A stretch of DNA of 64,000 bases from Glandiceps talaboti (taxonomy: Eukaryota > Hemichordata > Enteropneusta > Spengelidae): NCBI RefSeq assembly GCF_964340395.1, contig NC_135549.1, forward strand, positions 1,298,501-1,362,500, in the 5' to 3' direction. The notes under the pieces are model-generated. The model saw only the letters and a list, made by a program, of their open reading frames with translations. It was not told where the DNA came from and did not search any database. Shown here in pieces: positions 1-64,000 of the stretch (positions are counted from its first letter, which is position 1; each line of letters starts with the position of its first letter). Made by a program: the position numbers and the translations under genes.

Positions 1-833
1 CTTAGCCAAAGTATCATCTGTATACTAGACATGCCCATCAGCACTATGTGCTATCAACTATTTATTTAGCATCCTTGATACCATGGAAACTTTATTTTAC
101 TATAGTTGGGGTACTAAGGCGTAGAAATAAGCAGTTTATCAATATCTGCACACTGGATGGACGAACAGTATGTATGTATGTATGTATGTGATTCAACTTG
201 AAATATGATCAAATGTATTACATGTATGACTGTGCTGCTACTAAATGATGTGACAAGTCATATTTGTAGCATTGGGCTGGGCCTCAAAGGAAGATACTGA
301 ACTGTTAAAAGGTTTTTGAAGTGTCCTGATACTGTAGACTATGATTTTTATAGTGTATCCTATTACACAACATCTGTCTCTATCTAAATGAATTCCCCCC
401 ATACTATCTGAATAAAAACCAATTTAAGTTTATGAGTATTTTCTATCTTTTTGTCATTTTATTCTACTAGTTGGTAATTTTATTACCCTGTCTTGATAGA
501 TTTCATCTTAACTACAGAACTAATTTCCCTGTCGGGTGTTTAGTAGGGTGTCTGTAATTCTAGATGGCAGTCACAAAATTATTCTACCAGAAGCAGTTTT
601 TATATAGAACAAGTTTTTGTTGAATAAGTTTGTCATTTTTACTAAAAGAAAATCTCTTAACTTGCTGTCTGATTTTTAGTCTTCTTTAGTTTGACCATTG
701 ATTCTGAATTGTTTACTCTAAAGAGGAGTCATTTAAAACTAGAAATCATTTTTGCCTGTCGGTACCAGGGTACATTTTACAATGTTTATACTAAGCTTAG
801 AGCTAGCAATTATTTATTCACCTTGGTCTGCCC
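1..833. other. Non-coding AT-rich stretch
   Basis: No exon with flanking splice signals or conserved protein was found. There is a (GTAT)n run near 170-190. Confidence 0.6.
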
Positions 834-1144
834 CAAGGCATAGATATATAGTTTAAGATATGCAGCCTGCAAGTATTGCAAGTCATAGCTATAGTTTAAG
901 ATATGCAGCCTGCAAGTATTGCAAGGCATAGCTATAGTTTAAGATATGCAGCCTGCAAGTATTGCAAGGCATAGCTATAGTTTAAGATATGCAGCCTGCA
1001 AGTATTGCAAGTCATAGCTATAGTTTAAGATATGCAGCCTGCAAGTATTGCAAGGCATAGCTATAGTTTAAGATATGCAGCCTGCAAGTATTGCAAGGCA
1101 TAGCTATAGTTTAAGATATGCAGCCTGCAAGTATTGCAAGGCAT
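834..1144. repeat. 43-bp tandem array, about 7 copies
   Basis: The unit contains TAGTTTAAGATATGCAGCCT and CAAGTATTGCAAG. Copies are nearly identical (AGTCAT or AGGCAT variants). Confidence 0.95.
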
Positions 1145-2753
1145 GTTTAAAACTAATGCTGTCTGATAGGCATGCAAGTAGCAAGTCCTTTTATAGCTAG
1201 CTGATGGAGAGAGAGATTGAGAAAATACTTTTAAAACACTAATGTACCTCTACATTTATGCTGCTATGTATGTTTTGCTGACATTGAGGTATGGGAGTGT
1301 CAATCCTACGCATCTTGACTTTTAATCTGTTATCTGGAGACATTTCATTCTGTACACATTTGATCAACAGGTGCAGGACAGGTTCCTTGCAACTAGTTAC
1401 AAAATGTGGTTACACTGTTATGCCTCTCAATGAGGTTTCTACAAAATTCAGAAATATATTCTGAAATGATATACTGATAGGCAGCTGTGGAAGTCACTGT
1501 ATTTTCTAAACAAAAAAAGTAATGCAGTATTAAACGGAAATGAAAACTGAAAAAGTACAATGTTAGAGGAATGGATGTGTTATGGCTTGAATGAGGAAGT
1601 ATACAGTCCTTGCATTTTGATTGTGTATGTCAAAATGCAATATTTCATATGTATTATTTATAAACAATTTTAAGAGTGAGCTGTATGTGTGGAATTGATG
1701 ATACATGTCAAGATGAATGAATGTATGGTTAACAGTGCTACAAAGTTTGTTGATTGCAGTTCTATGTTTAACATTTATTGAAATGGGCTACCTTTCACTC
1801 CTGATTTTATATTCCTGGGTTGTTTGTTATTTACTGCTACTGTATGACAGGTACTAGATTCAGACAGACATCAGTACATTTGTTATTGAAGAAGTATGTA
1901 GTTTGGTTTTCACACCTGTCATTTCTGATTTTCTGCTCACTTTCAATGTTTGTTAGCAATGTTTGATATTTTCTTGATTTGACCAGTGTTCTGATAGCAG
2001 TACATGCATGTAATTTGTAGCTTTCTGTGCTAGACTATTTTATATAAATACTACTCTTTCAGACTTTAGAGATAGTGTCTTTGATACTTGATGCTACTGC
2101 AAGTTTAATTTTTGTTATTAAAAGAAAGTATAATTTGTTTCTGACAACTCACATTCTTGAATGAGATTCCTTTTCATACTTTTCTATCAGTTGAATTTCA
2201 CTTTCTTTGTGTGTTGGGAAATCAATAGCTCAGGATTTCTGATGTAATGAGTTATCCCATGATGCATTGCTGTGTTGTAGCCTAGAATCAGGGACTTTTG
2301 CTCTTGCCTTTCCCCTATCATTTCGTTAGTGGCCATTTATTCAAACCTAAAGTTAACTTGAGAATTTCCTGCAGTAATGTTCAACCCCAATATTGAATTA
2401 TGTTTACATCATATAACTCAACCCTTCCAGTTGGTTCTAATCACATGGTGTGCTATAGATGTCATCTCAAAGTGGGAAGAACTTAAAACCCCAATAACAG
2501 AGTTTGCACCTTCTCCCTGACTGAACATTCATTAAAGTAAATGGCTGCTAGTGAAATGGCAGGGAAAGGCGAAAGCCAAAAATCCTCACATGGCTGGATT
2601 GTAGACTATGGTGTTGTTTGTGACTGCAATTGACAATGTTATTGGCACAGAACTGACACCAGATTCCCAGTTAACAAAGGTACAAGGGTATACTGCCCTA
2701 TGCATCAATACCCATTAAAGTATTACTAGGTAACCAGATGCAGAAGCTGATGA
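1145..2753. other. Non-coding AT-rich stretch
   Basis: Both strands have dense stops and I found no recognisable protein, RNA gene or repeat. Confidence 0.55.
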
Positions 2754-3350
2754 AGGGAGATAGTTTACTGTTATGTTATGTAGCAGATAGTTTACTGTTA
2801 TGTTATGTAGCAGATAGTTTACTGTTATGTTACCTAGCAGATAGTTTACTGTTTTGCTACGTAGGAGATAGTTTACTGTTATGTTATGTAACAGATAGTT
2901 TACTGTTATGTTATGTACCAGATAGTTTACTGTTATGTTACTTAGCAGATAGTTTACTGTTATGCTATGTACATGTAGCAGATAGTTTACTGTTATGTTA
3001 CGTAGCAGATAGTTTACTGTTATGTTACGTAGCAGATAGTTTACTATTTTGCTACGTAGGAGATAGTTTACTGTTATGCTATGTACATGTAGCAGATAGA
3101 TTACTGTTATGTTATGTAGCAGATAGTTTACTGTTATGTTACGTAGCAGATAGTTTACTGTTATGTTACGTAGCAGATAGTTTACTGTTATGTTACGTAG
3201 CAGATAGATTACTGTTATGTTATGTAGCAGATAGTTTACTGTTATGCTAGGTAGCAGATAGTTTACTGTTATGTTATGTTACGTAGCAGATACTTTAGTG
3301 TTATGCTAAATAGGAGATAGTTTACTGTTATGCTAGGTAGGAACATTGGG
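2754..3350. repeat. 27-bp tandem array, about 22 copies
   Basis: The unit contains AGATAGTTTACTGTTATG. Because 27 is a multiple of three, one frame stays open for 170 codons with a nine-residue repeat. This is periodicity, not a gene. Two units carry a 6-nt ACATGT insertion. Confidence 0.95.
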
Positions 3351-5022
3351 TACAGCCCAATGCCTGATTTCTAGCAAACCCATAATGCATCATTAGGGCT
3401 ATTTCGAACATTATGATCCAGTTTCCTTTGTTTTATGCCATTTGTCATGAGAATGTGTACCAATTTTATTATCTTACTTATTCTACATATATTCCTTTCA
3501 CATACTGGAAGGGAGAAGGTACATCATGGTCAAATTAACGTTTCAAGAGTTTTTCTTTCTTTTTTCTTTGACAGATTTTGACTTGGTTTATTGTACAGGG
3601 ACAGCTAGCATTGCACTTGGAATATTTCTTGACAATTTTGTTATTTTTATTGATTTAAATGTTTTGATTTTCTGACTACACACTGAGGTATGTGTAGATA
3701 AAAATTGGATGTTTCCTTTTACAGTGTAAACGTGATATATTTTATATGTTTGGCACACAGTGCAGATTGACTGCAAGAACAGCCCATGTGGGCTCTCTTC
3801 TCATCCTTTTCTGTAAGTGAGAAGGGATGAGAAGGATGCCCCCCTGGTTACATACATTGTATTTTACACTTTAACAGTGCAGATTCTAGCAATGCAATGC
3901 ATTATCTGTTCAATTCAATAAATATTGCTATTGTGCACTGAACCAGACTTGTGCAGTGTCACTATTTCTTAAAGGTTGGTGGGGCATTTGTTGTACAGCC
4001 TGTCTCTTAAAAGTTGGTGATAATGGGTGGGGTGTTTGCAATGAACTAGTATTACAGATGTTTGCATTTCTTCAACATTGATGATGGGTGGGGTTTTTGC
4101 AATGAACAAATGTTGTAGATTGTTGCATTTCTTCAATATTGATGATGGGTGGAGGTACATTTTTGCACTGAACTAGTTCTAGACTTTATTTCTTGAATGT
4201 TGATGGAAAGAGCGGGTGCGCAATGAAGAAGTCTTGCAATTTCTGTGTAGACTAAGCAGATTTTGACTAATGTCACCTAAACAGATGCTTAGACTTATGT
4301 TTACGGTTTTGTATTGTAGACAACAATTTCACACATTAATGGGGCCCTCTTAGATACATCTATCATGAAATATATCTCTTTGTGATTGTCTGATCCTGTC
4401 TAATGACACTGGTTCATTAATATTCAGGTCACATGATAGCATTGACATCACCTGACACAGTGGGTAGATTTAAAACCCAGTAACAATTTATACCTGTTTT
4501 CTGGCATTGCTTCATAAAAGTAAAATTTAAAAGCATAAATCTAAGAATCTGAGAAGGGGACTTCAAAGTTGAAGTCTGCTAGCAGGAAGGGTCTATGCTG
4601 TAGTAGGTAAGGCATTTGAACAATGAACTAGTCTTAGAATTTCCCACTTGAATTTGTGTCTACCAACCTGTAAAGTTCAACAAATTCTGGCTACATAGGG
4701 AAAGATACAAGTTAGAGCAAAATTTTCCATGGGTGTGGTACAAGGATACTGAAATACAAAGACATTCAGTCAGCAATTGATAAACAACATGTGGACATCT
4801 GATGACAGTATTTGGATAACCCTGTAGATTATGAAAGGAACAGTATAAATGACAGTGAGAAAGAACACAATACTTAATGAGATCCAAGTACGCCCACACA
4901 GTGTTGACATATACATGTGGGATTCACAATCTGGTTGCATCATTTGGCAGACATTGTCCTCATGATTCACTTGTTGGATCTTCCAGTGTCTTCCTAAATC
5001 AATTGTTTTTGTGAAGTATATT
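3351..5022. other. Non-coding stretch with degenerate repeats
   Basis: About four degenerate copies of an 80-bp unit (GATGATGGGTGGGG, TTTGCAATGAAC) lie at 3965-4180. An imperfect hairpin is at 3797-3837 (TCTTCTCATCC / GGATGAGAAGG). No coding exon is supported. Confidence 0.55.
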
Positions 5023-5156
5023 CAAACAAAAAGTGACCTGTGATTGGATGGTGGTTCAAACAAAAAGTGACCTGTGATTGGATAATGGTTCACACAAAAA
5101 GTGACCTGTGATTGGATGATGGTTCACACAAAAAGTGACCTGTGATTGGATGATGG
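5020..5156. repeat. 34-bp tandem array, 4 copies
   Basis: The unit contains CAAAAAGTGACCTGTGATTG, followed by GATGATGG. Confidence 0.93.
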
Positions 5157-5457
5157 TACTGATATATTATAATCTGATGAAACTATATCCAATATCTATT
5201 GCTGTACACAATTGATATTTATATTTAGAAGTTGTAGTTTACTACATGTAAATGTATGTTGTATGTATATACATCCATGACTCGGTATAGTAGTGAAATT
5301 ATCCTTGTAAAATATATGGCAGACCAATCACAAACGTTCATCATTGGATGGTATTGCATACTAGTTGGTGGTCCATATCGGCATTTCCTTACCTCATGCA
5401 TTTAACTGTTTTATATGCTCTTATCTTTGTTGGTGATGTCCATGATGTTTTACCAAT

Positions 5458-5538
5458 ACTACTATGCAAATGAAGCACCAACAATAGAACTATGCAAATG
5501 AAGCACCAACAATAGAACTATGCAAATGAAGCACCATC
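5458..5538. repeat. 28-bp tandem repeat, about 2.7 copies
   Basis: The unit contains ACTATGCAAATGAAGCACCA. It includes ATGCAAAT, an octamer-type motif, three times. Confidence 0.9.
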
Positions 5539-5539
5539 T

Positions 5540-6675
5540 TCCATTTCACATGGTGCATTATCCATTGGGTTTGATGACGACTCAATAATATGTTGGCGTC
5601 CAGACTAAGTTTCAGGTGAACCTTTGGGACTATCAATACAAAGAAAAACATGCTACTGTATTTCAAACACTTTACTGTGACTTGGATCTAGCTGCCCTGT
5701 AGATCAATGCAAGTCAGACCCATGGCACTGATTGTGTCTTGGGGATGAAGTTGATGTTTTTTTTTTACAAATCTGAACAAAAATTTCTGTGGCTATGAAA
5801 GAAAAACATACTTTGATTTGAGGAGAGAGAGAGTGGGCCAAGGTTTCTAACTCCAAACATTAGTCAGTTGATGGAGAGCTTATAAGTATGAAAGACTTCC
5901 TGTTTAACAAACAGGAAAACCATATAAGAGGATGTTATGCATGAATAGCTGCCTTCTGGTGTAAACATTTCAAAAGAGAGGATGTCTGCACTTTTATGAA
6001 TTTATGTAATCACAATGGCTGATTTCCACTTTTAAACAATTGTGAAGGAAGTGATATAGTTCCAAATGGAAACTTCAGAAAAAAATTGGAAGCATATCCC
6101 ACAGTCTCACTGATGTCTTGTCAGTATTGATTGTCAGGGGTGTATTACATAGGGGCTGTTGTGATACAAACAAACCATAAACACAAGAGAAACTCTACAA
6201 GTTTAATTGGCAGAAAAGTTTAATAACTTTCAAACTGGTACTTTGAAAACACAATATAAACTTGGAAAGTAGCAGTCTACAATACGTGTTGTAGTACTAA
6301 CCCTCAAATATTAAACTGGAAAACAATAAACTCTAATGGCAGTAATACTACAAGTATAAATCACCTGGTTATGATCAGCTGAACATTTAGTATATGTGGT
6401 CTACAAATTAATGACTACTGTCAGTGTTAAAGTAACAACTAAGGCTAAACAGAACATGGCTGATTCACAAAAATACATTTTCTCAAGTTATATGAATGGT
6501 ACAATGACATTATTTTCATATTTTGTAAAACTAACAACATCTTGTAATGTGACAACCAACATTGTTGTTTCTTTGCTCTGGAATCATATTTTGTAGTACA
6601 TGTAGTTCTGAACTCTGAGCAAAAATAATTTACTTAGAATATTTTGGCTACATGACTTTGCCTTCCTTGGATTAG
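5540..6675. other. Non-coding stretch
   Basis: No supported exon. The open frame near 6396-6596 has no homology-like features and no splice context. Confidence 0.5.
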
Positions 6676-6912
6676 GGGATGGAAACACTGGTAGTATACA
6701 AGTCCTCTTGTGGTCATGTGACAAGTTTATGTCATTGGACCTTAATACACAGGGATGAGGGGATAGAAACACTGGTAGTATACAAGTCCTCTTGTGGTCA
6801 TGTGACACGTTTATGTCATTGGACCTTAATATACAGGGATGAGGGGATGGAAACACCGGTAGTATACAAGTCCTCTTGTGGTCATGTGACAAGTTTATGT
6901 CATTGGACCTTG
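6676..6912. repeat. 83-84-bp tandem repeat, about 2.8 copies
   Basis: The unit contains AGTATACAAGTCCTCTTGTG and GTCATTGGACCTTAATA. Overlapping frames on both strands are periodic artefacts. Confidence 0.92.
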
Positions 6913-8407
6913 TACAATAAGAGTTGAAGGAAGCAGAGTTATTTAGCTAAACGATACTAAGTAAATAATTTATGTGCTTGAGGTACAGAACTACTAAATC
7001 ATGTCATGTTGTAAGTTACATACCATTGTTGAAAACAAGTCAACAATGATTTGTTTCTAAGTCCAACCCTTACAGAAACAAATCACTGGATTGCAAGAAT
7101 TGTTTAAAGATAATTTTTGACAAGCCAAAAAATCACAACTTTTGACGGTCCAAATTGTTGTATTGCCAGCAGACTGAATGTAAGATTTAACTAGTATTAT
7201 TAGCTTTATAGAATTACCACCACTCAGCACAACTACAGTTCTAATCAAAACTACAAAACATGAAAGTTGATGACATTTAACATTCACATTATATTACTAC
7301 TGAATTCAGATCTTGTCTACATCTATTTGAAACATCAATTCATGTCTAGCATTACAGGGAACACAAAAGGACATGATTGCCTACAATCTTCAACTCTAAT
7401 ATTACAGTGGAACACACACTGACATCGTTGCCTACAATCTTCAAATACACGTTCTGAACAGATAATTCTATCACAAATGTATACCAACTGTGCACAAGAT
7501 GGTACTTTGACCTTTGACCTGATGTTAACACAATAATATATTAAAATGAAACCAAATACATTTTACTGCAACACTATATGATCTGGATGATGTGAATAAT
7601 CATGCTATCTATTTATGGAAGTGTGCAACTCTTGAAAAATTGTTTTCTTTTTTGGTTTCTAGTACAATGAACCAAAGTGTTTCTTTTATGGTGATGGATT
7701 TTAAAACGAACGTAAATGTTTTTACTTTGAGGTGGTTTATAAAAACAAATATTAGTTATCACTATGATTTTAGCATATTTCAGATTTCTGTAATACATAT
7801 TTCATGACTTCAAATGAAAACTGTTTGTAATAGGCAGGCATAGTTTGTTGGCAGACGTAGTTTCTTGTTGAACCCATTGTGTGATCACCCAGATACTATA
7901 TTGCTGTATTACAACAAGTCATCTAAATTTACAATAACATTCACAACCCAGTATATACCGAGGATCTCTCCTGCCTACTAACAAAAAAAAGGTTTGAATT
8001 TATTTTACCTTGACCTGAAGTGATGAGTGAACTTAGTTATTTCTGTTTAACATGACACAGTATCTGTACAACTCACATCACCTGCTGTGTGATAGAAATA
8101 ACTCTACATAGTCCTGGCATACTGCTAGTAATTGGTGATGGGGTGTTTCAAGGATAACTACTGTACCAACTAGATGGATGCTATGCAGTCGTCATGACAA
8201 TGACATAGACAACATTGATGACATCACACAAAGTGAACAATGCATTCAATTTATTTTGTACATAGATTATCATGACATTCTTTGCAATTGTCCTCACCCT
8301 ATTCTGCCAACTGTGGCATACTTCTGATCTAGCTGTGGTGGAATGATAGGAATTTGTTAGGACAAAACTTATGACAAATCCAGTGACTGCAGACTGCATT
8401 GACTATA
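6913..8407. other. Non-coding AT-rich stretch
   Basis: Only short unsupported frames on both strands; no splice-flanked exon found. Confidence 0.5.
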
Positions 8408-8632
8408 GCTTGTCAGAACAGAGATGGCTGTAGACGATCCAGAGATACCACTCAGACAGGGATGACAATAGCCCACCCATCCAGACAGCAGTGACAATAC
8501 CCCATTCAGACAGCAGTGACCATAGACCATCAAGAAAGTAGTGACTATAGACCATCTATCCAGACAGTAGTGACAAGAGACCATACATTCAGACCACCAG
8601 GACTATCCCCATCCAGTCAGCAGTGACCATAG
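8408..8632. repeat. Degenerate repeat of about 30 bp
   Basis: Irregular copies built on CCAGACAGCAGTGACAATA and GACCAT. The spacing varies, so it is an old or loosely amplified array. Confidence 0.7.
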
Positions 8633-9469
8633 CCCAGCCCATAGCCCATAGTGACTATTGGTCTATGGGCCATATCCACACAAGTGGCTATTTTCAAACT
8701 ATTTGACTACTCAAACCAGGGATACATGTCCAAATTATATCATGACTGAACACTTGACCAATAAATGAAATAATTTCTATACAAGGCTGAACTACAAATT
8801 TTGAAATTGTTCATCTTGTCATTTCACAAATCCTTGCAAGTACATTGTACCTGAGTAGTGTTTAGGAATGATAGCATGCAATCAAAGTTATACATGACTT
8901 TACAAAGGAACACTAAATGTATATGAAACAAAAATATCAATACGGTTACCTATCACTTTGGACTTACAAGGTAGGTAAACTATGACAAACCTTTTTATGA
9001 TAACCTTATTATCCACTTTGCTAAACATACAAACTACATTAATTTGTAGTAATGAAATATGAAATGTAGATAATCTACTCAGTGTAAAAAAATTTTCTTT
9101 TGTAATGATAACATGTAATAAAACAAAATCTGTGTAAACTTTTTTCTTAGCAATGATGAAGTAAGATATTAAACACAAACTGTTGTAGAATGTGTTCTTG
9201 GCAATGACAATGTATAATTTGTAAAATGCCAACTCCATTTTGACTTGTACTTTGTATTTGCATGACATTTTGCAAACCTAGTATATAATAACTGGATGAG
9301 GTGTTCACACGTACCTAACACAATACTTTCATTAATTCTGAGAAATAGTACTGAATGAGTATCAATTTTCTTTCTCACGACTAAAATAAACGCATCAACA
9401 TACTTCACATATTTTGACAACCAAGTCTTTCCTTGGAAATGTACTAATGATTTCTAGTACACAATGTCA
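8633..9469. other. Non-coding AT-rich stretch
   Basis: The minus-strand frame near 8900-9268 has biased composition and no splice or domain evidence. Confidence 0.5.
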
Positions 9470-9645
9470 ACTTTCACTATCACTATGATGACCCACTATC
9501 ACTATGACGACCCGCTATCACTATGACAACCAACTATCGCTATGGCGACCAACTATCACTATGACAACCCACTATCGGTATGACAACCCACTATCACTAT
9601 GACGACCCACTTTCACTATGATGACCAACTATCGCAACCCACTAT
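9470..9645. repeat. 21-bp tandem array, about 8 copies
   Basis: The unit is close to CTATCACTATGACGACCCA with frequent substitutions. Confidence 0.88.
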
Positions 9646-9841
9646 CAATATCATGCAAATGGAGAAATTAAAAGATTAAAAATACCAAAACTGTCATAAA
9701 AATAGGAAATATCTGCAATCCTATTGTTTTAGTAACAATCTAAAAACCAATATAACTTTATATGTTTCATACAGAAAATCACAACTCTTCAAAAGGAATG
9801 TACTGATAAAAGTGAAAGTATAGTAGGATCCAGAAAAACAA

Positions 9842-10280
9842 CCATTTCAAACCCTGATTTGTAACGCAATTTAAAACCATGATTTGTAACACAATTTAAA
9901 ACCATAATTTGTAACGCAATTTAAAACCATAATTTGTAACGCAATTTAAAACCATAATTTGTAATGCAATTTAAAACCATAATTTGTAATGCAATTTAAA
10001 ACCATAATTTGTAACGCAATTTAAAACCATAATTTGTAACACAATTTAAAACCATAATTTGTAACGCAATTTAAAACCATAATTTGTAACACAATTTAAA
10101 ACCATAATTTGTAACACAATTTAAAACCATAATTTGTAACACAATTTAAAACCATAATTTGTAACACAATTTAAAACCATAATTTGTAACGCAATTTAAA
10201 ACCATAATTTGTAACGCAATTTAAAACCATAATTTGTAACACAATTTAAAACCATAATTTGTAACGCAATTTAAAAGCCC
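9842..10280. repeat. 25-bp tandem array, about 17 copies
   Basis: The unit is AATTTAAAACCATAATTTGT plus AACGC or AACAC. The first unit (AACCCTGATTTGTAACGC) resembles the 24-bp array that follows, so the two are related. Confidence 0.95.
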
Positions 10281-11245
10281 GACTTATACACAAGATAAAC
10301 CCTGATTCATGACACAACCTAACCCCTGATTTGTATCATAATCTACACCTCGACTTCTAACACAATTTACACCAACAGATGTGACATAATCAAACAAAAT
10401 CTGACTCACAAACTGAACTCTGATTTGGATCACGATCTGAGCCCTGGTTTGAATCGCAATCTGAGCCCTGATTTGAATCACAATCTGACCCCTCATTTAA
10501 ATCGCAATGTGAACCCTGATTTGAATCCCAATCAGAGCCCTGATTTGACTAGCACTTGGAACCCTGATTTAAATCACAATCTGAACCCTGATTTGATTCA
10601 CAACCTGAACCCTGATTTGATTCACAATCTGAACCCTGATTTGATTCACAACCTGAACCCTGATTTGATTCACAACCTGAACCCTGATTTGAATCACAAC
10701 CTGAACCCTGATTTGATTCACAACCTGAACCCTGATTTGATTCACAACCTGAACCCTGATTTGATTCACAATCTGAGCCCTGATTTGAATCACAATCTGA
10801 CCCCTCATTTAAATCGCAATGTGAACCCTGATTTGAATCCCAATCAGAGCCCTGATTTGACTAGCACTTGGAACCCTGATTTAAATCACAATCTGAACCT
10901 TGATTTAAATCACAATCTGAACCCTGATTTGATTCACAACCTGAACCCTGATTTGATTCACAATCTGAACCCTGATTTGATTCACAACCTGAACCCTGAT
11001 TTGATTCACAACCTGAACCCTGATTTGAATCACAACCTGAACCCTGATTTGATTCACAACCTGAACCCTGATTTGATTCACAACCTGAACCCTGATTTGA
11101 TTCACAATCTGAACCCTGATTTGATTCACAACTTGAACCCTGATTTGAATCACAATTAGTACCTTGCTTTCCATCATAATCTTAACCATTGATTTGAATC
11201 ATAATCCAACCTTTAATTTGTAACACAATCACATTCCTGATTTGT
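10281..11245. repeat. 24-bp tandem array with 312-bp higher-order repeat
   Basis: The unit is AACCCTGATTTGATTCACAA plus CCTG, about 30 clear copies with degenerate edges. A block of variant units (CCTCATTTAAATCGCAATG ... GACTAGCACTTGG) recurs exactly 312 bp apart (10491 and 10803), that is 13 units. The 244-codon frame is an artefact of the 24-bp period. Confidence 0.95.
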
Positions 11246-11445
11246 ATCATTTCATTTCCATTTTTCTACAAATCTCTTTTATGTTTCATCATGACACTGA
11301 ACTAGTTCATAGGCTGGCTCATCTGACATCACTGATACAAAAATGACAAAATGAAAGTGCACATTTTGACCTTACTATTTCCTTGGCAAGTATTTACTTG
11401 CTATATGGTTTGCAAGAGGAAAAATGTAAGTTTAATCTCTAAATG

Positions 11446-11476
<31 letters not shown>

Positions 11477-12043
11477 AAAAAAAAAAAATCCAAAATGATG
11501 AGACAAACTTTCCTGAAAGATTGTCTTTAAACTAATTTTTTTGTTGACTTAGCCTGGTTTCATGTAAGATCCACTAAAATCCATCTTGTTTAACGGTTTG
11601 AAGTTTTCCACACTAATATCTTGTAGTTTATGGTTGATATCTTCCCTAGATCTTTGACGTGCATAGCCGTTCTCTATCAATAGTTTACCTATGTCCAGCT
11701 CCTTCTCATCATCAGTACAATACAGATCAATATGTAAGACATGACTGCTACGGTAGCTGTGGTAGAAAACAAGATATCAACCTTTTACTTATCATTTCAC
11801 TGCACAAAATCTTTGCTTTCCAATCAAAGTATTTGGTGTGTCATTGAAATGAAAGTGAAAGTAAAGAAAGAATAGTAAAAAAACCACCAAGTACAAGCCT
11901 CAAAGTCTTTCATTTTAGGACTAGAAAATCAGAATTTGTTAGTTGACAAGTAAAAAGGTTCCTGTCATAAGACAACTAAAACTGTACATGTAGTTCTTAG
12001 ATTTTGGTGAACTAATGAGAATGTCACAGTGTGAGGGCGCTGT
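11246..12043. other. Stretch downstream of the Tudor stop
   Basis: Probably includes the 3' UTR of the Tudor gene (minus strand). A C/A homopolymer tract lies at 11445-11488. A possible ATTAAA signal on the minus strand is near 11431-11436. Nothing else recognised. Confidence 0.4.
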
Positions 12044-12767
12044 TTAAGTATTCTGCCACACTGGGTGTACTATAGGCAAGAACTCCCAGGTAGCATACAT
12101 GTAACCATGACTTCTGCATACACCACGGACATAATTCTTGTAGGTTGGTACATCCTTCTGTTGCCACTTTTCAAGGTATAGTGTGTCACTACCCAAATGA
12201 TGTACATTCACATAAATAGCTTTGTCAGTGTCATCTTCTGTTGCAAACTTGACAAAGGCTTGACCTAGACATTGACCAACATCACGCAGCATGCTGATAG
12301 ACGTCACACACACACCATTGAAAAGAGTCATGGCCATTGGAAAGGTACAGTATGATGGCAGTCGTTGTACAAGTAAAAGCGAACTTGTGGATGATGACCT
12401 GTCTAACAAACAACAACTTGTACTCATAGGTCTCCAAATTGTCTCTGGTCCGTGAGTGATTTTGCTCCATTCAACTATGATTGGTTTGGGTTGAATACAA
12501 GATAAAGTACAATCAAGTTTAGGACTTCTTTCAGTTTCATTGTCTACTGATATTACACTTCCAGCATCACTACTATTATCATAGCTATTCACTTTCTTTA
12601 CTTGTGAGCAGCGTTCTTGCCTCTCACTTCTTGCACTCTCATAACCACTCCTATTGTATCTATCCCCTTTCATCACACGTGACTCATGTTGCAGTCTCTC
12701 ACTTTTTTTTCTCCTTGCACCCACATATTCATTCCCACTTCTATCCCCTTTCATCACACTTGACTTG

Positions 12768-12804
<37 letters not shown>

Positions 12805-12881
12805 GACTATTATTTTCAGATCTTCTTACACCATCATAATCACTTCCTTCATATCCATCCCCTTTCATCACATGTGACTTG

Positions 12882-12921
<40 letters not shown>

Positions 12922-13094
12922 GATTATTATTTTCAGATCTTCTTACACCATCATTATCACTTCCTTCATATCCATTCCCTTTCATCACATGTGACTTGTG
13001 TTGTTGTTGTTGTTGTTGACTATTATTTTCAGATCTTCTTACACCATCATAATCACTCCCTTCATATCCATTCCCTTTCATTACATGTGACTTG

Positions 13095-13134
<40 letters not shown>

Positions 13135-15101
13135 GACTATTATTTTCAGATCTTCTTACACCATCATAATCACTTCCTTCATATCCATCCCCTTTCATCA
13201 CATGTGACTTGTGTTGTTGACTCATCTTTCTATTTCTTGCTGTGTCCTCACTGCCACATGTTTTTACTTTCCTAGCATGTGGAAATCGTTGTCTACGCAC
13301 CACCCTACATTCACATTTTTGAGTTGAAGTACCTTTCCATTCTGGACAAATACAACCACACTTTGAACAAAACTTAGACCTTTGTTGAGTTTTACAATGG
13401 TAACCATGGAGACTTCCATTTGTAATCTGTCTTTTGTTCTGGTGAAAAATTGTGCTATGATCTTTCTCTTTGTCTTCAAATGTATTCTCTGTTTCTTTAT
13501 TACCATCACACCTGACCTGATGTGCATTCCAATGATGGTCATTTTTTCCACCTCTACTATTGGCTCTTGTTTTTGATATCTTAACACGGCTACTTTTAGG
13601 CACACCTATTTCAGACTTCTCCCTGGGTTTCACTTTATCATAACAATAGTATCTTTTTCTATCTCCTTTTTCAATATCATTGGTTCTTTTAACTGTATCT
13701 GCCACTGGGATCTTTCTCTTTCTGTTTGGCATCCTGGATGTGACAGTGTTTTCTAGTGGGTTTTGCCTGGTTGACATCTTTATTTTCAAGGTGTCTCCAG
13801 AAGGAGGTTGCTTTTGCTTGGTTCGTTTTGTAACTCTGTTTGTCCGTGTGAACTGATTGCCTCTGGCTGCAGTCTGTGTGTTCACCATGTCTTCCGCTGA
13901 AAACTTATTCTCTCTGGCAGAAAGCTGCCCTTTAACTGGGTCCTTTTGTGAGCATCTTTCCTTCTTGATTGCAAACTTTGTCATCGCCATGTCCTTTGAC
14001 AACAGTTTTCGACAGACTACATCTTTCTTGACAGCATCATCATATGGGTATTGGTCTGCTGTGGTTGCTACCCATGATTTCACTGCATCATTTTGTGGGA
14101 AATGTTCTCTGGGTGATGTTTCAATTGTGTCCCTGAATGAGATCAATTTCTCAGTGTTTGCAGATAGTGGTTTAACTGAGTCTTTTTGTATGAAGCATTG
14201 CTTTCTGGCTGGCATTTTCACTGCACCTCCCCTTGAGATCTGTTCCTCTATGTTTGCAATCTTTGATTTGACTATCTCTTTTTGTGAGCACCATTTATCT
14301 GTAGGTGACAAAGTGATGCCATCTTCCCATGGGTACTGGTCCTTCCTTGTTGCTACTTGTGTTCTGGTGGTGTCTTTTTCTGTGTAGTGTTGTCCTCTTT
14401 GTGATGTTTTGACAGTATTACCCTGTGAAGCCTGTTTCTGTGTGTTTGCAAACTGTGTTTTCACTGTGTCTCTTTGTGGATAGTGTTGTTCTCTGATAGT
14501 GTTACCCTGTTTCTGTGTGTTTGCAAACTGTGTTTTCACTGTGTCTCTTTGTGGATAGTGTTGTTCTCTTTGAGACATTTTGAAGGCATTACCCTGTGGG
14601 GAATGTTTCTGTGTGTTTGCAAACTGTGTCTTGACTGTGTCTCTTTGTGGATAGTGTTGTTCTCCAAGTGACATTTGGACAGTGTTACCCTGTGGAGCCT
14701 GTTTCTGTGTGTTTGTACTCTGTACTTTGCCTGTATCTTTTCGTAGGTAATGATGTTTTCTGGGTGACATCCTGACATCATCTTTCAGTGGGAACAGTGT
14801 TTGTCTATGCGTACGCATAGTTTCAGTTTTGTTAGTATGTTCCAACGGAATCTGTATGTCTCGGTTTTTAGTAGTAAGTACACACTTCTCTTTATGACAA
14901 GACAGTTTCTCATTGGTTGCTATGGTTTCTGCTTTAATTCCAACTGTGTTTACAGGTTGAGTCTGTTTTTGTCTTGTTATAGAACTAGGCTTCAATGTAG
15001 ACTTTCCTTCCATTCCATAACAGTCACTTGAAATCTGATTTGTCTTCTTCATAATGTCTTGTCTTTTGTTCTGATCAAGGTGAATCGTCTCTTTCTTCAG
15101 T
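12044..15101 (-). CDS. Tudor gene last exon: repetitive Gln-rich tail, Cys cluster and RRM
   Basis: A single 3058-nt exon follows a TTACAATAG acceptor. The first part has about 30-residue coding repeats around EQHYPQRDTVKTQFANTQK (14400-14770), giving way to more diverged copies. A Cys cluster, CSKCGCICPEWKG...KCEC, lies near 13300-13350 and could bind metal. Next come five copies of a block with the core HKSHVMKG and GYEGSDYDGVRRSENN, separated by polyglutamine runs of about 6-13 residues (CAA/CAG-type, 12765-13220). The end is an RRM-like domain, then TAA at 12044. The repeat tract is typical of length-polymorphic coding minisatellites. Confidence 0.87.
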
Positions 15102-18100
15102 CTATTGTAAGATAATACAAGTATTCATAGCAGACTACATCTATGTTTCTTTCATCTTATTCTATTCAAACCAAGTATTCTCTGAGGAAAATATTTATAC
15201 CCGGTGTACGTAGGTATTTCCCAGGTGTATGTATGAATACCCAGGTGTACATATGAATTCACAGGTGTACATATGAATTCCCAGGTGTAAGAAGGTATTC
15301 TCAGGTGTAAGTAGGTATTCCAGGTATATATAGGTATTCCCAGGTGTAAGTGGGTATCTAAGGTGTACATAGGCATTCCCAGGTATACATGCATGTCCTG
15401 CAGTATGGTATACATTTAAAGGCAACTATGTACTGTGGGTAAATGTTTTCAGATGTTACAATATTTTCTTACTTGTGCTTTACTGTGAACCTGTAAATTC
15501 TTTGCAGTTTTATCTTTAGCAGAGAATAAGCTTCAATATCAGGACTTGTTAGTCACTCACTTCAAAGCATATCAATATCAGGACTTGTTAGTCACTCACT
15601 TCAAAGCATATCAATCTTTTTAAACAAAGAAGAAATTCACTAGTCACTTCCAAAAACTGGAAGAAATGAGTAGAAGTAAGGATCACCAACAGATCAGCTG
15701 AGGTGCAGGTATCTCTAATAATTCACTTGATCAAAACTATAAACAATAGCTGATGTGTGCAGAAGTGTCAGTGACCCTGGCTATCATGACATTAGGTGAA
15801 CCCTAGCTAGCAGGACATTAGGTGAACCCTGGCTAGCATGACATTAGGTGACCCTGGCTAGCATGACATTAGGTGACCCTGGCTAGCATGACATTAGGTA
15901 ACCCCTGGCTAGCAGGACATTAGGTGACCCTAGCTAGCAGGACATTAGGTAACCCTGGCTAGCATGACCTTAGGTGACATTGGCTAGCAGGACATTAGGT
16001 AACCCTGGCTAGCAGGACATTACGTAACCCCTGGCTAGCATGACATTAGGTGACCCTAGCTAGCAGGACATTAGGTGACCCTAGCTAGCAGGACATTAGG
16101 TAACCCTGGCTAGCATGACCTTAGGTAACCCTGGCTAGCATGACATTAGGTAACCCTGGCTAGCATGACATTAGGTGAACCCTCGCTAGCAGGACATTAG
16201 GTGACATTGGCTAGCATGACATTAGGTAACCCTGGCTAGCATGACCTTAGGTGAACCCTCGCTAGCAGGACATTAGGTAACCCCTGGCTAGTAGGACATT
16301 AGGTGAACCCTGGCTAGCATGACATTAGGTGAACCCTGGCTAGCATGACATTAGGTGAACCCTAGCTAGCAGGACATTAGGTGAACCCTAGCTAGCAGGA
16401 CATTAGGTGAACCCTAGCTAGCAGGACATTAGGTGACCCTGGCTAGCAGGACATTAGGTAACCCTGGCTAGCATGACATTAGGTGAACCCTGGCTAGCAG
16501 GACATTAGGTGAACCCTGGCTAGCATGACATTAGGTAACCCCTGGCTAACATGACATTAGGTGAACCCTGGCTAGCATGACATTAGGTAACCCCTGGCTA
16601 GTAGGACATTAGGTGAACCCTGGCTAGTAGGACATTAGGTGAACCCTGGCTAGCAGGACATTAGGTGAACCCTGGCTAGCAGGACATTAGATGAACCCTG
16701 GCTAGTAGGACATTAGATGAACCCTGGCTAGCAGGACATTAGGTGAACCCTGGCTAGCATGACATCGGGTGACCCTGGCTAGCATGTCATCAGGTGAACC
16801 CTGGCTAGCATGTCATCGGGTGAACCCTGGCTAGCATGACATCGGGTGACCCTGGCTGGCATGACATTGGGTGAACCCTGGCTGGCATGAAATCAGGCGA
16901 GAGCACACGCTATGTGGAAGTGAATCAACAAAGTGTGCTGATACATGAATGTACATATCACTTATTCAGTAACTGCTCATTTGTGACAGTTCAGCAGTGT
17001 AATTCTATCGGTTAAAAATTTACAAATTTCAAAAAAAGTTACAATTCTCTTTCAATGGCAATAAGACTGCGCTACAATTTATCGGGTTCACAGTATTAGA
17101 TAAGGAATTTAAATCAAACCACACTTTTGAAGACATAAACAGACACAATACACCAATATTTTTTTCTTTAGGGAAAATATCAGTGACTAAATGGCTTTGT
17201 TACTACAGTCACTAGAATGGTAGTGACAAATTCCTTAAGTCATGAACTGGTGACACATAGACATGGATTGTCAAGACATAGAATGACTAGGGTATATAAT
17301 CCATATTTTATGTTCAAAGACAATAACTTGGCTTGTGTATGGTACAATATTTCAGGTATGCTTGGGTACCACTCAAAACGATTCCACAATATAAATGGGT
17401 GCATATATCAATTATTATCACAAAAAGAAAGTAACTTGGACATGATAAAATGTTTGAGAGATTACAGGTTTATCAAATGCTGAATACATCACACCTTATA
17501 ATATTGATAATAAATTTACATATTCAGTGATACAAGTCAGACTCACCTTGATCTGACATGTGCTATCAGTCGCTTATTTACAGTCTCTTCTTCAAACAAT
17601 TTCCTAAATCGTGAAAATACAGAAAGTTATTAATGTACTATAATTTCATATTTAAATTTTACTGAATGGTGTTACATATTAAAGTGTGATATCTTACTTC
17701 ATTGTCTCATTCCTGTATTAGGTCATGCTTACAATCAAAGGAAACTAATTTGGCCAGAATATATATATTGAGGTTATCAGAAAGACAAAAGATTTCATAG
17801 TCTGGCCACTAGGAGTGCTGTTTGGAAGTGGTTTTTTGGTAAAGTTGTAATTGCCAGAATATAGTGTATCAACCTCACTATCACACAATGGGGCTTCAGT
17901 TTATTATATTCTTTCACCCACACAGATATACAGGATGTAACTAGTATAACAGTATAGTGTCCTCGGATAATAATACTATAAAGATAAATAATCGTTATTT
18001 GTCAAAATAAATATAGAAATGTGTTGAATGGTTGGTTGCCATGGAGTAGTACCCTGGTGACCTAGTGTTGATGAAGCGGGAGCATACCAAAATACCAGGG

Positions 18101-21100
18101 GAAAACCTGTGTTGTTTGGTAGGTCAAACTGAGCATCATCCTGACCTGGTTAATCTTTTTAGTTAAACCCAGTTGATGCTGGGTGGCTTCAAACTGAAAC
18201 TGTAGAGGTAAAAGGCATACCAGCTAACTGCTCAGCCATCTTGTTTTGCTGTATATCTGATGTAATTATACTATCATAGAATACTCACACAGCCTCTGCT
18301 GGCCACTCTTTGCGCTGTATTTCTGATGCCATTTCCAACTCCGATAGGAAACACTCTACAGCTTGGAATGGAAGGAGTAGAAACTCTTGTTGTATGGTAC
18401 GTATAGCAGATATAGGTAACCATTCTGAATTGCCATAGTCCACATAGAAGACCTGGATGTCAAAAGATCATATGCTGTGTTAATTGTACTATTGCACAAC
18501 TAGACAAAATCTGTTGTTTCATGTAAAGGTGGCAAGAGATCATATTCTCCTGGGAGAACATACTTCCAAGCAACATGGACAATGGTAACTGTTTATGATT
18601 TGTAATCATTTACATAAATTACAGTGTCCATGAGTAATCTACACAGGTATATCTCTCTCTTTTGTACATATAAATCATTCTACTGAACTATGTTTACTAC
18701 AAGACCTGGTCAATACTGCCCTCTATGGCCAAATAGTGGCAATGATCTACAGCACAACTGGAAATCCATGTTGATGCTTTGTTTGAATCTCTTTTATAGA
18801 ACATTGAGGTTGTATAAGGCAAATTTTTAGCATCACCTTTACTTGCATACATAGTGTCTGTATTGTATAAGTAAAACTCATCTACAGGCAATTGAATGTT
18901 TACTAGGCGAGACAAATTTACTAGGCGAGACAAATTTACTAGGTGAGGCAAATCTTTATAATCACATTTACTTGCACATATACTACAGTCTACTGCCAAA
19001 CTGAATGTTTACTAGGTGAGCCATACATTGCAAACAGGGTTGCAAAAGACACATTTTTAGAGTCATCTTTACTTGCATAGTGTCTGTATTTCTATAAAAT
19101 GCTAGTTAACAAGCTAGCCATGAGACCAATAGACTATAAGTAGGGTTGTTTCTTCTCACCTCTACTTCTACACTGCCATCATTGTTTTCCTGTACGTTGG
19201 TTATCAATGCTCTGTACCATCTATTATCAACTGTATACTGGGCACATACAATTTCACCCATACCTGGTAACAATGTATCCATGTCTTTGTACACAGAGTG
19301 AACATAGTGTTTGCTGGAATGAAGGAATGAATGAATGAATGAATGAATGACTATAAATATAATACTTGATTTTAGATTACAACAACCATCCTACAACTTT
19401 CTACACTATAACATTCAGTACTGTACAAGGATATGAATATCAGATGATACAATCTACAATATAATAAATGAGTTTAAAAAAAAGGGTTTGACTTTCTAAA
19501 TAGTTTTGCACCTCATTGGTCTTGTATTCAAGACAACAAAATTAAAGTAATACATACATAATGATGTATTGGCAATATTCAGAGATGACTACACATACAT
19601 AATGATGTATTGGCAATATTCAGAGATGACTACACATATATACATTGTATATCTCAACTATATTTGTTCTTTGTTCATATTTTTAAAAAAGTGATACTGA
19701 CATTTATACAAGATTTATACATCATTCTAATCAACAACTTACAGAAAGTACTTACTTGATATTCTCCATAAGTAGATCTATTTGAAATGCACCAGTCTCA
19801 TCTTCATCTTCACTGAGAACACCACTGTCTGATACACTAGCTGTCAGCAAATCAGTGGCATACACAAAGTTATATTGCAGGGCACAGAAAGAAGGGAAGG
19901 GGTGGGAAGAAAGAGGGACTAACAAAAAGGAGTATAGAGGGGGGCACTTATGGTACTGAGGGAGATTATGACAAAGATAAGATAAATGATCTCCAAACTC
20001 GTGTCAAAATATTCACTGAGAATGATTTATAAATAATAGACCTTTTGGTTTTGATATGACTATAGTTAAATTATCAACAAACTGAACTTGAGTAATATAT
20101 GTCTGTTAATTCAGGGCTCGAAATTCGCGGTAGTCCCGCGTCCACAGACTACCAATGTTTGTCTCTGGGCGACCAAATTATGTGAGTGGTAGCCCAATTG
20201 GGCTACTAAGTTTTGAATGAAACTGTGACAGCCTGACTCCGACACCTTCCCGGGCCGGGGGCCTCCGAAGTCGCAGTCCTGTGGGCCCTGGACGTGTTCT
20301 CGCCAAAATTAGCATCAAAATCAGTGCGTCTTTTCCAAATTTGCATCCACACTACATGGTATATCAAATGTACACGAAATACATGTACACTGTACACGTC
20401 ATTCTTCCGTTCATCGTATACACAGGTTGTACTTCCAAAATGTCACAACAAAACATTTATATGCAACAATATTCTGTATAGCGATTTAATGTTATCTTTC
20501 TGTACTTTCAATTTCCCATGGTAATCACTCTCTGGAAATCTGCTGTCCGGCCCGGGCTCTTTCTGTTCTTCTCGGAGTCGGAGTACAGTACTCTCAGTAA
20601 AGCACAGCTGCAGTAACTAAATTCCATAACATGAATGACAGCTTTAACTTTCAACTTGACAGATACACAGTTGTAATGGTGTTTGATAAAATTTTATGCT
20701 GATGAGAGCTGTTAACTTGGTATACACCTACAGATTCATTTATTCTTGAACGCTGCCTAAAACATTCCGTGTGTAAACCACGCTCACGCAACCCCTGAGA
20801 GCATGCAGTGGTGAATGGTAAATTCACGTAATGCATTCGATCTAGTAGTAGTAGCAAAGCTCAAAAGAAAGTTGAAGTTTTAGTGAGAATGAAATGGTGA
20901 CATGATGATTTGAATTTATCTGAGTGAAGTTTTCAGCATGGACCGTCTGCTGATGTGGTCTTAGACTCTGTTTGATTATCTCTTCGCCCATGAATGGAAG
21001 GGGCTTTGCCGTAATGGCCGTCATGTATTAATACAAATCCTGTCTAACCCGTCTGTTAATAAGTAACCAATCACGTGGATAGATAATGATAACAGTACAT

Positions 21101-22572
21101 AGTTTCTAAACTACCCAAGACGTAGTCTCCACATCAGGAAATGGCCATGGGGCTTATGAAACTGTTTATACGTTTTCCATACGTTGAATCATATTCAAAT
21201 TTTACAGGTCTCACTGCACCAAGAGATTTAGATAATAGTTACAAGTACGAACTGAGAGTATATGTTTTCTCTTCATTGCAATAATAACCGTACGTTGTTT
21301 GCTAACAGTAAGCCTCATACGGCCCCTCTTTATGACACGTCCCCAGAGACACATACATGCAAAAAATTGCGTCCCCAATGTCAAATATGGCGTGAAATAC
21401 ACACAAATAACGTGTTAACGTGACCTCTCAAGTTATTCAATCAATCATCGAATTCCATACATCATATACATATAGTTACATATATACACAAACACCATTA
21501 ATTTAGGAATGTATGCACATATGGGCTACCAGTCACTGCTCTCGGGCTACCAAATTTAAATGATGGTAGCCCACCTGGGCTACCAAGAAAAAAAACGAAT
21601 TTCGAGCCCTGTAATTAACTCAATTACAATAGAAGTTTAAATGCATGTAAGAATGCATACATGCACAGCAGCAGCATCATGCAGACACACACATAATGAT
21701 GCATAGAGTTTGTTTAGCTACGTGTTCAGAACTCAAACTTGAAAGACATTGGAATGTGCATGTGTGCATTGGTATCTTCTGTCCAGAAGGCCAAACACAT
21801 GACTTTGTTTTTCAAACGTGTCTGTACTTTAGACATTTTTCATTCAAGTACCCAAACGAAAAACAAACAATTAGTTTACAGTTACATTTCAAAACTTTAA
21901 CATAAAAAATTATGATATTTAATACAAGCAAAATGATAAAAACTCAAGATGTCTTTACAGTTACACGTAGACTGCCCTTTTACCGCAGCAACGTCTGATA
22001 CAGAACATGAGTTGCTTCCAATCACAGGACTATGATGCTACATGTCTAGAACACACATCAATATGTGAATCTAATTCTCTCTACTCTTCCTCCAACAACT
22101 GATATGACCATAATGCCAGACATAGAGTAACTAAATCACACATTCTCACTTTCTGATACAGTAGCTAAATCACATAATCTCACCTTCTGATTCTAGTTTC
22201 AACTGATCTAGAGATTTTGTACCAAATGGTAGCTGTACCCAGAAATGTAACGGATTATGTATTGCAGTCATTTCCACAGCAACCCAACTACCTTCCTTTG
22301 GTAAGGGTACATGCTTTCTACTCCACATAGCTTCTACTTTGTCACTGGATGACTTTCCTGTGAATGAAACACACAATTTACTGTCTACTGCACATAGCTT
22401 CTACTCTGTCACTGGATGACATTTATGTGAATGAAACAAGTAAATTCATACAGTTTGAGCTGCACATAGCTTCTACTTTGTCATAAGATGACATATATAT
22501 TAAAGTGACCAGTGCATGTGTCTGTTTTATGTGTCATTCTAGTGTGCATGTCTGTTCCAGGTATGAGCAAAT

Positions 22573-22619
<47 letters not shown>

Positions 22620-25600
22620 CGTGTGTGAGTGTTTGTGTATGTTTGAGTGTGAATGTGTTTGTGTGAGCAATTCTTAGATGGCTATGGATGTAAGTAAGTA
22701 TTGCTATCTATATCTATTCAAATATCTCACATACCAATCACATATTTTTCAACTTTCATTTTTTATGATGATAAATGAAATCTACCATCTTGTTTACCTG
22801 GCATGCTGTGCTCATAGGGACATGTATCACCACGGTAACATCTTCCTTCTTGACTGAAAACTCTACAAACTCTGGCTTCATCTTTGGACTCTGTGATAAA
22901 TAATTAAAGACGTACAAAATTTGTAAAATCAGATAAGAAATGTATGATATCAATATTTCAGAAACAGCAAACTTTCTGAATAAAACAATCTGCCACTTTT
23001 TCTTCTAATTTTCACAACTCAAGTCACAATTGGGACACCCCCCCCCCCCCCCCCCCACGATGTTATAATTCCATAGATTTCTACATCTACAGCATACAGC
23101 ACAAGTGTTACACTTACTATATCCAATGGTTGCAACTCCTACATCATCAATATCTACATCATAACTATTATTTTCGGATAGATAGTGTGAGGTCATTGGA
23201 TTCCAACCTGATAATTCTGGACTGGAATCAAAGTCATCTGGAATACCACTACTTCCGGATTGATTGTATAAATCTTCCGGAATACTCTCTTCCACTGTCA
23301 TTGGTTCTCCTGGTTTCAAGAACGGAATCATAGAATCATCAACAAGTTACACTTTACTGAATTTCAAACAATATTAAAACTTTGTCTGTAAAACTGTGTC
23401 AAAAATATTAAAAAGTTGTTTGGAATAATTTCCCTGTAGCACTGGTACAGATTTTCAAGTAAAACAGCCAACCAGGTAAGTACTGTTAATTCTACTGTGG
23501 TAAAACAGCCAACCAGGTAAGTACTGTTAATTCTACTGTGGTAAAACAGCCAACCAGGTAAGTACTGTTAATTCTACTGTGGTAAAACAGCCAACCAGGT
23601 AAGTACTGTTAATTCTACTGTGGTAAAACAGCCAACCAGGTAAGTACTGTTAATTCTACTGTGGTAAAACAGCCAACCAGGTAAGTACTGTTAATTCTAC
23701 TGTGGTAGAACAGCCAACCAGGTAAGTACTGTTAATTCTACTGTGGTAAAACAGCCAACCAGGTAAGTACTGTTAATTCTACTGTGGTAAAACAGCCAAC
23801 CAGGCAAGTACTGTTAATTCTACTGTGGTAAAACAACCAACCAGGTAAGTACTGTTAATTCTACTGTGGTAAAACAGCCAACCAGGTAAGTACTGTTAAT
23901 TCTACTGTGGTAGAACAGGCTTCAAAACCTGATGAAATCACCTCAAACATAGTCACAAGCAGAAAACTGCCACGGACCAACAGGAAAAAATCCAAACTTT
24001 GAATATGTGCAACTGAAAATAGAAATACCACATGGAGATAGAATTTCATAGTTTTACATGATCTTTACCATAGAAATACCACATGGAGATAGAATTTCAT
24101 AGTTTTAGGTGATCTTTACCATAGAAATACCACATGGAGATAGAATTTCATAGTTTTAGATGATCTTTACCATAGTTTTATTTTACGATAATTTGGGATA
24201 TTTCTTATGCAACAACCAACATACTTTTATGAAGTGTAGGTGTGGGTTCACAGAATGCCTTCCACAGGATGTCCGACCCCCACCTATTTAAACATAGATT
24301 CATTTGTTATATACATGCATAGTTAGAGGGAAACAGTGTCTCACCTTTTTTCAGGGACTTTGAGGTTGCTAACCCTAAATTGACTAGTTCTTGATTGATC
24401 AATATTCCTTCCAGATTAGTGAATGATAAGAACACAATACCATCTCTGAGAAATAACAAACCCACAATAAACATAAATATTAAACTCAATTCACAGAATT
24501 GATATGTAAACACAAGATGACTAATATTGTTAAAGAAAGAACCTATCCCATATTTTACCATGCACGAGCCAGGTTCAATAAAAAATATGGAATATACACT
24601 CTCGTCTTTCTATGTCACGACAATGCCAATCTACGTCATTGGTTCTGCTGTATTCGAAATATGAGTCAAAATGCTCAAAACTCCCATTACATACATTCCC
24701 AGATATTTTTTTTTACATTATTGGCAATGGTATAATTATGTTATTCCCCAAATATCTTTCTTTATAGTCAGCCAGAAAATACTCATGACCTAAGGGTTGT
24801 CACTTCTCATCTAGCAACTCATGGTGACAAGACCCCCTTCGGCCACTCATATTTTTCTTGGCTGAACAAAGGAAAATATTGGGAATATAAAATAGTTTTA
24901 CTAATCAAGCACAGATATTAGAGTTCTAAATGTGAAATGGTTATTTACTGCTATCACAATGGTAAAGTTTTCAACCATCAACCCAAACAAACAGACACCA
25001 GTATACACAACTATCTACAAATATTTTTTAAAAAAGAACATGAGACGGTCATTTTCAACTGAATTTGCAACAATGTACAAATAACATAGCATGTGCTTTG
25101 CAATGCTCTATGTATACTCCACATTACTACTCATAGACAGAGGGGAGGAGGGGGAGGAGGAAGAGGAGGAAGGACAAGATAGACAAAGAATAGAGAGCTT
25201 ACTTTTCAGTCCATTCATTGGTAAAGAGCAGACTGGTGTATCCTGTCAGACCTTCAAATGCTTGAATACTTTCTTCAGACCACAGACTGCTATCGACTTC
25301 CTCTCCTATGCAATCAGACATATCATTTTCAGGATTGTCTGTATGCCGACTAATAGGCTGTACTTCAGACAGACAACACCTCACAGCTTGGGCTGGAAAA
25401 TCCATAAAGTTCACATCCAAAGGAATGATGTCTGCCACTGACACAAGTTCAGTGTTACCAAAATCAACATAGAAAACTTTGACCTCTAAATCACTACTGT
25501 CTGCTGCATCAGTTTCACTAGGTTTAGCAATGTCTATCACAACTGCTCTATAGAACTTATCATCATCCTTGAAATGTACAGAGCAAACTTCACCAATACC

Positions 25601-27709
25601 TGGAGTGTAAGCAGAGCAGTTTTTGCTAGTGCTGTAGACTTCATTCATTTCATCAATGAAATAGTCTAATTTCTTAGCCTCTGTACTCACTATGTGTACA
25701 TAAAACTCACTCGGATTGACTATGTACGTCATAACCACTTTCAGGAAACCATCTTGGCAAACTTCTAGTGGCATTCTCTTTAATTGTTCCATCATACACC
25801 TATCAGTCACAGTCTCCTTCTTGGTGTCAACTGGGTGTGGATACCTGTTGTCAGTTTCTGGCGAGTCAGACAGGCCAGAATTGTTCCGACTAACAACTTC
25901 TATTGTTATATTTGGAACTGAATCTGATAGTTCAGCTTTGGCATCCACAGACAATACATCTTCTGCTGTAACATTGAGAATGTCCTTAGAATGGTTGTCT
26001 TCATTTGTTTGTTGTTCATTCATTTCAACAAAAGCTGTGGTATCGTTGTTGTTATCCACGGTACTTTCATCTTCTATCAAATTAACACTACTATTATTGT
26101 CTTTAATATATTCTACTGTATTTACCCCCTGCTTGTCTGACGTTTCAATTTGTGTATTTTCAACTGTGTGATATGCTGCACTGTTCATTGCATCACTATT
26201 GAATTGCCTTTCTATGTATTCACCATTGTCAAAACTTGAATCAGAACTTAACTCAGAGGACAAGAATTGAAGATCATTGACTTTCTGGACTTCAGTGGTA
26301 ACTCTCTCCACATCTGTTGGTGAGGCTGTTTCTTCACAAACTGCTTCAATTGTTTGCATATTCTGTGTAGGTTGAGCAGTAGAATGAACTATACTGGACT
26401 CTGGAGAAGACACTTGTGTAGGGTCTGTATCTTGACATACATTTGTATCAGAAGTTGACCATCCGTCTTCCATATTAACATAATCTCCTACACTCACAAC
26501 TTGAATTTTACTAGTTGAGAGAAGACGGCTTGTAGCTGCTGTGGATTTCTTGTCCACTGCTCCATCTTGTTCATGCTTCACAAATTCTCTTCCTTCACAA
26601 ATGGGAACACATGTAGACTCACCATTTGTTCTGTCTTCCAATGATTCACTAGTTGTTCTGTCTTCCAATGATTCACCTATTGTTCTGTCTTCCAACAATT
26701 CTCCAGTTGTTCTGTCTGCCAACGAATCACCATTTGTTTTGTCTTCCAATGATTCACCTGCTGTTCTGTCTTGTAATGATTCACAATTTGTTCTGTCTTC
26801 CAATGATAGACAGTCCAAATTACTGCTTTGTACAACTTCAACACATGGCTGTCCATTCAATTGTTCCATTGTAACATCTCGGGTTTCTGTTTTCTGTTCT
26901 CTTAGTGCAAAGTTCCCACTTATACTTTCAACAGCCTCTTCTCTTACACTAGGCACAGCTTCTTCACTCTGACTTTCAATAACTTCTTCACTGACAAGTT
27001 CCACAACTTCTCTATTTGCATCTTCTGATATTCTACTTTTGTCTTTAAATGATGTACAATGTTCCAGTCTATGTTTGATCACTTGTGTGTCTTCAGTGAC
27101 AGGTAATGTACTATCTTCTACAACTACCATTTCCTCCTTGAATTCACTGTCAATACCAATAGTTTCATCTTGTCTACGTTGAGGAAGATGAATGACTTTA
27201 AAGTCTGGCGTTGTAATCTGTTGTGTACCTCTCACCTCCTCTTTGTCATGTTCTAATGGGGCACTGCCTATGACATGAACAATATTGTCAGATACCGCTT
27301 CCTCTTTCACTGACTTCATGATACTTGTATCGAGAACACCACTAACTCTCTTTGCCACGCCACATTGCACCATTACTTGTCCAACATTGAATGTCATCAC
27401 TGGCAGGTGGCCAGGTTCACAATCCTCAGCAGGTGGTGCAGCTGATAAAACAAAGGTTAGGTCAATAGAGAAGAGATGACTACCAGGAACAGTTGAAATT
27501 ACACCTTGTAATCTTTTACCATATACCAGATTAGCAAAATATAAAATCTCTGTTGCATTCCACATTACTGATCCTTCTGGAGGCGATACCTGTAATAAAC
27601 AACAAATGGTGTTCACAGAAAAGATATGTAACACACACAGACACAGACACAGACACAAACATACAGACACAGACAGACACAAACATAGACAGACACAAAC
27701 ATACATACA

Positions 27710-27778
<69 letters not shown>

Positions 27779-30700
27779 CCCAATCTTCATATTGTGTTAC
27801 TGGAGATTTTCTAACTTTCTTCTCCTTTTCACTGTCTATCATGAACATTATGGCAAGCTACATTACTAGCATTGGCATTGTTCAAAAAGGCGAACTGTTA
27901 TTCAAGTGACATTTTTTAGATTCAAAATATACCTCATGCATTTGAAATATTGAACAATGATACTTGTCACTCAAAATCACTTGTGATTTGCTTATACTTT
28001 GTTGGAATGAGGTCAGGCCACTGTCAGCATGATGGACTGAAATTACCTCAATCTTTGGTAAACATTAAGAATTGTTGAAAGTATTGTACAAGATAAAACT
28101 GTACCTGAGCTAAACAGCAACATAAAGCTTGACAAGGCAACTTGGTGAACTGTTCTTGAAGATTTTTAAGCCTGGAAACTGTCAATCTTTCTCTGTTACC
28201 ATAGTCCACATACAAGACATCTACTTCAGCATCATCTGACACACTTTCACTACTACTACATATTGATGGTGCTGGGCTGACATTGCCTGAAAAGATAACT
28301 GTCATTATTAATGCGTACTGACGGCTGCAAGGTTAAGATTGTCTGAAAAGTTATACAAATTACAATATAATGCATAGACAGCTAATTTTAGACAAAATCA
28401 ATATCAATCACACTGATGTTAGAAGTAGACAACTACCATGCATCTAGTACAGATTGTTAGATAGATTGATTTTGGCATGATACACAATCTGAGTGACTAT
28501 GGGAAAGTTTAATGGACAGATGTCCTAAACTGGCAAACACTGTGTTCAGATGGATAGTTGTCTTAAACTTACAAACACTGTTGAGATGCACAGTTGTCTT
28601 AAACTTACAATAACCATATTCAGATAGACAGTTGTCCTAAATTTGCAAACACTGTGTTCAGATGGACAGTTGTCCTAAACTTACAAACACTGTGTTCAGA
28701 TGGACAGTTGTCTTAAACTTACAAACACTGTGTTCAGATGGACAGTTGTCCTAAACTTACAAACAATGTGTTCAGATGGACAGTTGTCTTAAACTTACAA
28801 ACACTGTGTTCAGATGGACAGTTGTCCTAAACTTACAAACAATGTGTTCAGATAGACAGTTGTCTTAAACTTACAAACTGTATTCAGGTGGAGAGTTGTC
28901 CTAAACTTACAAAACATATTCAGGTGGACAGTTGTCTTAAACTTACAATAACCATGTTCAGATGGACAGTTGTCTTGAACTTAGTGTTGAGATGGACAGT
29001 TGTCTTAAACTTACAAACACTGTGTTCAGATGGACAGTTGTCTTAAACTTACAAACACTGTGTTTAGATGGAGTTATTGCCAACTGACAACATTGTGCTC
29101 AGATGGACAGTTGTTTCAAACTTATTTACAGTGTTGAGATACACTTATTTCTAAGTAACAAGCATTTCAAACAAACCTGCACTGTATTTAGATGGAGAGT
29201 TAACTTCTGATATTGCTGTTCTGCTGACATTATGAACGGCCATTATTCTTCCTCTATACCATGTATCATCTTTTGTGAAGCATGCAGCAACCATCATACC
29301 AATAACAGGTGGTTCTGACAATAGCTCATCATTTTCTCCAAGTCGATAGTAGAAATAGCTGAAAGATTATCATAGTAGTAAATAAAATACAGCTTAATTT
29401 TCATTTCCTGTATTGGAGAACTCTGTTCATATATATATATATAGTTTGCCATTGTTTTCTTTTTTTTCATTTAGTTATTATTGTTCATTTTCCACATGGT
29501 CCAACAATTTGTTAAAGAAACAACTAAATTATGGTCTTGGATTCATATCTCTAAAATGTTTCTTTATACTAGTATATATAGCAATGTATGTATTACTCAA
29601 TAATATGTGACTTGTGTATAATCAACAGGTCTATCTATCCCATAAAGAGAAGTGGTGGACAAGAGTGTGCCAGTAAGAATGAACTGTATTCCAAAGGTTT
29701 CTTGCTACTAACAGCTGGAAATTTGCCTAAAATGCACATTAAATTGACAAAATGAGACTTACCACATTTCTTCTACAAGTTCATCTAAAGTTGAGTGAAC
29801 AGGCTGCACCCAGAACATTGCTGGACTAATTACATCTGTAACAAACACTTCAACAATGCTGCCATCTTTGAATGTCAATGCAGAAATGTAAGGACCAGGA
29901 GGTGAAGGTGGTATTACTGTTAATGGATGGATTTTCATTTCTGCAGATTTGGAATTAACGGGTTCTGATGAAATACAATCTGGCAAAGGCTGGAATTTTG
30001 CATGACCATCATTAGGTGTTACGTGGTGCTGCTGAGAGTTGACTCTTCTGTCCCTTCTTGGTTCTGTTTTTGCTGTCACTGCTCTTTCTCTTTGGTTCAT
30101 TGAATTCTTTGTGTGGTGGCCTACCTCTGTTCTGGTAGATGATTCTATTGATGTAGACTTTATTTTAACTTCTGAAACTGCAGCATTTTCTGTATCTCGT
30201 GGTGATCCATGTTGTGTCACTGAATCTCTGTCTTGTTTACTACATACCCCAGCTTCAAATTGAATCTTTTGAATGTTGCTGCAGGAATTGTTCTTAGAAG
30301 TTACAGCTTTCTGTCCATCAAAAAGCTGCTGACTACCTTTATTGGGCACTGTCTCTGTCTTCCTTCTTCCTGGAGTTTCTTGTTTCTGTCTATTGCTGTT
30401 CACCAAATGAGGCGATATAACAATGGCTTCTTTCACTCTATCAGATGACACAGCACTCTTGTTTTGTTGAGTATCTCCATGTGACATACATCTACCGACT
30501 GGGACTGGTTTAGCTTCTTGTTTGACAACTGTATTGTTTTTCAAAGTTTCAAAACGTTGGTTGATTTTCACTTTGTCTCTTGCATCTGTACAACTTGTAT
30601 ATAGCCTTTCACTAACCTGACCTTTACTACTGTCTTTCCATAACTGTTGTTTTGACCATGCAATGTCAACATCTTCCACTTTCTTCACATCAGATTTGTT

Positions 30701-33264
30701 TTTAGTTTCTTTTCTAATGTGTTTTGGTTCCTTTGAATGTTTGCTCTGTTCTTTGGTCTGTTCTGGCAATCTGTTCTGTCTCCTTGAATGTTCTGGCAGT
30801 CTGCTTGGTTCTTTTGTATGTTTTGGCAGTCTGCTCTGTTCTTTTGGATGTTCTGGCAGTCTGCTCATATATGGTGCATATGGCTGTGAACGTTGTCTGG
30901 CACTGGTTTGATGCCTCAGTTCTGGGCGGAAATCAAGTTCCCTCCAACTTCTTGGCATCTTCCTGGATTTCTGATTATTGTTTGAGTTGTTTGTCCCTCG
31001 TCGATACAGAACCTGACCTTCACAGTTGTTCTTTCCGTGTTGTGTATCATTACCCACATTCTTACCGTTGTGTTCTGTAACCTTACTGCTCTCTTCTAGC
31101 CATGACAGGACATCTTTAACTTTCTCCTTTGATATCTTTTCCTGTATCAGATAATCTTCTCTTCTTTCATGAGGTCTATGAAACTTTGGACTAGGTCTCA
31201 TTTTTTCTGGTGTATCTGCATCACAAAATCTGGAATCCATACTCCATACTTCCGGGTCACTTGGACACACATAAGCTTCAGCTTTTCCAACACTTGATTC
31301 AGTTTTTGCAACTGGCACATAAACTTGTTCTCTGTCTACTGCTGTTTTGTCATCACACTTCATATCTGCAGCTGAGTTAAGTGGACTGTGTACTTCTGAA
31401 GACTGTGTATCTCTGCTGTCATTACTTTGACATGGTCCAACTGATCTCTTCACAGGGCTACCACTTGTTCCTTGATGAGTACTTGATTGAGTCCGAACAG
31501 CCTTCCCACGTCCTCTACCATTACCAACCTGACGGGGTTGCTGACTCTGTTCCTCCTGGTTCCCAAGTACTTCTTCTCCTCTCTCTAGCCAAGGGTCACT
31601 CACAGCTTTCTTGACATTATCCGCCCTGATATTATTCCTGGACATTGTGGGAGCTGTTTCCTTCAAGTTTCTAGCCGATAACTCTGTTTTAGATTCCATA
31701 AAATTTATCTCGCTGTCACTTATCCCTTCTTTTTCTTCTTTTATCTGGCACAATCCTCCAATGTCTCTCTTTCTGAGCTGAGACATAACATCGGTTTTAA
31801 CTGTCTTCTCACTTTTTTTGCTATTGTTTTTTTCTTCCTGTACTTGTTTTTCACTTTTTCTGCATTTTCTTCCTTTCATGGTAACCTCTTCACCTTTCTC
31901 ACTGACATCACTAACCTTGTCTGGGGCTTCCTCTTTTTTAATCAGTTTGATAACTTTATGTTTTGATACTGTACTTGATCTGCTACCATGGGATATCTCA
32001 CTGCTAAGTTCTGTGTCCGATACACTCTCAGTGGAATGACTCGAGTCATTTCCTTCTGTGTCTGAAAACAATTCATGAAGTCTCAATGAATACTACTTGA
32101 TATCAACAACAATAATTTGCTAATCATAATTTCATCACTGTGAAAAACAACTTACTTCAAACCTTTTGGTAAACATATTTCTTTTCACCCAGATATATGT
32201 CAGTTGGAGGAATATTGTTTTCCAATACCAGTATTTCCAACAAAAGTACTGCATATTATTACGTATTTTACTTGTGCCAGTTGTACGAGCATACTAATAA
32301 TATTTGAACTGCAGTGCAATACTGAAAACACTACTGCATACCTGCATGTACTTGATATGCAAATGAAGGTGTGATCATTCATTGAACACAAAATTGTGTG
32401 ATCGCACAATGTTATTTGTATGGAAATTTGCCGTTTCAGATAAACCTATGTAATAATAACGGAACCCCATTCCTTGTGAGTTCCAGTGTGGGAACTTAGG
32501 GGTATTTGCACTCTTGTTTACAGTGTTTTCTGCTGCACTTTCACAAGTGTACTGCTGAATAGAACACTGCAAGCACTCATGCAGATACCCCGAGTACACC
32601 ACACTTGCACTATAAGTCACAGGGCTCTGTCATATCATCTATAAACTTACCGGTCTCCTCAGAGGGTAACATAGCACTGATCCATAGTAGTCTATCCAAG
32701 CACTTTCCAACTGTAGAACTAATGTCCTGATAACGTCTGTGAAATCGATGCTTGTCACTCTCTCTCAACAGTTTTTGTGCAACTGTTACAGCCTGGGAAA
32801 GAAAGTAATATTCTTGTAAAGTAAATATCTTTACAGTTAATGTCAACATTTGTTCTTCAAATGAAGATTCATCTATGTTGGTAATCCACTGGATGTTAAG
32901 GTTTGGTTTCAAACACAAATTTGAAAATTGTTACCTGAACATTTCGACTGCATACTTTAGTCTTTGTCAACAGATTGACCCATTATTCATACGAACGCAT
33001 GAGCTTACTAATGTAAACAGACAAAACAGACACTGAGGGTGATACAAACTTTCAGGCACCGATCACGCCTTAGCACGACTGCCTTAGGGTCTAACAGCTA
33101 GACTATGTGTTTCATTGATTTATAAATATTCAGATTATACTTACTGGTCTGACTAAGTCAGAGAGATACTGGTGCATCTGTTCTTCTTGTTCTTCTATAG
33201 CATTTAATTTCATCCTCAACTGACGTTTTCCTTCTTCCATAAACTTTTTCCTTGATGAGGCCAT
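12044..33264 (-). CDS. Multi-Tudor protein with CCCH finger and C-terminal RRM (TDRD type)
   Basis: Spliced gene with coding exons, 5' to 3', at 33145-33264, 32651-32792, 29763-32061, 29177-29358, 28105-28286, 25203-27589, 24345-24445, 23118-23309, 22798-22890, 22184-22357, 19756-19840, 19160-19313, 18289-18452, 17547-17603 and 12044-15101. All junctions are GT-AG and phase-compatible. The sum is 9390 nt, or 3129 residues plus stop. The order is a short helical N-terminus, a disordered charged region, Tudor 1 (about 815-1060), a disordered region, Tudor 2 (about 1585-1805), a CCCH finger (1877-1896), Tudor 3 (about 1920-2110), a repetitive Gln-rich tail and an RRM-like fold (about 3015-3095). 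The Tudor cores carry YVDYGN, YVDFGN and YVDYGN, so the cage Asn for methylarginine is present in each. Proteins of this type scaffold PIWI/piRNA granules; that role is inferred from the family. I cannot assign an ortholog: no RING, MYND, LOTUS or helicase domain is visible. The start is the first ATG in a good context (ACAAGATGG). Exon boundaries are high confidence; the function is moderate. Confidence 0.87.
12160..12390 (-). CDS. C-terminal RRM-like domain of the Tudor protein
   Basis: The order of predicted strands and helices fits an RRM: SLLLVQRLP (RNP2-like strand), a helix with FPMAMTLFNG, VCVTSISML, LGQAFVKFAT (RNP1-like, matching G-x-[AG]-F-V-x-[FY]), a helix with DDTDKAI, and DTLYLEKW. 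Tudor plus RRM is known in TDRD10 and in insect Vreteno-type proteins, but with a different order and size. The assignment is from motif reading only. Confidence 0.6.
15200..15412. repeat. About 20-bp degenerate tandem array, 10 copies
   Basis: The unit is near CAGGTGTAAGTAGGTATTCC. It lies in intron 14 just upstream (minus strand) of the last Tudor exon. Confidence 0.88.
15530..15613. repeat. 39-bp direct duplication
   Basis: Two identical copies containing CAGGACTTGTTAGTCACTCA. Confidence 0.9.
15775..16890. repeat. 25-26-bp satellite, about 43 copies
   Basis: The unit is near CTAGCATGACATTAGGTGAA plus CCCTGG, with CATGACATCGGG variants at the right end. It fills 1.1 kb of Tudor intron 14. 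Confidence 0.95.
16891..17546. other. Intron 14, unique part
   Basis: AT-rich intron sequence. The plus-strand frame at 17217-17483 has no splice or domain support. Confidence 0.5.
17547..22357 (-). CDS. Tudor gene exons 10-14: Tudor domain 3
   Basis: Exon 10 (22184-22357) opens the domain with EGSWVAVEM and HFWVQLPFG. Exon 11 (19756-19840) is an acidic linker. Exon 12 (19160-19313) carries GEIVCAQYTVDNRWYRAL. Exon 13 (18289-18452) carries VEVFYVDYGNSEWLPIS across the junction, and exon 14 (17547-17603) ends the SN-like half with NKRLIAHV. All phases agree. Intron 10 contains a 1.5-kb TIR transposon and intron 13 is mostly unique sequence. Confidence 0.87.
18030..18243 (-). mobile_element. 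Diverged copy of the same SINE family
   Basis: The minus strand reads GATGGCTGAGCAGTTAGC at the head. It shares GATGCTCAGTTTGACC and ACACAGGTTTTCCCC-like blocks with the element at 52.1-52.3 kb, in the same order. It lies in intron 13 of the Tudor gene, just upstream on the plus strand of exon 13. Confidence 0.6.
18770..19105. repeat. 18-bp repeat inside a larger degenerate duplication
   Basis: Three copies of TTTACTAGGCGAGACAAA (18895-18950) lie within two or three diverged copies of a longer block marked by CATCTTTACTTGCATA and TGAATGTTTACTAGG. Tudor intron 12. Confidence 0.75.
19549..19638. repeat. 41-bp direct duplication
   Basis: Two copies containing ATGATGTATTGGCAATATTC. Confidence 0.9.
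20112..21611. mobile_element. 1.5-kb non-autonomous DNA transposon with TIRs
   Basis: The ends are CAGGGCTCGAAATTCG and CGAATTTCGAGCCCTG, a perfect 16-bp inverted repeat, flanked by TAATT on both sides (20107-20111 and 21612-21616) as a candidate 5-bp target duplication. Subterminal copies of GTAGCCCA/TGGGCTAC occur near both ends. No transposase frame is present. CAGGG...CTCGAAATT ends resemble hAT-like elements, but an 8-bp duplication is not seen, so the superfamily is open. It lies in intron 10 of the Tudor gene. Confidence 0.75.
22322..22510 (-). repeat. Tandem duplications of an acceptor/exon start
   Basis: The 5' end of Tudor exon 10 with its acceptor (TTCATTCACAG, then GTCATCCAGTGACAAAGTAG and AAGCTATGTG) is followed upstream by two diverged copies. 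In the nearest copy the acceptor reads TTCATTCACAT, so AG is lost. The copies are about 75 bp apart. Confidence 0.8.
22573..22614. repeat. (GT)n microsatellite
   Basis: About 20 GT dinucleotides followed by degenerate GT/GC sequence; intron 9 of the Tudor gene. Confidence 0.95.
22798..22890 (-). CDS. Tudor gene exon 9: CCCH zinc finger
   Basis: The 93-nt exon enters in phase 1 (A/AG) and encodes CRVFSQEGRCYRGDTCPYEH, a perfect C-x8-C-x5-C-x3-H zinc finger (C1877, C1886, C1892, H1896). The longest open frame through this stretch is a different one and hides the finger. Exon 8 (23118-23309) and exon 10 both fix the CCCH frame. CCCH fingers usually bind single-stranded RNA; RNA binding here is inferred. 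Confidence 0.93.
23038..23056. repeat. Poly-C tract
   Basis: An uninterrupted C run next to exon 8 of the Tudor gene (intron side). Confidence 0.95.
23457..23915. repeat. 41-bp satellite with donor-like motif, about 11 copies
   Basis: The unit contains CAGCCAACCAGGTAAGTACT and GTTAATTCTACTGTGG. CAG/GTAAGT is a consensus 5' splice site on the plus strand, antisense to the host gene. The array lies in intron 7. Confidence 0.95.
24006..24180. repeat. 51-bp tandem repeat, about 3 copies
   Basis: The unit contains ACCACATGGAGATAGAATTT. Tudor intron 7. Confidence 0.9.
24545..24895. mobile_element. Interspersed repeat family D, longest copy
   Basis: The ends TCCCATATTTTACC and AAATATTGGGAATATAAAAT form an imperfect inverted repeat. 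Parts recur at 53659-53785 (TACCATGCAC..GCCA then AAAAAATATGGAAT) and, reversed, at 62530-62700 (ACCCTTAAGTCAC, GGGGATAACATAATTATA). It is in intron 6 of the Tudor gene. A MITE-like origin is inferred. Confidence 0.6.
25203..27589 (-). CDS. Tudor gene exon 6: SN-like half of Tudor 1, disordered region, Tudor 2
   Basis: This 2387-nt exon starts VSPPEGSVMW directly after a TTTATTACAG acceptor. The upstream CA/TG microsatellite and its frame are not coding. After the SN-like segment comes a long acidic Ser/Glu-rich region with a 10-codon minisatellite (ESLEDRT repeats, about 26625-26815). Tudor 2 follows, with DDKFYRAVVIDI and VFYVDFGNTELVSV. The exon ends TNEWTE(K) at an AAA/GTAAGC donor. Exon 7 (24345-24445) completes the extended Tudor unit with GILINQELVNLGLA, a typical SN-like ending. 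Confidence 0.86.
27634..27776. repeat. (AC)n microsatellite with ACAGAC prefix
   Basis: A long AC run in intron 5 close to exon 6. It opens several spurious frames, including the apparent upstream extension of exon 6. Confidence 0.95.
28105..29358 (-). CDS. Tudor gene exons 4-5: Tudor domain 1
   Basis: Exon 4 (29177-29358) encodes the first Tudor strands with the motif DDTWYRGRI. Exon 5 (28105-28286) encodes VDVLYVDYGNRERLTV and ends LAQ before a phase-0 GTACAG donor. A Ser-rich insertion between exon 4 and the YVDYGN strand makes this domain longer than usual. The flanking SN-like half is completed by the start of exon 6, as expected for an extended Tudor unit. Intron 4 holds a 38-bp satellite that resembles the exon 4 donor junction. 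Confidence 0.85.
28520..29115 (-). repeat. 38-bp satellite resembling the exon 4 donor junction, about 15 copies
   Basis: The minus-strand unit reads AACTGTCCATCTGAACACAG then TGTTTGTAAGTTTAAGAC. The real exon 4 end reads AACTCTCCATCTAAATACAG TGCAG/GTTTGTTTG. About 19 of 23 aligned bases match, plus the GTTTGT. The array starts about 60 nt beyond the donor. Confidence 0.85.
29763..32061 (-). CDS. Tudor gene exon 3: long disordered charged exon
   Basis: This 2299-nt exon is rich in Ser, Lys, Glu and Gln. It contains a run of imperfect 10-residue repeats around RLPEH/KEQS (about 30690-30870), a short coding minisatellite. Its last 40 codons start Tudor 1 (GSIVEVFVTDVISPAMFW). The acceptor is TGTTTTCAG and the donor TG/GTAAGT. 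The frame joins exon 4 through a split Cys codon (TG+C). Antisense open frames over it are shadows. Confidence 0.85.
32651..33264 (-). CDS. Tudor gene exons 1-2: N-terminal helical segment
   Basis: Exon 1 (120 nt, 40 codons, phase 0) begins MASSRKKFMEEGKRQLRMK and ends at a CCA/GTAAGT donor. Exon 2 (142 nt) follows a clean TTTCCCAG acceptor and encodes a Lys/Arg/Glu-rich, Leu-spaced segment ending LPSEE. The composition suggests a short coiled coil. No RING or MYND cysteines are present, which argues against RNF17 and TDRD1 orthology. A possible acceptor 28 nt before the ATG suggests at least one upstream non-coding exon. Confidence 0.82.
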
Positions 33265-33292
33265 CTTGTATCATCGCAATGACTACTTCTAC
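33265..33292 (-). other. Candidate 5' UTR segment of the Tudor gene
   Basis: On the minus strand an acceptor-like TGTTTTAG lies immediately before this 28-nt segment, which then runs into the start codon. If the acceptor is used, transcription starts in a separate non-coding exon further right, possibly near 34-35 kb. This is inference from the acceptor alone. Confidence 0.35.
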
Positions 33293-33987
33293 CTAAAACA
33301 TGGAATGACAAGTCAATCAGTAACTGGTACAATTAATTTTATACAGCATTTTAAAACAGATCAGCAGAATATTTGGATGTTTCCAAGTGTTGTACTGATC
33401 AAAGTTGTACTTTTCGATTATTAGGGAGGAATACGTCAATATTCTTATGAAAAATTTACTGAGCTATTATCAAGTAGTTAATTTTACAAGGGTGACACTG
33501 GTAGTAAAAACAACAATAGGTCTACGAAGATCAGCACACCTGTCTGTGTGAGTGTTTATTTACGTTGTGGTGTTATTAGTGATTATGCACTGTCTTATCC
33601 TAGCCTGAGTGTCTTTGACCATGTGAATGACATGTATCACCATGGCAACATTTGTTATCACCAGATGCAGAAGCTATTCTTTATATTTGTCTCTTATCTT
33701 CATGACGACCTATGCATGACCTTCTAATCGCTACTTCAGGGTGGGGAATTGCATTACTTCAGACTGATAGTCAGTGAGAGGACGGGGGGGGGGGGGGGGG
33801 GCAGTGTTTGGTTGTCGTTTACTCATGTATGTATCTACTCATTTGTCAGGTTATTTTGTTTGTTTGTTTACTTGTTTGTTTGTTTGTTTACTTGTATATT
33901 TATTTTGTTTTGTTCATATTTGTAAACAACTAAATGAGCCTGAGCACCCTGTGGGCTGCACGTTCCTGCGCCCCCCGTTCCCCTTTG

Positions 33988-34009
<22 letters not shown>

Positions 34010-34030
<21 letters not shown>

Positions 34031-34120
34031 TTTATTGCCCTTTGAATCAGCAAGAGACAACATATGACTACAAAAAGAAGCTTTGGCATATGTGGTATTG
34101 AACCCATCTTGTCGACACGG
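34010..34120 (-). mobile_element. Possible tRNA-SINE remnant with (ATT)n tail
   Basis: On the minus strand GGGTTCAATACC resembles a tRNA B box. It is followed about 70 nt later by GGGCAATAAATATT and an (ATT)n microsatellite, a common SINE/LINE tail. No A box is visible because the 5' side runs into a poly-G tract. Weak evidence. Confidence 0.3.
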
Positions 34121-34211
34121 TGGGGGGGGGGGAAAGAGACAACACTGGTAAAGAAGTGGGTTACATGTGAGTGTTACCTTGTGGCTAGTTCTGCTTCCAG
34201 CGCACGCGTTT

Positions 34212-34340
34212 CGGAGTAGGGAGGGACGACTTACTACGTATGCAAGCAGGACTACCTTAATATTAAACCTTGTGACGAAACGATGATGAAGTAGTCCTGC
34301 TCGCTAGCATACTGAGTAAGTCGTCACTTCCTTCTCGACG
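34212..34340. repeat. Imperfect inverted repeat between divergent genes
   Basis: The left arm 34212-34255 contains GACGACTTACTACGTATGC, and the right arm 34290-34340 contains the near reverse complement GCATACTGAGTAAGTCGTC. AGCAGGACTAC near the loop pairs with GTAGTCCTGCT. The loop is about 34 nt. It could be a small foldback element or a cruciform-forming sequence. Confidence 0.7.
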
Positions 34341-35357
34341 CCTACATACACCGTCTGCAAGCAGGACTTTCGCTGAAAGACAAATACAGTATTTGCTGGA
34401 GATAATGGCGAGGTAATCCCAAAATGTAACAAATATTAATGATTGACCAAAGATGTATGCAGCAAAAATCCCGCCAGTCATGTGACCATGCATATTTGAA
34501 CTAGTCTAATGACGGTAATGTATGGATCGTAACGAGCACACTGACAAAGTGTGCATTTTATGTCTGTTCACAAAATATAATCATTCAGCTTACCCTAACG
34601 GATCTCCCTTACCTATTCTGTCAAACTAATTTACGCCTGAAACGTTCCAGCAAGTTTCTAACGTGTGCCTTCCCTACCACTGCCGACCTAGCACGTGTTA
34701 CCCACCTTCTCAAAACACCCAGCTTCACACAAGACTCGTACTAAACAAACAAACCGTTTAGTAAATCTGGCACAAAGTCAGATGTTTTTGTTCTAAGATA
34801 TGAGAATCAATTTAAAATTGTTAAGCAGTAACAAAAGGCGCACTTTAAGGAGAACAGAAAACTTTAAGAAGATGCCATTTTTGAGTTCATAGAAGTTGGC
34901 ATTAGTTCGAGGTTGAAGAACCCCTGGGACACCACGTGACTTTCGGCTGCAATACGGAAGCGGAAGTTGCGTATTAGTCGTGCCAACACAGCTGTCTAGT
35001 GTTTTCATGAAATTAAACGCGGCGATGACATCTCCATAGCATGGATTCGAAGACTTGGGCTGCTCGTAACAGATGAGATATCAAGAATTCCATTTGCTGC
35101 AAATGTTCAGGTTGTGGATTGGAGTAAAAAAGCAGCCGAGTGCAAAGGCAGAAAGATCGACACATAGTGCGAGGCCCACTGTGACTTGTATTATTTTGTA
35201 AGTGGTGCTGTAGGCATCACACCGTACATGAAGTGACGGCTGCATATTACTATTATTATTGCAAGAACATCGAAACTTGGAGTAATTATACTTACGAAAT
35301 TAGAATGTAAGATTGCTGAAAATCCAATTGTTATATCTCCTTCGTTACAAATAATTT

Positions 35358-36304
35358 ATGACTTCCGTTGTAACAGACATTGCTATTGACAAGCAAGTCA
35401 AAATGGCAGGCTCCAGACAAAACAAGAAATTATTCCTAATAGCAGCATGTATTTTTGGAGTGGCATTCTACGGATGGATGAAATTACTTTTCGTAATCAA
35501 TTCTTACGATCTCAGACCAAAACCAATTCCCTTATATCAACTGGAAACATTTTCCTGTGTTGTCGATCATAACCATGTAGGTAAATTCATATTTATTTAT
35601 TTATTTTTAAAATATTAATGCAGGCAGGGTTCTAGCTGCAATAATTGTAGAGTTTGCTGTAATTTTGAGAGGTTTTTCTGCTGTTTTTGTGCTTTTTGTC
35701 GTTTCGATGTTTAACTTGAAACAAACACAGGTTAAACATCGAAACGACAAAAAGCACAAAAACAGCAGAAAAAGTCCTCAAAATGACAGCTAATGCTACA
35801 ATTATTGTAGCTAGCAGGGTCCATACTATTACTAGCTGCAATAGTTGTAACGTTTGTTTGATTTTGAGCTCTTCTTTCTGTTTTTTATTTTTTTTCAAGG
35901 TCAAAGGTAACAGAAAAAGATCAAAAACAAGAAAAAACAGCTCAATATCAAACAAATGCTACAAGAATTATCGCAGCTACATGACTTAAATGAAATTGGC
36001 AACAAATAAATACTACAAAGTGTCTTGAATGGGCAACAAATGGCATGATTTTGATATTTGACCCCATAGGTCAAGATCAAAGGTAAGGGTCCCAAAAGAA
36101 AGCTTTCACCTGATAATGTGGTAGTCTTAGACACTCAAATGTAATCTCTGTGTATTAGTTTGTTGAGTTACTTAGTACATATTGATTTATAACTACAAAT
36201 ATGGTCACCATTCTATCAAAATTATACATGTCATGAAACAAAGTGTTTTGTACCAGGTTTGAATGAAATTAAATTGTGTCAGAGAAATGACGTATTACGG
36301 ATGC

Positions 36305-36351
<47 letters not shown>

Positions 36352-39300
36352 CTGACAGACAGAACTCATTGTAAAAAGTCTTCTATGATATCATGGTAGA
36401 CTTGACTTCTCCCCCTCCCCCTACTACTTGGCTTCTCCCCTCCCCCTACTCCAGTTTCATGTCATGTCATTAACACTTGTCTTGATATGTCTTGTTTTAT
36501 CAGCTTTGGTACAAGAAGACCTGTCTAGGCCTTACACCAGATGAGAATTTATCAATAGGCAAATTAGAAGATATTATTGGTAGATGGAGTATAGTTCTAC
36601 AAAAAGATTGCAGGTTGGAATGTCTCTTTATCTGTCATAACGAAGGAGAATATTAATTAGTGTGTATTACGGTAGCAGAAATGAAATGAAATATATTGGA
36701 AGTGCTGTGGGAGAAGGATAGAATTAAGGAATCTATTATGGAAGTGCTATGGGGGAAGAAGCCAAATGAATGATCATGGAATTGCTTTGGGAGAAAGGTA
36801 GAAAGATAGAAAATATCATGAAAGTGCTGTGGGAGAAGAGTAGAATTGAGGAAGCTATCATGGAATAGCTATGGGGCAAGAGTAGAAAGAAGGAAAATAT
36901 CATGGAAGTGCAGAAAAGACTCATTCCATGCATGGGTGTAGGGGCAAAGGAAGGAAACATGGAAATTTGAGAATGGGGAGAATGGAGAAAAAGACATTTA
37001 AGTAGTTTGGGAAGTAACACAAGTTATTGTATTTTGGTGGCAGAATTAGTGAAAAAATTTTGCTTAGGGGGATAGAAAAAAGTTTCAAAAGAATGGAATA
37101 TTAAATCAAATTTTATGATTAATATAGTTTTGATGTTTACATTTTTGACTGAAGAAATGTATTGTTGAAGAGAAATTATTTTTAAATTGAGTATTTACAG
37201 CCTTGACAGATTTCAATTTATTTGATTTGTTAAATTTAATTTCAGAGAAGTTTACCAAAAGTTAACCAATATCTATGACATTAACCGTAGATCAGGTCAG
37301 GTCATTATACCTGATACATTTCAAACTAAAGTATTAAAATGGTTGAATAATGATGACGAACTTTTCAAGGAAGTCAAACTACAGGTGAGCATTTTTTCAT
37401 CAGTTTCTCTTTTTAATTTTTTAATTGTGTAATTATTTTTATGAAAGTGAATAATATGTCAGATCTGAACATATTTTCTGCGTTATTTTTGTTTTGTATG
37501 AACTATATGTTATTGCATAAAAATCAGGTTTTTTAAAATCATTAAATCTAGTGATCTGGAGCATTGTTGTCAAGGAAACCGAATAAATTATTTGACAATT
37601 TGACAATTAATTACTCATATGAAGACACTAGTCTGTAAGGTACGCCATGACGGGTGCCCTCACACATTGGCCAACCCCTACCATGAAAGGAGAGGAGAGG
37701 TGTGAGAGGAGGCCGGTGAGGGTGAAACGTCACGACATATCTTACAGTCTAATGAAGATGCATGTTGACATGAATGCAATACAACATGAATTTTATGTTT
37801 ACTAAGTATTCAATATTCAGATAAAAATAGTGCATTAAGTTGGTCCTTAGATATGAGGGTATTTTATTATCAATAGTTGTTTTCAAGGTAATGATACTGA
37901 AATGAATTATGTGCAATGGAAAAACGAGTCTCCCTCATAAAACAAAAATAGAAATGCCACCAAAAGAGAATAGGGCTGTCACTTGTATCTCTGACTCAAT
38001 TTACACATGAACAGTACTGTGACTTGACTGGGTAGAAATTATGTACTATGAATCACAAATTTCGCTACAAAAATACATAAGAGTTTTCAATGATCTGTTT
38101 ACTGTAGGGAATATATGTATACATTATCATTTAAATTTATTACTAATGTTTTTATGAAATCATAAGGTGGAATTTTCTAATGTGTAACTGGCTTGGAGAG
38201 AACCCTGAATTACTGTCACAAACTGGTGATGACAATTTATCAGTTATAACGAAGTCAGGGGACAATTTAATAAGTTCAGTGTTTGCATTTTTCAATCCAC
38301 ATATCATTTATCAAATCCTTAGCCCAGAGACTTGGCTATCTGACTCCACTGGATTGATATGGTTTCATTTGGTAAATGTTGGAATGATATTTTCAAACCA
38401 GATAGCCAAGTTAAAACTCCGTCTGGGTGATAAAATTCTAGGGTGGAACTTTCTAAAAATATTGGTTGTGATGAAAATTTTACACCACTTCTAACAAACC
38501 TGCAAAATATGCATTACTTTTTTTTTTACTGTGCTTTTATTTTTCTGTCCATATACTTGCCCAGTTTATAACATCAATATTCAATACATATACCCATGAG
38601 AGCTCTATATTCAATCCACTGAGATCTAAAAGACCAGGTGTAATGTCTATGGATGACGATGTCCGTGAATAGTAAGTCTGTTCTCGCTTTGTCTCTCACA
38701 TAAACAATAGTCATTAAATTGCTACATATTCATGATTACTAAATCTTTCTCTGCTGCTCTTTGATATAAAATGAAAGAACCCCATGACGTATGGTTGTAA
38801 ATGTGGCATATTCTGACTGTTTGTACATGTATATACTTGCAATGTTCTCTGCGGTCATACCTTTTCAAAAATGATGAGTGATAGTGCAGCAAAAAAAAAC
38901 TGTAAGCAAGAGTGCAAATTTTCACTCAGATCATGCATCTGTTATAATTATCATTAAATATGTTAAATGTTTTAAAAATACCAATATACTATGCATTCAT
39001 GTACATAGCCAAATTGTGTGCTCATTTTCATACATATATGTAATAATGTTTTTGGTATTGCACTGCAGTGTACATACCTCTAGTATGCACATGCACTGAT
39101 GCAGGCAATCCTTGGTACATATGTAATAATGTTTTTGGTATTGCACTGCAGTGTATATACCACTAGTATGCATATGCACTGAAGCAGGCAATCCTTGGTA
39201 CATATGTAATAATGTTTTTGGTATTGCACTGCAGTGTAATTTTAGAATTCTAATGTGGTAGTCTTATACTTGATGGATGTGTATTTTATTGCCTGTAGAC

Positions 39301-42300
39301 CACATGTTCAAATCTGTTTCATATGCAAATTTATGAAAAATATTTCAAACTGTTTTAGTGTCGAGGAATTGGAAAAGAAGTCAGAAAAGGACTGTGATTT
39401 CTGTGCGTATCAATAGTAAGTAGGGTTTATTATTATTAATATCGTTTAAACTGAATCGTTTAAACTTGGGTTTATTATGCCTCATCAAGGGAAAAGCATT
39501 TTTAGTATCGCATGGAACTTTTGTTAATACCCCCCCCCCCCCCACACACACACACAAATTTACTCAGCTCACAAAGTGTTCATTTGTTGACACCATCTTA
39601 AAATGAATCCAGCTTGCAGTAGTCTCTGTACATGCATGGGTAATAATGCCTTGTGGACAACAGTTTATTTTGTAAGAACTTTTATTGAGTTAAAAACAGT
39701 TTGACTTAAATGAATTCTATTTATTTGAAAAAAATTACAGTTTTAAGTCTTAGCCTTGAAAGATGTGATCAACTATTAACTATAAAAACGAAGGTAATGT
39801 GATTAATATAGATAACTGTATAATTTCTCTACACCATGGTATTAGTCTTTCAACTTCCTTATACCTGATTCTTTACCCTTTTTTCTTACTTCCAGCAAAA
39901 CAGCAGAAGATACATTTGGTAGGATAGAATCAGACTATTCAGCTACAGCATCAAATACTTTCAAATATGATGGCTACCATGCACTCATAATTCTAAAATC
40001 ACATTCCCCATTGAATTATAATGAAATTCAGTTTTTGGACATGATGAACACTGCTATGAAATGGTAAGTTTTGTTGTTGTTTCTTTTGTTTTTTTGTTGA
40101 AGTTGTTTCATGTTTTTCATGTTTTCATGGTATATTTTTTTTTTTTTTTTTTTGGGGGGGGGGGGGGAGTTAGAATGTATGATCCAAATTTCATTTGAGT
40201 TGACTCGTACATGTATCAGACTACAGTTTATCAACTTGAACTGATACCAGTAACAAAGTGTCTAACTATTTTGGCGATAGGAGACCAAAATTATTTGATT
40301 AGCAAATTACCTAGCAAACTTGAGTTCAAGATTGGTGTTTTCCATACCACATTGCGTACAATACTGCTGGCTTGGTGTCTCACTTACTATGGCTACAGAT
40401 AAAGTAAAATTTACGTGGCACCAAAATCCTGAAGCTACTGTTACTATTTCAAGTTTCTGAAATAATATTGTTTGTCAATGATACTACTATAATCTCAACT
40501 TTATATTTGTAACATTTATTGCAGGTTTATGAAAGTATATGAAACAGACAAGAATTACAAATATCCACATTTGATGTGGGATAATTTACCCAAAGCTAGT
40601 GCCAGTCAGGTCCATCCCCATGCACAGGCCAGTGTTGGACCAGTCAGACATTATGGTAGGTAACAACCAGCACTGAAGGTGTCTTAAAATGCCCAGATCT
40701 AGCTTTGTTCAAGAGAATTTGATGGTGTCATAAATATGCAAATTAGGTCTAAAATGAGACTTCGGTAAAAATACTTCAAAATCTTCTCCGAAACTACTTG
40801 GTCAATTGATATTGAGGCATGGCAAACAGGATAAGAAAATGATGGTATTCACCATTCAAGACCCTAAAGTGGTGTGCATGCATGCATTTGTGAGTGTGTT
40901 TATTTGTTTGTTCACATTTATAACTATAAATTTGTCTTCTCCTTTCATTCCAGGGCTTATGGAACACATTCGCCTTACAGGAATAGACTATTCTAGAGAA
41001 CATGGAAGTAATTACTTTAGTGATCTTTTACAGGTACAGTAGTTGAATATAACACAGTCTTTCGTATCATTTCAGTCCCATGCAACAATAATCATTGAAG
41101 TTAGCCCTTTGTTGTCTGTACCCAATACTTTAGAGTTTCAGTAAATATTCATCACATAGAAAATAATGTTATGTCATTGAACTAAAATAGTGTAAGTTAT
41201 GTCATGAAACTAAAATATTGTAAGTTATGTCATAGAACTAAAATATTGTAAGTTTAAGTCACTGAACTTCATTTATTTTCAAGACATTGCATGATGGAAC
41301 TCGCTGCAGTGGAAATGATAATTGCATTAAGTTTTAGTGATCAAACATGTTTGCTAAGAGCCACATTCAACCCAAAAATATCAACAAAAAACCAAGATGG
41401 TTTACCCACAATGGTTAAATACAACCAAATCTATACTGTAAACATTGAATGTGAGATTCTATCAACTCAGCTAAAGTGTAAAGTATAGATCTGGTTGTAC
41501 CCACCCACTGTGGTTTGTTACTTACACTAATAGAACAGATGTTACTACTTGGACAATATAGTATAGATCTGGTTGTACCCACCCACTGTGGTTTGTTACT
41601 TACACTAATAGAACAGATGTTACTACTTGGACAATATAGTATAGATCTGGTTGTACCCACCCTCTGTGGTTTGTTACTTACACTAATAGAACAGATGTTA
41701 CTAGTTGGACAATATAGTATAGATCTGGTTGTACCCACCCACTGTGGTTTGTTACTTACACTAATAGAACAGATGTTACTAGTTGGACAATATAGTATAG
41801 ATCTGGTTGTACCCACCCACTGTGGTTTGTTACTTACACTAATAGAACAGATGTTACTAGTTGGACAATATAGTATAGATCTGGTTGTACCCACCCTCTG
41901 TGGTTTGTTACTTACACTAATAGAACAGATGTTACTAGTTGGACAATATAGTATAGATCTGGTTGTACCCACCCACTGTGGTTTGTTACTTACACTAATA
42001 GAACAGATGTTACTACTTGGACAATATAGTATAGATCTGGTTGTACCCACCCACTGTGGTTTGTTACTTACACTAATAGAACAGATGTTACTAGTTGGAC
42101 AATATAGTATAGATCTGGTTGTACCCACCCTCTGTGGTTTGTTACTTACACTAATAGAACAGATGTTACTAGTTGGACAATATAGTATAGATCTGGTTGT
42201 ACCCACCCACTGTGGTTTGTTACTTACACTAATAGAACAGATGTTACTACTTGGACAATATAGTATAGATCTGGTTGTACCCACCCACTGTGGTTTGCTA

Positions 42301-45160
42301 CTTACACTAATAGAACAGATGTTACTAGTTGGACAATATAGTATAGATCTGGTTGTACCCACCCACTGTGATTTGTTACTTACACTAATAGAACAGATGT
42401 TACTAGTTGGACAATATAGTATATGTCTGGTTGTACCCACCCACTGTGGTTTGTTACTTACACTAATAGAACAGATGTTACTAGTTGGACAATATAGTAT
42501 ATGTCTGGTTGTACCAACCCAATGTGGTTTGTTACTTACACTATAGATGTTACTCATCTAAGTTTTGTTGATGTTACTTGTTGAATGTGGCTCTTATCAA
42601 CTATGTTTGATAATTGAAACTGAATACCATCCTGATTTCCACCATACTCTAAATTGAGCAAGGGGAGAACTTTTTGGTTAATCGATCATATCCTGACAAA
42701 TCATAAAATCTTTTTCTATTTATGTTCTCTTTGTACTCCCTCTCAGTCAGCTCTCCTGGTTCTCTTGTTTTGACAGTCCCTGGATACCATAATAAAATTT
42801 GTATATTCTTTCACAGATACATACAGCCTTAGGTTTGACGACCACACTTGGCAATGCTACAGCCATGGCCTATCTCACTCCAAAGAAAGACTATGAAGTC
42901 ATTATCATGGATAAAACTGCTTCTACAGACTTCTTTAGATTGTTATATTATACTATTAAAGCCTTCATGGATGATTTACAACTCTTCGCTTGGAGTTTTG
43001 CAATGTTTCTACCAAAATTGGTAAGAAAATTCCCTTTTCAGAGCTGCCAATGTGGCATACTGGTACATATGGAATAATTGTATGATAGTGATCATATGGG
43101 GAGGGGGTGGGGTGACATTGTAGCGTGAAGCTTTTTTTTTTTTGAATTTTGTGATGTTCTACTCAAGCTGGTAAGAAAAGCAATTTCTCAGAGCTGGCAT
43201 ACTGTACAAGTTAATTAGAATGAGAATTTGCATCTACAAGAGAGTTTGGTAATTGTGTTGATACTTTTTACACACTAGTGAGTATTTGTTGTACACAACT
43301 AAGTACAAGTTGCTCCTCTTTCTCCCTTGTGAGTATTTGTTGTACACAACTAAGTACAAGTTGGTCATCTTTCTCCCTAGATGGTATTTGTTTGTACATA
43401 ACTAAGTACAAGGTGGTCATCTTTCTCCCTAGGGGGTATTTGTTTGTACACAACTAAATACAAGTTGGTCCTCTTTCTCCCTTGTGAGTATTTGTTGTAC
43501 ACAACTAAGTACAAGTTAATCCTCTTTCACCCTAGGTGGTATTTGTTTGTACACAACTAAGTACAAGTTGGTCCTCTTTCTCCCTAGGGGGTATTTGTTT
43601 GTACACAACTAAGTACAAGTTGGTCCTCTTTCTCTCTAGGTGGTATTTGTTGTACACAACTAAGTACAAGTTGGTCCTCTTTCTCCCTAGGGGGTATTTG
43701 TTTGTACACAACTAAATACAAGTTGGTCCTCTTTCTCTCTAGGGGGTATTTGTTTGTACACAACTAAGTACAAGTTAATCCTCTTTCACCCTAGTATTTG
43801 TTTGTACACAACTAAAAACAAATTGGTCCTCTTTCACCCGAGGGGGTATTTGTTTGTACATAACTAAGGACAAGTGGATTAGAGTGGCCTTATAAATGTG
43901 GTGGTCACTCTTGTGAACATTAGGGGGAGGGGTTTTGTCTTGAGCCAACAAAGTTCATTTATTTAGCTTGTGAGACATTGTATGATCATCCCTAAATGGT
44001 AACAGTTGACTGTATCTGTATTCACAGGAGCCGTATGTTAGTCCAGACTATGATGATATCCCAGCCATCGTCAGAATCATTAGTAGAGGTCAAGCTAACA
44101 GTCCACGCAATGATATCAGTGCTATGGAATTATTTGCAGTAAGTTATTCCATCTCTACTTGTTTTAGGAAGGACAATATATTGTTCATGGTTCCAAGAAT
44201 CAAAGGACAGTACAATATAGTTACTTTGGGAACGGTAAATTGGAAACGAATATGACATTTTGATCCGTCTACTACAGACTACAGACCAGGATTAATGTTT
44301 CTCTCTGAACTGGCTACTACAGATCAGGATTAATGTTTCTCTCTGAACTGGCTACTACAGACCAGGATTAATGTTTCTCTCTGAACTGGCTACTACAGAT
44401 CAGGATTAATGTTTCTCTCTGAACTGGCTACTACAGACCAGGATTAATGTTTCTCTCTGAACTGGCTACTACAGATCAGGATTAATGTTTCTCTCTGAAC
44501 TGGCTACTACAGATCAGGATTAATGTTTCTCTCTGAACTGACTACTCCGTAGTAGACAGATGAAAATATTGCATTCATTTCCAATTTACCATTCCTAAGT
44601 AACTATGTTGTACTGTCTTTGTTTTAAGATATTCTGACATCTGTATTAATTATGAATATGGAAATGCAGTGGTACAAGAATCACACTGGAGATTTAGGAT
44701 GTGAATAAACTTAATGTAATGCTGATACAGACACAAGATGAAAATTAATTTAAAAATTTCATAGGAGTTTTGTTTCCTTAAATTTCAAGGTACTGAGAAT
44801 TATATCATTTTTGTGTTTTGATGAGAAGTTGTAACAGGCATATAAAATAGGATTCTACGCCTACTTACACATTTCATCATATGTACAGTCCAAGATAGAC
44901 ACCATGTAATAAATTCATTGTAATTTTCATATTTTTTGCAGGTTTCAAATGTCAATATTGATCCATTTAGTGTCATAGGCCATGTGGAAAGGTCTGTAGC
45001 CAAGCATAGAAAGGAGTTGGAGGCATTACATGACAAGGAGGAGGAGGATGAACAAAAGGAACAGCCAAAGGCAGATGAAAACAATGTTGATAAAAACAAA
45101 CAGTCAGAAAATGGTGAAGTAAATTTAAAGGAAAATGATGAAATACAGAATAAACAATAA
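35358..45160 (+). CDS. Membrane-anchored HIT/GalT-superfamily protein
   Basis: Eleven coding exons at 35358-35576, 36504-36613, 37246-37384, 38565-38671, 39359-39415, 39896-40063, 40525-40655, 40954-41033, 42817-43020, 44028-44138 and 44942-45160 sum to 1545 nt (514 residues plus stop), with all phases compatible. Residues about 24-46 form one hydrophobic segment (KKLFLIAACIFGVAFYGW) after a short basic N-terminus, suggesting a type II signal anchor. C204-x2-C207 and the motif SQVHPHAQASVG (H297, H299, Q301) match the zinc-type cysteines and the nucleotide-transferase HPHxQ of galactose-1-phosphate uridylyltransferase and its HIT-like relatives. The C-terminus is acidic, Lys/Gln-rich and probably disordered. 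A second ATG at 35403 has a better context (AAAATGG) and keeps the anchor. The substrate is unknown; a role as a nucleotidyl transferase or hydrolase in the secretory pathway is inference. The exon 2 donor (GTTGGA) and exon 1 donor (CAT/GTAGGT) are weak but are the only phase-consistent choices. Confidence 0.87.
35631..35813. repeat. Long near-perfect hairpin in intron 1 of the HIT-like gene
   Basis: Arms 35631-35714 and 35731-35813 pair over about 83 bp. The inner 43 bp (ending GTCGTTTCGATGTTTAAC) are perfectly complementary, with a loop of about 15 nt. The outer part has a few mismatches. It could be a foldback MITE or a small-RNA hairpin. Confidence 0.85.
35831..35978. repeat. Second, diverged hairpin of the same family
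   Basis: The left arm starts AGCTGCAATAGTTGTAACG and the right arm ends GCTACAAGAATTATCGCAGC. The outer ends match those of the hairpin at 35.63-35.81 kb (AGCTGCAATAATTGTAG). The two elements are 17 nt apart, suggesting tandem insertion or duplication of one foldback element. Confidence 0.7.
36300..36365. repeat. (CAGA)n microsatellite
   Basis: Twelve or so tandem CAGA tetranucleotides in intron 1 of the HIT-like gene. Confidence 0.95.
36655..36925. repeat. Degenerate repeat of about 47 bp, 5-6 copies
   Basis: Copies share TATCATGGAAGTGCT, TGGGAGAAG and TAGAA in order, with many substitutions. Intron 2 of the HIT-like gene. Confidence 0.75.
37625..37750. mobile_element. Short MITE-like inverted repeat
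   Basis: The left arm CTAGTCTGTAAGGTACGCCA continues TGACGGGTGCCCTCAC. The right arm GTGAGGGTGAAACGTCACGA continues CATATCTTACAGTCTAA. The arms are about 37 bp with a centre of about 50 bp. It lies in intron 3 of the HIT-like gene. Confidence 0.7.
39055..39240. repeat. 83-bp tandem repeat, about 2.3 copies
   Basis: The unit contains ATAATGTTTTTGGTATTGCA and CTGCAGTGTA. Intron 4 of the HIT-like gene. Confidence 0.9.
41165..41268. repeat. 27-28-bp tandem repeat, about 4 copies
   Basis: The unit contains GTCATGAAACTAAAATATTG. It sits just left of the 78-bp-satellite element in intron 8. Confidence 0.88.
41341..42622 (+). mobile_element. TIR element with 78-bp satellite core, copy 1
   Basis: The left end has AAGAGCCACATTCAAC and the right end GTTGAATGTGGCTCTTA as its inverted counterpart, each with a shared AAACATGTTTG/CTATGTTTGAT flank. 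Between them are about 14 tandem copies of a 78-bp unit (41485-42545; GATCTGGTTGTACCCACCCA core). Because 78 is a multiple of three, both strands show long artefact frames. The element lies in intron 8 of the HIT-like gene. The design resembles pearl/Helentron-type elements with internal tandem repeats. Confidence 0.8.
43135..43215 (+). repeat. Decayed duplicate of exon 9 end and donor
   Basis: TTTGTGATGTTCTACTCAAG CTGGTAAGAAAAG followed by TCTCAGAGCTGGCATACTG aligns with the end of exon 9 and its intron (TTGCAATGTTTCTACCAAAA TTG/GTAAGAAAAT ... TTTCAGAGCTGCC). The copy keeps a donor-like GTAAGA. It lies about 145 bp downstream of the real site. Confidence 0.75.
43268..43870 (+). repeat. 51-52-bp array with acceptor-like motif, about 12 copies
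   Basis: The unit contains TGTACACAACTAAGTACAAG and TCCTCTTTCTCCCTAGG. The pyrimidine tract plus TAG resembles a 3' splice site in the sense orientation of the host gene. Intron 9. Confidence 0.92.
44203..44622. mobile_element. TIR element with 38-bp satellite core
   Basis: The left arm 44203-44275 (AGGACAGTACAATATAGTTA ... GGTAAATTGGAAACG) is the imperfect reverse complement of the right arm 44550-44622 (CATTTCCAATTTACC ... AACTATGTTGTACTGTCTTT). Between them are seven copies of a 38-bp unit (CAGATCAGGATTAATGTTTC). It lies in intron 10 of the HIT-like gene. Confidence 0.8.
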
Positions 45161-45217
45161 ACTAAAGATTATTAAAGTGTCTGCAACTGCAAGTATTTTT
45201 CGTCATTTTTGTTTCCA

Positions 45218-45223
45218 AATAAA
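45218..45223 (+). terminator. Polyadenylation signal of the HIT-like gene
   Basis: An exact AATAAA lies 58 nt after the TAA stop, in a T-rich context (CAAATAAAAAGG). It is the first canonical signal downstream. Confidence 0.65.
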
Positions 45224-46199
45224 AAGGTTGCTCATATTTTACCCTACACTGTCACTTGTTTAATGACTGGTAGCCACTGGTAAAACTCCCACCGTATAAA
45301 CTGCTGTGATTCTGTACTCTCATACTATATGAATAAAATAACATGAAGGTTACATAGTAGGGATGAAAAGTATCTGTGTATGTGTGTATGTCTATATCAT
45401 CATTTTCTCAAAAATGGCTGTCTCAATTCAAACAAAATTTGGTGAACATATTCTTTCGAGTTATGGCTAGAACTGATAAGTTTTTGGTAAATGACCATGA
45501 ATATTAATGAGCTATTTATGCAATTAATGGTGTTGGGTAATTAGTCTATATCCTAAGAGTGCATGCTTCAAATTCAATATAATTTGGTAAATACATTAAT
45601 TATTTTGTGATACCAAAGCGCATCTGTCCTGAAAATATTTTTTGGTAGCTTTTAGTTACAGTTAGTTATTTGTGTTTTTATTAGTTATTAGTTTTTGTAC
45701 GGTTTGACCTATCCTAATTTGAATATTGATCTCATAGCATGTTGGTCATTCAATACCATGAAAAATCAGACTGCATCTGTGGGCAATCTTGCAGGAGAAT
45801 TCACCTAGATCAATTCATACGATCTCTTCACTCTTTCATGTTCATTGAAAATCTGTAGTTTTGAAACTTGGTGGTAAGTCATGCCATAATCGCTTACTGA
45901 AGAGCCTCGTTCTTGCATACGCATATGATTATATTAAGGCCATGTCGACATCATGTAATGATTACATGGAAGTTTTCATTGCATACAAGCTAACAAATCA
46001 TGTTTTGACTAAATTTTTTAGGCAGATTTCTTATCATGTATTGTACAGCACATACAGTTCGTATTTAGATTGAATAAACGTTGTAACAGGAAATTTGCAA
46101 GTTTTCAACTTGCGTATATACGGTCCATGCTAATGGCTAGGTCGTGACTATGTTGAAATTTGTATGGCTGGCAAGATGGGTTCATATTGCTTGAAACAA
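45224..46199. other. Intergenic AT-rich stretch
   Basis: No gene recognised. Sequence around 45400-45620 (TGGCTGTCTCAATTCAAAC, AATATTAATGAGC) looks like an interspersed repeat, but no second copy is in the window. Confidence 0.4.
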
Positions 46200-46425
46200 C
46201 ACAAAATGTTATTGATGTAGTAACTAATGGATATACAATGTCATGTATGGTAGCACAAAATGTTATTGATGTAGTAACTAATGGATATACAATGTCATGT
46301 GTGGTAGCACAAAATGTTATTGATGTAGTAACTAATGGATATACAATGTCATGTGTGGTAGCACAAAATGTTATTGATGTAGTAACTAATGGATATACAA
46401 TGTCATGTGTGGTAGCACAAAATTG
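46200..46425. repeat. 54-bp tandem array, about 4 copies
   Basis: The unit contains AAAATGTTATTGATGTAGTA. The period is 18 codons, so both strands show artefact frames. Confidence 0.95.
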
Positions 46426-46639
46426 CAACAAGGCAGGAAGGAATAACAAAATAAAAGTTTGCCCTTTCAGAAAGTATTCAGTTTATATCTGGTATTTCTT
46501 ATAAATTAGACGACAGTATCACAGCCATTATACAGTAGAAATTTTGCCAGTGGCTGCTGGTTTTTAGCACAAGTGACAGTGAATGGTAATATGTAAGTAA
46601 TGTTTTACTTGGAAACACAAATGATGAAAACTACTCAGA

Positions 46640-47335
46640 AGTTACTGACTATGTCATTGAATTACAGTGTTGTGTTTGTGAACATCTGGTACACGTACAC
46701 ATCCAATCACAGCACAGTTACCGATCATGTCATTGAATTACAGTGTTCTGTTTGTGAACATCTGGTACATGTACACATCCAATCACAGCACAGTTACCGA
46801 TCATGTCATTGAAATACAGTGTTCTGTTTGTGAACATCTGGTACACGTACACATCCAATCACAGCACAGTTACCGATCATGTCATTGAAATACAGTGTTC
46901 TGTTTGTGAACATCTGGTACACGTACACATCCAATCACAGCACAGTTACCGATCATGTCATTGAATTACAGTGTTCTGTTTGTGAACATCTGGTACACGT
47001 ACACATCCAATCACAGCACAGTTACCGATCATGTCATTGAATTACAGTGTTCTGTTTGTGAACATCTGGTACACGTACACATCCAATCACAGCACAGTTA
47101 CTGACCATGTCATTGAATTACAGTGTTCTGTTTGTGAACATCTGGTACATGTACACATCCAATCACAGCACGGTTACCGATCATGTCATTGAATTACAGT
47201 GTTCTGTTTGTGAACATCTGGTACATGTACACATCCAGTCACAGCACAGTTACCGATCATATCATTGAATTACAGTGTTCTGTTTATGAACATCTGGTAC
47301 ATGTACACATCCAGTCACAGCACAGTTAGGAATAG
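46640..47335. repeat. 76-bp satellite, about 9 copies
   Basis: The unit contains GTTACCGATCATGTCATTGA and ACACATCCAATCACAGCAC. Confidence 0.95.
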
Positions 47336-47804
47336 AACTCTGTATATGAATGAAATGTAGGGGGAAAAACAATTGAAAACATTCATTAAATACAAGTCTT
47401 CCAGTCGACTTTATTTTTTAGTTGGTGTAAACTTTCTTTGAATAATTTAGCAGCAATTTTATAGATATATGAACAAAAATCCATTGGTTGTACGATACAT
47501 TTATATATTGGTGGTTAATATATTTTATTTTTTTAGCATGAAAGTTGAAATAGTTGGTGCAATATTGATTTTCAGTTTCTTTTTCAAATATCACATAGAT
47601 CCTGAGATAAAGAGATTCATTTCTTCAATCAATTCAGTTCATCTTTATATTGTATTTGTATGCTTTGAAAGACATCTTTTATGGTTTTTGTGATTAAGAA
47701 AACATGAAACATACTATAATAATGCATATTTCTGATTTTTCCTGAAATGATTGTATGTTTACTTGTGTATTGGTTGGATATGAAATCAGAAAACGCTACT
47801 CGGG

Positions 47805-49040
47805 TGTCAATTGGGTATGAAATGAGAGGGCATGGCATGTACGAGTTGTGTATGAAAGCAGTGAATGATTGGGTTTCAGGTGGGTATGAAATGAGTGGGC
47901 AAGGTATGTATCAGTTGTGTATGAAAGCAGTGAATGATTGGGTTTCAGGTGGGTATGAAAGGAGTGGGCAAGGTATGTATGAGTTGTGTATGAAAGCAGT
48001 GAATGATTGGGTTTCAGGTGGGTATGAAATGAGTGGGCAAGGTATGTATGAGTTGTGTATGAAAGCAGTGAATGATTGGGTTTCAGGTGGGTATGAAATG
48101 AGTGGGCAAGGTATGTACGAGTTGTGTATGAAAGCAGTGAATGATTGGGTTTCAGGTGGGTATGAAATGAGTGGGCAAGGTATGTATGAGTTGTGTATGA
48201 AAGCAGTGAATGATTGGGTTTCAGGTGGGTATGAAATGAGAGGGCATGGTAGGTATGAGTTGTGTATGAAAGCAGTGGGTGTCAAGTGGGTATGAAATGA
48301 GTGGGCAAGGCATGTACGAGTTGTGTATGAAAGCAGTGAATGATTGGTATGAAATGAGAGGGCAAGGTATGTATGATTTGTGTATGAAAGCAGTGAATAA
48401 TTGGGTTTCAAGTGGGTATGAAAGGGCAAGGTATGTACGAGTTGTGTATGAAAGCAGTGAATGATTGGGTTTCAGGTAGGTATGAAATGAGAGGGCAAGG
48501 TATGTACGAGTTGTGTATGAAAGCAGTGAATGATTGGGTTTCAGGTAGGTATGAAATGAGGGCATGGTTGGTATGAGTTGTGTATGAAAGCAGTGAATGA
48601 TTGGGTTTCAGGTAGGTATGAAATGAAAGGGCAAGGCATGTATGAGTTGTGTATGAAAGCAGTGAATGATTGGGTTTCAGGTAGGTATGAAATGAGAGGG
48701 CAAGGTATGTACGAGTTGTGTATGAAAGCAGTGAATGATTGGGTTTCAGGTAGGTATGAAATGAGGGCATGGTTGGTATGAGTTGTGTATGAAAGCAGTG
48801 AATGATTGGGTTTCAGGTAGGTATGAAATGAAAGGGCAAGGCATGTATGAGTTGTGTATGAAAGCAGTGAATGATTGGGTTTCAGGTAGGTATGAAATGA
48901 GAGGGCATGGTAGGTATTAGTTGTGTATGAAAGCAGTGCATGATTGGGTTTCAGGTAGGTATGAAATGAAAGGGCATGGTATGTATGAGTTGTGTATGAA
49001 AGCAGTGAATGATTGGGTGTCAAGTGGGTATGAAATGAGG
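47805..49040. repeat. 69-bp satellite, about 18 copies
   Basis: The unit contains GAGTTGTGTATGAAAGCAGT and GATTGGGTTTCAGGTGGGTA. Several units are shortened. The 23-codon period makes long artefact frames. Confidence 0.95.
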
Positions 49041-49149
49041 GGCAATGAAATTATGTTATAGTTGATGTTAATTATCAAGTGGAGAACACAGAATGTTTTT
49101 TATTTGGTTTTGGTCGGTTTAGATATTTAGAAACAGTTTTAATACTTGG

Positions 49150-49755
49150 ATTTGTTGGGGTATGTAACCAGAAGGCAAAGTATGTTTACTTTGGTTTGGT
49201 GTGAAATCATGGGTAACTGGTTGGGTATGTAACCAGAAGGCAAAGTATGTTTACTTTGGTTTGGTGTGAAATCATGGGTAACTGGTTGGGTATGTAACCA
49301 GAAGGCAAAGTATGTTTACTTTGGTTCGGTGTGAAATTATGGGTAACTGGTTGGGTATGTAACCAGAAGGCAAAGTATTGTTTACTTTGGTTTGGTGTGA
49401 AATCATGGGTAACTGGTTGGGTATGTAACCAGAAGGCAAAGTATGTTTACTTTGGTTTGGTGTGAAATCATGGGTAACTGGTTGGGTATGTAACCAGAAG
49501 GCAAAGTATGTTTACTTTGGTTTGGTGTGAAATCATGGGTAACTGGTTGGGTATGTAACCAGAAGGCAAAGTATGTTTACTTTTGTTTGGTGTGAAATCA
49601 TGGGTAACTGGTTGGGTATGTAACCAGAAGGCAAAGTATTGTTTACTTTGGTTTGGTGTGAAATCATGGGTAACTGGTTGGGTATGTAACCAGAAGGCAA
49701 AGTATGTTTACTTTGGTTTGGTGTGAAATCATGGGTAACTGGTTGGGTATGCTAT
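49150..49755. repeat. 65-bp satellite, about 9 copies
   Basis: The unit contains GGTATGTAACCAGAAGGCAA and GGTGTGAAATCATGGG. Confidence 0.95.
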
Positions 49756-50094
49756 TGGTGAACATTTGGAGGTTAACTGCACACAAAAATTATAGGGCAA
49801 AGTAAGTTTACAAAATCCTGTTTACTGGGCTTTTCCTGTATGAAAACCAGGAATACTTCTTACTTTGGTGTTGGTGCCATGGGTTTAAAATTAAAGTACA
49901 CAGTACTGCTCAAGGTATCTGATGCATTAAATAATTATATTTTTAATGATGGTTATCACAAAATAAATAACAGTAACTCTAACACTGTAGGATAAATATA
50001 ACAAAGCTCGTTTTCAGAAATTAATGTTTTGTCATCAGCGTTGCACATATTGTTTTGTCGTTGCATTTATGTTGCAGCCAACTACATGCCTGTA

Positions 50095-52425
50095 ACTACA
50101 ATGACCAAACATATTTGATAAGAGCCACATTCAATCAAGAAACGTCAACAAACTTAGATATAATCTGTCCTATTAGTGTAATTAACAAACCACAGTGGGT
50201 GGGTACAACCAGATCTATACTATATTGTCCAAGTAGTAACATCTGTACTATTAGTGTAATTAACAAACCACAGTGGGTGGGTACAACCAGATCTATACTA
50301 TATTGTCCAACTAGTAACATCTGTCCTATTAGTGTAAGTAACAAACCACAGTGGGTGGGTACAACCAGATCTATACTATATTGTCCAACTAGTAACATCT
50401 GTTCTATTAGTGTAAGTAACAAACCACAGTGGGTGGGTACAACCAGATCTATACTATATTGTCCAAGTAGTAACATCTGTTCTATTAGTGTAATTAATAA
50501 ACCACAGTGGGTGGGTACAACCAGATCTATACTATATTGTCCAAGTAGTAACATCTGTTCTATTAGTGTAAGTAACAAACCACAGTGGATGGGTACAACC
50601 AGATACTATATTGTCCAAGTAGTAACATCTGTTCTATTAGTGTAAGTAACAAACCACAGTGGATGGGTACAACCAGATCTATACTATATTGTCCAACTAG
50701 TAACATCTGTCCTATTAGTGTAATTAATAAACCACAGTGGGTGGGTACAACCAGATCTATACTATATTGTCCAAGTAGTAACATCTGTTCTATTAGTGTA
50801 AGTAACAAACCACAGTGGATGGGTACAACCAGATACTATATTGTCCAAGTAGTAACATCTGTTCTATTAGTGTAAGTAACAAACCACAGTGGATGGGTAC
50901 AACCAGATCTATACTATATTGTCCAACTAGTAACATCTGTCCTATTAGTGTAATTAATAAACCACAGTGGATGGGTACAACCAGATACTATATTGTCCAA
51001 CTAGTAACATCTGTCCTATTAGTGTAATTAACAAACCACAGTGGATGGGTACAACCAGATACTATATTGTCCAAGTAGTAACATCTGTTCTATTAGTGTA
51101 AGTAACAAACCACAGTGGATGGGTACAACCAGATCTATACTATATTGTCCAAGTAGTAACATCTGTTCTATTAGTGTAAGTAACAAACCACAGTGGATGG
51201 GTACAACCAGATACTATATTGTCCAAGTAGTAACATCTGTTCTATTAGTGTAAGTAACAAACCACAGTGGGTGGGTACAACCAGACATATACTATATTGT
51301 CCAACTAGTAACATCTGTCCTATTAGTGTAAGTAACAAACCACAGTGGGTGGGTACAACCAGACATATACTATATTGTCCAACTAGTAACATCTGTCCTA
51401 TTAGTGTAAGTAACAAACCACAGTGGGTGGGTACAACCAGACATATACTATATTGTCCAACTAGTAACATCTGTCCTATTAGTGTAAGTAACAAACCACA
51501 GTGGGTGGGTACAACCAGACATATACTATATTGTCCAACTAGTAACATCTGTCCTATTAGTGTAAGTAACAAACCACAGTGGGTGGGTACAACCAGACAT
51601 ATACTATATTGTCCAACTAGTAACATCTGTCCTATTAGTGTAAGTAACAAACCACAGTGGGTGGGTACAACCAGATCTATACTATATTGTCCAACTAGTA
51701 ACATCTGTCCTATTAGTGTAATTAATAAACCACAGTGGGTGGGTACAACCAGATCTATACTATATTGTCCAACTAGTAACATCTGTTCTATTAGTGTAAG
51801 TAACAAACCACAGTGGGTGGGTACAACCAGATCTATACTATATTGTCCAACTAGTAACATCTGTCCTATTAGTGTAATTAATAAACCACAGTGGGTGGGT
51901 ACAACCAGATCTATACTATATTGTCCAACTAGTAACATCTGTTCTATTAGTGTAAGTAACAAACCACAGAGGGTGGGTACAACCAGATCTATACTAAACA
52001 TGAGTCAGGTCCTTTGAATTTTGTGCTCACTGTTTATATTGTAGGTCAGGTTGCACCCATACATCACCAGATTCATAATAATAACGGTAATACCTCGGTA
52101 ATAATCTTTATTCGTCCAAATACATTTGCAAATTTGTTGAATGTCGCCACAAGAGCAGCGCCCGAGTGTTGAAGAAGCAGGAAGAAACCAGCATACCCAG
52201 GGAAATCTGTGTTGTTCAGCAGGGTCAAACTGAGCATCACCCTTCTTACATACAGACCTTGTTAAATTTTAATCGAACTCAGACTGCAGAGGCGTACAAG
52301 CTAACCACTCAGCCACCGACAACCCTATGTTACTGTATGATTTATTACTTACACTAATTGGACAGAGGTTACTTATCTCATTATTTGTGGCTCTTGTTCA
52401 TTGAAACTGAACTCAATTATACTTT
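50095..52425 (-). mobile_element. TIR element with 78-bp satellite core, copy 2 (inverted)
   Basis: The left end TTGATAAGAGCCACATTCAA matches the reversed right end of copy 1. The right end has TTTGTGGCTCTTG and ATTGAAACTGAA, as in copy 1's right flank. The core (50160-51995) has about 23 units of 75-78 bp in the opposite orientation to copy 1. Some units have lost 3 nt (AGATACTAT for AGATCTATACTAT). A SINE occupies the interval before the right end. Confidence 0.8.
52073..52320 (-). mobile_element. tRNA-derived SINE
   Basis: On the minus strand the head reads GGTGGCTGAGTGGTTAGC (A box) and, about 30 nt on, GAGTTCGATTAAA (B box), resembling a Ser/Leu-type tRNA. A body with GCTCAGTTTGACCCTGCTG and a tail with AATAAAGATTATTACC follow. 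It sits just inside the right end of the second 78-bp-satellite element, so it inserted into or was captured by it. A diverged copy of the same family lies at 18.0-18.2 kb. Confidence 0.72.
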
Positions 52426-52624
52426 GAGCTGTATCAAAGGACTACCACATACATTGAACACTAAAATAAGTCTTTGATTTAGTGTTTACAAACACAAAGG
52501 TAAACAAATAATATTGAAAATAAACATATACAGCAGATTCCATATATTATTTGAAGTGTATAGATATTACCGGTAAACTAAACTTTCATAAGTATACAAT
52601 AACACAGTGACTGCAATAATATCT

Positions 52625-53485
52625 CAGCTGCAAGTAAACACAGCTGATATATAATAAACACAGCTGATATACAAGGAAACACAGCTGATATATAAGGAAA
52701 CACAGCTGATATATAAGGAAACACAGCTGATATATAAGTAAACACAGCTGATATATAATAAACACAGCTGATATACAAGGAAACAGCTGATATATAAGGA
52801 AACACAGCTGATATATAAGGAAACACAGCTGATATATAAGTAAACACAGCTGATATATAATAAACACAGCTGATATACAAGGAAACAGCTGATATATAAG
52901 GAAACACAGCTGATATATAAGGAAACACAGCTGATATATAAGGAAACACAGCTGATATACAAGGAAACACAGCTGATATACAAGGAAACACAGCTGATAT
53001 ATAAGGAAACACAGCTGATATATAAGTAAACACAGCTGATATATAATAAACACAGCTGATATACAAGGAAACAGCTGATATATAAGGAAACACAGCTGAT
53101 ATATAAGGAAACACAGCTGATATATAAGTAAACACAGCTGATATACAAGGAAACAGCTGATATAAGGAAACACAGCTGATATATAAGTAAACTCAGCTGA
53201 TATATAATAAACACAGCTGATATATAATAAACACAGCTGATATACAAGGAAACAGCTGATATACAAGTAATAGCTGATATACAAGGAAACACAGCTGATG
53301 TACAAATAATAGCTGATATGTACGTAAACACAGCTGATATGTACGTAAACACAGCTGATATACAAGAAACACAGCTGATATATAAGTAAATACAGCTGAT
53401 ATATAAGTAAACACAGCTGATATATAAGTAAACACAGCTGATATGTAAGTAAACACAGCTGATATACAAATAATAGCTGATATAC
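52625..53485. repeat. 21-bp satellite with CAGCTG, about 42 copies
   Basis: The unit is AACACAGCTGATATATAAGG plus A, with 16-20-bp variants. Every unit carries CAGCTG, an E-box/PvuII palindrome. All three minus-strand frames are open by composition. Confidence 0.95.
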
Positions 53486-53658
53486 ATTACAAACTACACA
53501 ATTCTTATCTTATACAATAATAAGCATATATCCAATAAACATATTTGTATCAGTTTATCTTAATGATTTATTTCAGCAAAGCTCTTACCACAAATATTTG
53601 CTTGGCTTATCAATTATGGTATCAGTTTTATAAATAATACAACACAGATGAGAAATTA

Positions 53659-53785
53659 AACTATATTATACCATGCACATGCCAAGTTGAACAAAAAATA
53701 TGGAATTTATACTCTGATCATTCTACGTCATGACAACGCACGTCTATGTCACGATAATGTGTGCCTGCATCACGAGTTCTGCTGT
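53659..53785. mobile_element. Partial copy of repeat family D
   Basis: About 80 bp aligns with 24550-24635, including ACCATGCAC, CAAAAAATATGGAAT and CTACGTCATGACAACGC. It stops where the 45-bp array begins. Confidence 0.55.
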
Positions 53786-53807
53786 TTGACTGTTTGAAAG
53801 CTGGTAC

Positions 53808-53960
53808 CACACTGGATATAGTGATTATTGATGTGTATACACTCCTGGCAACCACACTGGATATAGTGATAATATTGGTGCGTATACATACACTCCTGGT
53901 AACCACACTGGACATAGTGATCATTGATGTGTATACACTCCTGGCAACCACACTCCGTGA
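53808..53960. repeat. 45-bp tandem repeat, about 3.3 copies
   Basis: The unit contains CACACTGGATATAGTGAT and GTGTATACACTCCTGGC. Confidence 0.9.
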
Positions 53961-53989
53961 TCTCAGAGTTGTTATTTCTTGGCATTATT

Positions 53990-54942
53990 ACTTTTAGCAT
54001 GGCTTTTCTTCATTGTCTGAACAGCAATGACATGGGGATACTGTACAAAGACAAAATATACAACAATCTCAAAATACTTGATATGTATGTATATGTAAAT
54101 TAGGTGTGACAAATATGGCGTTTGGATCAGCAGACTGTTAAGTTAATCTGGAGTAGTTTCTTCCCATAATCCATGGGATTTAGGGGCATCTAGATAAAAA
54201 TAATCTACATACGGAAGATTACTATCTGATTATCCCTCAAAAATTAATATTATTTTAATTGTTAACAATAAGATTGTCATTGTTACCTAGTGGTATGAAC
54301 ACCTCAAAAGAGGTTTCATTTTTATGATATCTTCCTTGGTAATGAACAGCCCAATGTTGCCTTAAATTATTGGCTTTGGGTCAGAGTAACATTGAACCGC
54401 TGCTGGTATCCATATGGTGAATTGTCAGTTGTGATGTGAGGAGAGAAGTGTGTCTCACAGGAGTAAAACGGGAACTGTAGTTAAGGTAATAATTAGGGAT
54501 AGTGTTGTAGAAATGTTGACAGCGGTCCCAACAATGGTGGGAGTATGCCTATCTAGTGGTTATGAGTTAACGTTTTGGCCTTCAGCTTGACCAATGAGAT
54601 CCAAATACAGGTACTGATCGATGCATTGCCTTTACACAAATTTACTGTGGTTGTAATAGTGGGAAATAACCAGTGCCTTTAAAACTTTCAACATGGTGGC
54701 AGTGGTGGGATTAAGAGGACTTAAACCATTGATTCTGGGACTAGTGTCCCTTTCCAAGTCTGTCAGCATTTAAACCAATACATGTTTTTGAACTTTTTAG
54801 CACAACAGAATCAGGGGAGGGTCATATTTTACACAATAGCCCAGGTCTGACCCCCCCCCCCCAGTAATTACTGAAGGCTCCCTATATAGGATGAACCGTA
54901 TCCTGAAAGTCTGACCATGTACACCATCCATATTCTTACCTC
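53990..54942. other. Stretch downstream of the gene 3 stop
   Basis: Probably the 3' UTR of gene 3 and intergenic sequence. No canonical AATAAA on the minus strand was identified. A poly-C tract lies near 54850. Confidence 0.4.
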
Positions 54943-57900
54943 TTAGTCAATCTCCTTCAAGATGGCCATCACTGTTTTTCCATTGAAATTTTTCTGTCCT
55001 CTTACTCTCTTCATTACCATTGTGATCAAGTTATTTATTTTGACCATCATCTTCAGGTCACCATTACTTTTAATCTTCATCGATTGTTGCTTACAAAACC
55101 TTGCAACATGTATGTAACATGCAGAGTTACCTGCAATCTCTAACAACCTAATGTAATCAACAGAAATAGAAGTCTTTGATGAAGACACAGCCAAATTAAA
55201 TACATTTAAAGGCCAGGGTTTCAATCTTGGGTTCTCATGTTAGTGTTAACTTAACATTAAAGACACAAGATTACATACTAGTTATTCATTATAATTTTTT
55301 AATCTTAACCAACTTCTATAACTCTGACATACAAGTGTTTCTCATCCTGATACTAATCTTAATTTAAACTGTGCATGAAGAGCAGTGTATCCAAAAACAG
55401 TTTGTCATCAAATCTATTTACTCATCCACATGTGGCATATAAATGTTTATCTTTATACTTCATACTACTTCCCTCTCCAGTGATGTTATAACTTTAATAC
55501 TACTTGCCTTCCCCTTCTATTCAATACAATACAATACAATACAATACAATACAATACAATACAATACAATACAATACAATACAATACATGTACAATATAA
55601 TACAATACATGTACAATATAATACAATACATGTACAATATAATAACGGCATAATATACATGTATTTTCCTCACAAGCTTGAAAGAGAACCAGCTACCCAA
55701 CACACCATCAACCCATCCTATCCAACCCACCATCAATCCAGCCGCACCCAATCCAACCCACCATCAATTCAATTCATCCTATCCAACCCATCCTAGCCAT
55801 TCAACCAACTACAATTCAGCATCCATCCAGCATCTGTTCATTCATTCATTTGTTTGCATGGATGTCCATCTGTGCACCCACCAGCCAAAAACAGTTGACC
55901 CATCAACATCAATCCATCCATTAACCTGTCAATCTATCAACCCTTCCACTTCAATCCATCTATCCATCCATCCACCTATCCTCTCCATTCTATTTGTCTT
56001 TTGAATTACTCACTTGTTACACAGACACTGGTACTACTATCGAATTACTCACTTGTTACACATGAACACTGGTACTACTATCGAATTACTCACTTGTTAC
56101 ACATGGACACTGGTACTACTATCGAATTACTCACTTGTTACACATGGACACTGGTACTACTTTTGAATTACTCACTTGTTACACATGAACACTGGTACTA
56201 CTATCGAATTACTCACTTGTTACACATGGACACTGGTACTACTATCGAATTACTCACTTGTTACACATGAACACTGGTACTACTATCGAATTACTCACTT
56301 GTTACACATGGACACTGGTACTACTATCGAATTACTCACTTGTTACACATGAACACTTATACTACTATCGAATTACTCACTTGTTACACATGGACACTGG
56401 TACTACTTTTGAATTACTCACTTGTTACACATGGACACTGGTACTACTATCGAATTACTCACTTGTTACACATGAACACTTATACTACTATCGAATTACT
56501 CACTTGTTACACATGGACACTGGTACTACTTTTGAATTACTCACTTGTTACACATGGACACTGGTACTACTATCGAATTACTCACTTGTTACACATGAAC
56601 ACTTATACTACTATCGAATTACTCACTTGTTACACATGGACACTGGTACTACTTTTGAATTACTCACTTGTTACACATGGACACTGGTACTACTATCGAA
56701 TTACTCACTTGTTACACATGGACACTGGTACTACTTTTGAATTACTCACTTGTTACACATGGACACTGGTACTACTATCGAATTACTCACTTGTTACACA
56801 TGGACACTGGTACTACTATCGAATTACTCACTTGTTACACATGAACACTGGTACTACTATCGAATTACTCACTTGTTACACATGAACACTGGTACTACTT
56901 TTGAATTACTCACTTGTTACACATGGACACTGGTACTACTATCGAATTACTCACTTGTTACACGGACACTGGTACTACTTTTGAATTACTCACTTGTTAC
57001 ACATGAACACTGGTACTACTATCGAATTACTCACTTGTTACACATGAACACTGGTACTACTTTTGAATTACTCACTTGTTACACATGGACACTGGTACTA
57101 CTATCGAATTACTCACTTGTTACACATGGACACTGGTACTACTTTTGAATTACTCACTTGTTACACATGGACACTGGTACTACTATCGAATTACTCACTT
57201 GTTACACATGGACACTGGTACTACTTTTGAATTACTCACTTGTTACACATGGACACTGGTACTACTATCGAATTACTCACTTGTTACACATGGACACTGG
57301 TACTACTATCGAATTACTCACTTGTTACACATGGACACTGGTACTACTATCGAATTACTCACTTGTTACACATGGACACTGGTACTACTTTTGAATTACT
57401 CACTTGTTACACATGGACACTGGTACTACTATCGAATTACTCACTTGTTACACATGGACACTGGTACTACTATCGAATTACTCACTTGTTACACATGGAC
57501 ACTGGTACTACTTTTGAATTACTCACTTGTTACACATGAACACTGGTACTACTATCGAATTACTCACTTGTTACACATGGACACTGGTACTACTATCGAA
57601 TTACTCACTTGTTACACATGAACACTGGTACTACTTTTGAATTACTCACTTGTTACACATGAACACTGGTACTACTATCGAATTACTCACTTGTTACACA
57701 TGAACACTGGTACTACTTTTGAATTACTCACTTGTTACACATGGACACTGGTACTACTATCGAATTACTCACTTGTTACACATGAACACTGGTACTACTT
57801 TTGAATTACTCACTTGTTACACATGGACACTGGTACTACTATCGAATTACTCACTTGTTACACATGGACACTGGTACTACTTTTGAATTACTCACTTGTT

Positions 57901-60900
57901 ACACATGGACACTGGTACTACTATCGAATTACTCACTTGTTACACATGGACACTGGTACTACTTTTGAATTACTCACTTGTTACACATGGACACTGGTAC
58001 TACTATCGAATTACTCACTTGTTACACATGGACACTGGTACTACTTTTGAATTACTCACTTGTTACACATGGACACTGGTACTACTATCGAATTACTCAC
58101 TTGTTACACATGGACACTGGTACTACTTTTGAATTACTCACTTGTTACACATGGACACTGGTACTACTATCGAATTACTCACTTGTTACACATGGACACT
58201 GGTACTACTTTTGAATTACTCACTTGTTACACATGAACACTGGTACTACTATCGAATTACTCACTTGTTACACATGGACACTGGTACTACTTTTGAATTA
58301 CTCACTTGTTACACATGGACACTGGTACTACTTTTGAATTACTCACTTGTTACACATGGACACTGGTACTACTTTTGAATTACTCACTTGTTACACATGG
58401 ACACTGGTACTACTATCGAATTACTCACTTGTTACACATGAACACTGGTACTACTATCGAATTACTCACTTGTTACACATGGACACTGGTACTACTATCG
58501 AATTACTCACTTGTTACACATGGACACTGGTACTACTTTTGAATTACTCACTTGTTACACATGGACACTGGTACTACTTTTGAATTACTCACTTGTTACA
58601 CATGGACACTGCATGGTACTACTATCGAATTACTCACTTGTTACACATGAACACTGGTACTACTATCGAATTACTCACTTGTTACACATGGACACTGCAT
58701 GGTACTACTTTTGAATTACTCACTTGTTACACATGAACACTGGTACTACTTTTGAATTACTCACTTGTTACACATGGACACTGGTACTACTTTTGAATTA
58801 CTCACTTGTTACACATGGACACCGCATAGTACTACTTTTGAGTTACTCACTTGTTACACATGGACACTGCATGGTACTACTTTTGAATTACTCACTTGTT
58901 ACACATGAACACTGGTACTACTTTTGAATTACTCACTTGTTACACATGGACACTGGTACTGCTTCAATTTCAAGATAAGGCAACGTGGTTTTCAGAAACT
59001 CTTGGACCACACCTTGGTGACACAGATTCCTCTCCAACATACCCCTCAAGAGGGCAGTAGATGCCAAATATTGTTGCTGTTGAAAGTAATATAACACAAT
59101 TTCGACTTTGAGCAATTAGTCATTGGAACAAAAGATGTGGGATTTCATTTCAGGCCATATTCCACTTTACAAAAAAATGTTTTTGTCAAATTCAAGATCA
59201 TACTCCTGACCTATCGTGTCCTCAACGGTACCACCCCATCATATCTGTGTGATCTTCTCACTGTGTATAAACCAGCCCGCTGCCTTCGTTCTAGTAATCA
59301 ACAACAACTAGTTGTACCGAGAGTTGCATCAAAGTCGTTTGAAAATCATGCTTTCTACTCTGCTGCACCGAAGCTTTGTAACAATCTCCCATGTCACATC
59401 AGACAATGCACATCAATTGACACTTTCAAAACACAAGTTAAAAACTCACCTTTTCACCCAGATTTAGAGTGTAATGTAAAGTGAATTACTCTTACAAATA
59501 TTTGTTGAGATTTATTTTACACATCTATCTTAGTCGAAACCTGTTTAAATCATTTTACATTATCATTTTAAAATCAGTTATTGTTAATTCCTATTTTTTA
59601 GAGTGTTTTACTTTTGTTGAGACAATGTTTCTGCATTCATTTGTTTAGTTTTTTACCTTTTGCAGCCATACTTGTAATTTATTCGTGCAGTACTTTTTGA
59701 TTTATTCATTTTTTTCTTCTGTGAAGTGACTATTAAATAGTATGAGCACTGTCATATATAAATGTTTCATTGTTATAATTATGGTTCATTAGTTCTAGAA
59801 ACAGCAGTCAAAACATAAAAAAATCTTCATTATTTTCTCCAATTATAATTTTCATGAACTAAGCTTGAACAGGTGTGATTATATTACTGCTTTGCTCGTT
59901 TTTTTCATTCAGCTGGAAAAGACTTGTGACACAATTAAAAGGTTTATCACTACTTGACTTTCAACGTTACTTGTATTTTCTTTGGCTGAAAGTCAGACAA
60001 ATTATTTCGAGATAAATTTACTGCTTAAGATATAATGCCTTTATCAGGTGAAAAGGTCAGCTCTTTGCTGTATAAAAATATGTTTTCCTTTATTATCCAA
60101 CATGCATTTCTCAAGTTATTCATATGGAATGAGAAGAAAATTACATACTCAACAGCTAAGTCTGAGAATGTAGGCCTAATGAATAAGATTGGTATCTGTC
60201 AATATCAATCACATTGTCTGCATTTATACAATGATATAGGGAGGCTTTCTGTGTTAAGTGTCTCATGTTTCCCATGTAAACTCTTGATACATTATCAGAA
60301 AAGTTTAAAGAAAATGTTTACTGCACAATATCACGTACTGTAGCCGACTGCAAAGTACAGCCAAGTATAGTTCAATACCCACAGCTACAATTAATTGATA
60401 ACTCTTTGTTAAAAGTCATAGCCCCCCGCCCCACTTCTGATTACATACAATTAGGTTATTCATAGCCCCCCCCCCCTACTTCTGATTACATACAATTAGG
60501 TTATTCATAGCCCCCCCCCCCACTTCTGATTACATACAATTAGGTTATTCATAGCCCCCCCCCCTACTTCTGATTACATACAATTAGGTTATTCATAGCC
60601 CCCCCCCCCCCTACTTCTAATTACATACAATTAGGTTATTCTCCAACATATATAAAATAGTCCAAAGGAAATAATTTAAGACATTAATTCTCACTATCTT
60701 GCTTCTGGGAGGTACAAGAGACACCAATATAAATAAATGCTTACCTTTGCATTGAATGCTGACATAATTCTTGTAAAGAAATAGGTTCTACATTCACTAC
60801 TTGCATGTATGACTAAACTGATGCAGATTATTACATTCACCATCAATACCTTGAAAAAGGATCACAAAATATGAATAATTAATTACTACTACTACTACTA

Positions 60901-63582
60901 ATAATAATAATAATTTTTTTAGGTCAAAGTTGGTATTTGCATAAATACTACATGATTTATTTTATTCATTTCTCTATTACACTTCATCACAGGCAAGTAA
61001 AGTAGTCTGATTGAAACCACTGATCTGACTTTTAGTGGAAATGACACCAATTCAATTTGGTAGAAATAACAAAATGCAAAGCCCCAAAACACATGATTTG
61101 TTCCACTTACATCACCTTCCATTGAGAGTGATGGTATCTCAAAATCCATGCCACGCTCCTTTGATAGTTTGTGAATCCATTCCATCACAGGATTCTGATT
61201 ACTGCTCCCCTACAACAAACAAAACAATGGAAATCACTTTTTTATTTTTTAGAATAGGTGAGGGTAGGTAGAATTTTAAAAAAAAAAATCTTTTTTGATG
61301 TGCACGTATCTAGTTCAGGTAGTTATATTTTCCATGTGATCTCTGTGTTATTGGTTTCTTTCCATTAGATGTAAAGCCATTACAGATTGGAAGAACAGTT
61401 TTATATTGTCTTTTCCAGTCAAGGTCAGTTTCCGCATCCACTATTTCTCATGAGACTTCACAATTTTATTACTTTTTTTCATGGTTTAGAAATGACATAT
61501 GTCGATTTACTTATAAAGAAAATCTTTTTTTTTTAAAAACAATTCTGATTGAAAAGTACACTTGCAACTAACAATGTGTTTGTGATAATAAATCAATACA
61601 CATATACTTGTATACAATTTTCAAAAGTTTTAACTATTTTGTACTTTAAGCCCCGAAAAGCCATAATTACAGCATTACATCCATACAATACAGGAAGGTG
61701 TCAAAATTATAATTTTATATTTCTATGAATTTCCACTTACAATTATGTCCTCAATTCTGGCAAATTTGGTTTCCTTGGGTACAAACATATCCACTGTCCA
61801 TTTCAGAAGATTCTGTAAAGAGCAAATTAAGATTGGCAAATGCCTTGGTAAGATAACGACAAAGGTAATATTTATTCAGTTGAATGGCAATATTGGAAGA
61901 CTATAATCTAAACATTGCAGTTTTGAAAATGGACAAAGATTATGTTAATTGTTTATTCATGTCTACTGATGGTAATTGTAGACTAAGGCAGACTATGGTT
62001 GTCTACACATAACCTCTACCATTCATTCCAATTGGCCAAAATCACTGTTAACTTATATTTTGTTTTTTAATGGAGTTAAAATCTGGAAAAGTCTCCCGAA
62101 GATCCTTAGAACATCTACTAGTTTGAATTCTTTTAAAATTAAATGTAAATCTCACTTTTTACATCAAATGTAATTTTTCTGATGTGCTACCCTGGTGTGT
62201 CGGTCATTATTAATAGTATTGTTTTTTACCCACTTCTTAATTTGCCATTATTTATTTTTTTATATATGTTAATGCATATTGTAAATTTCCCTTACTCGAC
62301 ATTGTGTTAGAAGCGCCTTTGGCTCAACAATTTATCGAGTTTAAATAAAGTCATAAAAAAAACAAAAAAACAAAAAAAACATAAGTTTTGAACACCCTTT
62401 TGATCACGGTGTAAATTGAGACCTGATTGGACATAGACAGTCATGTATTCTAATTGACAGCAAAGATTAGATGCTGAATCATCTACACAAGTTATGGAGT
62501 TGTAGTTAAGGGCATATTATATAAATATTACTCCTGTATGCTATTTGTCTTGGAGCTCAAGAAAATAAGTTATCTTGAGGGGCCTTATCGCTATAAATAT
62601 TAATGAGTATTCATAAACCCTTAAGTCACAGGTATTTTCCTGCAAAATGAAGAAAAATATTGGGGATAACATAATTATATCTCTCTCTGCAAGCATAACT
62701 CATGAAAAATAGGAAAACGAATGATTTGATTGACATTATGTAACCAACAATGTCAACTTAAATTGTTATGATGTAAAACAACAAGGGTAAAAATCACATA
62801 TTTTTATTCAAATATATGCAGCTTGTGAGTGGTGTGATATTTGATTTTGGAACTAAAGATAAGACTTTTGATACTTATAATTATATCACTGACATTAGTG
62901 TTAATAAAAAAGTCTGTATTTATCAGACAATACCACAGTATCAAAATCTGCACCAGTACAAAAATCATACAAAATACATGAAAGTACTACTAAAAGAATG
63001 CTACAATTGCTACTCACAAAATAAAGGTACTTTCTATTCCAAAGTAGAAGTAGTCTTGTCCAGTGGACAAAAAGCTGATCAACCTTACAAGAATTGGTCT
63101 TCCATTCCTCAATGAGAATCTGAAGAATGGGGGTCAGGTCCGTGCTTTTCTTGCAAGTGAAATAACAGTCGTTGTAATCATACTTTGAGCAGTTCACCAC
63201 CAAAGTTTTCACTAGGTCTTGTAGCTCCTGTCCAGTCTTGGTAAAGAAATCTCTTGGCAGTATCACCTTACGTGGTACTTCAACAAAGATGGCAGCCTGC
63301 TCTAAATTACCAGATTGGGCTAGAATAAGAGCAACCTCACGAGAGGCACAATTTGATACCTTCAAAAGGGGAACATTATTGCCAGATTGTTCAACCTGTA
63401 CCAATGTAGCATACAGTAAAGCCTTCTGTGGACTAGATAGAAACAAAATCAACATGAAAATCCTAAAATCAATATTAAATGATTTGTCAAATATATTATC
63501 CCTGAGAAAACAACATCTGTTAAAAACCAAGTCCTTACCATGGCTTTTTGACTAAGTCATCAGAAAGTGAACAAAACAAATA
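54943..63582 (-). CDS. 3' part of an unrecognised helical protein gene (continues off the right edge)
   Basis: Seven exons, 5' to 3': 63539-63582, 63084-63432, 61741-61812, 61116-61209, 60745-60758 (14 nt), 58937-59076 and 54943-55147. They join to an open frame of 305 residues ending KEID plus TAA. The longest exon encodes LILAQSGNLEQAAIFVEVP and similar Leu/Ala-rich amphipathic helices, suggesting a TPR/PPR-like or other solenoid fold. Later exons give QQYLASTALLRGMLERNL and LLEIAGNSACYIHVARF. I do not recognise the family with confidence; the C-terminal part of TOPAZ1-type germline proteins is one candidate to compare. The donor after 63084 (AAG/GTTGAT) is weak; a better GTAAGG site 5 nt earlier would break the frame with the next exon. 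Two LINE 3' ends, other repeats and a 3-kb satellite lie in its introns. The 5' part is outside the window. Confidence 0.75.
55148..56000. other. Gene 3 last intron, non-satellite part
   Basis: Contains an (ACAAT)n array at 55520-55590 that passes into a 21-bp repeat (ACATGTACAATATAATACA, to 55640) and degenerate CCATCCA/CAACCCA sequence (55690-55980). The acceptor is at the left end. Confidence 0.75.
56001..58960 (-). repeat. 41-bp satellite, about 72 copies, containing a 5' splice site
   Basis: The unit on the minus strand is GTACCAGTGTCCATGTGTAA followed by CAAGTGAGTAATTC and a variable GATAGTA or AAAAGTA. The array fills most of gene 3's last intron and is continuous with the real exon end at 58937-58960. 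Two main variants (TATCG and TTTTG on the plus strand) are interspersed, with occasional GAACAC for GGACAC. A few units have a 4-nt GCAT insertion near 58610-58870. Open frames reported across it come from the periodicity only. Confidence 0.95.
58937..59076 (-). CDS. Gene 3 penultimate exon whose donor seeds the 41-bp satellite
   Basis: The exon is 140 nt, with acceptor TTACTTTCAACAG and donor AACAA/GTGAGT. It encodes QQYLASTALLRGMLERNLCH through AVPVSMCN and leaves in phase 2. The last exon (54943-55147, acceptor GATTACATTAG) begins with the one nt needed to complete AAG, then LLEIAGNSAC. The last 23 nt of this exon are also the exonic part of every unit of the neighbouring array. Confidence 0.8.
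59130..59785 (+). mobile_element. 5'-truncated LINE 3' end (reverse transcriptase C-terminus)
   Basis: The open frame 59137-59484 contains FKIILLTYRVLNGTTPSYL, YKPARCLRSSNQQQLVVPR and AFYSAAPKLCNNLP...SIDTFKTQVK. This is the conserved tail that follows the reverse transcriptase domain in CR1/Jockey-like non-LTR retrotransposons. About 300 nt of T-rich 3' sequence follows, ending near ATATATAAATGTTTCATTG. The element lies antisense in an intron of gene 3. It lacks the catalytic RT and endonuclease and is dead. Confidence 0.8.
60415..60645. repeat. 45-bp tandem array with poly-C, 5 copies
   Basis: Each unit has CATAGCCCCCCCCC of varying C length, then ACTTCTGATTACATACAATT. Gene 3 intron. Confidence 0.93.
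60745..60758 (-). CDS. 14-nt micro-exon of gene 3
   Basis: CATTCAATGCAAAG lies between TTATGTCAG and GTAAGC on the minus strand. It enters in phase 1 and leaves in phase 0, exactly what is needed to join 61116-61209 (ending GAA G) to 58937-59076 (starting CAA CAA). The joined peptide is SMEAFNAKQQYLASTALLRG. A longer 25-nt reading with an acceptor 11 nt earlier breaks the frame. Confidence 0.6.
62045..62393 (+). mobile_element. Second LINE 3' end with A-rich tail
   Basis: A short frame encodes NGVKIWKSLPKILRTSTSLN and SFKIKCKSHFLHQM before a stop, the same type of RT C-terminal tail as at 59.2 kb but from a different family. A 3' region with GCGCCTTTGGCTCAAC and AATAAAGTCATAAAA runs into an A/CA-rich tail (62355-62392). 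It is 5'-truncated and antisense to gene 3. Confidence 0.72.
62530..62700. mobile_element. Reversed partial copy of repeat family D
   Basis: Shares TTTGTCTTGGAGCTCAAGAA-like sequence, ACCCTTAAGTCAC and GGGGATAACATAATTATA with the reverse complement of 24690-24895, in the same order. It is in an intron of gene 3. Confidence 0.55.
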
Positions 63583-63814
63583 CTGCAGTTATTCTGCTCA
63601 TCCTAAAACATGTCATTATTGGCATTTATAAAACATTTTCATATAACCTTCAGCTATTGGCTTAGACTGTGTCATGTTACTATGGAAGTATGGACCTCAA
63701 TTTGCACACAGAGGGCAATCTTCATTTTCTCTTTTTTGACCATGTATTTCTACTGGTGATTTGTTTTGACTATGGAAGAAATATATGCCTGAAAATGTGA
63801 TGTGTTATTATACA

Positions 63815-63985
63815 AATGTCGACTGGCCGTGAGAGCAATAGCATACGTCTGTTCACCTCTAGGGCCTGTCGATCACCTCAACATCAACCTATTTCCCGAG
63901 GGCGGAGGTTGATGTTGAGGTGATTGACAGGCCCGAGGGGGGAACTGACGTATGCTATTGCCCAAACAAGAGGCCAGTCGTCATT
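63815..63985. repeat. Long hairpin near the right edge
   Basis: The left arm 63815-63890 and right arm 63905-63985 are complementary with few mismatches. ACCTCAACATCAACCT pairs with AGGTTGATGTTGAGGT, and CAATAGCATACGTC with GACGTATGCTATTG. The loop is about 14 nt. It is upstream (gene 3 orientation) of the first exon seen, so probably intronic. Confidence 0.85.
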
Positions 63986-64000
63986 TCCCAGGCAATAGTA

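Follow-up and report, generated by a model that had tools for sequence, protein, structure and literature searches.

Predicted exons of gene 3 at the array locus

The window, i.e. the whole stretch of 64,000 nucleotides that was analysed, carries on its minus strand a predicted gene, gene 3, and one of its introns is largely occupied by a tandem array. Exons E7 (63018–63432, 415 nt), E8 (61741–61812, 72 nt) and E9 (61111–61209, 99 nt) were predicted, as was a less certain candidate exon, E10 (60745–60849, 105 nt, phase 0-0); exons E2, E4, E5 and E6, assigned to the same gene as E7, lie outside the window, in L009. Exon E11 (58937–59076, 140 nt), which has an acceptor and an open frame, is entered in phase 0 and left in phase 2, and its terminal 24 nt make up the exonic portion of the repeated unit; the native donor comes right after 58937. 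The intron behind it (55148–58936, 3789 nt) contains, in this order, 71 further donors, simple repeats and the acceptor ATTACATTAG. It leads to exon E12 (54943–55147, 67 codons and a TAA), which is in phase with the first donor and open in that frame only, with no stop in the frame that this donor requires and seven and eleven stops in the other two. The start-side neighbour of gene 3, in the opposite orientation, is presumably GPKOW, as its open reading frame reads like that protein.

Altogether, the splice phases of the nine successive exons E4–E12 are compatible and yield a continuous open frame of 1495 nt that ends in TAA. Protein searches and comparisons with PDB and Pfam found no homologue of the predicted protein, and codon usage fails to distinguish E10, E11 and E12 from open DNA taken at random, of which a fraction of 0.39, 0.34 and 0.35 of the segments, respectively, scores as high. 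Judged from frames and phases, the predicted exon at 58937–59076 is likely to be real. An earlier note on this DNA had stated that the array is continuous with the exon end at 58937 and that the acceptor at 55148 restores the frame for the native donor alone. Both statements hold for the predicted exons, since the first copy continues E11 and E12 is open in that single phase.

The array repeats a predicted 5' splice junction

From the end of E11 into the intron, TRF detects a 41-bp tandem array on the minus strand (56003–58960; 71.9 copies, 94% matches), that is, a junction minisatellite of 72 copies with the native one included. The donor core AACAAGTGAGTAA occurs 72 times, and the 71 spacings measure 41 bp (65 cases), 45 bp (four) or 39 bp (two); therefore, no degenerate or mutated copy is skipped between the cores. 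The donor AACAA/GTGAGTAA is kept in all the copies, the native one included, and the 18-mer TGTAACAAGTGAGTAATT in 71 of the 72, with AAC for AAT in the single exception. Variation among the 41-bp units (65) is confined to five columns, all of them outside the donor core. The 45-bp variants are confined to the first eight units, on the exon-adjacent side, and the copy at the exon edge shows, for most of the variable sites, the most frequent form.

The last 24 nt of E11 are identical to the unit end and the match breaks one base further, whereas at the other side the last copy passes into unique intron, so that unique exon borders the array on one side and unique intron on the other. This 24-nt identity, together with the unique sequence on both sides, defines the unit as 24 nt of exon end plus 17 nt of intron start, with a seam uncertain by about one base. 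The earlier note had described about 72 sense-oriented copies of a 41-bp unit derived from a 5' splice junction, each with a good donor and continuous with the native exon end, and this description is borne out by the repeat and donor counts, the comparison of exon and array, and the frames. Its division of the unit into 23 and 18 nt differs from this by one base, within the uncertainty of the seam. On the other hand, its term "satellite" is too strong. Satellite DNA implies one tandem family at many loci, whereas a search of the genome (590,416,875 bases in 47 contigs) with the first 501 bp of the array, which gives lower bounds for match counts, returned at least two matches outside it, at 68% and both at one place on contig C7. 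There, a 41-bp array of 20 copies (L022:4355–5176) aligns to the array at 56003–58960, possibly by chance between equal periods.

The order of unit types bears on how the array grew. Their identity at lags of 2, 4 and 6 units is 0.33, 0.36 and 0.37, as compared to 0.11, 0.20 and 0.11 at lags of 1, 5 and 7 and to an expected 0.24. Such a two-unit rhythm points to growth by duplication of several units at once.

Later donors would lead to an immediate stop

With donor 1, translation proceeds for 114 codons to the terminal stop. With any of the later donors that were translated (2, 3, 6 and 72), it ends at codon 48 of the exon frame, after VSMCNK. Indeed, AACAA is always followed by GTGA, so every later donor reads AAG TGA. 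The claim of dozens of equal donors, with AAC AAG TGA immediately past the first and stop-containing mRNA predicted from distal ones, is thus confirmed in the sequence. The predicted protein is kept only by donor 1, the donor farthest from the acceptor. The stop precedes the splice junction by 37 nt in the case of donor 2; with donors 3, 4 and 5 the distance grows to 82, 127 and 168 nt. Since this distance is at least 82 nt from donor 3 on, nonsense-mediated decay would be expected there. Acceptor-like sites inside the array score at best 0.1, versus 1.9 for the exon acceptor on the same simple scale; the unit therefore does not supply both a donor and an acceptor, as a new intron arising by tandem duplication would need.

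Junction arrays recur at exon ends on two chromosomes

The whole genome was searched for three perfect donors spaced 24 to 54 bp apart. The pattern CAGGTRAGT gave 396 + 513 matches versus 185 + 136 for its reversal, counted as matches and not as arrays, and AAGGTRAGT gave 573 + 374 versus 195 + 346, a control at the match level only. As arrays, forward CAGG was found seven times on C1 and C2 (69.9 Mb) and reversed CAGG four times on C1–C9 (245 Mb), once on C1; the rates differ with p 0.004, and with p 0.07 when C1 and C2 only are compared (7 versus 1). Among the matches listed, AAGG arrays number five on C1 and at least seven on C2 (covered to 32.96 of 33.94 Mb), and perfect-donor MAG/GTRAGT arrays on the two contigs number 19.

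The 5' edge was read for all 19, and 13 of them start, by this reading, at an acceptor-bounded open exon running straight into the first donor. For four, a protein match ends at the array: isoleucyl-tRNA synthetase (IARS1, C1:14322138, E 4.4e-7), methionine aminopeptidase 2 (METAP2, C1:28912368, E 9.8e-14), the cap methyltransferase CMTR1 (C2:17091915, E 7e-6) and neuron navigator 2 (NAV2, C2:21784183, E 8.2e-6). At the level of sequence comparison, these matches prove that the four sister arrays sit at true exon ends. Two further assignments are weak, namely a TRP/polycystin-like channel exon (C1:2288029; Pfam E 1.5e-4, just below the cut-off; PDB E 0.034) and the start of a DEAD-box protein (C2:31286592, E 0.048). 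The 46-bp junction array directly behind the TRP-like exon (C1:2288029–2292966) has listed matches that span about 4.9 kb and is apparently longer than that at 56003–58960. The remaining seven exons were called from the edge reading alone; Pfam gave no match for five of them and PDB none for C2:6805258, and C2:32061030 was too short for the test. Three arrays are ambiguous at their edges (window position 23459, C2:23880081 and C1:1679285) and three have no exon there (C1:991643, C2:32964729 and C1:31433504, the last about 290 nt into the intron behind a TBK1-like exon). The first of the ambiguous arrays (23459–23918, plus strand) has a 41-bp unit with the perfect donor CAG/GTAAGT in 10 of 11 units, the remaining one reading CAGGCAAGT. 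Since this array comes after a short open stretch and is itself followed by one that ends in TGA, it might be an intron made wholly of array.

Across the 13 arrays, the exon tail repeated in the unit ranges from 5 to 46 nt, and the sister units that were measured are 28–58 bp long. An automatic test for an acceptor and an open frame is passed by 14 of the 19 arrays, and among 6000 random positions the pass rate is 48.75% (binomial p 0.025), with Fisher p values of 0.14 for exon length and 0.22 for open length. It passes 12 of the 13 exon readings (C2:2507912 fails) and also the ambiguous arrays at window position 23459 and C2:23880081. Taken alone, this test is too weak to carry the exon-end claim. 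In the copies measured, a unit length divisible by three occurs in none of the 14 junction arrays (the present one plus its 13 sisters), versus 23 of 69 sampled arrays; the probability, (2/3)^14 = 0.003, belongs to a pattern noticed post hoc, and unit lengths are mixed in several arrays. If the pattern holds, arrays with in-frame slips would be lost, or their copies would become exon.

Tandem arrays in general do not favour donors

A sample of 241.5 kb, made of the window and of 10-kb pieces, three of them neighbouring and fifteen from elsewhere, contains 69 tandem arrays covering 14.8% of it; the window itself is richer (26.7%), and 14 pieces chosen by position only hold 27 arrays, or 11.8% of 137.5 kb. 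The possibility that minisatellites carry donors in general was rejected, since the best donor score of the 69 arrays is not above that of their reversed units (Wilcoxon p 0.50). A score of at least 9 is reached by three forward and two reversed units, and against shuffled units the donor score has p < 0.05 in seven of the 69. Outside arrays, 198,385 bp of sequence contain 12 occurrences of the donor 9-mers and 14 of their reversals.

Several other arrays of the window were recorded. Two (41482–42547 and 50163–51996) share a 78-bp unit with AGT/GTAAGT and lie 7.6 kb apart in opposite orientation. Four minisatellites (26619–26807, 30742–30866, 12743–13219 and 14431–14715) are located inside long open frames of the minus strand, of which one has a Tudor domain and another an RRM-like match.

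Relation to known boundary repeats

Tandem repeats at exon/intron boundaries are described in amphioxus as "mirages", in Adh3, the globins BflGb6 and BflGb9 and TnC, with similar ones in PGBD5, according to the available parts of PMC3087553 and PMC3902484. The same parts give units of 10–72 bp and unstable length for Adh3, and report regular splicing, shown by RT-PCR or stated without aberrant mRNA. The array at 56003–58960 likewise consists of short tandem units (41 bp x 71.9), each of which, given the predicted exon, extends across the exon/intron boundary and repeats its splice signal, with the donor core in 72 of 72. In structure, it is of the kind already known as amphioxus mirages. Three differences should be mentioned: the host here is a hemichordate whereas that of the mirages is a cephalochordate, 72 copies contrast with the 3–6 units quoted for BflGb6 in the accessible text, and an exact survey here finds the class at many genes.

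The mitochondrial contig (C40, 51,222 bp) was considered with regard to the host. It contains COX1 three times, 15,435 bp apart, and is probably an assembly concatemer. The gene order reads ND2-Asn-Trp-Ala-Tyr-COX1-Ser-COX2 (ARAGORN with the bacterial code, which reported the Trp tRNA as SeC and no tRNA for Cys or Asp). Four ATA codons of COX1 align to Ile, Ile, Val and Met of PDB chain 7o37_a, and AAA, AGA and AGG are absent from the stretches of ND2, COX1 and COX2 that were read. Amphioxus mitochondria read ATA as Met, and an amphioxus-type mitochondrion was rejected on the ATA codons at Ile-like COX1 sites, the absence of AAA, AGA and AGG, and the gene order. As far as the portion of PMC2697986 at hand goes, echinoderms share ATA = Ile with hemichordates, Balanoglossus lacks AAA, and this conserved gene order is retained in hemichordates. 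The order, the ATA use at the four aligned COX1 sites and the missing codons therefore suggest a hemichordate such as Balanoglossus.

In human paralogues, internal tandem repeats with units of about 30 bp lie at exon-intron boundaries and alter splice structure, as stated in the accessible part of PMC2812944. They resemble the present case as minisatellites at a gene boundary; however, whereas they are taken to give recently duplicated genes new introns or alternative exons, the intron here is flanked by unique sequence, with no new intron shown. The Rogers model, in which introns are gained by tandem duplication of AGGT (as cited in the part of PMC3087553 seen), also involves duplication of splice signals, whereas here the donor alone is duplicated (acceptor-like score of 0.1 versus 1.9). 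Outside amphioxus, the human repeats (PMC2812944) were the only boundary tandem repeats found in the open-access texts, as far as these were available, and the open-access literature on splice-site choice and tandem repeats offered nothing further to the point.

A probably tolerated minisatellite and its alternatives

The explanation that we favour, and hold with good confidence, is that of a neutral junction-duplication minisatellite whose first donor is used and whose remainder is intron, one locus of a genome-wide, mirage-like class. It starts from what is observed, namely the sequence, the phase logic and a class whose members in known genes lie exactly at exon ends. On this view, some 41 bp over the 5' splice junction (24 nt of exon and 17 nt of intron) would first have been duplicated in tandem, and multi-unit duplication would then have expanded the array to 72 copies. 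Splicing would probably use the first, exon-attached donor and leave the mRNA unchanged, so that copies 2–72 would be ordinary intron under neutral drift. Use of any later donor would meet the immediate TGA, and from donor 3 onward the message would presumably be degraded through nonsense-mediated decay. Use of the first donor, with the rest as intron, is made plausible by the amphioxus data and by the arrays in housekeeping genes. Indeed, the sister arrays at IARS1, METAP2, CMTR1 and NAV2-like exons and the undisturbed splicing in amphioxus fit tolerated, neutral minisatellites. Of the three options raised in the earlier note, neutrality therefore agrees with these arrays and with the mirages, whereas a splice-site decoy or a length-dependent regulator finds no support.

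One published regularity counts against the favoured reading. Of two comparable donors in competition, the one nearer to the intron usually wins, for reasons stated to be unknown (Roca 2013, as cited in the part of PMC6002489 available), which would favour the last copy and not the first. Exon definition or transcription order may decide the choice instead.

The copy number could alternatively tune expression, some transcripts using later donors and yielding decay-sensitive mRNA, so that a longer array would mean less protein. All 72 donors are equal in their core and any later one results in a stop; moreover, U1 is said to protect 23 + 12 nt (PMC6002489, in the text at hand), less than the 41-nt spacing, so many donors could be bound together. 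Yet similar arrays occur at exons of housekeeping genes, amphioxus mirages are reported to leave splicing undisturbed in what is available of PMC3087553 and PMC3902484, and there is no sign of a conserved array length, which makes tuning unlikely. It is less probable still that 58937–59076 is no real exon and that array, acceptor and frame agree by chance. An open exon of at least this length is no rarity, being present at 12% of random positions, and the searches mentioned above found no homologue of gene 3, but the phases of E4–E12 join into the 1495-nt frame and E12 is open solely in the required phase. About as improbable is an exon that grew into the edge of an older array and borrowed its junction from the minisatellite: only 24 nt are shared and the pre-array state is seen in no relative, but the array separates unique exon from unique intron, the edge copy has the commonest form at most variable sites, and the repeated exon tails of METAP2, IARS1, CMTR1 and NAV2 code for sequence common to distant homologues, so that at those four loci the exon came first.

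Returning to the neutral minisatellite, a bolder version, to which we would give a small chance, takes these arrays as a standing class in which the exon-attached donor beats up to 71 or more identical intron-proximal donors; units that are multiples of three would be selected against, and every slip to a later donor would break the frame and be destroyed.

The locus offers one intron with dozens of identical donors 41 nt apart, of which the one that preserves the predicted protein is the most intron-distal. Together with its sister arrays, which vary in unit length, count and gene within one animal, it amounts to a natural experiment on donor choice, and the class could separate exon attachment, exon length and transcription order as determinants of that choice. 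Furthermore, it would extend the mirage phenomenon beyond cephalochordates, to a hemichordate.
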